Positions 1 through 64,000 of a DNA stretch of 64,000 bases are shown here, in pieces (positions within the stretch are counted from its first letter, which is position 1; every line of letters begins with the position of its first letter). The notes beneath the pieces are model-generated. The model had not been told where the DNA came from. It did no database searches and worked only from the letters and a program-made list of their open reading frames with translations. Source of the stretch: Branchiostoma floridae (lineage: Eukaryota > Chordata > Leptocardii > Amphioxiformes > Branchiostomatidae); the NCBI RefSeq assembly GCF_000003815.2, contig NC_049996.1, positions 11,324,856-11,388,855 on the forward strand. The letters are read 5' to 3'. The translations under genes and the position numbers were made by a program.

Positions 1-3000
1 AGATGATAATAACAAAATAACGGTATGTTATCTTGACAGACAGAATTGATGTGTCTGATATGGTTAAATCCTGCCTGAAGAGGAGCATGGGTTTAGGCGT
101 CAGGCAACAAGGCACACTTCTTCTTAGTGCGTGATCAGCCATTGTGTAGCAATTTAGACTGCTCAAATTTATCATAGAGCATAATTAGTGCTTTCTAGCT
201 ATAGCTATAGGTGGACCATAATTGGCACCTGCAGATTTTAGCGTTAAGCAAAGCCAGTCTGCACAAATCTAATGTAATGCAGGGCTGCAGTACCTTTTGG
301 CATGGCTACGTATTAGTATAAAAGCTCCTTGATTATATTCATGCAGATGAAGTTTTCCTCTACACTGAAATCAGGTGCTTGGTATGATGGTATCTTAGAC
401 CATCTTACACTGAAGGCACTGAAGGCCTGAACCGGGTGAGGTTAGCTATGGATGGAAACATCAAAGGTTGGCTCTGCAGGCTTAAGAGGCTGCTTGCTCT
501 CTTACTCTTAGATGTTAATATACACATCAAACTAATCTCAATGAAAAACAACCCCAAAAAATGCATGAAATCAGGTGATCCAGTGGGCATATATTGTGAA
601 AACTGCACACAGTAGCATATGTAGAACTGGACTGACGTTCAGGAGTGAAAAACTGGGGCATCGCAACAACAAGTACATGCTAGCTCGTATTTTCCTGTAT
701 TTTTAAACAAAACCCCAGACATCTTGAACAGATAGGTGAGGCTGACCAAGGAAGGTTTTCTGTACGTTATAATTACTGGTACAATAATATGCACTACCTG
801 CAGGTAACCTGTAGTAACATGTTACAAATTGTTATATATCATGACACTTCAGCGACTACTCTGGCATGATCTAACTTAGTATCTGATATCTTTGCTTGGA
901 TCCAATATTGTAGTATCTCATTGCATGTGTGTGACTGTGTGTGTGTGTGCACATGTGCTATCTTACACTGAAGGCCTGAACCGAGTGAGGTTAATACCAA
1001 TAAGCCTATAGTTCCATAGCTATGGATGGAAACATCAAAGGTTGGCTCTGCAGGCTTAAGAGGCTGCTTGTTTTCTTACTCTAGATGTTAATATACACAT
1101 CAAACTAATCTCAATGAAAACCAACCCCAAAAAATGCATGAAATCAGATGATCCAGTGGGTATATATTGTGAAAGCTGCACACAGTAGCATATGTAGAAC
1201 TAGACTGTTTGGAATGTGAAGAATTGGGGCATCGCAACAACAAGCTTGTATTTTCCTGGTTTTTTTTTACAAAATCTCAGACATTTTTAACAGATATGTG
1301 AGGCAGCCCAAGGAAGGAGACAACAACATCTCTGGTTCTGTGAGAGAGGTAGGTTGGCCGGCATTTGTTTATTGGTGGGGTTGCATTGGTAGAAGACGAG
1401 CATTGAATTGCATTGACTTCCTTAGCTGTTGGTCATTTGACAGAATCTTGTTCATAGATGATAACAACAAAAATAACGGTACGTTATCTTGACAGACAGA
1501 ATTGATGTGTCTGATATGGTTAAATCCTGCCTGAAGAGGAGCATGGGTTTAGGCGTCAGGCAACAAGGCACACTTCTTCTTAGTGCGTGATCAGCCATTG
1601 TGTAGCAATTTAGACTGCTCAAATTTATCATAGAGCATAATTAGTGCTTTCTAGCTATAGCTATAGGTGGACCATAATTGGCACCTGCAGATTTTAGCGT
1701 TAAGCAAAGCCAGTCTGCACAAATCTAATGTAATGCAGGGCTGCAGTACCTTTTGGCATGGCTACGTATTAGTATAAAAGCTCCTTGATTATATTCATGC
1801 AGATGAAGTTTTCCTCTACACTGAAATCAGGTGCTTGGTATGATGGTATCTTAGACCATCTTACACTGAAGGCACTGAAGGCCTGAACCGGGTGAGGTTA
1901 GCTATGGATGGAAACATCAAAGGTTGGCTCTGCAGGCTTAAGAGGCTGCTTACTCTCTTACTCTTAGATGTTAATATACACATCAAACTAATCTCAATGA
2001 AAAACAACCCCAAAAAATGCATGAAATCAGGTGATCCAGTGGGCATATATTGTGAAAACTGCACACAGTAGCATATGTAGAACTGGACTGACGTTCAGGA
2101 GTGAAAAACTGGGGCATCGCAACAACAAGTACATGCTAGCTCGTATTTTCCTGTATTTTTAAACAAAACCCCAGACATCTTGAACAGATAGGTGAGGCTG
2201 ACCAAGGAAGGTTTTCTGTACGTTATAATTACTGGTACAATAATATGCACTACCTGCAGGTAACCTGTAGTAACATGTTACAAATTGTTATATATCATGA
2301 CACTTCAGCGACTACTCTGGCATGATCTAACTTAGTATCTGATATCTTTGCTTGGATCCAATATTGTAGTATCTCATTGCATGTGTGTGACTGTGTGTGT
2401 GTGTGCACATGTGCTATCTTACACTGAAGGCCTGAACCGAGTGAGGTTAATACCAATAAGCCTATAGTTCCATAGCTATGGATGGAAACATCAAAGGTTG
2501 GCTCTGCAGGCTTAAGAGGCTGCTTGTTTTCTAACTCTAGATGTTAATATACACATGAAACTAATCTCAATGAAAACCAACCCCAAAAAATGCATGAAAT
2601 CAGATGATCCAGTGGGTATATATTGTGAAAGCTGCACACAGTAGCATATGTAGAACTAGACTGTTTGGAATGTGAAGAATTGGGGCATCGCAACAACAAG
2701 CTTGTATTTTCCTGTTTTTTTTACAAAATCTCAGACATTTTTAACAGATATGTGAGGCAGCCCAAGGAAGGAGACAACAACATCTCTGGTTCTGTGAGAG
2801 AGGTAGGTTGGCCGGCTTTTGTTTATTGGTGGGTTGTATTGGTAGAAGACGAGCATTGAATTGCATTGACTTCCTTAGCTGTTGGTCATTTGACAGAATC
2901 TTGTTCATAGATGATAATAACAAAAATAACGGTATGTTATCTTGACAGACAGAATTGATGTGTCTGATATGGTTAAATCCTACCTGAAGAGGAGCATGGG

Positions 3001-3290
3001 TTTAGGCGTCAGGCAACAAGGCACACTTCTTCTTAGTGCGTGATCAGCCATTGTGTAGCAATTTAGACTGCTCAAATTTATCATAGAGCATAATTAGTGC
3101 TTTCTAGCTATAGCTATAGGTGGACCATAATTGGCACCTGCAGATTTTAGCGTTAAGCAAAGCCAGTCTGCACAAATCTAATGTAATGCAGGGCTGCAGT
3201 ACCTTTTGGCGTGGCTACGTATTACATTATATATAAAAGCTCCTTGATTATATTCATGCAGATGAAGTTTTCCTCTACACTGAAATCAGG
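1..3290. repeat. Tandem array of a ~1.455 kb unit, about 2.3 copies
   Basis: The unit starting at 1 restarts at about 1455 and again at about 2909. The third copy stops near 3290, where unrelated sequence begins. Equivalent landmarks are 1456 bp apart (405 versus 1861, 1209 versus 2665) and differ by only a few substitutions and 1-bp indels, so the copies are recent. Each unit is itself built from two diverged half-repeats (about 405-740 and 960-1300), both carrying the stretch around a gctatggatggaaacatc motif. A short GT microsatellite (near 935 and 2390) lies between the halves. No long open frame runs through it; the short frames recur once per unit with no recognisable protein. Confidence 0.9.
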
Positions 3291-3300
3291 TGCCAGAGCA

Positions 3301-3679
3301 TTGACAGTATTCCCCCAATAATGAATGACCACAAGAAAGGTAGGGCTTGTTGGAAAACCTAGCTGTCACTAATTTGAGGAAACATTACATTAGGTATTGA
3401 GATCAGTATTAAACATTTGACAGAAGATAGTGGCGTTTCAGTGTGGACATTTTACTTTTCTGGTCACTCACCTGTAAATGAAAATCAACACAAGGCAAAC
3501 AGAAGTTATAATTTTAGTCCCTTTTTTCAGGTGAGACGCCCTTGCAGGTGACGAAGAGATAACAACCCCGCAGAAAACTGAGGAGAGGGCTTAGAATCTT
3601 TCTGTTTCAGATCCAAGTAAATATCTGAAACTATAACGTTACAGAAGTGCAGGAAATTATGCCTCTGTAAAATCCAAAT
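3301..3679. other. Non-coding upstream flank of the LRR gene
   Basis: Single-copy sequence between the end of the tandem array and the first ATG of the LRR receptor. It presumably holds the promoter and 5' UTR of that gene. I see no convincing TATA box or other landmark. Confidence 0.4.
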
Positions 3680-6214
3680 ATGCTACTCAGTAAGCTTTCC
3701 ATACCTAATTTCATAAAAGTGATAATGCGCTTTGTAATCATTTTTGTCATTCTGGTAGGATGCGAAAGTTTAAGCTCCACATGTTTCCCTGGGTGTAATA
3801 ATACAAAGTTATGGTCATTTTGCATTCCTTCTGGTAATGCATTGCATGGGCACCCTAGCTTTCACGATGCTTGTCTCTTATGCACTGCACAGCCGAACCA
3901 AGAAGAGTTACCGCTTACTGTACAGAACTCCTCTCAAACATGCCTCCCTTACACTACACGGGTAGGGGTTAGAGGGTTTACATTTGGGACACTCTCAGCT
4001 CAAAAACTACGACCCCTTCCGCGGCCAACTGTGCATATTTTAGCTCTATATGAATGTGGAATCACAGATTTGGAACCAGACGTCTTGGCTGCATTTCACA
4101 AGTTAAACTCTTTACACCTTGACTTCAACATGTTGACTCACGTCAAGCGAACTTGGTTTGACAGTTTAAAGTTTCCAAAGGACCTACACACTATGTCACT
4201 GACACACAACAATATCAGTAACATAGATTCAAAATGTTTTGAAAAGCTTGTCGAATTGAGAGTGTTGCTGCTTGACAATAACTCACTACAAAGTATCCAG
4301 CCATCTTGGTTTCACAGTCTGACACGTTTAAACCAACTGTCTTTGAAATCAAATTCTATCAAAAGCATTCATTTAAAGGAAACACTGCCACTACTCACCC
4401 ACCTGGACTTGAGCAGAAATGCATTGACCTGTTTGTCCAGGGTCATTATGAATGGGATGGAAAGATTTAAAGAGCTGAGTGTAAGTGGAAATGTATCCCT
4501 AGCTCTCAATGATTCTACTACTTTTGCGATGTACTGGCATGTTGATTATCATTATTATCGCTATGTAGGTCATCTCATTTCAGTACAGGTCGATAAATCA
4601 CTTTTCTGTATAACCAGTTCTCAACTGAACGGATATAACATCCGGATGGAACATGAGTACCTCACAAAACTAGTTCAGCAAAATGTAGCCCCAACAACAC
4701 AGTGCAGACTACTGGACATTTGGTTGACTTCGGGAAACCAGACTTCGGGCAACCAGACCTATGGTCTACCAGTTGTGGTCATACCAAATGACACAGAATC
4801 AGACAAACATGCCACAAACATCACTAGCTTGTGCCACCAAGCTTGGAATGAAGTAGGCTTAGTGAAACTGGCATTAGGGGAAGACTTTACCATGAAGATT
4901 GTTCCAATGGGTGCTGATGAGTCCTGCAAACCTAAGACTGTTGCTGTAGTTCTATCCGATCTCATCTCCAGTAAAAGCAGGAGCCAATGGCAAGGTAATG
5001 GTCACATCAGAGGTTCTAGTATCTCTGGTCATGAAGAAATGATGGACGTGACATGTGTTTTCAACTCTGGGAAGAAGACATTCAGACAAGTCTTTACTGT
5101 ACCCGTGTCAAGTGCTCCGGATGGTTCTGTTTGTGAAAAAAAGACAAGCACTGTGCCTGACTCTTCCAGAGGCATGATGTGTTCAGAGGAAACAAAGGTT
5201 CAGACCACAGAAAAGCCCAAGACAACCAAGATAGAGCTCTATCGCACGAACCCTGATAGAAGTAACAATGTGACGATACGGTCAGAAAAGGGCAAACCCA
5301 AAAAGGTGGTGGGATTCATGATCGGATTGTCATCCGTACTCAGTGTACTTCTGATAGCAGTCCTCAGTATAAAGTGTAATATCAGAATGAGGCACTATTG
5401 TTTGCAGCACAACCAAGCGGCTCAGGCTGCTGGCGGTTTGCAGGGACCTCAACAGAGTATCGCCCCCCTCAAACACTTCATGATAAATGGACCAAACGTC
5501 AACGAAACTTCCACAGCCTCAAATAATGAGACAGATGAGGCCACAGATTGTACGCCATATCTTGGCAATGAGCCACAGTGCATTGAAATTCCAGACGAGG
5601 ACTTCAACTCGCAAAACACTTTGCTGGAGTCTCTCCATGACTACTGGCTGATTCCTGAAAGCTATTTTGACTACGAGAACACACAATTGAAATCAGTTCT
5701 CCAATACTGGGAGATCCCTGATGAGTACTACAACTATGAAAATACCACAGCACGACCTCTGTCATTCCCTCTGACACAACAGCTGCCTCAGCCGTCTGAC
5801 GAAGAGGAAGATGACGCCGTAACTTTCTACACTGCTACAGCTGAGGTGGCCCTTCCTTCATCAACCAGGCGAGGTGGCAAACATCCATCCTACAGCATGG
5901 GCCCTCAGCAAGGCTCACAGAATCACTTGATATATGGTCGTCAAAGGAAGGCAAGGGTAAGATCATGTGGAACTATGCCACCTATCAGGGCAACAAACAC
6001 CAGATTGTATGGCAGACCTGTAGCAAGGTACAGGGCCCAAGATATAGAGTTAGTTGCAAAGTGTTACAGAACACAGGGAGCTGCAATGGCTAAAACAAAG
6101 CCATCAATTTTGTATAACAACCCAGCAGTGGTGACCAGATGGCAGACAAACTTTAAGTACTGGGCTATAAACAAGCCTAACACTTCAAAGAGCAAAAAAC
6201 ATAGAAAGGATTAA
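3680..6214 (+). CDS. Leucine-rich-repeat single-pass transmembrane protein (orphan receptor-like), intronless
   Basis: An 844-codon single-exon frame. The methionine at residue 16 begins a better signal peptide (MRFVIIFVILVG...) than the first methionine, so the true start may be 3725. After a Cys-rich N-terminal segment (residues ~30-75), about six LRRs with L-x-x-L-x-L-x-x-N-x-L spacing occupy residues ~115-275. A juxtamembrane region rich in N-glycosylation sequons and Ser/Thr follows, then a ~20-residue hydrophobic segment (~543-563) with basic residues after it. The ~280-residue cytoplasmic tail contains three related Tyr/acidic repeats at ~635-692 (core I-P-[DE]-x-[YF] followed by [YN]-x-N-T) and a basic, Arg/Tyr-rich C-terminus. 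No TIR, kinase or death domain is visible. It resembles large amphioxus LRR-TM families; ligand and pathway are unknown. The call of secreted-LRR receptor topology is firm, the function is not. Confidence 0.85.
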   Translation: MLLSKLSIPNFIKVIMRFVIIFVILVGCESLSSTCFPGCNNTKLWSFCIPSGNALHGHPSFHDACLLCTAQPNQEELPLTVQNSSQTCLPYTTRVGVRGFTFGTLSAQKLRPLPRPTVHILALYECGITDLEPDVLAAFHKLNSLHLDFNMLTHVKRTWFDSLKFPKDLHTMSLTHNNISNIDSKCFEKLVELRVLLLDNNSLQSIQPSWFHSLTRLNQLSLKSNSIKSIHLKETLPLLTHLDLSRNALTCLSRVIMNGMERFKELSVSGNVSLALNDSTTFAMYWHVDYHYYRYVGHLISVQVDKSLFCITSSQLNGYNIRMEHEYLTKLVQQNVAPTTQCRLLDIWLTSGNQTSGNQTYGLPVVVIPNDTESDKHATNITSLCHQAWNEVGLVKLALGEDFTMKIVPMGADESCKPKTVAVVLSDLISSKSRSQWQGNGHIRGSSISGHEEMMDVTCVFNSGKKTFRQVFTVPVSSAPDGSVCEKKTSTVPDSSRGMMCSEETKVQTTEKPKTTKIELYRTNPDRSNNVTIRSEKGKPKKVVGFMIGLSSVLSVLLIAVLSIKCNIRMRHYCLQHNQAAQAAGGLQGPQQSIAPLKHFMINGPNVNETSTASNNETDEATDCTPYLGNEPQCIEIPDEDFNSQNTLLESLHDYWLIPESYFDYENTQLKSVLQYWEIPDEYYNYENTTARPLSFPLTQQLPQPSDEEEDDAVTFYTATAEVALPSSTRRGGKHPSYSMGPQQGSQNHLIYGRQRKARVRSCGTMPPIRATNTRLYGRPVARYRAQDIELVAKCYRTQGAAMAKTKPSILYNNPAVVTRWQTNFKYWAINKPNTSKSKKHRKD

Positions 6215-6228
6215 GGCCATGCAAGAAT

Positions 6229-6328
6229 NNNNNNNNNNNNNNNNNNNNNNNNNNNNNNNNNNNNNNNNNNNNNNNNNNNNNNNNNNNNNNNNNNNNNNNN
6301 NNNNNNNNNNNNNNNNNNNNNNNNNNNN
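6229..6328. other. Assembly gap (100 N)
   Basis: A run of exactly 100 N, a conventional placeholder length, 14 bases after the LRR stop codon. The 3' UTR of that gene is therefore cut by a gap of unknown true size. Confidence 0.99.
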
Positions 6329-6499
6329 AAGCTGGAGTATGGACGTATCTATGTTGAATTTTGATGAGTCCAATAATAACAAAGCAATTTATCGCCGCTC
6401 GAGTATCTAGCCAAAATATGCAGTGTCCATAAAATCAGACTTCAGCTACCAGGTGTTTATTATTGTTCAGGGTAAAAATTGCACCATCCCAACCCTACA

Positions 6500-6965
6500 C
6501 TTTCATGTACCTTCCCTGCCTTCATGCTGAAGGACCATTCCCCACCCTGTAACATCCCTTTCCTTAGCGCTGAAGGACCCTGTACTATCCTGTACTACCC
6601 CTTTCCTTAGTGCTGAAAGACCATTCCCCACCCTGTTTCTATCCTGTACCATCCCTTTTCTTGGTGCGGAAGGACCTTCCCTCACCCTGTACTATCCTGT
6701 ACCATCCCTTTTCTTGGTGCTGAAAGACCATTCCCCACCCTGTACTATCCTGTACCATCCCTTTCCTTAGTGCTGAAAGACCATTTCCCACCCTGTACTA
6801 TCCTGTACCATCCCTTTCCTTGGTGCTGAAAGACCCTCCCCCACCCTGTACTATCCTGTACCATCCCTTTCCTTAGTGCTGAAAGACCATTTCCCACCCT
6901 GTACTATCCTGTACCATCCCTTTCCTTGGTGCTGAAAGACCCTCCCCACCAAGTATTATCCTGTA
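6500..6965. repeat. 53-bp minisatellite, about 8-9 copies
   Basis: The pyrimidine-rich unit contains ccaccctgtactatcctg, then taccatccctttcctt, then a tgctgaaagacc block. Successive tgaaaga words fall at 6721, 6774 and 6827, a 53-bp period. The first units are more diverged and have indels; those after about 6690 are nearly identical. Short reverse-strand frames through it are repeat artefacts. Confidence 0.85.
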
Positions 6966-7832
6966 TACTCCCTTTCAACATGGAAGATATGTACTTGACA
7001 AAAGTTTACTTCATGATCACTTTATTATTCTTTCTGATGACATATCAGCATACTTCATTACACATCCAGAAAATGTAAAAACATTCTGCAATATAGGCTG
7101 TTGAATTGAATATTAACTTGTAGCATAGAAATATTGATTTATGTTTGAAGAAATGAAAGTATTTCTTACATTGTAATCTTCAGTTGTGCATTTGGGCTTA
7201 TAAAAGGCCACACAGCAATAGAGTTTAATTGATTTACAATGTTCCTACTTATACTTTATGCAATGACCAATTGACAATGGTTTGTAATTACATGTAGTTT
7301 TAATCTTTGCATGTTACTTCCTTTGTTTGGTACAAGATGGTCCCTTAAGAGTGTCGAATTGTAACATTTCAAGAATGATATATCTTGTTTGTTTTTGATA
7401 CATATTGCATGTTGTATAAGTAAAAAAAAGTATTGGATGTCTCAAATATCCTTTATAGTTTATGTTTGCAAAAAAAAGGCACTATTTCCACCATTGTTTG
7501 TATGTTGTATGGTAGATTTGTGAACAGGATCATTCAGAAAGCAATTAATGTATTTTAAAGATTTGTAAAGTAGACCTTAGAGAAGTAAACTGTATTCTGT
7601 CAGGAATGCTTGTTATTGCACCATGAAACAATGCCTCTTTGTATCTACTCTTCAAGCTGCAACAGGCCACAAGGCACCAAAAACATGACAACTTGGGATA
7701 AAGATATGGGGGAATCTATGCCACCTTATCAAAAGTTTCACTATTCAAGTGATTTTCGTACCACAAGTCAAATACCAGTCATCTTTGTCACCATAATACA
7801 AATCCAATAAGACTAAGTCATCTGAAAAGTCG
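6966..7832. other. Intergenic AT-rich sequence, likely including the HTATIP2 3' UTR
   Basis: No gene supported. It lies downstream of the HTATIP2 stop codon (minus strand). A minus-strand AATAAA occurs at 7021-7026 but is ~800 bp past the stop, so its use is uncertain. Confidence 0.4.
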
Positions 7833-10800
7833 CTACTTTTTGCCCCCCATTCGATGGATAGCTTTGTTGTCCAGAACCTCCACATCTTTGTCCTTGGGTG
7901 TTAGAGCCACATTTACCATCGCCCTGGCAAGCGTTGCTATGGGAACAGTGAGGGCAGTTGGAAAGAAGAAAGCGACCGGTGCCAGTGCCTTCTTTAGAAA
8001 CCACTCTCCAACCCTGGTTTCATCTTTCCTGTCCACCATGATGACTCTATGATATAGAAAAGACACCCGATGAAATGATGTACATGTACATGGTTATTAC
8101 TGCACATTTATATATACTTTTGTACTTTCTTGGTCTCACCCCAAAACAAGGATCACAAGTCAATGTCGGTGCATAATTTTGAAGCTTTTGTTCATGGTTT
8201 CATGGCATGAGAGACACAAGAACCTACCAAAACAGCTCTCATCATTGTTCTAGCATCTTCCTTACTGAAGTCTTTCTCCCCGTTTAACTTCTGATTTCTA
8301 AAACAGTGTCACATGCAAAGTAATGACTACATATGATGTTACATTGACTAGAGTTTTTGTGGACATTCAAAGCATGCTTCATACTTGATATTAATGCCCC
8401 AAAATTTGCGCATTGTGCCCCTTGTTTTTGGGTGAGACTGAGAACATATTGAACATGCCTTAAGTATAACTGTTTCCTCGGAAATGTCAACTGTTGTAGA
8501 AAGAAAAGCTTGGTAGATTTTGAACTTACGCAGGTTGGAAGATGGAAAGTCTGTCAAAGCCAAGGGCTTTTGCCTCCTCTTCTACCTCTCCCTACCAACC
8601 AAACAAAAAAGATTTTTAATGCTTGGGTCAATAGGAAAAGCTATTACAATGTTACAAGCAATTATTATCATTATTATTATAATAATCTTAAGAACCAGAA
8701 GTAATGTTAAAATAGCTGGTGTCTATGATGAAGTGGTCCCTTGTACAGGTTTGACTTCTGTACTACTTTATATTCATTTACTTTTGCAGTGTTTTTGTGG
8801 TAGGAGAAAAAAGGAGGTTTTCACCGTGTTTTAAATTTGAATTTGAATCGATTCTGCAATACAGTATACATAAAAGGGAGACATACTTGTAGTGTTGTGA
8901 ATATGTGGTGGAGAGGTCACAAATAAAACCATTGAAAAAATTTCACGATTTACAGTACGTAAGAGACTAATATTCACAGAGTTGCTTTAGAATGTAGTGT
9001 ATTGTAACACCCGTATATTCTGTTGTTATACTTATAGCCATGTTAGGCTTCATAGGGTAGACCGAGTTACGTTAAGTTACTTCACGAGACGGCATAAATC
9101 ACTGGATGTGGATCTATTCGGAATAATAAACAAACATTCTATCTGCTGGGGATGGGGGGGACGGGCTCTACTATATGTTCTACTAGATGAACAGTCTACT
9201 CTACTAAATGTAACTCAGTCTACTCTATGAAGCCTAACTCAACTATAACAACAGAATATTGGGATGTTACAGTATGCTTACTTTGATTTTGGAGTATGGG
9301 TGGGAGGCGTCCTTACTGGCCTTCATGGCTGACAGCAGGACAAGATGGCGACATCCCCCAGCCTTGGCCAGCTCAGCGGACTTCACCACATAGTCATGGT
9401 CTACCTTCCTTAGGGCTGGCTGAAGTACAGGAACATCAACATTTAAACAGGCTATACAAAATGAATTAAACAACTGCACGAGGTCTCCAACTCTAACACC
9501 CCCAAAGCATTAGAAGATATACTGATCATAATTCCAATTGAAAATACAGCTATTGGGTTGAATAGGTGGACACTGTTTTGAGGAACACGTTTTATGAGTA
9601 AAGTTGCCAATTTCATTGCATACCAAGAGATAGTTGATTTTCATCACATGAAATTGATAAAAATGTAAGCTTAAAATGACATATTTCACAAGAAAAATCA
9701 ACATCTGTCCCTCCCAAAAATGAGAGTTACAGAAAACATTTCAAGCTGTACACAGCCTGTCTTACCAGGTTGCTGGTTACCCCTGTATTGCCAGCTCTGG
9801 CTCCCAGACAGATGAAACCCACATCATGGTCTTTAAAGGCATCAGCATGGTCGTCCAAGTTGTCAAAGTCTACTACTTTCTGCACCTGTACAAATCACAT
9901 ACTGATACTGTTGTTTTTGGAGGGGGGTCATTACATGTATGTCAAAGTTTGATGATAGACACTGACAAAAACTGTACAGTTGGCTTTACAATAAAGATAT
10001 TGGATGAAAAACATCTTCATCTTTTTTTTCTTTTACATTTACATATATTAAAGTTATAATATTTCTTGGTTACCAGGTCATTTAATTTATTGTTTATGAA
10101 ATACATATGTACTCCCATCTTCAAATAAAAGCTGCAAAGCTTATGTGTTACAGAGAAGGATAGTCGTAACTTTACATGTTGACCAAAATTAAAGCACATT
10201 ATTTGGATTGTAATAACTGGTAATGCTGATAGATATGTTATTTGTGAATCAACAAAACTCATTCTCCCAATCTTAATGCTACATTTAATAATGAATCAAA
10301 ATCAAGCACCACAAACAACATTTGAAAGAATTCATAATTACAATGGACTGATACTTCTCCCCATCATATTTGACCTCTCGTCGACCAATCAGAGTGACAG
10401 TCCGGAAGAGCTTCCGGTTAGTCAGCTCTTCCAAAATGTGTTTTCCCGTTTCTCCTGTAGCTCCAACCATGAAGGCACTCTGATTGGTTGATAGAAACTC
10501 CTCATCAGTTTGAGCTGCTGCAGTTGCCATTCTGGAAAGGGGTGATAGTTCAGCACAGTCAGAATCTGATATATTGAGATTGAGAATCATATACAATTTA
10601 ATGTATATAATAATAATATGTGTATAATAAGGGAGCACTGAAAAGAACAAATGATTTTAAAAACGTCTGAATAAAGTTCTGTTTTTGATTGATTCCATAA
10701 TATTATCATTTCAAAGATATATCAAATCACCTCCAGTACTCCTCTTCCCCAGTTGTTCCGTACTCCAACCAAGCAAGAAAAACTCCTATGAGAATCACCA

Positions 10801-10843
10801 CAACGCTTATCACACCTGCCACGCCAACCTTGACCGTCACCAT
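7833..10843 (-). CDS. HTATIP2: Oxidoreductase HTATIP2 (TIP30/CC3), atypical short-chain dehydrogenase
   Basis: Six coding exons in transcript order: 10843-10731, 10531-10342, 9879-9766, 9419-9282, 8591-8530, 8046-7833. All introns are GT-AG, phases join without a break, and the total is 831 nt, giving 276 aa, equal to the long human isoform as I recall it. Exon 1 encodes a hydrophobic N-terminal anchor; exon 2 carries the Rossmann nucleotide-binding loop GATGETG and then TLIGRR. Exon 3 has VVDFDNLDDH and DVGFICLG; exon 4 has DYVVKSAELAKAGGC, the segment typical of this family; exon 5 contains FDRLSIFQP; exon 6 has VGEW and the conserved tail NKAIH. Vertebrate TIP30 binds NADPH, and has been linked to importin and endosomal trafficking, apoptosis and tumour suppression. 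A MITE-like element sits in intron 4, abutting exon 4. Confidence 0.95.
9003..9271. mobile_element. Short inverted-repeat (MITE-like) element in HTATIP2 intron 4
   Basis: The left arm starts TGTAACACCC at 9003, continues through TTCTGTTGTTATA and TTAGGCTTCATAG, and runs to about 9075. The right arm (about 9207-9271) is its imperfect reverse complement, ending in GGGATGTTACA. Arms are ~65-70 bp and the internal part has no coding capacity. Its right end lies about 10 bp from the exon 4 donor site at 9281/9280. Confidence 0.75.
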
Positions 10844-13522
10844 CTAGCGGTTTGTCCACGAATTGCAGTGACCCAGTTCACGGCGTTTAGCGTTGGCGAA
10901 AATTATAGATTTTCCCAGCTTTAATCGGAGACTAATAAATCCTTCCAGCGCGCGCGTTAGCAGACTAACCTCACACACGTAGGCCTGGGCGGTGTTCTGA
11001 CTCTACACACGGAAACTCTGAGCAGGACAGATCTGCAAAGGAGCATTTCCTGCCGATCCCAAACACCAAGAAGAACACACACAAAATGGTGTCTTTATGA
11101 GGAAATAAGGGTTAGGGAGAGATCAGGGAGTGTTTGGGGAGGGGTGATAGCATACCAAAGGTCACCAAAAAGGAACAAAACAAAAAATACATGGCGAGGA
11201 TGGAGAGTAACGTTAGTATTGAAAATAGAAAATTGGTAGAAAATTCCAAGTGACAATATTTAAAAAAATGAACGAGGAAATGAAAGTTACACTCGCATCC
11301 CCTGCGACCATTCCTGGATTTTCCCTGACCAATTAGTGGTCAAAACAACCCAACAGCTATATGCTGACCTAAATCTTTGCTTGTGACCTAAATCTGCTGT
11401 ACCAAAGGCAATCGTGGAAAAGTGAAATCTGAAAAATGATAATTCTAACTTTTGTTTATTTGCAATTTGGTAACTAAACTACTTAAACTTGCTGATTTTA
11501 TTATCAAATCTCCGCATGACGGCGTATTAAATTTGCATGAAACAAGCAAACCTTTGTCGCTCAACAATCGTTTACCAACATTAAACCAACCTCCTTGGTT
11601 AAACAAACTGACAGGTCAATGACTGATTGTCGACAATGATATACACGCAGCCAGGAAGTGAAAGTAGGCGTGCCAAACGTCACTTTACATGGTTAGCCGT
11701 GGTACAAAAGCGACACCTAGCGATAGCTCTGTGGTGGGGGTGTTTGTGTTCTCTGCACCTGTACAAAATAAAGTTTGCTCGTACGTCGATTGCCATTGGT
11801 CAAAATAAGTGATTACTTCATCAACTGAGTATCTTTCAGCATATAGTACTGAGTGGTTGTCTAGGTATGATACCTTTGCAAAACATTTGCAGCCCACCAA
11901 AAACAACCGCGGTATCAAAAACCCTGGTTATGTTTAGTCAATACAAGAAGTCAACGATACCTCGGCAGTCAACAAAGCTTTGTGCCTGCGTTTTTTGTCG
12001 AGCAAACAAGATTGCTTATCGCGTAAAATTTCACCGACAACATCACCAGCGGAGCTACAGTACAAACGTCAGAAAGGGTTGTCATGTTCTGATTTTAATC
12101 GACTCTTCTTTGCAATCAAGACTTCAGCCTATGTCAGGGAACCATGGCTTTACGTACAGGGCATCCTTGCGGCGGCTTTGAAAACTACAGTGTTTGAATA
12201 AGGACAGCAACACTCAACAGGTGGGTGAGTGAAGAAAGATTGGTCATGTGTATTTAACTGTACGGTTGCCTGTGATCTGAATTGTTGAATCCTTGGTCAA
12301 AGTAAGTCTTTGATGTGATCAAAAGGTCCGTATTTCGGCCATTACTTGAAGACACAACACCTTTGAAGAAGGGACAGGTGGTTATGTCAAGTGTGCCTCT
12401 GTGAAGGACAAACATCTCCCACGTACTGCAGCTAGGCTGGGTTTTATGGTGTTTTCTACTGTGTGAGGAGCGGTGAAGGTGGCCAGATAGAGAAAACCGG
12501 AGAACACCTACAATAGCAATAAGTTAGATTAAAAAAAATGATAAAATGTTATTATGAAGAGATATCTGTTTTGGGATCGTTTGCATCGTACATACGTTTG
12601 TATGTATATATCGTATGGTTAGAGAGTTTGGCATAAGCGATCGTATTATAATAGTATTTTGTTAGATATACATTGAAATGCCAAGTACTGACATGTACAT
12701 ACAATGTATCTTTCAATTTCCCCATCAACCTGGATGGCAGCTTTTCAGTTAACCTTCCTCTAGCTACCCAACTCCATAATCAATACAAATTGGTTCTAAA
12801 CGGCTAATTCAGTGTTCTAAAAGTTAATTCTGTATGCTGTCCTAGAGTACCGAGAGAGCGTAATATATACTAATGGCTGGGACCGAGGCTAATACAGGTC
12901 AGCAAGCCGGTGGCTGCCTGTTATACACGTATTGAGCAAAACTTGCTTTGCAACTTCTTGATAGTTATCATTACGGATTAAGTATGGGCCATTATATAGG
13001 TCATACTTTGAGCAAAACAGACCGAATACTGTCACGAAATAAACAATGTGACCCGGTTACATTATCGAAACATTTAGACGACACTTCTTTTTGGCAAATA
13101 TTGAACATGAAGTGGTTAACTTGGGGAAAAACTGGGGTACTTTTCATACTTCAAAAAGAGTGAACTAGGCGCGACCTAAATTTTGCTGCTTCGATACACA
13201 TATACAGTCTTTCGACACACATACACCAGTGTCTGATAAACAACAACAATGTTTATTTACATACATTACATCGGTTGGCTGCAAATCTCAGGGTTGAACG
13301 ACTTTACCATAAGCAGTGCGCGCATGCTCTAACCAGAGTCCTCCATACTTTACTGGTATCCGGTTACGTCATTCATCGTCAGGTGTTTTGACCCTTTGTA
13401 AAAGATTAGGGAAGCATAACCTTTTAGAGGTCTATCGACCATCAAATCGGTTGCACCAAACATACAGGTCAGTTACCACAGAGGACTTACAGCTGTTGAC
13501 TGGGCTGTTCCTGCATTTCAGA
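10844..13522. other. Intergenic region between HTATIP2 and the Mab-21-like gene
   Basis: About 2.7 kb between divergent genes. Only short open frames are present, none with a recognisable domain. Sequence next to 10844 presumably includes the HTATIP2 promoter and 5' UTR. A cAMP-element-like TTACGTCA occurs near 13364; its use is unknown. Confidence 0.4.
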
Positions 13523-16500
13523 ATGTCACAGTTGGTGTCGAAGCGGAAGAGAAAGACGCATGGAAAGGAAAGGTAGGTTCTACTAACACTAACAGAGTGG
13601 TCAGATTCACTGCATGCGTCGTACGGTTTTGATGCTGTAGAAATTTTCAAGCAGGCTGTGACTAAACAGCCACTGGCAATAATTTAGGACAACATTTTTC
13701 GTACTGTGACAAGGCAGCTTAATTTTGCAGGACACGTGTATGGCTATCTTATGAATGTCTTTTCTGAGTTAACTGTCGTGCGAAGACTATGCTCTAAGTT
13801 GCTATTTGCTAATGATGTTGTCATGGCGTTACAAGGTGTATAAGGTCGAGATCTTGTATCCATTCAGGGTTACATTGAAACGACCCCCACCTCCCACTGT
13901 GCAAGTCCTTGTTACGGGTTACGTGTAAAGATAAGAAAGATCAAAGGATCAAATGGTAACATTTCAGTTCAAGTGTAGACGATAGTCTTCGGAGGCAACG
14001 AACGAACCATATGCATACAGTAGTCACATTGCATAGATACCCGTAATCTCCCGAAACCTATGAGTGAGAAGGTAATGTATACCTATGACCTTTGTAAAAG
14101 GTTTCAGAGAGGCTCTTCTTCTTGGCTGTTGTTTAGCCCTTGCTTTTTAGGGATTATCTGTACTTATTCATTGTTTCTGTACATCGCTTCTGCATGAAAC
14201 CTTACGCGCTTGGAGATACACGGCCATTTCCCCATTCTTACCCTTCCTCTCCTTACTCTCAACACGGAGGGGGTAAGTCATACATATTTGTATGTTTTCG
14301 TTCTTACATGTAGAGTGTAGATAGATGTGATCAGTATACTCCTCCCACCTGTACCACATATCCTGACTAAATCACGCTTCTAGCAGCCCCTCCACTGGCC
14401 AGACCCTTTCGGAGGAGCTACGATCAGCACTCAACAGTGTAACACAGCTACGGTACCAACAATCTACTCTCTAAGCAGAGTTTGATAGGGAAATCGTGAC
14501 CTTTTTCTTATATGCAGTCTTTTTCTATCAGCTATCCATATCCACATCATGGGAATAGCTGAAGGAAAAAGACGGCATATAAGAAAAAAGGTCACAATAT
14601 TCACGATCTACCTCTGCTTATGAGAGAACCACCAATCTAAACCTTCAAGTGTTCAGTAGCTCGCAACGGCAAGCCCTATGTCTTTCTGCAGGTGCGTGCA
14701 AAAATGGAGCTTACATTTTTTTCAAGAAAGCTCTGATTTCCAAAATGTGTGGGAGACTTTCCTCATAAGTAGTGGTTTAGAGACGTTATTGTAGCGCTGT
14801 GATTCTATTTGTTTTTCTTCCCAGATCTTCGTGGGCACAAGGCTATTGTAGACACCAGTCGCACCGGCTGGACAGATTACCGTTATGGGGTGCACTAAAT
14901 CTACTCACGTATCTTAAGCACTCCACTTTAAACGTTGCTATGGTTACAAAGACTCCACATTTGTGGAAGGATTTCGTTCTGTTGGTACAGAGAGTAGGCG
15001 CCGTTTTTTATCAGTGGTCTCAAAACAACTAGAGTCAACATAGCTTCCACCGCACCTGGCCACACAACATTTATCCCCATCATGACACTCAATAATTACA
15101 GCCCACCAGACCACCTATTTTGATTCCACAAGAAAATAGAGATATTGATTCATCGAAAAAAATGTTTCATAAAAGGGCTTGTGTGATTCAATATGTAATT
15201 TTTGAATCAAGTTATTCCCAGATCTTGTTACACACAATACTCAGAGTCAGAGTGCAGGACTTGGGCTCGCTTGATTAGGTTATCTCAAAAGCGAGTGGTA
15301 CAAAAGAACCTCGTTGTTCGGCTATGGGCTACACTAACCCTTCATCATCAACTACTCAGTACGCGACCCCAAGTAATTACCTGGTTCCCAAAACAGCCCT
15401 TAACTACATTAAGGAGGAGTGCTTTAACCATGGAGACCACAGGAAACAGTAACAGTTTTTGTCAGAGTTAAATGGGGAATGGTGGATATTGAGGGCTGTG
15501 AAGTGGATATTTTCTGTGCATCAGGAAAGCGTGTTGCTACAAGCAGGCTTGGTGCATTCGGAAGTTGTAACGGTTTGATCTTTTCTTGTGGGTAGAGCTG
15601 GTATATTTGTCTTAATGTTTCCTCCTTTCTTTGGCATTGTTCAGCCAGGTGCCCTATGAATGCCTGTATCTCGCTGAGATTTAGCAATGTATATATATAT
15701 GAATGCATTTTGCAAGAACGGCGAAGAATGTATCTTATTAGATTTTATATCTCGATGTTGTTCTTTCATGTAATTGAAGAATAACATTCTGGGTCTGAGT
15801 TACGTATTGAGGTATACCCACAAATTAAACTTCACGGTGAGATACACAAACAGTGCCAAACACTGATAGGATAGGGCCAGGCAAGGATAAAAGATTTAGG
15901 AAAGACTACCGTATGATACAACTAAATTCATGATCGAAAGCATTCAGTTGGACCTTTTATTTGGAAAAGACGGTCCAGACGGGGAAGGTAGTCCGTTGCG
16001 TTTTGCTCAGTAAAAGAGAAAGAATGTATCAACATGATTCCTAAAAACGGAGTCTTTATCATTATACTATCGGAGTAGTGAATTGTACTTTTTCTTTCCT
16101 GAATTCATTTAAATGTGTTTGTTGTTTTAGAGTTACCATGGCGACGAAGGTCCGGTTTTGGGACAAGCCATCCTCCGTCAAGAAGAGGACATGTAAGTAT
16201 ATCCCTATCTTCAAGGGTACTTGACCTACAAATCCATGAATGTGGTCCACGAGCATGTCGGAATTTGGTGTCTATGGTCTATCAACAATCTAAGAAGGAT
16301 TAAAAGTTTCATATGACTTTAAGTACAAAATGTGATGTTATTTTCCGAGTAGTGCCCGAACAGTGCAACTTTTGGTTTGTATCAAATTGATGCTTGTCTT
16401 ACTTTTCATTTTCGTGTATTTATATTTTTCTGTAGCTACGTCACTTGGCATCCTGACAAAGCGACCAATCAGAAGAACAGACAGTGAGTCATACCTTGAC

Positions 16501-17526
16501 CAATACATCCGCACGTACTACAAGAGCAAACTTGAGATCCCCTGTAGCGCGATTTTAAGTGTTCGACAAAGCGTGGCCGATGTTTTGGGGGCTTTGAGTC
16601 CACTTGTACAAGAAAACGAGTACAGCATGACTGTAGGGGACTTCGTGTGTGTCGGAAGCGGATACGACGGAATGAAAAACGGCATCCCCGACGAATTCGA
16701 CGTCGTCGTGCCTTTTCGACTCGGCCCGAAGTGTTCCGAGACCCGCCGACCGGCGACGGACTACGTGTGCGTGCGATCTCGGAGAGGTTCGAAGAACGCG
16801 GGAAAGGACACATGGTCGGGATGTCGGACGGGGGAGGGATACATTTCACCCATCAAAGTAACAAAGCGGCTACAGAAAATAGTTCTAAAGGCGCTGGAAG
16901 AAACGGGACTGCCGAATGTGATCATTCACCCAGATTGTCGTAACGCGCTCGGGGGAGAGAGAGTCGGCGTTCGGCTGAGTACGGAAGACGGTGTGACAAT
17001 TCGTCTGCTTCCCGCCTTAGGCACAGTGGACCAGCTGGAACCGTTTCTGGTGGCCATATCGTACCGAGACGACCCGGACTACACTCTATCCGACTACTAC
17101 TGGAGAAGATGCTACTGCGTAGAGGAAGGGAAAGTCGTCAGATATTTGTCACAAGCCGACGACGGCCGAAGGATAAAAGTACTTCAAGTCATGAAACACG
17201 CTTTCCGCAAAGACGCGATGTTGCGCCACCTGTCGGATTACGTCATGAAGACAGTTCTGATGCACATGTTTGACCAGCACATTGACGAAGACGACTGGCA
17301 CGCCTACAGTTTCGCCGCGTGTTTCATGGAGATGCTACGGCTGCTGCACGGATACATGAAGAGACAGAACCTACCCCATTTCTACATGGATGACGTCAAC
17401 GTGCTGAGGGACGTGCCCGCGCCCAGACTAGCCAGCATGACCGGCAAGGTGGAGAGCCTCCTAGCGAGCGAACAGGAAAGGACACGTTTGCTGAGATCCC
17501 AGTTTCCTGTCACTATGTCTCTTTAG
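13523..17526 (+). CDS. Mab-21 domain protein, cGAS-like nucleotidyltransferase fold
   Basis: Exons 16131-16192 and 16436-17526 are well supported by GT-AG sites (donor GTAAGT, acceptor TTTTTCTGTAG) and give 381 aa from the ATG at 16138. An upstream exon 13523-13572, rich in Lys/Arg, joins in frame and would make 400 aa; it is tentative. The body shows the nucleotidyltransferase signature: V-G-S-G-Y-D, then ~11 residues, then D-E-F-D-V-V-V-P, matching the GS...E-x-D of cGAS. Further on come the Mab-21-type V-T-I-R-L-L-P-A-L strand and a helical C-terminal half with MKTVLMHMF and the LPHFYMDDVNVL segment. The strand that normally supplies the third catalytic acid carries Arg. The 5' end of exon 2 (16363-16435) also reads open with a hydrophobic stretch, but this is spliced out in the model. 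It could be an ITPRIP-like, Mab-21-like or cGAS-like receptor; substrate unknown. Confidence 0.8.
14465..14628. mobile_element. Foldback (hairpin) element in the first intron of the Mab-21-like gene
   Basis: The left arm begins CTCTCTAAGCAGAG and continues gtgacctttttcttatatgc and gtctttttc; the right arm is its imperfect reverse complement, ending ctctgcttatgagag. Arms are ~75 bp at roughly 85 percent identity around a ~15-20 bp loop. The terminal word resembles CTCTCCAAGCAGA at about 63570 and CTCCAAGCAGAT near 26955 and 27513, suggesting one transposon family. Confidence 0.7.
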
Positions 17527-18393
17527 ACGTTGGGCAACAAGTGAAACTGATATAGATAGACAGATAGATAGATAAATATATAGATTGATAGATAGATAGA
17601 GAGAGAGGGGAGACAGAGAGAGAGAGACAGAGATGTATTGTAGCAATAGGACACGATGGGATATGAAATGTGCAAATGCTACAGGACCGCTAATATGCGT
17701 CAGAAATCACGACATGTTCCTGTTTGCCTAACAAGAAAGGAAATATTAATAGTTATGTTAAGTTATTTTTACACTTTTGTATTATAAAAGATACAGAAAA
17801 TTTATTTTGCACATATATAGTTTGTACAGCACAAATTAAGAAGTACAGATTAAGAATAGTTACTGTCAAAGAGAAATTGTAATTGAAAGAAAATGAATAT
17901 TGCTCATGAACGGGTAAAAGAAATTTCATTAAAAATGACAAACTTCTTTCAAATTTTTCTGAATGTACTTTATTTCCGATCACGTGCACGTTATGCTGGT
18001 ATAGGAATATGATATTAAGTCAATGATTCGGCCATCGCCAATAAACATATGACATTAGTACATTTTCAACTTCATCATTGTACAGGAAACAAAATATTGA
18101 AATAGGTAATATAAGGGATAAATAGAATAGATTTGAATAAATTATCAAAGTTATCATGTGCAGAGAATTGTGGACCCATGCAAACACATTTAATACAGAA
18201 ATACAAACATACACATTCAAACGTCAAGAACAAATAAGAGGAGGGAACTCATATTACAACATGTAATCCAAACAAGTGACTGCTTGCGAATGATTGTGAA
18301 TCAGTACAAGTAAGTTGTGATAAATATCTATGAAATGACTCAACTATACAACTACATATATAAACAAACTAAGACCATGAATAGTTAACAGTA
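17527..18393. other. Convergent 3' UTR/intergenic interval with a GATA/GAGA microsatellite
   Basis: Lies between the stop codons of the two tail-to-tail Mab-21-like genes. A gataga/gagaga simple repeat occupies about 17552-17632. The rest is AT-rich and should contain both 3' UTRs. No gene is seen. Confidence 0.6.
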
Positions 18394-21274
18394 CTAGTAG
18401 TCTCCTCTCCGTGCAGATAGTCTGCTCAGGTGTCTCAGTAGAGTGTAGAAGTTGGCTGACACGTCAGATATCTGTGCGTCCGTCAGGTCGGCCAGCAAAT
18501 TGGTGTCGGGGAAGAAGAAGCTCCTACAGAAGCGTGTCCTCATGCACTTGTGCAGCCGTACTAGTACACCCTGCCACGGCCCTTCCACGCACAGCAGACC
18601 GTCCTCCCACGAGTCCTCCCGGCTTGTCTCTGCCGGAGCACTCCGGGCCTCCACCCGGGCCACAAACCCGCTCCGGCCCCACTCACTCCGCACACACACG
18701 TCCATGTGCTGGTTCTCGGAAAACTTCAGGTCCACCCGGGTCAGGGAGTTAGAGAGGGAGGGTCCGGTGTGGTTGGCATGGTTACCGTTGTACCTCTCGG
18801 TCACGTGGTTTTGAAGCTGTTCTTCTTCGTGACGCCAGTAGTCATGCGCACGCGCGCTGACACCGTTCATGTCATTTTCGTCGACGTCGTCGGCAGTCAG
18901 GTCATTGTCCTCCCACAGTACGCATGCGCGAATCACGTTCTGTGGTAGAAAGCAGATCTCGTCCACGATCTGCGCATGCGCCATGATGACAGATGGATTC
19001 ATTTGTAGCATGACGGAATCCCACATCGGGAGAGTACTTTTGGTGAGCCGGTCTTCTATCAAATCGGTCGAGATCGCCCATTTTCGCCCTTCGATCATTT
19101 CCGACGCGTCTCCGAACTTTGACGAAGACGTGGCACCAGGATAATGCCTGGCTTCCATGTGCCAAACGATGACGGTTCCCTCTACTTCATGCTTCATTCT
19201 CATTGGCAGCTTGTTCAAGGGGACTGCGCTGTCAGGCCAACCGTAACAGGTTAGTGACGTCACTAGCTCAACCGTGATGGTAGGAAAGTCGCCATAACGT
19301 TCTATCAGCAACATCACCACAGGTCTCTTCTGTCGCACGATGACGTCAACGACCCGGGACCAGGGCAGCTTGGGCACGTCGCCGTCTCGTACCCATCGCA
19401 GTTCGGACTGTATGGTGAGTTTCAGATGCTGCACAGCTGACGAGACGATACCAAACAGCCAGGTGTAGATCTTTAAGGGGTTCAGGTAACGCTCTACGTC
19501 AAGGAAAGCCGTCCATCGCGCCGGTTTGGTCCGGTTCTCGGATACTTTGTACAGGACCTGGTTGGCGGGAATGCTCGCTTGGTCTCGGCTAGTCCAAACC
19601 TAAAGAGCCAAACGAAAATATTTTGGTTTCAGAGCAAACTCAAACTTACAAACTTAATGTACAACACGGTAATACTTTCCACTCGGACCCAGCCATATTA
19701 CTCACAAAGGGCATCAGAATCCAACAACTCTAACTGCTTTATTTCCAATCCCCCATAACATTTTCTTTCCTAAAATCATATCTCATTCTCTTCGTTGTTT
19801 TGCAGTAGCCAGTCTCCATATTACCTGCATGTATGTGAAACGTTACACATGCTCACAAGCTATCGTGAAAAATATCAGCCATACACATGATCATTTATCA
19901 CGTCTGCAGTGAAAGTGTACCCGCCGTCTTTTGTTACCAAGTCGTGTACAACGGTACTTTCGGCTCCCATTAGAATCGTCCACAGAATTGGCGACATGAA
20001 ACCCCATTCGCCCTTAACAACCCAAATGTTGACTTACCACCTTAATCAAATAGCCCACCAGCGTTAGTAAAAACACAACGCTAAATACCGCCTTGTTTTG
20101 CCATTAAGCGTACAGTGCCCCTTTCACCTTTTGAGAAATAAAATGCTGAAAGATCCTTTGATCCGTGTGGTATTCACGTCTTCCTGTTGCTATGTTATGT
20201 AGGGTTTCTCTCAAATGTATCCCAGTTACGGCGTAACGTTGTAAAAGAAAGCTTTTAGAGAGAGATCGTTTTTTAATGTCAACCGAATAGTACTAGTAAT
20301 AGTAGTAGATGGCGTTTCGCGTGTGTATCAATCAAATACTGGACAGGCCGTATACCTTCGTGTTTATGTGGGCATAGCTATAGAAGCAACACACACTGGA
20401 AAGTAACGGATGCTACAGTAGCTGTTGATGGATGTCTAGTATTCATTCTTTTAGAACAATCAAAATCTACATTATTGAGGTCAACTTGTCAATTTCAGAG
20501 AACTACTTCAATACGAATAAAGAGAACACAATACATTAAAACCGACGCGTATTTTCATTTTTCAGTCTTTTAGAAAATTAGATTAAGACTATTTCCGTCA
20601 GTTTGTTAAACAAAGTGCAATGTACTGTAAATCATTACAGAAAACTAACAGAATTGTTTTTCCCACAAAGATTTCTTCATTATGTTCGTGTCAGTAAACA
20701 ATCATGTTTTGGGGTTCTTGTTGTTACTGACGTAACGGTTTTCCACAGGTCCACTATTGTACATCATCAGGCAACACTAAACGCACCGATTGAGTAATTG
20801 AATTGGGTCCTGGAGCGAAACTACGTCCTTTGAACGAATCAAAGACTGACACAGAAAATAGGCAACACAAAGGACCAGAGCAAAATAGCTTCTTCTTGTT
20901 GTAATTCTGTAATCTGTGAACAATACAAGCATTTGACTCTTTTCAAATAGTAGGTAGATTCATAGGCTCCAAGAAAATTGCATTAAACATCGGTGAAAAA
21001 AACAGCTGTTTACCTCAAAATCGTCCCAGTCTTTGCCGATATCCAGAGGCAGTCGGCATTGCAGGACGTTCGGAGTCACCACTCGGACGAGATCGGCAAC
21101 ATTCGTCTCCTGCTCGAAGCAGTCCCGAAACTTCCTGTTGGCTCTCATGTGTTTGAAGAGGCCACTCAGAACGCTCAATGCGACGTCAAGTGTTCGTCTT
21201 GTCGAGTCGTTGACCAGTCCAATCGGTCCTGAGGAGGCCGAAATGTCGTCTGATCTCGACTCCTGTGACGCCAT
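18394..21274 (-). CDS. Divergent Mab-21-like protein (ITPRIP/Mab-21 type)
   Basis: Two exons, 21274-21014 and 19599-18394, joined in phase 0 by a GT-AG intron of ~1.4 kb, give 488 aa. Exon 1 has a helical N-terminus and the segment NVLQCRLPLDIG, which occupies the place of the E-x-D-bearing strand in active relatives. Exon 2 contains LNPLKIYTWLFGIV (spine-helix-like), the ITVELVTSLTCYGWP strand that in Mab-21 proteins precedes the C-terminal domain, and a distal CRSFFFPDTNLL matching the family's HYFLPNLDLF-type segment near the end. No GS...[DE]-x-[DE] signature is visible, so it is probably a non-catalytic relative. A Met-free stretch precedes the methionine at 19434, so the two-exon model is needed for the N-terminus. 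Membership is inferred from motif order; function unknown. Confidence 0.7.
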
Positions 21275-22199
21275 CTTAAGATTTACCTGTTACAGTGACA
21301 AGTCAGTGACCCGGTGCGATACTCTTCCGCAGTGGTTAAGCTGGTATTCAACTCCAACCTGTCCCTCTACACACTCAAAAGTAGAATTCAAAGTCTTGCA
21401 GAAACTTCTCCTTCAAAACCACCTGTTTCGTCCAATCAGCTAAGCATTAATGTTACCATAGCCCGTAAAACCCGGTTGTGGTACCACCCTTAATATAAAA
21501 GGGCGGTGTTTACATAGGGGTAAATCATTTGCAGAGCGCAGCGTAGTCGCGTTGTTATTGGGACAAATAAAAGAGCGCAATTGTCAATAGAATATTTGAC
21601 AGCCGTTAGATAGAATCTGGCGTGACGTTTTGCCCACACACTTCAAATCTGTGTGACGTTAACGTATGTAAACTGAACACGTCAGTCTGGTTTATCTGTT
21701 GGGGACGCCATTATCGTCCCTGTCAAAGCCTTGTGTAACCCAATAGACGTACATAGTATAATAATTGTACTTATGTTTCATACCTAGCGTGCCTAGTCAG
21801 TAAGATTCGTGATGGAACCAACTCACAAAACGATTGTTGATGATGATGTGTCAGAGGGTAATGGGAAGACAGTCAGATCATTATTTTCAAGATCACAGAT
21901 AGAATATCTGAGAAATGGAGAATCGAAGATGTCAATAATAAGGGGTAAATCCTTATATTGCTTTTATTTTCGTATTCTCGATTCTGGGCCCAACAACATT
22001 GTATTACTAGTATTCAAGTTGGTTGTAAGTAAAGCAAGCCGATCCTGCAACACTCATATTTTTAAATTGTCGCATAGTGCAACTAGCTGACAATAGAGCT
22101 TCTGTTGAACTACATTACCATCACAGCACAAGGAGGATACATTGGACTACTGTCTAACATTAGTCATAATCCATAACCATCATCATCTGATATTGTCAT
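21275..22199. other. Intergenic region with a TATA-like element
   Basis: Contains TATAAAAG on the + strand at 21494-21501 (TTTTATATTAA on the minus strand, ~220 bp upstream of the minus-strand Mab-21-like start). A short plus-strand frame starting at 21809/21812 could be a first exon but has no recognisable partner. Confidence 0.4.
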
Positions 22200-22791
22200 A
22201 GATAAAGTAGATGTGACAGCTATAATAGTATGGTCAGCTCATATACTACTGACAGGATAGCTACAAAATGTATGATCTCACTAGATCAGTTAGGAATAAG
22301 TAATTGTATGCCATATTTATAGTAAGGCTTAGATGTAAGTATAGTTTGTTTGTTTGTTTATTTTCAAACGCCTGGGTGGCCTATTCAAATTCGGTAAACT
22401 GGTTTTCGATAGGGCCCAGTTTCTGGTAAGACATTGAAATGATTTTTTTATTCCTGTGGACATGTAGGGCAACCCTTTTCCTTTTAAATGACTATAGTTT
22501 TATTTCCTTTTAAATGATCATAATTTTATGATCTACAGGTAAGTACCATTTCAAGGGTGAGGATATTGGAAATTAACAAGCTACATTTTGAGGTCTTCTC
22601 GAGGGTCTGGGTAAAGAAACATTACGATGAAGGTGCGTGTTGGATTAAATGGGATCATTTTCAACTTGCCTTTTCTAAGCTCTTTACTGTATTCATTAAT
22701 TTGGCTATCATAGTAAGGCTTGAAACTTTAACTTAGGCAATGTCTGAGAAAGTAATAAGAAAGCAACAAAAAGTATCAAAGTACTCAACAA

Positions 22792-22797
22792 TTTATT
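22792..22797 (-). promoter_or_regulatory. Polyadenylation signal of the left cyclin-O-like copy
   Basis: AATAAA on the minus strand, ~480 bp after the stop codon. The same hexamer in the same context (aacgAATAAA) is kept at the mirror position 32425-32430 of the other copy. Confidence 0.6.
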
Positions 22798-23270
22798 CGT
22801 TGAGATAAGAAAATGTTTTCTTCATACAATGTCACAATCGCTGTCCCATATTCATAATAAGTTATTACTTTTAAAATAGCAGCATAGCATATATTATATA
22901 TCTTATGTACAACAGTCACAATATTGGATAATTTTCCAACTACTCTCAATATTCAATACATCACATCACATTACATTTCATCACATTACATAGTATTGCA
23001 CTTTGTGAATAGTCTCATCTGAACAACATCATTATCATGCCAGCACAATATGAATAATAATCTTACACAAGGACAGCACAATTTTACACAACAATGTTAA
23101 AATGCATCTTTCAGATAAAAACTCAGATCAAGTAGACTGTGATTGACCATTAACCAGTGGGTTTAGCAAAGGTAGTTTACATCTGTTCTAAGGTTGTTCA
23201 GCATCACTTCAGAACACGGGTGTCATAAGTCAGATGAGAGTTGTGATGTGGGATGGACGGAGGTCAAAGT

Positions 23271-25665
23271 TCACTGGTGGTACTGCTGGTAACACATCAT
23301 GAGGAGGTCCGGGAGTGGGAGGCGGTCCATCATCGTCATCAACACCAGCTGCAGGTCCAGAATGCACCTCTCTACAGCTGGGCAGGTGTTCATTCTGTGG
23401 GGAGGGGGGTGACAGGTGTCAGTCAAATCAACATCTCGGTCAAAAGGTGAAGAAGAATTGCTACTTGTCCATCGCAATTAGCAGTTCAACCAATGATAGC
23501 ATGGCACTTTTAAGTACGGCCAATGAGAGAGTCGCTGCATGCGATTCAAATACTTCCATTTTTGGTTTTTGGTTTTATTTCTACATTTTAACAATGGTGG
23601 GCAGGGCTATGGTATCGGTCTATTACAAAATGATTAGAAGAACAATCAAAGATGGTGGACAGGTGAAGTTACCTGGTGTTGTTGACAAGACTTGCGGCCA
23701 AGTTCAGGGCTGCGAGAGCGAGGCTGGAGGGAGCGTGCTGACAGATGACGTAGTCCTGCAGTGATGTCACCAGCAGGTGTCTGGCCAGACAGCTGGTCAG
23801 GTGGTCGTACCGTCCGGCCTCGGCCAGGTGCTCCAGGAACAGGATGGAGGTGGGAACGGTCAGGTGGAAACCGAGCGTACTCAAGACTTTCCTCTCCAGC
23901 TGGAAAACAACAGCAGTGTCACAATTCAGTATACAGTAAAAAATAAAAACTACATATTGTATATAAATATGAGATTTTTTTTTTTTTAAATAGTGCAGTA
24001 TGGTATTCAGTAACCGATTTGGTTGGATGAGATGTTTTATTTCCACTTGCTATTTTCCCACACAATGTTGTGCAGTCTCATACCATTATGCTTTTATGTA
24101 GCCACTCCTCGGTATGTATTACCATAATTGATACAGAATGCATAGATAGATGGATAAGGGCTCAATTTGTTCCTCACCATTCTGAGCTGCCCCCGTGTGT
24201 ACTGGCCTTCATCACACAAGCCGACAATCTCTTCAGCACAGAGGGGATGGACTTCCTCCTGTAAACAATGGTAGGAAAAGTCAGGTACATGTACTGAGGA
24301 AAAGCACACACAATGAGCACATTTAACTTCTCCCTACAACTACAGCTATGTGAACTGCAGTGAAGAACTGTCCAGTAGGGGGCGATGTTGCATGGTCTGA
24401 CACACTACATGCATTATTTGTATTATCTTGCTATGTCTAAATAAAGCCACAGTTTGAATATATGATTGAAAGGAATCTGCCAGTGGTAACTAGATTTGGA
24501 CCTTCACACAAAGAACCATAACTTCACCTACCGAACAACTTAAGTCAACGAACAAACGTTTGTGTAAGTGTGGAATTTTCTTCAACACATGCTGCACACT
24601 GACATCTTTTGATGTAATTTTGATTTTAGAATCAAATGTAAGTGTTTGAATAACTATTGATATTCAGAAAAATAGTTAGATGCAATATATTCACCATTTT
24701 GGTGGCGATGAAAAGCGCAGTGGCCCCAAGAAGCTGTAGACAGTCCAGTCCGAGAGGTGTTACGGCCAGGAAACGGTCCACGATGTTAACTGCAAGGAAC
24801 AGCGTTTCCGGTAGGAGGCGTGGTTGCATGGTCTGGCACACATGCGTCAACCAGCGGACTAGGAGGCCGCGCATCTCAGCTGTAATCTATAACAACACAA
24901 ATAGTTGTTGCAAATTAATGTCAACAATTTTTACGACGAAATTTATAAAATCGTTGCCGGAAAAAGCCAATTGAATGTTAAAATCTGACCATTCATCGAC
25001 AAGTATAATTATTACAGTACATCTATGAACAGATATATGTCCACCAAAATGAAATCAGACAAGCAAATACATAGGCGAAAGAAAGCCCTTTTACCTGAGG
25101 CTGGTTGTTAAGGGACTGGACGGGATGAAACTTGACTTCGTTGCTCTTCATCATGAGGAACCACTCGTTCAGGTAAGTCGGGTCGGCAGGAGCCTGCACC
25201 GTACTGTCCACGATCATCTGGTCGGGCACACTCCACTTGGGCGCCGCAGCCGCACTGGTGAAGGCATCGGTACATCCATGCATTGGACTGACATCATAGA
25301 TGTCCTAGAAAAACACAAATGATTACATATGATTCTATGGATCCATTGAGAGAACATTCAATCACAGAATTACCAGGTAAAGTATCAGTCCATTACACTA
25401 ATCTGATCAAAACAATAAATTGGTCACAGCTGTTTACATTTGTGATCGTACTGATAGACACAAGAACATTGTAAATCATTACGCTATCGTCATTTTATGA
25501 AGATCTATACGACAATATAGAAATCAGATCGCAATAACTAATGTGTAAGTGCTGATTGTCGACACGTACCTCGCAATAATCTGAGTCCGATGTCTCTCCG
25601 TCGCTGCCACGCCGAGATTGAAACTTCATCATGCTGGGCTTCATAGCGATCGCTGCCGGAAACAT
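23271..25665 (-). CDS. CCNO: Cyclin-O-like protein, left copy of the inverted pair
   Basis: Exons in transcript order: 25665-25570, 25304-25095, 24886-24695, 24258-24178, 23899-23673, 23394-23271. The 930 nt join in phase with GT-AG introns and give 309 aa. The cyclin box begins with KFHPVQSLNNQPQITAEMR, close to the vertebrate CCNO block FHP...QPQVTAESR. It continues with LVRWLTHV, LAVNIVDRFL, LDCLQLLGATALFIATK, EEVHP and LERKVLSTLGFHLTVPTS plus FLEHL, a run more like CCNO than cyclins A, B or D. The ~80-residue N-terminus is short and Ser/Asp-rich (RRGSDGETSDSDYCE). In vertebrates cyclin O acts in multiciliated-cell centriole amplification and oocyte growth. The reading frame stays open upstream of the chosen ATG in this copy only; the ATG is chosen because it is shared and follows the TATA box. 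Confidence 0.87.
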
Positions 25666-25782
25666 TATAATCAGAGGACGGTAATCGATCGACGAGAGTA
25701 GCAAAGCTTCACTGGATATTGGACGATGGGGAGATGTTGTCAAATCCACGAGGAATGGTAGAGATCCATCAAAAATGCTCCG

Positions 25783-25789
25783 ATTTATA
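25783..25789 (-). promoter_or_regulatory. TATA-like box of the left cyclin-O-like gene
   Basis: TATAAAT on the minus strand, ~120 bp upstream of the ATG at 25665, and identical to the mirror element at 29214-29220. Confidence 0.6.
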
Positions 25790-25844
25790 CTTGAAAAGTC
25801 AGACGGCTGAGTCTGGCAGACGATCGTGGTGTCTCGCCGGCATG

Positions 25845-25856
25845 TTTCCCGCCAAA
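25845..25856 (-). promoter_or_regulatory. E2F-type site of the left cyclin-O-like gene
   Basis: TTTGGCGGGAAA on the minus strand matches the E2F consensus (TTTSSCGC/GCGGGAAA). It lies ~56 bp upstream of the TATA-like box and is perfectly conserved in the other copy. Confidence 0.65.
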
Positions 25857-25865
25857 TCCACACAT

Positions 25866-28800
25866 TTCACCCTACGCTCTGATTGGTTGATTTCCTAATT
25901 GCCGTCAGACACACCTGGACCGTCCCCGTCTGGGCAATCTTAATTCTGCGATGTGATTGGTCAGTTTGATAACGTAATCATCGAATGGCGAGACGCCTGG
26001 CATTCCTGCACGTCCACACGGGATCAAGTCAGACATAAGTGTCTGTGATTTGTGGGCCCATCAAAATCATACAAGATATGTTTCTGATTGAACGACAGTG
26101 TTTAATTATTTCTAATCTGTTTCTAATAGCGTCGGTACATAATTGGGTATTTGCATCCATCTATTGCGTGAAGAATTAATTGTTGGTATGTCACGTTTGA
26201 CATCGATTCTTTGGTTTCAACAACATTCAGCTGCGCTTTAGCAGCTGCACTTTTAGATCATATCGCCGGAGGTCGCTACTGGACGGTCTGTGTCAAGTTC
26301 GTAATGTAGGTTCTGACAGCAACTTGAGACTAATGCTGTTTTGATAGGGTAAATGATATCTCACTTTATTTTCATGTTAAGCATAGTAGAGGCTGCTCAG
26401 TTGGGAACTTTTGTTAGTTACTGTATATACACACAGATGCTAGTAAATAGGGTTTATGAAGCACGCACAGGCTGTCGTCTGCTGATTCGCTTGACTGCAT
26501 GGCATTCTTGCACAGATCAACAGATGCGGTTGGCATACACTTGATAAATGAAACGCTAGAGGTCGCTATTGAGCCGTCTTTATTAGGACATACCAGATCT
26601 GGTATACGATAGCCTGGGATTGAATAACGAAACAAGTAACAGTTGGTCAATTTCGGTATCCTGGATATAAATCAACGACTGAATCACTTCTTTGATATAG
26701 AAGACGATGAATCGCGATTCACAAAAATATCAACATTGACGTTAACTTACTTGACAATTATCAACATCAAAACATAGTAAAATTTCAATCTACTTGGCAC
26801 GCACGTCAACACTGAGAGGGCTTGATGTCCATTTGTTTCATGGCATTCAGGACGACCAATGGCATCCGAATACAAGTGCAACGTCAAACTGCGTACTTTG
26901 TATATAAATCGCTAGAGGCCGCTGCTATACCGTGTACGTGCGACGTTCGTTAATCTCCAAGCAGATGTTCAGGTAGAAGTTATTGTCACAGTCTGCTCAT
27001 AATGTAATCATCGAATGTCGAGGCACCTGACATTCCTACTCGTCCACACGGGATCAAGTCAGACAGAACCGTCTGTGATTTGTGGACCCACCAAAAGCAG
27101 ACAAGAAACGTTTCTGATTGAACGACAGTGTTTAATTGTTTCTCATCTGTTTTCTATGGACATTGGTACATAAACAACCGTTTGCATCTATCTATTGCGA
27201 GAAGAATTGTTGTTATGACATCGTTTGACATCGCTTCTTTGGTTTCAACCGCATTCAGCTGCACTTTAGCAGCTGCTCGCTAAGATCATACCGACGGAGG
27301 TCGCAACTGGACGGTCTCCGTCAAGTTCGTAATGTAGCTTGTCCTAGAACTAGAACAGACTCTAGATCTGTTTGGCCAACTGGACCAAGGGACATGGCCA
27401 CGGGATGAACAGAGGAAGAGATACAAAGACACTCTCAAATACTACCTGAAAAAGGGACATTTTGACCCACTGAACCTTGAAAAAACTGTGTACAAGCTGA
27501 CGTTCTTCAATCTCCAAGCAGATCTTCGGATAGACGTTATTGTCGGTATAATCTATTCACCATGCAGTAGCGCCCTCTAGCGACTGACGTATAAAATCCA
27601 TGTTAAGAAACAGGCCAGTGTGTTGTCACTGTCGCTGAATCAGATGAAATGAGGCGATTTCTGGTTGAACTTTCCACATTCTGAGGTAGAATGGATTATC
27701 CTTGGCTAGCGGCAGGGGTAGGGGACAATGATGGCACGGCTTCTGTGGAAGAGACTATGATAATAATAGTGCGATCAATCATTCATCATAACAGTGAGGT
27801 CCTTATCAAATACCCCAGTCTCTGATTCAATAAAGAAACAGATGAGAAACAATCTAACACTGTCGTTCAATCAGAAGAGCATCTTGTATGGTTTTGGTGG
27901 GTACACAAATCACAGACGTTTCTGTCTGAATCCCCGTGTGGACGTACACGAATGCCAGGTGTCTCAACATTCGATAATTACATCATCAGACTGACCAATC
28001 ACAGAGCAGACTGTGACAAAACTTCTACCCGAACATCTGCTTGAAGAATAACGAACGTCGCACGTACACGGTCTAGCAGCGGCCTCTAGCGATTTATATA
28101 CGAGGTGCACGGTTTAACTTTGCACTAGTACTCGGATGGCATTGGTCGTCCCGAATGCATGTTTATCGCGCTTTACAAATATAATAGACATCAAGCCATC
28201 TCAGCGTTGACATCCCAAGTTGAATAAAATGTCACCATGTTTTGATGTAGATAATGTTAACATCAATGTTGGTATGTTTGTGAATCGGGATTCATCGTCC
28301 TCTACATCAAAGAAGTGGTTCAGTCGTTGGTTCCTATCCAGCATGCCGAAATTGACCAACTGTTACTTCTTTCGTTATTTAATCTCAGGAATGGTTCTCT
28401 GGTATGTCCTAATAAAGACGGCTCAATAACAAAACCTAGCGTTTCATTTATCAAGTGTAGACTAGGGCCAACCGCATCTGATGATCTGTGCAAGAGCGTA
28501 AGTCAAGCGAAATCAGCAGACGACCGTCTGTGCGTTTTTCATTAGCCCTGATTTGCTGACACCTGTGTGTAACTAATAAAAGTTTCCAACTGATCAGTAG
28601 CCTCTACTATGCTTGATATTTCATGCAAATATGGAAAAAGTGAGATTTACACTATCCACTCAGCATTAGACTCCAAGTTGCTATCACAAGCTACTAGTAC
28701 ATTACGAACTTGACGGAGACCGTCCAGTAGCGACCTCCGGCGATATGATCTAAAGTGCAGCTGCTAAAGCTCAACTGAATGTTGTTGAATTCAAACAAGT

Positions 28801-29137
28801 GGAGTCAGATGATGACATACCAACAATTCTTTACGCAATAGACAGATGCAAACGGTTGTTTATGTGCCGGTGTCCATATAAAACAGATGAGAAACAATTA
28901 AACACTGTCGTTCAATCAGAAGAGTATCTTGTATGATTTTGGAGGGTCCACAAATCACAGACGGTTCTGTCTGACTTAATCCCGTGTGGACGTGCAGGAA
29001 TGCCAGGCGTCTCGACATTCGATGATTACATTATCAAACTGACCAATCACAGCGCAGAATAAAGACTGTCCAGACAGGGACGGTCCAGGTGTGTCTGACG
29101 GCAATTACCAATGAACCAATTAGAGCGCAGGGCGAAA
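25866..29137. other. Head-to-head spacer between the two cyclin-O-like promoters
   Basis: About 3.3 kb without a supportable gene. It contains the inner parts of both arms, the ~1 kb direct repeats, the word CTCCAAGCAGAT near 26955 and 27513 (reverse complement near 28037), and a fragment of a LINE reverse-transcriptase-associated tail at about 27390-27485. The unpaired centre is about 27165-27835. Confidence 0.7.
27388..27486 (+). pseudogene. Fragment of an RTE-type LINE polyprotein tail
   Basis: One frame reads FGQLDQGTWPRDEQRKRYKD and then TLKYYLKKGHFDP. Such a basic block (RGGQRKRYKDTLK-like) is, from memory, common downstream of reverse transcriptases in RTE/CR1-like LINEs of marine invertebrates. 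It is ~100 bp with no flanking reverse-transcriptase domain, so it is a dead remnant. It sits in the unpaired centre of the inverted duplication. Confidence 0.5.
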
Positions 29138-29146
29138 AGGTGTGGA

Positions 29147-29158
29147 TTTGGCGGGAAA
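29147..29158 (+). promoter_or_regulatory. E2F-type site of the right cyclin-O-like gene
   Basis: TTTGGCGGGAAA, ~56 bp upstream of a TATA-like box, the exact mirror of 25845-25856. It fits cell-cycle-linked transcription. Confidence 0.65.
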
Positions 29159-29213
29159 CATGCCGGCGAGACACCACGATCGTCTGCCAGACTCAGCCGT
29201 CTGACTTTTCAAG

Positions 29214-29220
29214 TATAAAT
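29214..29220 (+). promoter_or_regulatory. TATA-like box of the right cyclin-O-like gene
   Basis: TATAAAT in the context aagTATAAATcgg, ~118 bp upstream of the ATG at 29338. The same element is present in the mirror copy. Confidence 0.6.
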
Positions 29221-29337
29221 CGGAGCATTTTTGATGGATCTTTACCATTCCTCGTGGATTTGACAACATCTCCTCATCGTCCAATATCCAGTGAAGACTT
29301 GCTACTCTCGTCGATCGTCTAACGTGCTCTGATTATA

Positions 29338-31917
29338 ATGTTTCCGGCAGCGATCGCTATGAAGCCCAGCATGATGAAGTTCCAATCTCGTCGTGGCAGC
29401 GACGGAGAGACATCGGACTCAGATTATTGCGAGGTACGTGTCGACAATCAGCACTTACACATTAGTTATTGCGATCTGATTTCTATATTGTCGTATAGAT
29501 CATCATAAAACGGTGATAGCGTGATGATTTACAATGTTCTTGTACCGATCAATACGATCACAAGTGTAAACATCTGAGACCAATTCATCGTTTTGATTAG
29601 ATTAGTGTAATGGACTGATACTTACCTGACAATTCTGCCATAGAATGGGTCGATTAGTAGACTTCTTTTGGTGAGTCCATTGAATCATCTGTAATCATTT
29701 TTACTTTTCCAGGACATCTATGATGTCAGTCCAATGCATGGATGCACCGATGCCTTCACCAGTGCGGCTACGGCGCCCAAGTGGAGTGTGCCCGACCAGA
29801 TGATCGTGGACAGTACGGTGCAGGCTCCTGCCGACCCGACTTACCTGAACGAGTGGTTCCTCATGATGAAGAGCAACGAAGTCAAGTTTCATCCCGTCCA
29901 GTCCCTCAACAACCAGCCTCAGGTAAAAGGGCGTTCTTTCGCCTATGTATTTGCTTGTATGATTTCATTTTGTTGGATGTAATATTTTTACTTTGCTCGG
30001 CGTACAAGTCAATGAATAGTCAGATCTTGACGACAAATCATTCAATCGACTTTTTCCGACAACGATTTTATAAATTTCGTCGCATGAATGAAAAATGGTT
30101 GGCATTAATTTGCAACAACTATTTGCGTTGTTACAGATCACAGGTGAGATGAGAGGTCTCCTAGTCCGCTGGTTGACGCATGTGTGCCAGACCATGCAAC
30201 CACGCCTCCTACCGGAAACGCTGTTCCTTGCAGTTAACATCGTGGACCGTTTCCTGGCCGTAACACCTCTCGGACTGGACTGCCTACAGCTTCTTGGGGC
30301 CACCGCGCTTTTCATCGCTACCAAGATGGTGAATATATTACTTTTAACTATTTTTCTAAATAACAATAGTTATTCAAACACTTACATTTGATTCTAAAAT
30401 CAAAATTACATCAAAAGATGTCAGTGTGCAGCATGTGTTGAAGAAAATTCCACACTTACACAAACGTATGTTGGTTTACTTTAGTTGTTCGGTAGGTGGA
30501 GTTATGGTGCTTTGTGTGAAGGTCCAAATCTAGTTACCACTGGTAGATTCCTTTCAATCATATATTCAAACTGTGGCCTTATTTTGACAATTAGCAAGAT
30601 AATACAAACAATGCATGTAGTGTGTCAGACCGTGCAACAGCGCCCCCTACTGGAAAGTTCTTCACTGCAGTTCACATAGTTGTAGTTGTAGGGAGAAGTT
30701 AAATGTGCTCATTGTGTGTGCTTTTCCTCAGTACATGTACCTGACTTTTCCAACCATCTTTTACAGGAGGAAGTCCATCCCCTCTGTGCTGAAGAGATTG
30801 TCAGCTTGTGTGATGAAGGCCAGTACACACGGGGACAGCTCAGAATGGTGAGGAACAAATTGAGCCCTTATCCATACATCTTTTCTGTATCAATTATGGT
30901 AATACATACCCAGGAGTGGCTACATAAAAGCATAATGGTATGAGACTAAAGAAAATTGTGTGGGAAAATAGCAAGTGGAAAAAAAACACATCTCTCCCAA
31001 CCAAATCAGTTACTGAATACCCGGCATACTGCACTATTTAAAAAAAAAATGCTCTCATATTTAGATACAATATAGTTTTATTTTTTACTGTTTACTGAAT
31101 TGTGACACTGCTGTTGTTTTCCAGCTGGAGAGGAAAGTCTTGAGTACGCTCGGTTTCCACCTGACCGTTCCCACCTCCATCCTGTTCCTGGAGCACCTGG
31201 CCGAGGCCGGCCAGTACGACCACCTGACCAGCTGCCTGGCCAGACACCTGCTGGTGACATCACTGCAGGACTACGTCATCTGTCAGCACGCTCCCTCCAG
31301 CCTCGCTCTCGCAGCCCTGAACTTGGCCGCAAGTCTTGTCAACAACACCAGGTAACTTCACCTGTCCGCCATCTTTGATTGTACCTCTATTAAATCATTT
31401 TGTAATAGACCGATCCCATAGCCTTGCTCCCCCTTTGTCAAATTGTAGGAAAGCAAAAGAAAGTTTTAATACGTTTTACAAAAAAATGTGACGTTTTGAG
31501 CAAAATTGAATTGCACAGTGTTTTAAAATGATGTGAGTGGAATGTATTTCAGCCTAGAAAGGGCTGTAAATTTCAATGAAAAGTCAATGAACCATTCATT
31601 CATTCATCCATTCAAAGACTTAAAAATCAAATACTTGATGGGCATACAGCCACTCTCTCATTGGTCATACTCAAAATCGCTGTACTATCATTGGCTAAAC
31701 TGCTAATTGCTATGGACAATCAGGATTCAATTCTTCTTTATCCATTTGACTGATATGTTGATTTGACTGACACCTGTCACCCCCTCCCCCCAGAATGAAC
31801 ACCTGCCCAGCTGTAGAGAGGTGCATTCTGGACCTGCAGCTGGTGTTGATGACGATGATGGACAGCCTCCCCCTCCCGGACCTCCTCATGATGTGTTACC
31901 AGCAGTACCACCAGTGA
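29338..31917 (+). CDS. CCNO: Cyclin-O-like protein, right copy of the inverted pair
   Basis: Exons 29338-29433, 29713-29922, 30137-30328, 30767-30847, 31125-31351 and 31794-31917 have exactly the lengths of the left copy (96, 210, 192, 81, 227, 124) and give 309 aa. Differences noticed are few: Ala to Thr in the exon 2 Ala cluster, ITAEM to ITGEM, EEIVGL to EEIVSL, EAGRYDH to EAGQYDH, and MDRLPL to MDSLPL. Neither copy has a stop or frameshift, so both look functional. An in-frame stop upstream of the ATG excludes the longer N-terminus that is open in the left copy. The gene converges on CFAP65, whose stop codon is ~2.1 kb downstream. The assignment rests on the same cyclin-box resemblance to CCNO. 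Confidence 0.87.
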
Positions 31918-34037
31918 ACACTGACCTCCGTCCATCCCACATCACAACTCTCATCTGACTTATGACATCCGTGTTCTGAAGTGATGCTGAACAACCTTAG
32001 AACAGATGTAAAGTACTTTGGCAAAACCCACTTTTCAACGGTTAATGGTCAATCAGTCTCGAATTGTATCTGAAAGATGCATTTTAACATTGTTGTGTAA
32101 AATTGTGCTGTCCTTGTGTAAGATTATTATTCATATTGTGCTGGCATGATAATGATGTTCTTCAGAATTGTTGTTCAGATGAGACTATTCACAAAGTGCA
32201 ATACTTAATGTAATGTGATGAAATGTAGTGTGATGTAATGTGATGTGATGTGATTTATTGAATATTGAGAGTAGTTGGGAAATGATGCAATATTGTGACT
32301 GTTGTACATAAAATATATAATATATGCTATGCTGCTATTTCAAAAGTAATAACTTATTATGAATATGGGACAGCTATTGTGACAGGATATGTATTGTATG
32401 AAAAAAAAATTTCGTATCTCAACGAATAAACTGTTGAGTACTTTGATACTTTTTGTACTCTCTTATTTCTTTCTAAGAGACATTGCCTAAGTTTCAAGCC
32501 TTGCTATAATTATCAAATAAAAGATCATGAATTCAGTAAAAAAGATTAGAACTAGAAAAGCCAACAACTTGAAAACAATCCCATCAGCAAACTCAGCACC
32601 TTCATCAAACCATGGAGAAGACCTCAACATGTAGCTTGTAAATTTCCAATATCTTCATCCTTGAAACTGGTACTTGCCTGTAACGTTACAATAACTATCA
32701 TTTCTGTCATTTAAAAGGAAAAGGGTTGTCCTACATGTCCACAGGTACGAAAAATTCCTTTCAAAGTCTTACTATACTTACATCTAAGTATTACTATAAA
32801 TCTGGCATACAGAATTCAATTGCTTATTCCTAACCCAACTAGTGAGACCCATTCATTCTGTAGCTATCCTGTCCACAGTATATGGTGAATATATGGCAGA
32901 CCTACAAAGATGACCATATGACTCCCTAGTTAGACTCCATAATGCCAATATGCCATCAGGATTTCTACAACTCAACACCAGAAGACCCCCAAAACAATAG
33001 AAAGATTCTGAAATAGTAGCTTAGAGCCATGCTGTATTGTAAGAGAAGTAATGAACAGAACATGTCAAGAGCACTTATAGTAGATAATTATGTATGCAAC
33101 GTACGGTAAATGTTGAAAAGTTTGGGGTGGTTTTGTTTTTGCAGTTTATCGTAACGCCAGGAGTATACCTTTCCATTGTATTGCTAAACTGTAAACAACC
33201 TTTTCCTTTCAGGTTGAAATTAAGTCCCAAAAATAAAATGAAATTACTGTTGCAAGAGAGGAGAGGTGAAGTAACAAGTAAATATCTAAGAATCTTACAC
33301 TGGCAAAATATACATTTAAGGGATTTAAGTAAACAAACAAAACAGGCAGAGTGTGTAGAAAGTGCAGAATTCATTTTAATGATTCTTCTTTCTCAGATAT
33401 AGAAAATTACAACCATTGTCCTCATATACATAACTGTGTTTCTCTACGAACGAGAAAATATACCAATACACCTCAGACGTGTAATGTTCAAATGTCTTCT
33501 AAAGAATTCAGTGTGCAAATCTTAAAATGTGTTCTCTACAACATGTACAATACAGAGCCTTTTTTTTAATTTTCACTACTAGTATATATAGCAATCCAAC
33601 TTCATGAAATCCAAGGGATAGTTGAATACCAAGTCTCAATATTTCTTTATATATTTACAAGAAGATATAAGGCACTTAATTCACGAGAAAGGAGTTCTTC
33701 TTTTATCAAGGCACTAACGTGGGTTAGAAAATGCCATCTTTATACAGCTTGCAGAAAAGCTAAGGCACAATAGACACCAAATCACATTCAAACCATATTT
33801 GAGTGAAACATCATGAGGTTTCATAATCATAAGAAAAAACATCGCTCGTGTTTGTATAAAGAATTGAGCCTGAAGTTATATATTATAGCATACAAGTGCA
33901 CAACAAGCTATGTGATACATGTGCTGTACACTCTATATAATAAACTTGGCAAATCGGTGCCTACAATCACGAAAACAAAGAGAAAATGTTTGTGCACATT
34001 GTTGAAACTTTATACACTCTGTTCACTTCAAACGACT
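31918..34037. other. Convergent 3' interval between cyclin-O-like and CFAP65
   Basis: Holds the 3' UTR of the cyclin-O-like gene (AATAAA at 32425-32430, mirror of the left copy), the outer end of the right duplication arm (to ~32.9 kb), and about 1 kb of single-copy AT-rich sequence that should include the CFAP65 3' UTR. No gene is supported. Confidence 0.5.
32425..32430 (+). promoter_or_regulatory. Polyadenylation signal of the right cyclin-O-like copy
   Basis: AATAAA ~510 bp after the stop codon, in sequence conserved with 22792-22797 on the opposite arm. Confidence 0.6.
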
Positions 34038-37000
34038 TCAGTCTCTGCTTGTGCTGATGCTCTGTTGTTGCCTGGAGACCACAGTGGTCACGCCCGTTTT
34101 CTGTGTGAACGTCGTGCTGGGCGGTATGGTAGTGGTCGGTTTCGTCCTGGTCGTGTGGCCGGTTTTCTGCGTCATCGTTGTGGTGAACCCGGTCTTGATG
34201 AGGGTTTGCGGGCTGGCGGAGCTTGGCGGGAGGGCGATGATACGCGGTCGTGCCGTCAGGTTGACCTCGCCACGACTTGCCTCCATCATGATGTTAGCCA
34301 TGGTGTTCTCAATTACATCTTCCAGCAGGCTGGCAAACTCGGGAGTCCTGAAAATACAAGATTCAGTATGAGCTACATGTATTATAACAATATATATTCA
34401 ATTTGGTGAAACCAGGAAGACAAATGACAAGGATACTACTAATACTAGGCAAGATTCTACATAGAATTTCCTTTTTACTTTCAGCCTGACTGTCACACAA
34501 TTTTGCATGTCAGGGGCTGAATCGGTCTCCTACCTGAGAGCTGTACAGGAATTGTACAGGACTATTTCTATAATGTCTACGCACACATAGTTTAAGTTTC
34601 TATTGAAGAAAACAGCTCCAAGATCATAGGCAGTAACAATACTGCATACATTTTGCACAGTTTAGAGAATGGCTTGAGATTGTTACTGTTATTTCATGGC
34701 ACGTTTCCTTATGTTTGTTTATGAATTGGTCTTTTTGTATGTTTCTGAGAAGAGAACAATATATGTCAAGCTTTATTGACACAACAAAAAGTACAGTGAC
34801 TTTTGTATGGTCAACCATAAACTACAAAGAATACAGAATAGATCTTAAAATTCTACTTATTAAACAATATAGGATAATAACATTCTACTAATTGAACAAT
34901 ACATGGATAGGATAACAAGAAAAATTCCATGCAATCAGGTGGGGCTAAATGTGTCTTTTCTGATCATAAAGCAATCTTGTATGCATTTACCCATCTTAGC
35001 GTTATGATAGATTTGGATCTAAAGTGTAAGATATAGTGACTGTCGTATATCTGACCTCTTGAGAGCCTGTTGCTGCTCCAGCTTGGCCTCCAGCTCCATG
35101 GTCTCCTCCACTCCCAGCGCATCTATCCGCTCCGGGCTCTGCTCAGCAGCGGGGGTGGGAACCTCGTACGAGGGCTCAGGAGACTGTCAAGGTCAACACA
35201 AGGTCATAGTTAGTAAGCACATTGTCTCTAGATTCATGTTGTGGAAGCAAAAACTTTATCAGTGTGCTTGGATCCTGCCAACATTCTTTAATCACTTGTC
35301 TAATTGCAAATTTTTCTGTCAAGGTCAATTGAAAGGCTTTGGTAAAGATATTGTCTCTAGCATCATATTGTGGGAACAGGAACATGTTTTTATGTAGATT
35401 TTGCTTGAATCCTGCAAATATTGTTTCTGAATCATTTGTCTAATTGTGAAAGTTTGTATGCTAGGCATTCCTTCCATTGGAAAAATGTGATAATGTATAG
35501 AAGGCTGAAGAAGTCTTCTCTAGTCTTACCAGTCCTTATGATGGCTCCAGGGACTGTCAAAGTCAACACAAGGTCATTGTCTCTAGATTCATTTTGTGGA
35601 AACAAAGCTTTCTCAGTGTGCTTGAACCTGTAAACGTTAAACTTCATTCTTGGATCATTTGTCTAATTGCAAATTATTAAAGTTTGTATGCTACACATTC
35701 CTTCCATTGGAATAATGTGATAATGTATGGACATCTTAAAGAAGTCTTCTCTATTCTTACCAGTCCTTGTAGCTCAGGTTCGACGTCTGGAGACACAGCA
35801 ACGGGAGGCTCCTCCAAGGGGGACACCCCCTCCCCCTCCTCCTGTCCGTAGTCGGGAGACTGGGGCAACGACGGCTCCCCTAGCGGTTTCTCACTGAACT
35901 GCGAAAAGTAGGGAATGGGCTCGTTCTTGATGTTGTCCACTGCTTCCTGGAAGTTAGGATCATCCAACAGGTCCCTGGAAAATCAATATCAAATGTCTTA
36001 AGTACATGTAATTCTTTTACTGTACGAGTAAACGAACAAGCATATGGAAAACATACAACTGTGAAAATACAGACAGACCAAAAATGATACCTCTCCATAA
36101 CCTAGTAGCCTCCTCCATTGACCCTGGACTGTCATGTCTGATTAACAAGTAGTGCTGTCAACTCTAACCTCTACTTCCTGCCACTACGGCATGTCTGACC
36201 TTTGCTTCCTACTTACTGATTTCCTGTCACTCTACTTACAGTGTATTCAAATATCTAGACACACACCAATACAAACTAACAAACACAATGATGACAAAGA
36301 GTCCATACATGCGTGGAGTCAAATATTGGCATTAATCTTAGCATTATCAGTAAGTACTAGTTGGACTATTGAATGTCTCAAATCATCAAATCCTGAGTTA
36401 TAGTAGAACATGGTATGAAAGATCTCACCTGAGAATGTTGGACAGTACGTGGGACATTGTGTCCTTCTCCTCATGGCTGACCTCTCCAAGGTCGACCGGT
36501 CCCTCCTCCTCTCCCTCCTCACCGAACATCCTCTTCTTCAGGCTAGCTGTCAGCTCTTCTCCCAGGGTCCTTTGGGAAAACAATGGATGTAAACTACTTC
36601 AGTAACTGATTGGAGAATACACTTTGCAGTTACTAGTTCTACTGAACAACAAAGTAGAAACAACTCAAATATTTTTGCTGCCAAAAATTATTATTGTAAC
36701 ATGTCCAGAACATAACATATCAAAACTGGAAGTTTTGCTGCAGTACCGTAGAAAGATGCTAGAAGGCCCATTGCCAAACTTGACCTTCATTTCCCCAATA
36801 CCAGCCAACCCAATGACCACATATCATTAAGATCCATTGATAGCTTCTTGAGTCATTATACTGTGCACAACCAACACATGCCCAGCCAACCACAAATACT
36901 AGTAGCAATGAAAACATATTACTAACCTTCTTGGTGAAGGTGTGAAAGTTTGTATGTTGGTGTATCTAACAATAAGCAAACGTGTAGAAAATCCCCACCT

Positions 37001-40000
37001 GTCTATGAACATGACCTTGGCCTCCTCAGGGAAGTACTGCTGGAACTCCTCGATGGAATGTGTGCGAGCTGTGGCTCCCAGGTGCAGGAGGAAGGCCCGC
37101 GGAGGCTGCGGCTGCTCCCAGATGTCATCAGATGGCTGCGACTTCTTCAGGTCAGGGGTGGACTTCCTGATGGGAGGGAGGGTCTGGGGAAGAAGGAATA
37201 TTCATCAATTTTCTTGCTTCTTTTTCTTTTCTTGATTAACGCTAGTTAACCTTTATCCACATGGCAACCTTTATCCATTGTTTATAAAAACGAGGTATTT
37301 AGGGATACGTAATCGACGGACGTTGGTTTCAAATTGCAATATTTTCATAGCATTCCTGTCTGAAACACTCGTCTGTCAACTTGATATCTCTAAATGCTCC
37401 GATTTTATATACAACGAATAAAGGTTACCCCGCGAATTAAGGTGAACTAGCGTTACCACCTTAGTCATGACATTTTTGTGCAAACAACAAAAAAAGCAAA
37501 CTAACAACTCTAATCTCAGGGCATATTTTCAGAAAGTACATGTATGGGGGAAAAAAGGAAGAATTTCTATCCCCTATATTGTACCTTTCCCTAATTGATT
37601 ATTAGTTGATCAAAGTCGCCAATATCTACCAATATGACAAGTCAGTTTAAACATGAATCAACTGTCATTTTTTTTGTCAATTACCTGCAGTTGATTTTTG
37701 GAATTCTTCTTTCCTTTTCAACTTTTTAAAACTGCCATGTTTCAATCTATGTTTTTCCCAGCTTACCTTTTTTTAATCAACACATCTAAATGTAAACATC
37801 CATGACAAAGATATTCTATGCATGCAGATCTTAATCAACCCTTTTTTCTTACCCACCTGATATCGTTTTAAGTCTCCCTCAGAGTTAGACCTCTGTGGTT
37901 GGTCTACCCCCGACCGACATGGCCGCAGCACGCCTGACGTTGTCGTGCGAGATGGCGGCCCTTTCTCCTCGTCTGCCGTCATGTTGTCCTCCGTGATCGT
38001 GAACTCGTATTTCTGGCGTTCCTTCTCTGCTTCCCAGCGCTGTGAGGTTACCACAGGTTAGGTTAAGGTGAAAGTAAAGTAAAGGACTTCTACTTTTCTA
38101 CAGCTTAATGCTATAGGTCGAAATATTTGTGGTGTTTTATCCCAAATTAGCAGTTTTGGGCAACTTTGCTGTGCATTCACTACAAATATGTGTCTCCAAT
38201 TGTCCTGTATTATTGCAAAATCTATTCCTTGTGAAAATGAGTGAATTTAGTTTAACAGTTTTGACCCTCTCTGGGATTCAATGTTTTGTACCTTTCTCAT
38301 CAGACTCAGAATCTTGCTTGACTTGAAACATTTATCCACTAACTTAATCAATTCTATCTAATATACAAGCACTAGAGGCATTTCCTGCTATACCTTCAGT
38401 TCCTTCTTGTATTTGGCCATCTCTGTCTCATCGGTGACCTCACAGATGAGGTCAAGATCATAGAAGGATGGCACGCCCTTGGCAGTGAAGACGACCTTGC
38501 ACAGAAGGCTCTCCTGTGGCTGTAGGACTCCTGACGCAGGGCTGATGCCCAGGCACTGTAAAGAGACAGTACATGCGGTAAGTTTTAGTGATAGCCCTTA
38601 GATTTCCATTGTCTTCTGTTCAGCAGCAAGTTTAGGTACATTTAATCCTAAAGTCATTTATGAAAAATCTTTGACAATTCACAGCTTTAGAGAATGGATA
38701 TACTTAGAGGCAAGTTTTCCTCCTAGCCCTCTGTTATGTGTGCTGTCTAACTATATACTGTAAGTTCATTTATGTTCGCGAGCACTTAATTTCGCGAGTT
38801 TGAGCAAATCAGGAGTTCGCGAGATCTTTGAGTTCGCGAGCGGGTGTTTCAATTATTTTTCAAAAGTTACGATCCGGTACTATGACGGTAGCGAGTACCC
38901 CCCTCCCACCCACACCGCAACACCAGTCATACCGTCAAAGGCGGCATTTACGCCTTGAAGTTCATAGTTCCCATTCAAACAATGTCTAAAGTTGATGTAC
39001 TCGATAAAAAAAAATGTGTTTCTACCGAGCCACTGTCTCATTTTTGAGCTCATTTCGGCCGTAATTTGACGACAGCGCACAGAACGCAACAGGGCCAAGG
39101 ACCTCTGATATGTCGCAATCACATTTGCCGCACAGGCTGACGGGATACCCCACGCCAAGCCAAGCGACGCGGGCGCCATTTTGAAACTTTTTCAGTGTGA
39201 AAGACGGCGCTAAGTTTTAAACTTTCAGCGTAATTTGTGGACACAAGTTGTACACAAGAAGGTGAAGAGTTCATCTCTCCCATATTTAAAGTAGTTCTAA
39301 CCCAGAATTATGAAATGAACGTCTTATTTTCGGCATGTAAGCGGAGTTGTGTTTGCCACGTTTCTAGTCATGAAAATTCCCAGCTATTATTGTTGTAAAC
39401 CTGCTGTAATTCCATACCTTTTCTTGTATTTTTAAAGACGAATACAGTTTTAATTTTTTGCTTCGTTCGTAACTTGTAGAAATCTAGTAAAACTAGGAAA
39501 ATGTACTAAGTAAATTGCAGCCACGGCGTGCACGTACTACTGAACAAAGCCGACAAGATTCTTTTTTCTCCGTTCGCCAGTGGCACATATCTACACAATA
39601 ATGATTCCATGTATAGTTAATGTGTTGAATTAACTTTTATTTCGGTTTGAAAATAATAAATGGTCTGTTATCAATTCAGTCTTGTCATTGGTATAAGTTG
39701 CAATCATAGTACACACGTAGTTGAGACTGGATTTTTGGACGGAAGGTGTGGGGAGGGGGACGATGTTGAACATGCATATTCGCGAGTAGATGACTTCGCG
39801 AAGAGAAGGTCTAAGCGAAATACGCGAACTTAAAAATCTCGCGAACTTAAATGAACTTACAGTATAGGGTGAGCCTGCTGGACAGAGCTGCATGGAAGCA
39901 CGGCGTGAAGACTAGCTGACTGCTGTATACCCGTGTAAGGGACCCCAGCAGCAGTATACTCAAATACTGGATACCACTACTTGTCCTCTTGTGGAATTTT

Positions 40001-43000
40001 TGCTAAGGAATGTCTGACACAGACAACAAACTGAACTCCTTCAACTGGCAAGATTGGAATCTGGACTAAAACTGTACCTGACTGGCGAGTGCGGATGTGT
40101 AGTGCCACTCAAAGGACACCACGTGGTCGGTGGAGCGGTTGTACAGGAACAGGACCGTGCGCTTGCGGCTGAAGAGCGGCATGTTTCCAAACGACACCCG
40201 CTCCTCGTTCAGGAACACCAGCTGGCCCGGAACAGGGACACTTTGGACACCTGGGATAGCAAAATAACAACAACGTCAAAAACTATCAGATAATCTTCTT
40301 TGTGTGCCCAAAACTGAATTATGATAGAAAACAAAGTCTTTGTTTTTTGTTTATTGCTTGTTTATTTGCACATACATGTCATAAAATTACAAAGGGTGAA
40401 AACAAAACATGCTGGAACCAAAAACCGAAGAGGGTTATTTTGGGTTACCCCTTACTGGAGTTAAACAAAGTCCTTGTGTGGTACTTGCTCTCATGTTTAT
40501 TACTTTCTGTAGAATGATATATGAACATGAAAATAAATGGGCATATGAGTGATTGCACTTTTCTGGTTGTGTGTACTAGTATAAATTAGATCTGTTAAGC
40601 AATCTAGTATCCCAGAGCCAATGGGTGAACAAGTATACACAGCTAATGGAGTTTTGAAATAGATCAATAAAAAGAAATTTCCACACAGCATTGTGGAGTG
40701 GTCCATTGTCTCTTAGTTTGAGCATTTCAAAAGCTATAAAAAATTGAGAAATCAAGTTGTGTACCTTCAAGTCATCTTTACACTTACCTGGAACCCCGCT
40801 GAAGGAAGCCTGTTCAGTGATGGGCATGGTATCTCCCATGATCCTCCTGTCGTACCCCACTCCTGTGAAAGTGATGAGAGCTGTGTCCCCTCCCACAATG
40901 TGAATGGGCACATCCACCTACAAACGTGGAAATACATGCATTGACTTGTTGAAAAATAGAGAAAAAAGGACAATATTTGTCATGCAAAACACTACCTATA
41001 GTACTAATGGACAGTTACAGTTACAGTTAGTGTGTCTGTGACATCAATCTGATTCTGAGGCAATCTGGCATTTGACTAACTGATACAAAGAGTATGTCAA
41101 TAACACTTAATGATTAATCAAGGATGACTAATAATATGCTGTGTACAACTACAGCAGCCAATGATGCTTCACAAATAATCTACCGATAACGCTTAGAGCA
41201 GGCAGGTTGTGATTAACAATGAATTGAAATGATACAGCACAAAGCATGACACTAAGACAATATAGCAAGAAGCCCTTACCATGTATGTCTTAGCTTCAAA
41301 CGGTGAGAAGACCCATTCTATATCAGCTGTCCTGCCTGGAGGAATATCCCCTATGGGGTTCAGACATTCAAAGATCTTCTGGTTGTAGTTCTCCCCCTGT
41401 AGGAGGTCAAGCGGGGTCAGGTCCAGACGGTAGGTCACGGGAACGGCACCTCCATTGTACAGCTCATAAACCTGGGGGGAGAGAACACAGTATGAAAACT
41501 GCATTGCTGTTTTGTACTTTCATTTGAGCCAGCTACATTGTTGAGATTCATAGTTTCAGTAAAATAGTGTTAAGTAAAATGGTAAGCTTACTCTACTGTG
41601 GTATTTTTCAAACAAATTTCGTAAAATTTCTATTGAATCTATTTAATCTCATTGAACTCATTTAATACAATAACCAGCTTTTCAGCACCAAGGTGACTAA
41701 GAGAAAATCTTGACACGTTTGCTGCAGTTTTATTTTCCTGGTTTTTGAAATTTTGACACCATGAATATGCATTTCCATTGTATAGCTACTACACTACAGA
41801 ACTGTTTCAGCTGCGAGTTTAAAATGCAAAAACCTATTTTCTGTTCAATTAGTTAGGTCCCCTCAAAAATAAATGAATTTACAGTATTGTGGATCAATAG
41901 CTATTTGAACAAGGTTCCCTCCTTCCCCTTGCCTCTTGATAAATTCTGCTGCTTAATTGAAGACATCTTAATTTCATGCATGTCGTTGTGTTTAAACCAA
42001 TGCTCCCCAACACCAACACCAACACCACCTTCAGAATGGACTAGTCCTGACCTGTTTTGGCGGGAACGTTGCGCCGACAGGAACGGGAGCGAACATGTGC
42101 TTGCTGCTGGGGAAGTGGACATATTTCCTCTCCGGGTCGACCGTCACCCCGACAAAGTTCAACAGGATCTCCCGCCCTCGCATCAACTTAAACAGCACAG
42201 GCAGTCTGTCTGTACCCACCATGTCATGGCTGGGGAGAACACAACATTAGGATTAGAACCAACTTAAACAGCACAGGCAGTCTGTCTGTACCCACCATGT
42301 CATGGCTGGGAAGAAGATGACATTCGGATTCAAACACTGCATTTTTACCAATCTTTGGTTCATACATTCATTTCTGAATACCCAAGTATCCCTACAATAA
42401 ACGATAAGCATTCCAATTTAAATTCTACTTGGTCTCCAGTGAAATATTAAGATCAAAACACTGCATTTCTACCTATCTTTGGTTCATAAAATGGTTTCTG
42501 AATCCGAAAATATTCCTAGAACAAAAATATGCATTTTGATTTAAATTTTTGATGGTCTCCTGTCAAACTGCAGTGCAACATCATGAGAAAGCATTTCAGA
42601 ACTAGAGATACATCCATTCTAGAAAAAGCAAAATATGGGATGGGATATAAACATACAACAAATTTCTTTAATAGCCCTATATCTAACAGTTACAGCAACA
42701 TTCTGGAATCAATTACAAAGAATCACTTTCCTTCCAAAAGACGTTTCACCTCACCTGTAAGTGAAAGTCACCGTCTGTGTCTGTCCGGGGTCTAACCGTC
42801 CCTTCTTAGGTTTGACAGAGAAGAGTCTGTTGTCTGTGACCCTCATCTGGTGCAGCTCCTCCTCATCAAACTCCCCTGTCTCCGCCCAGTACTCCAGCTC
42901 CAGCTGCAGGTCTGTCGGGAACAGGAACGCCCTGGGGAGAGAAAACATTTTTTTTTTTACCTCTTTGAAAATGGAGATTGTTTTCTATCTACTTGTTTGT

Positions 43001-46000
43001 GTGTCTTGGTGTTTGTCTGCAGCGTTTAGTATCATAGCCAGTTTTTCAGCACCAAGGTCAGGATCAGGAAGGTACTGTAATTCTAAAATGTTTGCTGTGG
43101 TTTTAGCTTCAAGCTTTTTGTGGTTACCTCTCTATCAAAATCATGATATCATGAATTTCCATTGTACTGTCACTCTACTACAGAATTGAACAGGAATGCC
43201 CTGGGGAAAACAATCTTCTTTTACCTTTGTGAAAATGGAGATATTGTTTTCTGTATAATTGTTTGTTTGTTTGTGTTGCTGTATCTCTGCAGACACTTGA
43301 GTGACGTGTTAAAAAGGGGTGGGCTGAATAGGAGCAAGTGAGGCATGCCACAAGTCATTGTTCTACCGACACAACTAAATCAGGTCTTCAGTTATTGTTG
43401 TTACTGTTGCTGTTGTTGCTGTAGAACTGACATAATATTTTTGAAAAAGCTCCTGTTTCTTCATTATCAAACAGAAGAAGACCATATTGATTATCTTAGC
43501 TTAATGATTTTCATTGAACAAGTAAGGTTCATAGAATGTTAATGATACAAGAGAATAAAAACAACTTGTATAGACAGTAAAATGACATAGATCGCAATAG
43601 ATCTAAGTAGTGAAATAAAGTATTTTGTTTCTGTCAGAAATGGCAAATAGCAAACATTTTAGCTCTGATAAAACCCATCCTCACCATTCAGATGTGACGG
43701 TGCCCGTGTTTTCCAACAGTAGGTCCACCACACAGGCTTCACTTCCTACAGGCGCTGCGCTGAAGTTGAAGTCCAGAATGGCTCGGGTGTACACAGGGGG
43801 TCTGTATCTGGTACTGTGGGGAAATTACACTTCATTATTCTAACAACTTTCTTCTTGTTCCTGTCCTATGTCCCAAAACTCAATTACTCACTTAAATCAT
43901 TCCAACAGCTTTCTTCTTTTTATTTATGTATGTGCCAAACCATAGCAAGTTGAGGGCTCGAGCATGGGGTGAGGGGTTTGTCTAGGTACAGGTGGCTTAT
44001 GGATGGCTGGTGGCTTTTGGCTCCTCAGTGAGCAGGGATGCCACTCTTTGACCGCCACTCTACTATGTGGTACGTATAGCTATTGGGTGAAGTTATTGGC
44101 CAAGTTTTGGGCCTGGAAAGTGCATTTTAGAAGGGGTGTTCCATACGTGTGCCTTTTTCATGTAACAATTTTTGTGCATGTTGCCAACATTGAGTTCTTT
44201 TATGAAATTTAGAGATGATGTCTATATCTTGTTCATTACAGATGGTTGTCTTTCACTTTAACTTTGACAGGGATTTATCTAAGAACAGTTTATACTTCAG
44301 CACTATGGACAAGGCTTTCGATAGAGAGAAAGGGGAGATGACCATACCTGTGCCTGGTGGGCTGAACATAAGTGAGTTCATCGTCTGCAGGATCGGAGTC
44401 CAGGCACAAGTTCATGTTGTCCAGTGAGAACAGCGACCACAGCTGACGCTTGCTGATGCCAATGCCGCTGCCATAGCAACGGGCGTCCGTGGCAACCAGA
44501 GTGGGGTACACGCCCTGGACCACCACCTCACACAAGTCCGCTGGGTCAGGAAACACTGGGTTCACACTGCGACCTGTTGGTAGAAAAAGTAAACCAAATA
44601 TCAAAACCTGAAGTTGCAATGCAGTACTGTAAAAAGCCGCTAGGAGGCCCATTATCAACTTGACCTCTGTTTTCCCGACCACTACCCACCTATCATATAT
44701 CACCAGGGTACTTCCCGGGCTTCTTGAGTTATGCTGTCCACAAACAAAACAAAAAAACATCCAGACAAAAAAATGGCACCAAAAACATAAAGGTAAAAGG
44801 CCTTCTGTTGAAGAATATTTCAAAGCAGAGTACCTTTGGAGAATAAGAAGAGTGGAGTTGATACATTCTGCTTACCCTGAAGATGTGTTAACTTTTGATT
44901 TCTCTGCTATATGTTTATAATTTCATAACAGACCCCACTGCTCTATCATACACTAACAGTCTCATACATAAAATCCTATTCACACCATCGCCCCCTCCCC
45001 CACTAAACTGCCCCCCTCCTGCACTAAACTGCCCCCCTCCACCACTAAACTACCCCCCTCCCCCAGTAACTGCCCCCCTCCCACACCCACCATCAGGAGT
45101 CAGCAGCTGGTACATGATGTGGAAGGTGTAGCTGGCTCGTCTGATTGGTCGGATGGCCCCTCCCCCACTAAACTACCCCCCTCCCCCAGTAACTGCCCCC
45201 CTCCCACACCTACCATCAGGAGTGAGCAGCTGGTACATGATGTGGAAGGTGTAGGTGGCTCGTCTGGTTGGTCGGATGGTCAGCAGGATCCTGTTCTTGG
45301 CTCGGGCTGGCAGCATCCCCCGGTCCTTCTCCAACTCCAGTACTGTTGACCAATGAAAAAAAAATTAAGCATTTTGAAAAAGTAAACACTTCATCATGAT
45401 TGTGATTGCAAGACATTATAATATCTGCTTGTATTTGATCATCATGGAGACGGCTTTTGATGCATTTGATATGTAACAGCATTTCAAAAGACTAGACTAA
45501 GTATGTTTCTATTAAGCTGGGTTAAGATTTAGTCATTGTGATTTCACATACAGGCAATCATCCCATAATTTGATTACCAGCTTGCAAGAGAAATCTCCAG
45601 AGGGAAGTATTACTTTTCCATAGTGTAATATTTTAACAAAAAATAATATATTTGTATATTTGGCAAAAAGGGCTCTGACTATCTTACTAGCAGTTTTACT
45701 TTCAAAGTAAAAAAAACAACTTTTGATGCAAATAATGTTCACGTTTCCAGGAAAAGTTACATTCAGATTTTGGCTCAATAAGCAATTTGGGAGCAAAAAT
45801 GTCGTTTGTGGCTCTTTTGAAAGCAGAAAAAAGTAACTAAGACATAACATTTTACATGGAAAATAGATCTATTGTATACTACTAGGAAAAGGTGTAGGCA
45901 ATGGCCAAGACTTCTAGATTTAAAAGAATGACCACATGTAATGTGCCATATTTCACAAATGTGCATATTGGGCACTACTGGTGTCAAATTTGAAATCTAT

Positions 46001-49000
46001 CTTAGCTATCCTTTGAGAAACCTCATCTTGGATTGTCAAACTTAAATGTTTTAAGTTGCATTATTTTTGACATATAACCACAAAATACAATAAGAACGGA
46101 CTACAAATATCCATAGGAATGTATTTAGTAAAAACTACAAAGTAGTGGCAAAATTCGAGTGATAATAACCTATTCTACCATTTCGCTTATGACATGGGCT
46201 GCCATCTTGGATTTTGACCAATTACGTCATCAAATTAGCATAGATTATGAATATTTAATCATGAATGCTACGTGTTCTTTTATAAGATGTTAATGCTATT
46301 GGAAACAAGAGTGTTTACCAAGAAAACCATGAAACCTTAATGTTTACGCCGAAATCAGAGAATTTTGTAAACTATGCCTGTCAGCAACCTGTTGCCATGG
46401 CAACACAAAATATCATAAACTTATTTTTTTATCTTAAACTTGTTGCCTAGTAAATTTAAGGAGAAGTCAACAAGTTTGGTAGTCCTAGCTCGAGTCGTTC
46501 GGCAGTTACATGACAGCAAATATTCCTATGAATCACCATATGGCTGTTCCCTATTGCATATAAAGAAAATTGTTTTTTTTGGTGGGATGGGGGTTTATTT
46601 TGAGATACGACTTTACTTTTTGTATCCAAAGTCAAATTGTAAATGTGTATCCAATTAACCATTTCCCAAGTGGGTGTCGAAAAATTTTGAAAAGTTCAAA
46701 CCGGTTCTAACTGGTTCAAACCGGTTCTAACTGGTTCAAACTGGTTCTGACCGGTTCAAACTGGTAAGAACCGGTTCAAACTGGTTCTGAAGGTTCAAAC
46801 TGGTTCAAACCAGTTCTGACCAGTTCTAACTTGTTCAAACCGGTTCAAACTGGTTCTGACCGGTTCTAACTGGTTCTAACCGGTTCAAACTGGTTCTAAC
46901 CGGTTCTAACTGGTTCAAACCGGTTCAAACTGTTTCCGACCGGTTCTAACTGGTTCAAACCGGTTCTAACTGGTTAAAACCGGTTCAAACTGGTTCTGAC
47001 CGGTTCAAACTGGTTCTAACTGGTTCAAACCGGTTCAAACTGGTCAGAACCGGTTCAAACTGGTTCTGAAGGTTCAAACTGGTTCAAACTGGTTCAAACC
47101 AGTTCTGACCGGTTCTAACTTGTTCTAACCGGTTCAAACTGGTTCCGACCGGTTCTAACTGGTTCAAACCGGTTTTGACCGGTTCAAACTGGTCAGAACC
47201 GGTTCAAACTAGTTCTGAAGGTTCAAACGGTTCAAACTGGTTCAAACCAGTTCTAACCGGATCTAACTTGTTCTAACCGGTTCAAACTGGTTCTGACCGG
47301 TTCTAACAGGTTCAAACCGGTTCTAACTGGTTCTGACCGGTTCTAACTTGTTCTAACCGGTTCAAACTGGTTCCGACCAGTTCTAACTGGTACAAACCGG
47401 TTCTAACTGGTACAAACCGGTTCTAACTGTTCAGACTGGTTCTAACTGGTGCAAATTAGTTTTTTGGGTGGGATGGGGGGTTTCTTTTGAGATACGACTT
47501 TACTTTACGACCAAAGTCTTGTATCAACCATTTCCCAAGTGGGTGTCGAAAAATTTGAAAAGTTCTAACTGGTTCTAACCGGTTCAAACTGGTTCTAATC
47601 GGTTCAAACTGGTTCTGACCAGTCCAAACTGGTTCTGACCGGTTCTGACCGGTTCTAACTGGTTCAAACTGGTTCAAACCGGTTCAAACCGGTTCTAACA
47701 GGTTCAAACCGGTTCTGACCGGTTCAAACCAGTTCTGACCGGTTCTAACTGGTTCTGACCGGTTCAAACTCATTCTGACCGGTTCAAACTGGTTCTGACC
47801 GGTTCAAACCGGTTCTGACCGGTTCTAACTGGTTCTGACCGGTTCTAACCGCTTCAAACTGGTTCAGGCCGGTTCTAACTGGTTCAAACCGGTTCTGACC
47901 GGTTCTAACTGGTTCTGACCGGTTCAAACTGGTTCTGATTGGTTCAACCTGGTTCTGACCGGTTTGTACCGGTTCTAACTGGTTCTGACCGGTTAATTTG
48001 GTTTTGACCGGTTTAAACTGGTTCTGACCGGTTCAAACTGGTTCTGACCGGTTCAAACTGGTTCTGACCGGTAATAACTTGTTGTAACCGGTTCTAGCTG
48101 GTTCTGACCAGTTCAAACCGGTTCTAACTTCAAACCTGTTCTAACTGAATTTTGTAAGCTATGCCTGTTGCCATGGCAACACAAAATATCATTGGGGTTG
48201 GTGCGCAGGCGCTGTGGAAGAAGGTTTTGATTTTTGCTCGAGCTCCAGATATCTGATATTATTTGTGGAAATTGGAGCTGTTTGCAAGCAAATATTGTAA
48301 TTTACTATCATAAGGAGTTTGAAAATATGCTACAAATCTACTGCTAATGCAAGCTATATATATAACCTCCATTGACAATATACAAGTTTACAAAAGTTGT
48401 CGTACCTATCCTATCCCTGTTGGCCGCCTCGTCGTTAGCGGTACCAGAGATAGTCTGGAACACGATGAGTTTGTAGTGCAGCGTGCAGCTGTTGTCGTTG
48501 TACAGAACTATCTCCTTGGAGACGGAACTACCGACAAGTACGGTTTGGAGGTCAATCTCTTTCTGTTCAGCCTGTTGTTTGGAATAGAAAAACAAAAGAA
48601 TGAATGAATGAACGAATGAATGGATGAATGGATACTTGATTGTGGAAGCTACATTTCTAATAATTCTAAGTTGCCCACACATTTGATATTTTTCAGTAAA
48701 CCATTTTGCTGAAAGTTCTTTCTTAACAATTTCACACTACATCTGAACAAATACAATACTTGATACTTGATATATGCTTTATCTAACTTTACACAATGAT
48801 GCCAATAATAGTCTTTGCAGATAGGTTTGTATTTCCATTACGTATAACATCTATTATCATAATACCGGTACGTTTACGACGATTTCTCTAGCCATACTGA
48901 GTTGACAAATTGTCAACGCATCATTTTCTCCAGTTACATGTTGCTGTTATAGGTTACCCTTGCCACTTCTTCTGTGTAACTTTTCTGCCACTCTTGTCCT

Positions 49001-52000
49001 GCTAAAAGCGTAATATTGTAATTGTAACACGCCGCGGAATTACACGGCGAACGGGCGCGTGGTTGGGAGGGGGTACAAAATACCGGTAGGAAGAAACACG
49101 GCACAATTAACTGCCGCTATGTACAATTATACATCCTCTGATGTTCCTTCCTTTTCTGTCAGTAAATGCATAAAACATAAACCTGCATGAGCATACAAAA
49201 TGTCATGAGAAAACGGACGTATACTGTCAAGAATTTTCATTTAACTTCTGTCCGTCACAACCGCTATGACGTAACACTTCACTGCTAGCGTAGATATAAA
49301 ATTGGCGGGAAAATGGCTGCGTACGTTCAATTTTGCCCATTCAGTCGTAGATCCGGGCTATTATGCAACGGTTCTTCACACTTTTACATGAGTTGTAGGT
49401 CACCAACAGAAATTCAAGATTGTTGTTGAATCATGTTCGTCTTGTGCCGTGAGCATGTGTAATTATGATCTATATAAATTTGGCAATGAATGTGACAGTG
49501 TGTTCGTCCCACGACGAGCTGCCTACCCCGAAATTTAAAAAAAAGTATACTGAAAACTTTTGGCCTTGTTGTCTTCGAATGCATTGTTATCGATGCTTTG
49601 TAAATGGTGTATTGGACACCTAGATGTCTGAAGTGTGCACAGCTCAGAAATAACTATTGTTGCATGTGTAGATCTCTTTAAGTTCCAGTATTTTTAATCT
49701 ACCGGTATAAGTCTTACTACCGGTATTATGCCAATGCATGTTACAGTACAGTACAACATCTAATCTTACTAAAAGTATTTACTATCATAGTGAATTCACT
49801 ACTACCCATACCTGTATGTTGCCAGCACTGCCCTCCCCAATAACTCTCAGTAGGTATTTCCTCTTCTCCCCGATGGCACCTGTAGGGCTTGTTGTCATGG
49901 CAATGAGGGTTGGCTTAAGGACATATTTGGTCTCAGTTGAAGGTGAGAACATCCATGTGTGTTCCTGAAAAATGACATTTAGAATTGTCAGTTTTGTATT
50001 GTTATCCAGTTTCAATTCAAAGTTTGTGGAATAATAAGCATAATTTCAAAGATTTTCAAACATGCAAATTAGTTTACTATTACCATATTGGTAATGCAAA
50101 TGTAATCATCAAATGTTTTCTCCAGTCTTCTGCAACATTAAACAACATTTCAATCTGACTACCTGAATTTTGTTCCTGTTAAATTGACATTATCCTTGAT
50201 AATTTTTTTTGGGTGGCTTTACCAACAGGCTGGCATACCACTAGACAGGCTAACTGAATTGCTCTGAACCATTCATCGGAAGAGGTGCTTAATAAGTAAT
50301 ATAAGTAAACAATCAACAACATCATCCACACCTGCTCCTCACTAGGAAGAATAGTTCCCGTGGTGGGCTCGACAGCAAGACTCTTCCTGTCATCGCTGTT
50401 GAGACGCCACTCAAACTTGACCGGCAGCCTTGAGGTGTTCTTGAGGCAGTACTTCTGGACGGTGGTTGTGCCGATGCTCGTACTCTTGAAGAAGATCTCT
50501 CCCTGCCATGAAAGAAAAGACAAGATAAGAATTTCAAACAAGAAGTCAAAGATCTGATACCTCCATGAGACTTGTTGTGAATTTGTTTTATTCTCAACTC
50601 TTGTCCTGTTGAGGTTTTTTTTTGCCTATCTAACTCCCTTAAGCTGGTTGATAAATCAGATCATTAAAAATTGACCTATTCTGTTAATGGGTGATCATGT
50701 GGATTTCCCATAAATCTTTTTATGCCTACATGCAGGTCTTTGGTCCTGGGCTAAGCCAAGGCCCGCAGAAACAACTTTGGACCCTGGCCAATTCCATCCT
50801 ACAAGTCTCCAGCTACACCATTTTACTCCTCATATCCTGCCACCTTGAATCTGGGCCTTGAACAATACCTCTGTTTTAAAAAATGGATTCATTCCTTACC
50901 CTAAAAGTATCCCTTTTTCAATCACATCATTAACTTAAGATATCTTTAGGATTCAGACTTACCTGGGAGGGTAGATACACCTCAGCTGACTCCGCAGACC
51001 CCACCAAGGTGACCTCATGCATGTGCTTGTCATTATCATTCATCCTACAGGGTAGCTGGTACTTGTACGTATCTGCCACAGCTGGGAGCATCCTCAGGGC
51101 ATACAGCTGGTGCGACTTTGGCGGGATGAGCCCCTTGGACGGCTTGATCGTGAACGTCTTTGTCTCGTCTTGGCTGAAGACGTACTGAATGGGAGTGTCG
51201 CTGTGGTTTGCGAGAAGAGCCGTCCGGTAGGTGCTCTCGTTTGGGTTCACAGCGGGAAAGACGACCCGTTTGGAATCCAGGGTGAAGCGTGGGAGGAACG
51301 TTTCCTTTCCGACCTTGAACGTGTGGCCGATGCACGTCAGTGTAAGGCACCACGGCGGGCAGAAAGATTTGTCCTCCACAAGCTTGAAGTCCCTCATGCT
51401 TTTGTAGAAGGCGAAGCATTCCAGTTCGGCACCGAAAAATTGGTCCTCAGCATCCGGCGCGAAGGTCACGCGGAAAGACGTCGCCCCCTCTGAAGGTATG
51501 TCGCACGTTTGCGGCGTGACCGAGAATATGTTGCTGTTCCGGCACATCCAATATACGGTGATCTTTCCCTTGGTGTGATTGGTCAGGTGGACGACTTGCG
51601 ACGGGATCTTCTTGAAGTTGGTGCAGCGACCGAAGTCGGCCTGGTGGATGTCTGAACTGACATGGCGGACGGAGTACGTGATGTCGCTGTAGTGTCCGTC
51701 GTCGAAGAATTCCGTCATCGGAGAGGGATGGAAGGGTGGGTGGGTGAAGGGCTCCACAGCTTCGGCCTTATGGAAGAGAAGAATAGAGTTCCTTTATTTT
51801 GTTGTTAAAAAGTAGTTTTTTTTTCAAACTAACATATATGCAAACATGTCAGTGTACAGGCTTACAGGCTTAACTTAAGTCAATTTGTTTTGTCAGTGTA
51901 GTCCTTGAGCAATTTGTAAGAGAATATCAGACACATAAAGGTGTGCACAACATGCAAAACATAGGACAGAGGAAAGTCAGATGTGAGTTGACATGATATT

Positions 52001-55000
52001 TATGACATAAAAGAACCCAATATATTTATCCAGAGAAGGGGTGAATCAGTGTGCTTGACTAAATAAGGGAGCAGTAGCAAAGCCACATTGTACTACTAGG
52101 TAATAAAAAAGCGTCATGCTTTGTACACTTGTATACACTTCTGTTGAAAACAAAAAGTAACAAGTCAATGACTGAACAATTAACCGAATGCTCTGTTTCC
52201 AATATAAATTGACTGTTGGACAATATAAATTGACTGTAAACAAATTGCAATATGCAAACCCAGTCATGAATTCCTTGGTAGTTGTAATTGTGTTGTAATC
52301 TCTTGAACGTTACCTCTTTCAGCACAACTTCACCAGTTTCATCTAACACAAAGTCCTTCAGTAGGCATGAAAGGTACAATCACGTAGGAATACATTGAGA
52401 CAAGTAGACACACACAAGACATGTAAGATGTGAAGAAACACAGAACATAGTCATCCACTCCAGAGCACTTAGGTAGGCACAGTTGCAAGCAATAACAAAA
52501 ATATCTTTACATACCAGCACTCTTAATAATGTGAACCCATCTTCACGCATCTTTTCTGCGCACATAAGTCTTGTAGTTTAGATGCTCCAGTGCATCTTAT
52601 CCCAAAAAGGAATTTTGACCCCTCTCAACATGATAGCTGTAAAACCGTTACCTCCTTCAGCATGAGTGCTCCAGTCTTGTCCAGCTGCAGCTTGTTCTCC
52701 TTCACCAGGTTATTCAGCAGTTCTGGCGGGAAGATGGAGAATCCTCGCTCCACGTGTTTCTGGTACCGCTCCAGGTGGTGCAGGTGCAGAACAGCCGGCT
52801 TGACGAGTTCAGTGTGACAGGTGCCAATCATGTCCACATACAAGGGATCCTGGAATAAAGAGTTACTCGTTGTTATGAACGATAATATGTGAAGATCTAA
52901 ATGAGTTACCACAGTGAAATCTGTATCTATATAACCAGTATTTCTCAACAGTGGTTGTGCTGATGGTCAGTGTGACAGGTGCCATTCATGTCCACATACA
53001 AGGGATTCTGAAATTAAGAGTTATGACTAATAATATATAATAATCAAAAATGGATACGACGACGACGACGACGAAGAACCTGCAAAAGGCCAAACCACTT
53101 ACACTGAACGACCTGTCACACCTAACCTTTACACATCTAACTGTAAATACAGCTATACCAGTTATACAGATACAGTTGCAGATGTCAAAGACTTCTGTAG
53201 AATACATCTGATAGTCTATTACTCACATGATTGTGGACAAGACAGGAGACCCTCCTGTAGTAGTTGATAGGGTGGACTGGACAGAAGTGGACTATGACTT
53301 TGTGAAGGCCTTGTGGAGGAAGAACTCCTGATACATGCTCAAACTTGAACACACTCTCTCTGCTGTCGATCATAAACTGGTAGGATGCCGGCAGATCCGT
53401 CTCGTTCACGATGTTAAAGGTCTGTGTGACCATACCGCCCGAATCCACACAGCCAAAGGCTAGGGCCTGAGACCCAATGGACACGCTGGGCCCTGAAACA
53501 AGGAAAAAAGCATGTAAAAGGTTGTAAAAAGCTTGTAAAAGATTTTGAATAATTTTGCTCCAATAAAAAAGCTACAGAGATTTTAGAGTAGTAAATGATA
53601 ACATTGCTTGTATTTTTGCTTTGAATAAAATGCATATTAAAAACATACATCTTAGACATAATGATAGTGATTCTTTTTAGCCTTCTTTAGTGGTGCGTAC
53701 CTGAGCTCACTTTCAGGTTCAGGTTCGGACTCGAGTCCATAGACTCAGGTTCAGGTCCGGACTTATAAGTCCGGACCTGAATCCACGGCTTGTATGAGTA
53801 TCTGAAGCGAACGACTTATTGTAATACTAATTATCAATAAACAATGTGAAAGAAGCCTCAAAATCAAATCAAATAGGTTTGGTTTATTGACTGTTCTGTT
53901 TCTAATCTATTAGTGCATACAATTTTGTACTAGTAATGTCCTTCTACAATACTACAAGTTCTACAACCCAACTTTCTATACATTCTTGAACACAATAAAC
54001 ATTAAACAGTCTATGACTCTATGTGTTCTTGTTTAACATTTTCTGGGTCCAGTGTTGCTCGTTCGGCAGACACGATATCTCCAGACTCCGGCTGTACTGA
54101 AAATGCGCTCGCTTGGCACACTAGTACCAGGAACAACCAGATACTTCCTTGCGATTGTACTGAGCAATGGCAGCTCGTCTGCTTTCCCCCTCCAGAAAGC
54201 AACTGCATCATCTGTTGATTTCAGCTTTGGCATGACTTTATACGTTTCTAATCTATAAGTGCATACAATTTTGTACTACTAGTAATGTCCTTCTAGTTCT
54301 ACAATACTACAAGTTCTACAACCCAACTTTCCATACATTCTTGAACACAATAAACATTAAACAGTCTATGACTCTATGTGTTCTTGTTTAAGAACAGCAA
54401 CATGTTTACATTTTCTGGGTCCAGTGTTGCTCGTTCAGCAGACACGATATCTCCGGCTGTACTGAATATGCGCTCGCTTGGCACACTAGTACCGGGAACA
54501 ACCAGATACTTCCTTGCGGTTGTACTGAGCAATGGCAGCTCATCTGTTTTCCCCCTCCAGAAAGCAACTGCATCATCTGTTGATTTCAGCTTTGGCATGA
54601 CTTTATACTTCAGGATCTCCTGTTGAATACGCAGTCGGACTGGCAGGGGTGGCTCAACGTGGGTCACCACAACTTCATCTTCATCTTTGAATATTTCTTC
54701 CATGGCCGTCAGCTTTGCCTTCTTAGCAAGTGGTGTGTCAGTGTCAGTGTCACTTAGACCATCCCGTGATTTCTGTTTGATCTGTTGTGGCTGTGGCATG
54801 TCTCCTTCATCCTCAGCTTCTTTCTTCACCTGTACTTGGGCCTGGATAACTTCGATTTTGTTTGTTATCCGTTCCCACACATCTTCAGTGACCACTGAGG
54901 CATCCTTGAACCTCGGATCGAGGGCTGTGGCTTCCTGCAGGAATTCTCTTCTTCCTTCGTGCTGGTATCTCTTGGCCAAATCATTTCTGATGGCGGCTTT

Positions 55001-58000
55001 TAAGTCCTTAGTGAACTTCTCATCTTCCTTCTTTTCTGCCAGGTTTGTTTGTAGCTTTTGAATCATCGGGAGTACTTGACCCGATGTTGCACGTTTCTCA
55101 GATGACATCGCCACAGTGACCTTGTACGGAAGCTTTAACACCTCCAGGAATTGTTCCATTCTGTCTAAGTCCTTCTCTGTGCAACGTTGCAGCTTCCTAA
55201 AGGTATCCTTCTTCTTGAGTCGATCATCAAGGGTTGCTGCAACTAGCGCTGGATACTGCTCTACGAATCGTTCGACCATCAGGTAGGAGCTATTCCATCT
55301 AGTCTTGCAATCTTGCAAGAGGTTGTGCCCTGGCTTGGCAAGCAATGCCTGCTTGTCCTTAAGGACGATCTTACCGATACTGGAGTTACGGAAATATGTC
55401 ACAATTGGCCTTATCACTGACAGCATGGTGAGTTGGTGACAACAGTTGGCACGTCCATTGCCTTTTGTGTGGACAGGTTTAGTGTGTGCGCAAAACATCC
55501 CATAGACAGTGCAATGCCCGCAGCGCTTGTGGCATTAATCATAGCTGGGGCATTGTCCGTGGTCATGACTTCGATCTTGCCCATCAGACCGAAGTCTTCA
55601 AGGCAAGATTTTATCTCCACTGCTATGTTCTCTCCGGTTTGGGAGACCTCCGTCTTTAGTGTCTGTAGCACCTTAGCTTTCAGCTCCCAGTTGTGAAGAT
55701 AGTGGATGGTCAAAGTCATGTAGTGGTCCGCCACTCGGGACGTCCAGCCATCTCCAGTTAAACCTGCAAAATCAACGTGTGCCAACTCAGACTTCAAGTT
55801 CAGCAGTGCAGACTCATACATTTTGGGGATGAATCGTTCCGAGACTTCTCCACGATTTGGCATCTGGTAGTTCTTGTTCAGCTCATTTACAACCGCCCAA
55901 AAGTATGGGTCGTCTACAACTGAAAATGGCCGAAGGGACTTAACAATGTAGTGGCAAAGCCTGCCCGTAATCTTGTGCTGTTTTTCTGCAGGCAACTTGT
56001 TGAGTTTGGCTAGGCTAAAAGGTGTTACATTGCTGCTGGGTCCGCTGGCAACAGTGGCACTAGAAGATGTTGAAGGTGCTGATGAATCTTCCAGGAGTGA
56101 GTCGAGCGACGGTAACGCAGGTTTCTCAGCAGTGCCAGCACTACTACTAGCAGTGGTGGGCCTAGTGGCAGTGTGTGATGCAGCAGGTGGGGACTGTGTG
56201 GCACACGGAGGCAGGGGCTGGGCTGAGCCTAAAAGTAAAAAGTATTTGATTAACCCATTGAAGTAACTGAACCGAAGCATATTCATGAATTGGTAGCAAT
56301 AGTAGTTACTCTGTGATAGAGTAGACTTACTCTGTAACTAATACAAGAAATAGTTAATCTTTGGCTTTAACTTTTACTAGTCCTAGAAACTAGGTACATT
56401 ACTTTGCTCTCCACATAACACTGGACTAAAAAGGCACATTTTGCAAATGATGCAGACTGTTTTCCCCATAACCCTTTGCCAAGCCAGCAATAAAAATAGT
56501 GATTACAAAAATTATCACATATATTTATGAATAAAAAATGCAGTGTTCTTATGCACATGATGCAGCACATCTGCTTGGTTTTGGGACCAGGTCGTTAGAA
56601 TAATTATACTTTACCATTGGTACACACTGTGACACTACACAATATATATATATATTACTGTGTTCTATAAAAAGTAAAAATATTAAAAATTGAACAGGCT
56701 TTGCTAATTAATATGCAGACTAAAAGGCAAACCTGTAAAAATGGCTCGTACAGCTAATATCTACCCTATGCAACACAATCGCAATATGCTACAACTTATG
56801 CTGAAAATGCCAATTTTTACCGGTGTATCTACTACTATCTAGTATTCCCTGAACTGAAAATATGCCCCAAAAATGCTTACCTCGATCGTTGTTGTTTGGC
56901 TCACCAAACATCGCCGCCAATGTGGCCGATGCCGCATGCGGCGTTGTTTCTATCTTGTGGTTTCTCCTCAAGTGCCTGGCCATGTTCGATGTACCGCCAG
57001 AACACGCGGCGACTTTCTTGCACAGGTTGCATCTAGCAGTATCTTGCGGCAGTTTCGTCATATAATCCCACACCTTACTAGGCTTACTGGATATAAAGCC
57101 CCGCGGCATTGTGTTGACCTGACCCGTGACGCAGAAAATCAAACAAAGCTCTGCTCGGAAATTTCCATTATGGCGGCGAAACAAACCACGCCGCTGTGTC
57201 TAAGCCAATCACATCATCAGTTTCCCCTTACGTCATGTTACGTCTCGCAGATCTCGCGAGCAGTTGCGAGAACTTGCGATGATTGGCGAGATTTCGCGTG
57301 TCACTAATGGCCGTCGATATACGCGATGTTTTTCGCCCTTTTTCGGCACAAATTTCTCGATCTATGGACGGTTTTAGATGATTTACAACAAAAAATAGAA
57401 CATACATAAATGCTAGTTTTTGGCAAGTCCAAGAACCGGTTTTTTACGTTCCGGTTTTAACCGGACTTGAACCGAAAGTTATAGCAAGTCCAAGTCCGGT
57501 TCGGCGGACCGGTACGCACCACTAGCCTTCTTCTTCAGATGAGAAAACACTTTGAAATGTGTGGAACATTTTCTTCCAAACCCACAGAAATGATGCCACA
57601 CAAGTATATGAAGCCTGAAAATCAAAGAATTATCTAAATGTTTTCTTCTGGTAAAACCAATCCTATGATTGGCTGACAGGTGGTTAGATCCCACGCCCAT
57701 AACCCAGTTTAGAAAAGCATTAAAATCATGGCAAGGCTCTGTATAGGAGAATGGAAGAATTGACATACCTCTAGCCTTGCCCACACATTTGATCACAGCT
57801 TTGCTAATGTTGCCGATGGCCACAACATTCAGGTAGTCCATGGACGTCTCCCCCACCAGCTCAGGCCTGAAGATGAGAGGGATTTTACAGGAGCTGAGGG
57901 GAGGCGCGGTCCCTTCCTTCACACCTACGGAGAACACGGTATCGATGCGGGAGCTGGCCTCGGGATGGTTCACCTTGAAGGCCGCTTTGACCTGAAGGAA

Positions 58001-61000
58001 AATATTAACAGATTTTGTCAGAAACAGTCGTTGTTGCTTTTGAAATGCAATCTGTACTGATAATGAAAAAATAGATAAAATACTAACAACACAAATCTAA
58101 AGTGCTTGTGCCCCCAATGGCACTAAAATGCAATGTTCCTTACATCAATGAATACATTACATGTTTGTACAAGATATATACCCTTCCTATGTTAGTGAAC
58201 ATGCAACCTTACAACTCATATTTTCACAGCGTGAATGACATCATAGGGAAAGCATACATTGTAAGAAGTTTCAATTGCGTATAATGTTCATTCTGTGTTC
58301 AAACTGTGGTGCCAGGTTCCAAACTGGCTGCTGTGCTCTGTTAAAGCAAGGATGAAATTTAGCTTGACTGCCTGGCGACAGGAGTAAAAAAAAATACAGA
58401 TAGATATATGATTTGTAATGTTCAATGCTTATTAACGTCAGAGAGAGTACATTTTGCAGAAACATCTAAGTTCACTGAATGCAGACAAGAACGCTTGAAC
58501 TTTAGCGTATTGGTGACACAAGCACTCTAACAGAAGTGTGGTACTAACAGGTGACAGGTTTTGAAGCTCCACCCATTTCTCTACAGCCTTGCCAACAGGA
58601 ACGGTGCCAAAGTCCACCAGTGTTTCTGCAGTCGCGCCAAAGGTCTGCGTATCTTTCCCTTCTGTCTTCACAACAATGTGTGGAAATTTGCCTGTAAAAA
58701 CCAATAAAACAGCAATTAAAAGTGACATTGCATGCACACTTGCAAAGTATGAGAAAACCAGCTATATATGTACACTGTCAGCACTTCTCTACCCATTCAA
58801 AATAAATTTGCATTCTCAGTATTATCTTGCTGATAGCCCCCAACAAGTTGCTACCCTTCCCCCAATCTTTCTTAAAAGTTTGATACATATATATATATAT
58901 ACTACTGCTACTACAACTCACCACAACTACCAATGCAAGGAAACAGGTTTTAGTAATAGTAGTCTTACCAATGCCCTCCAGCTTGACTGTACCAAAGTAG
59001 ACGTTTTCTGGACCATAGTTGCACACTGCTACTGCATCATAGACCATCGCACCCTGAAAAAGATAATTTAAAGGATTTTGTAACATCACAGTCCATGATC
59101 TTAAAACTTCATGCAGGAACTTTTTACTGCTTCATAAATTATACAATAAAGATGAAGGGGTAAGATGGATAAAGTACAAAAGTCTCACCATAGGTTTGAA
59201 TGTGACTCTGACAGTACATGCCCCGTGTGGGGGCAGGGTTCCTGAAGCAGGCTCAATGGTAAATGCTGATGCAACATTCCATTTGAAGGGTGTTTCCAGT
59301 TCACTGCAACAATAGAAAATGTTAGAAACCTAATGGTATAATGCTGAAAAAATGAAACAATTTTCAGTAGGTGAACTGAGAATCATGAACACTTTTTCTT
59401 AAACTAAGCTTATTTTCAAGTCATACATGTGTAATGGCAGAATTATGAGAGTAATAAAACCTAGACATTTACCTTAAATTTTTCAGCTCAAACGTGGCGT
59501 TGACAGCATCATAGGCAGCACAGGTCCCCAGGTTGATCGCCTCTGGCATAGACAGGCTCTCCTGGGGCAGAATGGCCTTCAGAGGGATAGTGAACTTTCC
59601 CTCCTACAATAGGGAATAAAAACAGTGAAACTTGGTCACAGAGAAGACTATTTCTTCTATTGTATCTCCAGTATATTTGTCACCAAGTCCAAAATTACTC
59701 TGATGGCATCACAACTAATACATCCTCTTCATACAAAACAGTTCGAGCTCTCTCCTTAAGTTAACAGAAAATTTTCCAGAATTTTCAGTGTTTTTGTCCA
59801 CTGACATTAATTATTTTCACATCTTTTAAGAACCCCTTTTCACAATCATTCAAATCAAAACTATGAAATATACAGCAGGGTAATGAAGCCTGTGTGATTC
59901 AAGTACATGCCCATGTGACACCGTAAAATATCACTTGATCCGGAACATGAGTTCAGGTATGATGCAACATATGATGCAAAATTTAGTATTACTTACAGAT
60001 GTTGAGAATTCTATGGCATCTTCGTACACAGCCTTCTCCAGCGGCCTGAAGGTGACAGGTAGACAGAAGCTGGTGCCTGGGCTCAGCTGCAGAGGCTTGG
60101 GGAACAGGGTGTGGAAGAACGTGGTGCTGGGAAGGCTGCAGAGGATGAGTAAGTACATGTAAATTTTCTTTTTATATTTGCTTAAGCCTTTGTTTCACTT
60201 AACCCCAACTCAACTCCAAATTCTTAGCTACAAGTATACAGATAAATTGGTACTTTATGCTAAAACACACTAAAACATAGCTTTTGGACAAAATATCATA
60301 ATTTTGTAAATCTATCCTCACAGCTATTGCAGCGACCGCTCAACTACAGATTTATAGCATTGTGTATATGTGTTTCCAATGTATGACTTCTATACAGAAT
60401 TGTTTCAACAACAAATTTTAAACACAGTAAAATCCTCCTTTTACCAGATGCATGTACTGTGAAATTTCGTTTCCTGCGAAAATAGCTCAACTGTTCACTC
60501 AGAGTTCATTTGGGCTAAACCGGTTTTGAGATCACTTTAATTTACTTTCACTGACCTGTACTTGATTTTCTCCATCTTGACCTTGCAGTTCCTCAGGACC
60601 AGCTGTTTGGTGTACTCCTTACCCGGCTCCCACCCCTGCCAGGTCATGTTACCTGTCACCTCGATCCCGTAGTAAGTGGACTGCACGGTTTTGTCAGCCT
60701 TGCTGACTTTCAGAAGCTTTTTCTTCTTCATTGGCTTCTTGTTGTGAGGGGAAGAGGGCTGAAGAGAATATGACAGGAAAAAAATGATTAAAGTTCTAGA
60801 GGAAAGATAATAAAGATTAATTAAGGTAACAATTAAGCTAATTAGAAGTATGTAACACACATCAAAATTATCCATGCAATACATTGTACTGAACTAGTTT
60901 GATATTGTAAAATAATTCAATTTTTCTATTAATTCCTTTTTTCCATAAAGTTCTTTTTATTGTAATTCAATATTGTTCACGATACATATCAAATTGATAT

Positions 61001-61630
61001 GTATCGGAACAATATNNNNNNNNNNNNNNNNNNNNNNNNNNNNNNNNNNNNNNNNNNNNNNNNNNNNNNNNNNNNNNNNNNNNNNNNNNNNNNNNNNNNN
61101 NNNNNNNNNNNNNNNCAATAAAAAGAACTTTATGGAAAAAAGGAATTAATAGAAAAATCGAATTATTTTACATTATACAGGCTTTTCATTTGATGTCATC
61201 TGCGCCATGTTGGATTACAGCATTCATCTGTAAACCACAGGAAGATGCTACAGTTATAACTGCTTAATTCAATTACCTGCCAATATGGTTGTTGGACTTG
61301 GAGAATTCGAATTATGATTTATTCGACATCAATGAAAATCCTGTATAGCTTTCTGTTCATTTCAATATTTTATTCACACGACTTTCTACTTGGTACTCAA
61401 GGCTAGGCACTCATTTTCATCTAAGTGCTTTTCCAAAGGGAACGACACTGGGGCCTGTTTGGGATTTGAACCAAAACCTTGAAGTTAAAAACCCTAACCA
61501 CGAGACCACCTTGCTCCATTATGGTACAATTAGTAAAGGTAAGAAGTAAGTCTAAAAACAGTACCTCCATGACAGTAACATTCCTGGTGGCATGGTTCAC
61601 CATATGTGGGGGCTGCACAATCACTGGCAT
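34038..61630 (-). CDS. CFAP65: Cilia- and flagella-associated protein 65 (CCDC108), 30 coding exons
   Basis: Exons in transcript order: 61630-61565, 60758-60556, 60135-59997, 59603-59473, 59303-59189, 59053-58969, 58691-58549, 57991-57769, 53492-53227, 52849-52652, 52355-52314, 51766-50963, 50502-50332, 49964-49812, 48571-48406, 45342-45214, 44573-44348, 43813-43685, 42931-42755, 42229-42052, 41471-41280, 40917-40788, 40250-40078, 38555-38394, 38039-37857, 37183-36999, 36569-36429, 35974-35761, 35183-35056, 34347-34038. All junctions are GT-AG and phases close; 5562 nt give 1853 aa (human about 1925 as I recall). Diagnostic blocks: [76 protein letters not shown], and [20 protein letters not shown] near the end. 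The protein is a chain of MSP/ASH-type beta domains with an acidic C-terminus and works in sperm-flagellum and ciliary axonemes. An acceptor at about 61655 implies an upstream 5' UTR exon. Confidence 0.95.
35170..35760. repeat. Three diverged copies of a ~200-270 bp repeat in a CFAP65 intron
   Basis: A block containing gtcaacacaaggtcat, tctctagattcat and cagtgtgcttg occurs from about 35183, again at 35325 (more diverged) and at 35555. A block with ttaccagtcctt and ccttccattgga occurs at 35465-35535 and 35698-35768. The second block includes the donor region of exon 35974-35761, so splice-site sequence was copied into the intron. Confidence 0.7.
36705..36880. repeat. Dispersed repeat, copy 1
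   Basis: Aligns by eye with 44597-44735. Shared words include tgcagtac, ggcccatt, cttgacct, tatcat and cttcttgagt, in the same order. No coding capacity; probably a non-autonomous interspersed element. Confidence 0.6.
37237..37455. mobile_element. MITE-like element in a CFAP65 intron
   Basis: The terminal inverted repeat TAACGCTAGTT opens at 37237 and its reverse complement AACTAGCGTTA closes at 37455. Similarity continues inward (aacctttat near both ends). A TA at each end would fit a TA target duplication. The ~219 bp interior is non-coding. Confidence 0.7.
38754..39866. mobile_element. Inverted-repeat DNA element with GTTCGCGAG subterminal repeats
   Basis: The left end TATACTGTAAGTTCATTTA is mirrored at the right end, about 39848-39866. 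Next to each end are several copies of ttcgcgag/ctcgcgaa, a dense subterminal motif pattern seen in non-autonomous DNA transposons. The interior (38880-39780) has no intact transposase; short frames there are unsupported. It lies in the intron between exons 40250-40078 and 38555-38394. Confidence 0.75.
42184..42310. repeat. 76-bp tandem duplication across the acceptor of a CFAP65 exon
   Basis: The block starting caacttaaacagcacagg at 42184 recurs at 42260 and covers the start of exon 42229-42052 and its acceptor. The outer copy keeps an acceptor-like AG at 42307/42306. Confidence 0.85.
42336..42560. repeat. ~118-bp tandem duplication in a CFAP65 intron
   Basis: aaacactgcattt, atctttggttcata and tttctgaat recur about 118 bp apart (42336 versus 42454), with moderate divergence. 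Confidence 0.6.
44597..44735. repeat. Dispersed repeat, copy 2
   Basis: Same family as 36705-36880: caaaacctgaagt, tgcagtactgtaaaa, ggcccattatcaacttgacct, cttcttgagttat. It lies in the intron upstream of exon 44573-44348. Confidence 0.6.
44985..45283. repeat. C-rich simple repeat with a 123-bp duplication of a CFAP65 exon end
   Basis: A cccccctccnccactaaactgc repeat leads into the block atcaggagt...gtcggatgg at 45092-45157, which repeats at 45215-45280. The second copy is the 3' end of coding exon 45342-45214 with its donor; the first is a relic copy with a donor-like GT and no acceptor. Confidence 0.85.
46391..46404. promoter_or_regulatory. Perfect palindromic RFX X-box, left
   Basis: GTTGCCATGGCAAC matches the symmetrical RFX-family X-box consensus (GTNRCC...RGYAAC). 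It lies inside an intron of the ciliary gene CFAP65. RFX factors drive ciliary gene expression in animals; activity here is inferred from sequence only. Confidence 0.6.
48167..48180. promoter_or_regulatory. Perfect palindromic RFX X-box, right
   Basis: A second GTTGCCATGGCAAC in a duplicated context, at the other side of the minisatellite. It is 226 bp downstream (transcript sense: upstream) of coding exon 48571-48406 on the + coordinate axis. Confidence 0.6.
53750..53781. repeat. 32-bp perfect palindrome in the hAT subterminal region
   Basis: The sequence ttcaggtccggactta is followed directly by its exact reverse complement. Related ggttcaggt/ccggac words occur beside it and near the other end (57440-57500), so these are candidate transposase-binding repeats. 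Confidence 0.8.
53899..54608. repeat. Direct duplication (~345 bp) of the transposase 3' end
   Basis: 53899-54243 and 54244-54608 carry the same segment, from tttctaatctat through agtgcatacaattttgta, the hATC-coding part and ggcatgactttata. The inner copy (54374 onward) continues the long transposase frame; the outer copy (54011-54233) is a relic carrying a small insertion. Confidence 0.85.
54374..57109 (-). pseudogene. hAT transposase (BED zinc finger, RNase-H-like core, hATC), with a frame break
   Basis: Exon 57109-56881 encodes a BED finger: C-x2-C in CNLCKK, then HLRRNH. After a GTAAGC donor, an acceptor before 56228 begins the main exon. It encodes a Ser/Thr/Ala-rich linker, the catalytic-core block [12 protein letters not shown] and the TTDNAPAMI motif, then [14 protein letters not shown]. 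Near 55420-55445 the frame stops, while a neighbouring frame (55498-54374) continues homologously ([11 protein letters not shown]) through RWNSSYLM-type sequence to the hATC dimerisation region ([20 protein letters not shown]) and the terminal LLFLNKN. A one-base indel thus separates two otherwise intact halves; it may be a real mutation or a sequencing error. It resembles ZBED1-type hAT transposases. Confidence 0.85.
61016..61115. other. Assembly gap (100 N) inside an inverted repeat
   Basis: Exactly 100 N. The flanks are inverted copies of each other: about 60905-60963 matches 61116-61175 in reverse complement with at most one or two mismatches. The left flank next to the gap is itself a hairpin (attgttc...gatacatatc...gaacaat at about 60971-61014). 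It lies in CFAP65 intron 1. Confidence 0.95.
61385..61517 (-). mobile_element. tRNA-derived SINE fragment in CFAP65 intron 1
   Basis: On the minus strand an A-box-like TGGTCTCGTGGTTAGG (61508-61493) is followed by a B-box-like GGTTCAAATCC (61472-61462) at tRNA-like spacing, after a GGAGCAAGG start. A body with aaaagcacttagatgaaaatgagtgcc, typical of SINE tails, follows. It has no tRNA cloverleaf, so it is a retroposon rather than a tRNA gene. Confidence 0.7.
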
Positions 61631-61655
61631 CTTTGTCTTCTCTCGTCAACAAATC

Positions 61656-64000
61656 TGCAGATGACAAAATTAAACAAAGCAAAATTCATGTTGTGCTGGA
61701 AATGGTTGGCATGAAATCAGAATATTATATATTCAATTTCTGGGCTGTAACTATAACATAGATATTGATAGTCATACCGTTCCAATCATAACATGGATCA
61801 TCATCATTTGCAGCCAGGCACTGTCATCAGCATGTTACTTATCATATGTAAACAAAAATAACAACAAAAGTTGGCTAATTCCTATTAAGAAAGCACGAAT
61901 TCTACCTTACTTTAACGATTCGTCTTCAAATTTTGGACAGTAGCTATTGATTCTACAACATATTCTGGAACTGGTGACTCAAGATGAAGAAGAAGAAGAA
62001 TGTTTTGAATCAAGAACTTGAAGAAGTGATCACTAACTCTTACAAATAATCAATGCTAAAAATATTCACTCAAAGCACATAGATACATAATAATCTGTAA
62101 TAATAATCTGGTGTATTTTGCAGCCAGTAGGTACCCAAAGTAAGTATGTATCTAATACATGATCTTAGGGACTAAACTATATGAATTCTATGGCAAGAGA
62201 CTATTGAAGACATTATGTGATGGACTGATCTTTTTCGTGGTTGGTTCTACTTGCAACCAAATGTCAAAACAAAATACGACTTTCGTGAACTGGTGAATTT
62301 ATAGTCCATTTTTTTTGTAACAACTGAAATCCCTATTTCACTCGAAATTAAAGACGTTAGTCTCATTTGGACCTGGCCATTTTGTACCATAGATTTTGTA
62401 AATGGAATAAATTGATAACAAAGCCGAGTCTTACCTTCATAAATGCAGCAAAAATTCAAGTTTTTATCGCTAAAAAATTCATCTTACTTCTCGGGCGCCA
62501 TATTGTTTTCGGAACACAAGATGGCGACTGTTGCTAGGAAGTTGGAAGAGTTCATTACTGAAAAAAGTTGAGGGTATATTCTATTAATGGCTAAAAATAA
62601 AACGATCATAAATTGAATCAAAATAGTCATATATTACATTATCATATGTCATGATTAGAAATACGTCGGCAATTGTCTTTATTGTTTGCTAACATTGTTT
62701 AATTTGAATGAAAAAATCTAGTTTATCCTATTATTTACCTAGCAATGTGATCATAATACAATGTTCCACTTCAGTTTTAGTTTCATCATTTTAATTCAAA
62801 CTCGCACGTTACTGGCAGTGTGACCCTTTCATTATGTAATGGTAATGATAATTTAAAGATTTTTGCAGAGTAGAGTTTATAAACCAGGTGTTTTGAAGGG
62901 GAAATCTTTGACCTACGATCGAGTCCCATCTCGAACCCAGGGCACCTTCCTCTGGTCGGTGCAAAACACTGCAGACGACTCTGGGTACGAGATTGCGCAA
63001 CAGCAGAAGACAAAATAAGTATGGCGGTCCCCTTCACAGCCTGACCGGACCGTTCGATGGAGTTTAGACTAAAATTGTGACTGAATAACCCCGGCTCAGG
63101 CAGTTAAACTACCTCCACAGGTAAGAAGAACTAATTCTTAACATTTTGTGAGGGAAATAGATGTGTTGTTCCCTCGTACTTTTGCAGAATCGCTGAGAAA
63201 TGTGCCCGGTCCTCAACTGAAAACTAGCAGACCGCTCCAAGCAGCCGGTTGTGGTTTGATTTTGAAGTGATGTATTACATGTCAAATTTGACACCTTCTG
63301 GACCGGCGTCGTGTCCAAGTCTTGAAAGTAGCTTGAATGTGCGGTCAGAAGAGTCGTTTGCTTGTGTGTGGAATGTTTTTGTGACATGTGTACCCAAGTG
63401 TCATCTGAACAAACATCTTTAGGGGTATGTCAGAGCAAGGAGCCTGATAAAAGCTCCTTGATCAGAGTGATCGAGTGAGTACACCGCCCCCCTGACGCCC
63501 CCTGTCCGGGGGTTGTTGTTGCCATTTGAATATCCTTTCCTTTTCACAGATGGCTACTAGCTGCAGTTACTCTCCAAGCAGAAGTTCGGCCCTGACTGTT
63601 TCTTGACGTGTTTTAGGCGTTTTTATCGGCCAAACAGGAAACATGACGAAAATAGCACAAAATAGCACATGTTTTGAGAGGATGTCATTTAGCCAAGGCA
63701 TGGTGATGGTAAGAAAAAGGTGTACAGAAAATTTACAGAAATGATGACAATTTTAAGTGAGTGTTTTATACAATGTTGACATGAACTTAAGAAATTCAAT
63801 CAAAACACACATGGTGCAAGTTGAGTTATCACACCTTGAATTTCAAAGGACAGCAGCGGTGTTTGTGGACTGTGAACCAATCAGAATCCAGTTTGAGTCA
63901 ACACCCAGGCCACGCCCTGCAAGATGTTACAGACAACAATCCTTGCAACAAGATGAGCAACCAAATACTCTCATCTATAAGTTAGTATATAGAATAACAG
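61656..64000. other. CFAP65 upstream region and right edge of the window
   Basis: Expected to hold the CFAP65 5' UTR exon and promoter (a CAAGATGGCG YY1-like word at 62518-62527). A candidate non-coding-exon donor (GAGAAGTAAGAT on the minus strand) lies near 62485. Short frames beyond 62786 have no recognisable domain. A transposon-end word CTCTCCAAGCAGA lies at about 63572. No other gene is supported. Confidence 0.4.

Follow-up and report, generated by a model that had tools for sequence, protein, structure and literature searches.

Cyclin O (CCNO) of vertebrates, a protein of about 350 amino acids, is known above all for multiciliated cells; centriole amplification, oocyte maturation or apoptosis are the roles associated with it. 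One member of a young duplicate gene pair is usually lost, gene conversion is known to act on inverted repeats separated by a short spacer, and the arms of mammalian sex-chromosome palindromes are more than 99% identical. The portion of PMC6790999 available to us treats sex-chromosome palindromes as such a conversion substrate. A survey, in the sections at hand, describes CCNO as mostly limited to Vertebrata, yet places it in a gene cluster present in chordates, and names MCIDAS and CDC20B as its flanking genes in tetrapods (PMC8470418). Tandem duplicates are commoner in Branchiostoma lanceolatum than in vertebrates, and in the excerpted text of the same source the word "inverted" is used solely of transposon ends (PMC9673378). 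In the open-access collection searched we found no paper on cyclin O in amphioxus or on ccno in Branchiostoma.

The window, that is, the whole 64-kb stretch of DNA analysed, carries a mirror-image pair of cyclin-O-like genes on one chromosome of B. floridae, an observation that we confirm as real. A preliminary description had proposed a head-to-head palindromic duplication of an intact cyclin-O gene, with two arms of ~5 kb around an unpaired centre of ~0.7 kb, and both the arrangement and its dimensions are borne out by the arm alignments and by intact gene models. The palindrome consists of:

22240..27152, minus strand: left arm, holding gene A (aligned to the right arm by blastn and at base level)
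27836..32884, plus strand: right arm, holding gene B (blastn and base-level alignment with the left arm)
27153..27835, unstranded: unpaired centre, 683 nt, whose left part is the remainder of an upstream repeat, R2A (see below)
22346..22427, unstranded: dispersed repeat of ~82 nt present in the left arm only, with an empty site in the right arm near 32771 (ends uncertain by 2 nt)

The arms lie in inverted orientation and are identical at 4241 of 4733 sites in the base-level alignment, while blastn pairs 23578-27152 with 31451-27836 (87.2% over 3683 columns), 22426-23563 with 32772-31622 (81.7%), and 22240-22345 with 32884-32771 (81.6%). Kilobase-length reverse-complementary arms are thus separated by a shorter spacer, as in a palindrome. 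Two 100-kb control stretches of this genome contained a single inverted pair of at least 700 nt within 20 kb, one of 950 nt and 14 kb apart; arms as long as those described here are not chance. Apart from one dispersed repeat in the right flank, the sequence outside both arms is non-homologous and unique over the tested 2.5 kb on the left and 3 kb on the right: 19700-22200 has a single genome match, itself, and 33000-36000 a single full match, again itself, plus 40 rows that match the dispersed repeat at about 34.76-35.03 kb. The interval that holds the pair is bounded by the unique left flank and, on the other side, by a CFAP65-like gene. The pair resembles mammalian sex-chromosome palindromes in having two inverted arms, intact genes, a short unpaired centre and possible inter-arm conversion, but its arms are only 5 kb long, fall well short of that class in identity (~90%), hold one gene each and are not known to be sex-chromosomal. 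With the small-scale tandem duplicates of amphioxus described in the accessible part of PMC9673378 it has local duplication in common, the difference being that the cyclin-O pair is inverted. Inverted duplication of such a gene is an ordinary kind of event.

The two genes, which are transcribed divergently with ~3.4 kb from TATA to TATA, were modelled as follows:

23271..25665, minus strand: cyclin-O-like gene A, ATG to stop, 309 amino acids (gene model; Pfam Cyclin_N E = 3.7e-31, Cyclin_C E = 1.4e-5)
25570-25665, 25095-25304, 24695-24886, 24178-24258, 23673-23899, 23271-23394, minus strand: exons 1-6 of gene A
29338..31917, plus strand: cyclin-O-like gene B, ATG to stop, 309 amino acids (gene model; Pfam Cyclin_N E = 1.3e-31, Cyclin_C E = 8.8e-6)
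29338-29433, 29713-29922, 30137-30328, 30767-30847, 31125-31351, 31794-31917, plus strand: exons 1-6 of gene B
24348..24412, minus strand: within intron 3 of gene A, a decayed copy of a 63-nt part of exon 3
30613..30680, plus strand: within intron 3 of gene B, a decayed copy of a 66-nt part of exon 3

As had been noticed at the outset, exon lengths are the same in both genes (96/210/192/81/227/124, a coding sequence of 930 nt each) and only a handful of residues differ, namely five of 309, at positions 52, 105, 179, 223 and 293. All ten introns begin with GT and end with AG. The coding sequences show 21 nucleotide differences in 20 codons, 15 of which are synonymous. With five non-synonymous changes per 716 sites against 16 synonymous ones per 211 (Fisher p = 2e-7), dN is 0.008-0.010, dS 0.062-0.075 and dN/dS ~0.11-0.17, and the proteins are under purifying selection, the two-sequence test giving an average over both copies.

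Both Pfam cyclin domains score above their cut-offs in each copy, Cyclin_C over only 63 of its 119 positions. Among the cyclins compared by pairwise score, a provisional human cyclin O sequence scores best at 118.8 bits, by a narrow margin; cyclins from the PDB reach 103.4 (B1), 82.6 (A2), 62.3 (D1) and 49.7 bits (E1). The lancelet proteins share with vertebrate CCNO the Cyclin N and C boxes and an FHP...QPQ(V/I)T.E.R run, and differ in being shorter and in being encoded by two copies in an inverted pair. A genome-wide protein search, in which 21 of 21 candidates were scored, returned 14 matches, of which 12 fall at the cyclin-O locus and two elsewhere; the latter, C7 and C19, match 79 and 66 cyclin-box residues at 40-45% and are read as other cyclins. 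No third cyclin O was seen among the best candidates of that search, which recovered few other cyclins. A possible further difference from tetrapod CCNO is that a Pfam scan of ten selected open frames of the window found neither MCIDAS nor CDC20B.

The preliminary description had also held that the E2F site, TATA box, introns and polyadenylation region are mirrored, and matching elements and splice sites were indeed located in both arms:

25845..25856, minus strand: E2F-type site TTTGGCGGGAAA of gene A
29147..29158, plus strand: E2F-type site TTTGGCGGGAAA of gene B
25784..25789, minus strand: candidate TATA box (TATAAA) of gene A
29214..29219, plus strand: candidate TATA box (TATAAA) of gene B
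22792..22797, minus strand: AATAAA, candidate polyA signal of gene A, with its mirror in the right arm
32425..32430, plus strand: AATAAA, candidate polyA signal of gene B, with its mirror in the left arm

The pattern TTTSGCGSSAAA has two matches in 64 kb, these E2F-type sites and no others, where 0.03 are expected. TATAAA occurs 14 times and AATAAA/ATTAAA 27 times in 22200-32900, and because these words are so common there, the weight of the TATA and polyA candidates lies in their mirrored position. An E2F promoter site is a point of likeness to vertebrate CCNO, in keeping with the induction of Ccno by Multicilin and activated E2f4 described in the available part of PMC6098136. The CTCF core CCAGTAGGGGGC likewise has two occurrences in 64 kb, which occupy mirrored positions within intron 3, against an expectation of 0.10; a count of two was reached in 2 of 100 shuffles. 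It sits within the decayed exon-3 copy and differs at two positions from CCGGTAGGAGGC of exon 3 itself; descent from coding sequence therefore explains it, and mirrored boundary elements were rejected.

Non-coding sites differ between the arms at 205 of 2157 positions in the gene body (9.5%; binomial p = 2e-26 against 4.2%) and at 177 of 1239 upstream (14.3%; p = 7e-45 against 4.2%). Of the three origins offered in the preliminary description, recent duplication fits best: at an amphioxus mutation rate of 5.89e-9 per generation (PMC12862219, in the text available), the simplest reading of these divergences would date the inverted duplication to ~5-14 million generations ago, with retention of both copies. 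We hold it probable, with good confidence, that one ancestral cyclin-O-like gene was duplicated in inverted orientation in this lancelet's lineage and that both copies have been kept under selection. A single gene together with its promoter, its 3' end and ~1.4 kb of DNA upstream, ~5 kb in total, would have been copied in inverted orientation, the result being two genes with divergent transcription and a short unpaired centre between them; we infer the duplication mechanism and its restriction to the B. floridae lineage. Both copies would then have gathered changes, with the proteins held by purifying selection and the core promoter unusually similar.

Gene conversion, the second origin proposed, had been tied to a comparison of synonymous with intron divergence, and the outcome is divided. 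Synonymous divergence (16/211) is not clearly lower than that of all introns (150/1447; Fisher p = 0.27), so that conversion is unneeded for the exons; fourfold sites give p = 0.11 against non-coding sites, and third positions p = 0.005. Silent differences are nevertheless clustered: the longest identical silent run is 131, where shuffling gives a mean of 63 and attains 131 in 2 of 2000 trials. Partial conversion between the arms is possible because divergence is patchy, introns 3 and 4 differing at 41 of 707 sites (5.8%, near allelic divergence, p = 0.026 against 4.2%) and introns 1, 2 and 5 at 109 of 740 (14.7%; p = 2e-8 between the two sets); given the low divergence in introns 3-4 and the clustering, later exchange, and not age alone, may account for some of the similarity. 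These two observations, and the short spacer expected of a conversion substrate, would also suit a palindrome older than its divergence suggests, in which conversion keeps alike introns 3-4, exon 5 and the stretch running from the promoter through the first half of intron 1, as the upstream region, the second half of intron 1 and introns 2 and 5 drift. We regard this as doubtful: beside the similar synonymous and intron divergence, uneven constraint could produce such patchiness, the arms have insertions and indels that they do not share, and a comparison of two arms alone leaves the changes unoriented. Considerably less probable is that one copy is turning into a pseudogene and the other alone works. 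The usual fate of young duplicates speaks for it, as does A105G in copy B, a derived-looking change where the cyclin box begins (copy A has Ala, as human cyclin O presumably does at the matching position), but both copies have intact frames, splice sites, promoters and candidate polyA signals, and few residues separate them.

The third proposed origin, an artefact of collapsed haplotypes, has the high heterozygosity of the species in its favour, and the window's left edge is a trouble spot, with direct repeats of 98.8-99.6% flanking a gap of 1168 nt whose end lies immediately before base 1. Joined haplotypes are nonetheless unlikely, and we give very little credence to two haplotypes of one cyclin-O gene having been assembled head to head. 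Arm divergence of 9.5-15.5%, with many indels, is well above the genome mean heterozygosity of 3.2-4.2% stated in the accessible portion of PMC12862219; introns 3-4 alone approach allelic divergence. Homology, rather than running to contig ends, stops inside a gap-free stretch of 54.7 kb (no N between 6328 and 61016; nearest gaps ~16 and ~28 kb from the palindrome), the flanks are unrelated and, dispersed repeats aside, have no second place in the genome, and the 82-nt repeat is private to the left arm. No second copy of the tested arm parts was found in the 431 contigs by genome searches keeping the best candidates.

Under the favoured reading, duplication with both copies retained, each gene would be expected to make a CDK-activating cyclin, with a presumed CDK partner, and to be activated via its E2F site, conceivably in S-phase-like, centriole-making or oocyte cells; raised dosage might be why both persist. 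Lancelet ciliated cells differ from the vertebrate setting of CCNO in that the larval epidermis and gill bars of B. floridae are listed as monociliated in the available text of PMC7017327, and for this reason a role outside multiciliated cells, for example in the oocyte, would be the better guess. Two selected cyclin-O copies in an animal so listed offer a place to ask about original function, and a small palindrome with unique sequence on either side makes a clean system in which to measure conversion of inverted duplicates in a very polymorphic species. More speculatively, and in our view improbably, the locus could be a palindrome maintained by conversion, its two genes sharing a divergent control region built of repeats, and its double dose needed outside multiciliated cells, most likely in oocytes; if the double-dose reading were true, amphioxus would test the role of cyclin O before multiciliated cells used it.

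The DNA between the promoters contains four copies of one repeat:

25969..26312, plus strand: upstream repeat R1A, ~340 nt
26999..27340, plus strand: upstream repeat R2A, direct copy of R1A
28698..29034, minus strand: upstream repeat R1B
27836..28010, minus strand: upstream repeat R2B, truncated at the inner end of the right arm

A dispersed transposon was considered and rejected, 25945-27345 matching this locus only in a genome search (3 matches, one candidate). An open frame at 27338-27577 in the centre, which we take to resemble a LINE end, was tried as a retroelement remnant and had no Pfam match. The six pairwise distances among the repeats are 11-16%, or 8-16% on the 153 columns common to all four, where R2A is nearest R1B, and these distances give no clear order of duplication. 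Within the unpaired centre, 27485-27544 is a degenerate direct copy of 26929-26987.

Two inverted arms, each the reverse complement of the other and identical at 4241 of 4733 aligned positions, flank a centre of 683 nt without pairing. Each carries an intact six-exon gene (left arm: gene A, minus strand; right arm: gene B, plus strand), and the head-to-head palindromic duplication proposed in the preliminary description is thereby borne out.

Features of the palindrome (window coordinates; R units are ~340-nt repeats upstream of genes A and B)
22240-27152, left arm, reverse complement of the right arm
24348-24412, minus strand, decayed exon-3 copy in intron 3 of gene A (63-66 nt across both genes)
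24372-24383 (plus) and 30642-30653 (minus), CTCF-like core CCAGTAGGGGGC inside the decayed exon-3 copies
25969-26312, R1A, R unit directly above promoter A
26999-27340, R2A, second R copy, ~1 kb further up from R1A
27485-27544, degenerate piece of an R unit
27836-28010, R2B, second R copy of the right arm, cut short
27836-32884, right arm, reverse complement of the left arm
28698-29034, R1B, R unit directly above promoter B
30613-30680, plus strand, decayed exon-3 copy in intron 3 of gene B (63-66 nt across both genes)

Both gene models have exons of 96/210/192/81/227/124 nt, introns that are all GT-AG, and 309 codons plus a stop. Their coding sequences differ at 21 nucleotides in 20 codons, of which 15 are synonymous and five change a residue. 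An E2F-type site, TTTGGCGGGAAA, stands 55 nt upstream of the TATA box in each gene, and AATAAA follows downstream at mirrored places, so that the identical exon lengths, the mere handful of differing residues and the mirrored promoter and polyadenylation elements described earlier all hold. The TATA boxes are ~3.4 kb apart, and transcription of both genes is predicted to run outward from the centre. The Pfam Cyclin_N match is strong in both proteins and that to Cyclin_C weak and partial; the best PDB cyclins are B1 (103.4 bits), A2 (82.6), D1 (62.3) and E1 (49.7), while a provisional human cyclin O reference scores 118.8 bits in an alignment that spans both boxes and includes the common run FHP...QPQ(V/I)T.E.R. 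Because the comparison is by pairwise score, its margin modest and its reference provisional, cyclin-O-like is the safe wording for genes A and B.

A genome search with protein B (513,431,437 bases, 431 contigs; 21 of 21 candidates scored) returned 14 matches, 12 at genes A and B and two elsewhere, on contigs C7 (40% over 79 residues) and C19 (45% over 66 residues), both in the cyclin box and read here as other cyclins. Chordates possess more than two further cyclins, so the reach of this search is limited: a close third copy would show in it, whereas a distant one might escape. At the DNA level, part of the 3' end and the upstream region, used as queries, found only the palindrome locus, a dispersed repeat aside. 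The upstream region (25969-27544 and 27836-29034) consists of ~1-kb direct repeats (R units) with a genome match at this locus only; the four R copies differ pairwise by 11-16%, in a nearly star-like manner, and R-type repeats also occur in the centre, which is thus partly built from the same repeats as the arms.

In both genes, intron 3 holds a relic of exon 3, 79-80% identical to it (blastn, 59-62 columns). Its local alignment score is 70 in gene B and 68 in gene A, where the best of 500 shuffles reached 30 and 34, and the remaining introns of gene B score only 16-19. Its presence in both arms suggests, most simply, that the relic predates the palindrome. The CTCF-like core within it, found at these two places only in the 64-kb window, is probably a by-product of the coding relic.

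We judge the palindrome to be real. It lies within a 54.7-kb stretch without gaps, the window, positions 11324856-11388855 of contig C18, having runs of N only at 6229-6328 and 61016-61115. The alternative raised earlier, an assembly artefact of collapsed haplotypes, is disfavoured on several counts. Between the arms, non-coding divergence is 205/2157 (9.5%) in the gene body and 177/1239 (14.3%) upstream, with indels spread throughout the alignment, whereas amphioxus heterozygosity is reported as 3.2-4.2%, a genome mean (PMC12862219); both values are incompatible with a level of 4.2% (p=2e-26 in the gene body, 7e-45 upstream), although introns 3-4 alone, at 41/707 (5.8%), give only p=0.026. 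Arm homology ends at 22240 and 32884 in unrelated flanks, which speaks against joined haplotypes, since these should stay homologous further out, and a ~82-nt dispersed repeat in the left arm, with at least 38 other matches elsewhere in the genome, has an empty site at the corresponding place in the right arm. The left flank (19700-22200) has one genome match, itself; the only full match of the right flank (33000-36000) is likewise to itself, and at least 40 matches fall on a ~260-nt dispersed repeat at 34760-35025. In a small control of two 100-kb stretches (contigs C1 and C5), the sole inverted pair of at least 700 nt within 20 kb measured 950 nt and lay 14 kb apart, so that a structure like the palindrome is not commonplace. 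The single-strand fold of 27060-28000 is far better than that of 20 shuffles (z -10.4), as expected of any inverted repeat.

Genes A and B differ by a dS of 0.062-0.075 and by 150/1447 (10.4%) in introns. Given a mutation rate measured at 5.89e-9 per base and generation (PMC12862219), the divergence range corresponds to ~5-14 million generations; subtracting present-day diversity lowers this to 2-11 million. With conversion, the true age would exceed the computed one. On the earlier choice between recent duplication and conversion-kept copies, exon synonymous divergence is not clearly different from that of introns (16/211 vs 150/1447, p=0.27, or 0.17 with rounded sites and 15 changes); comparison with non-coding sites yields p=0.11 for fourfold sites and p=0.005 for third positions. 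Occasional gene conversion between the arms suits the patchiness of divergence, which ranges from 4-4.5% at 25510-25910 (core promoter and exon 1) through 14.7% in introns 1, 2 and 5 to 25% in a section of the 3' flank that aligns poorly, and the clustering of silent differences, whose longest identical run of 131 (shuffle mean 63) was reached in 2 of 2000 shuffles; yet uneven constraint would give the same pattern. Five changes at 716 non-synonymous sites against 16 at 211 synonymous ones (p=2e-7), and a dN/dS of ~0.11-0.17 that for two sequences is an average over both copies, show proteins constrained since the copies parted.

Cyclin O is required for centriole amplification in multiciliated cells and activates Cdk2 in apoptosis (PMC5725090), responds to induction by Multicilin together with activated E2f4 (PMC6098136), and in the mouse oocyte acts at germinal vesicle breakdown and in microtubule-organizing-centre formation (PMC10487953). 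Since larval epidermis and juvenile gill-bar cilia of B. floridae are listed as monociliated, in a listing of those tissues only (PMC7017327), a first guess is that the amphioxus genes may encode a cyclin under E2F control that works in oocytes or in the ordinary regulation of centrioles or spindle poles; extra dosage might, again as a first guess, be why both copies persist. Inverted duplication of genes is an established type of event, and amphioxus is reported to be rich in tandem duplicates (PMC9673378). Searches for cyclin O in amphioxus or CCNO in Branchiostoma found no paper in the open-access literature covered.

Left of the palindrome, Mab-21 domains occur in two long uninterrupted open frames (16336-17523, plus; 18397-19599, minus), and an 847-codon open frame with leucine-rich repeats (3671-6211, plus) ends just before a gap. 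At the left edge, a ~1.46-1.48-kb unit forms direct repeats 98.8-99.6% identical (window 1-3293 and 11320693-11323687 of the same contig), with a 1168-nt gap between them that ends just before window base 1; they are either a real tandem array or an assembly duplication. To the right lies a CFAP65-type ciliary gene transcribed towards gene B, its Ig-like domains found in open minus-strand frames at 44293-44871 and 50933-51793, near a hAT transposase frame (Dimer_Tnp_hAT; 54377-55534, minus). A partly self-complementary minisatellite at 46694-48128 comprises ~72 copies of a 20-nt unit.
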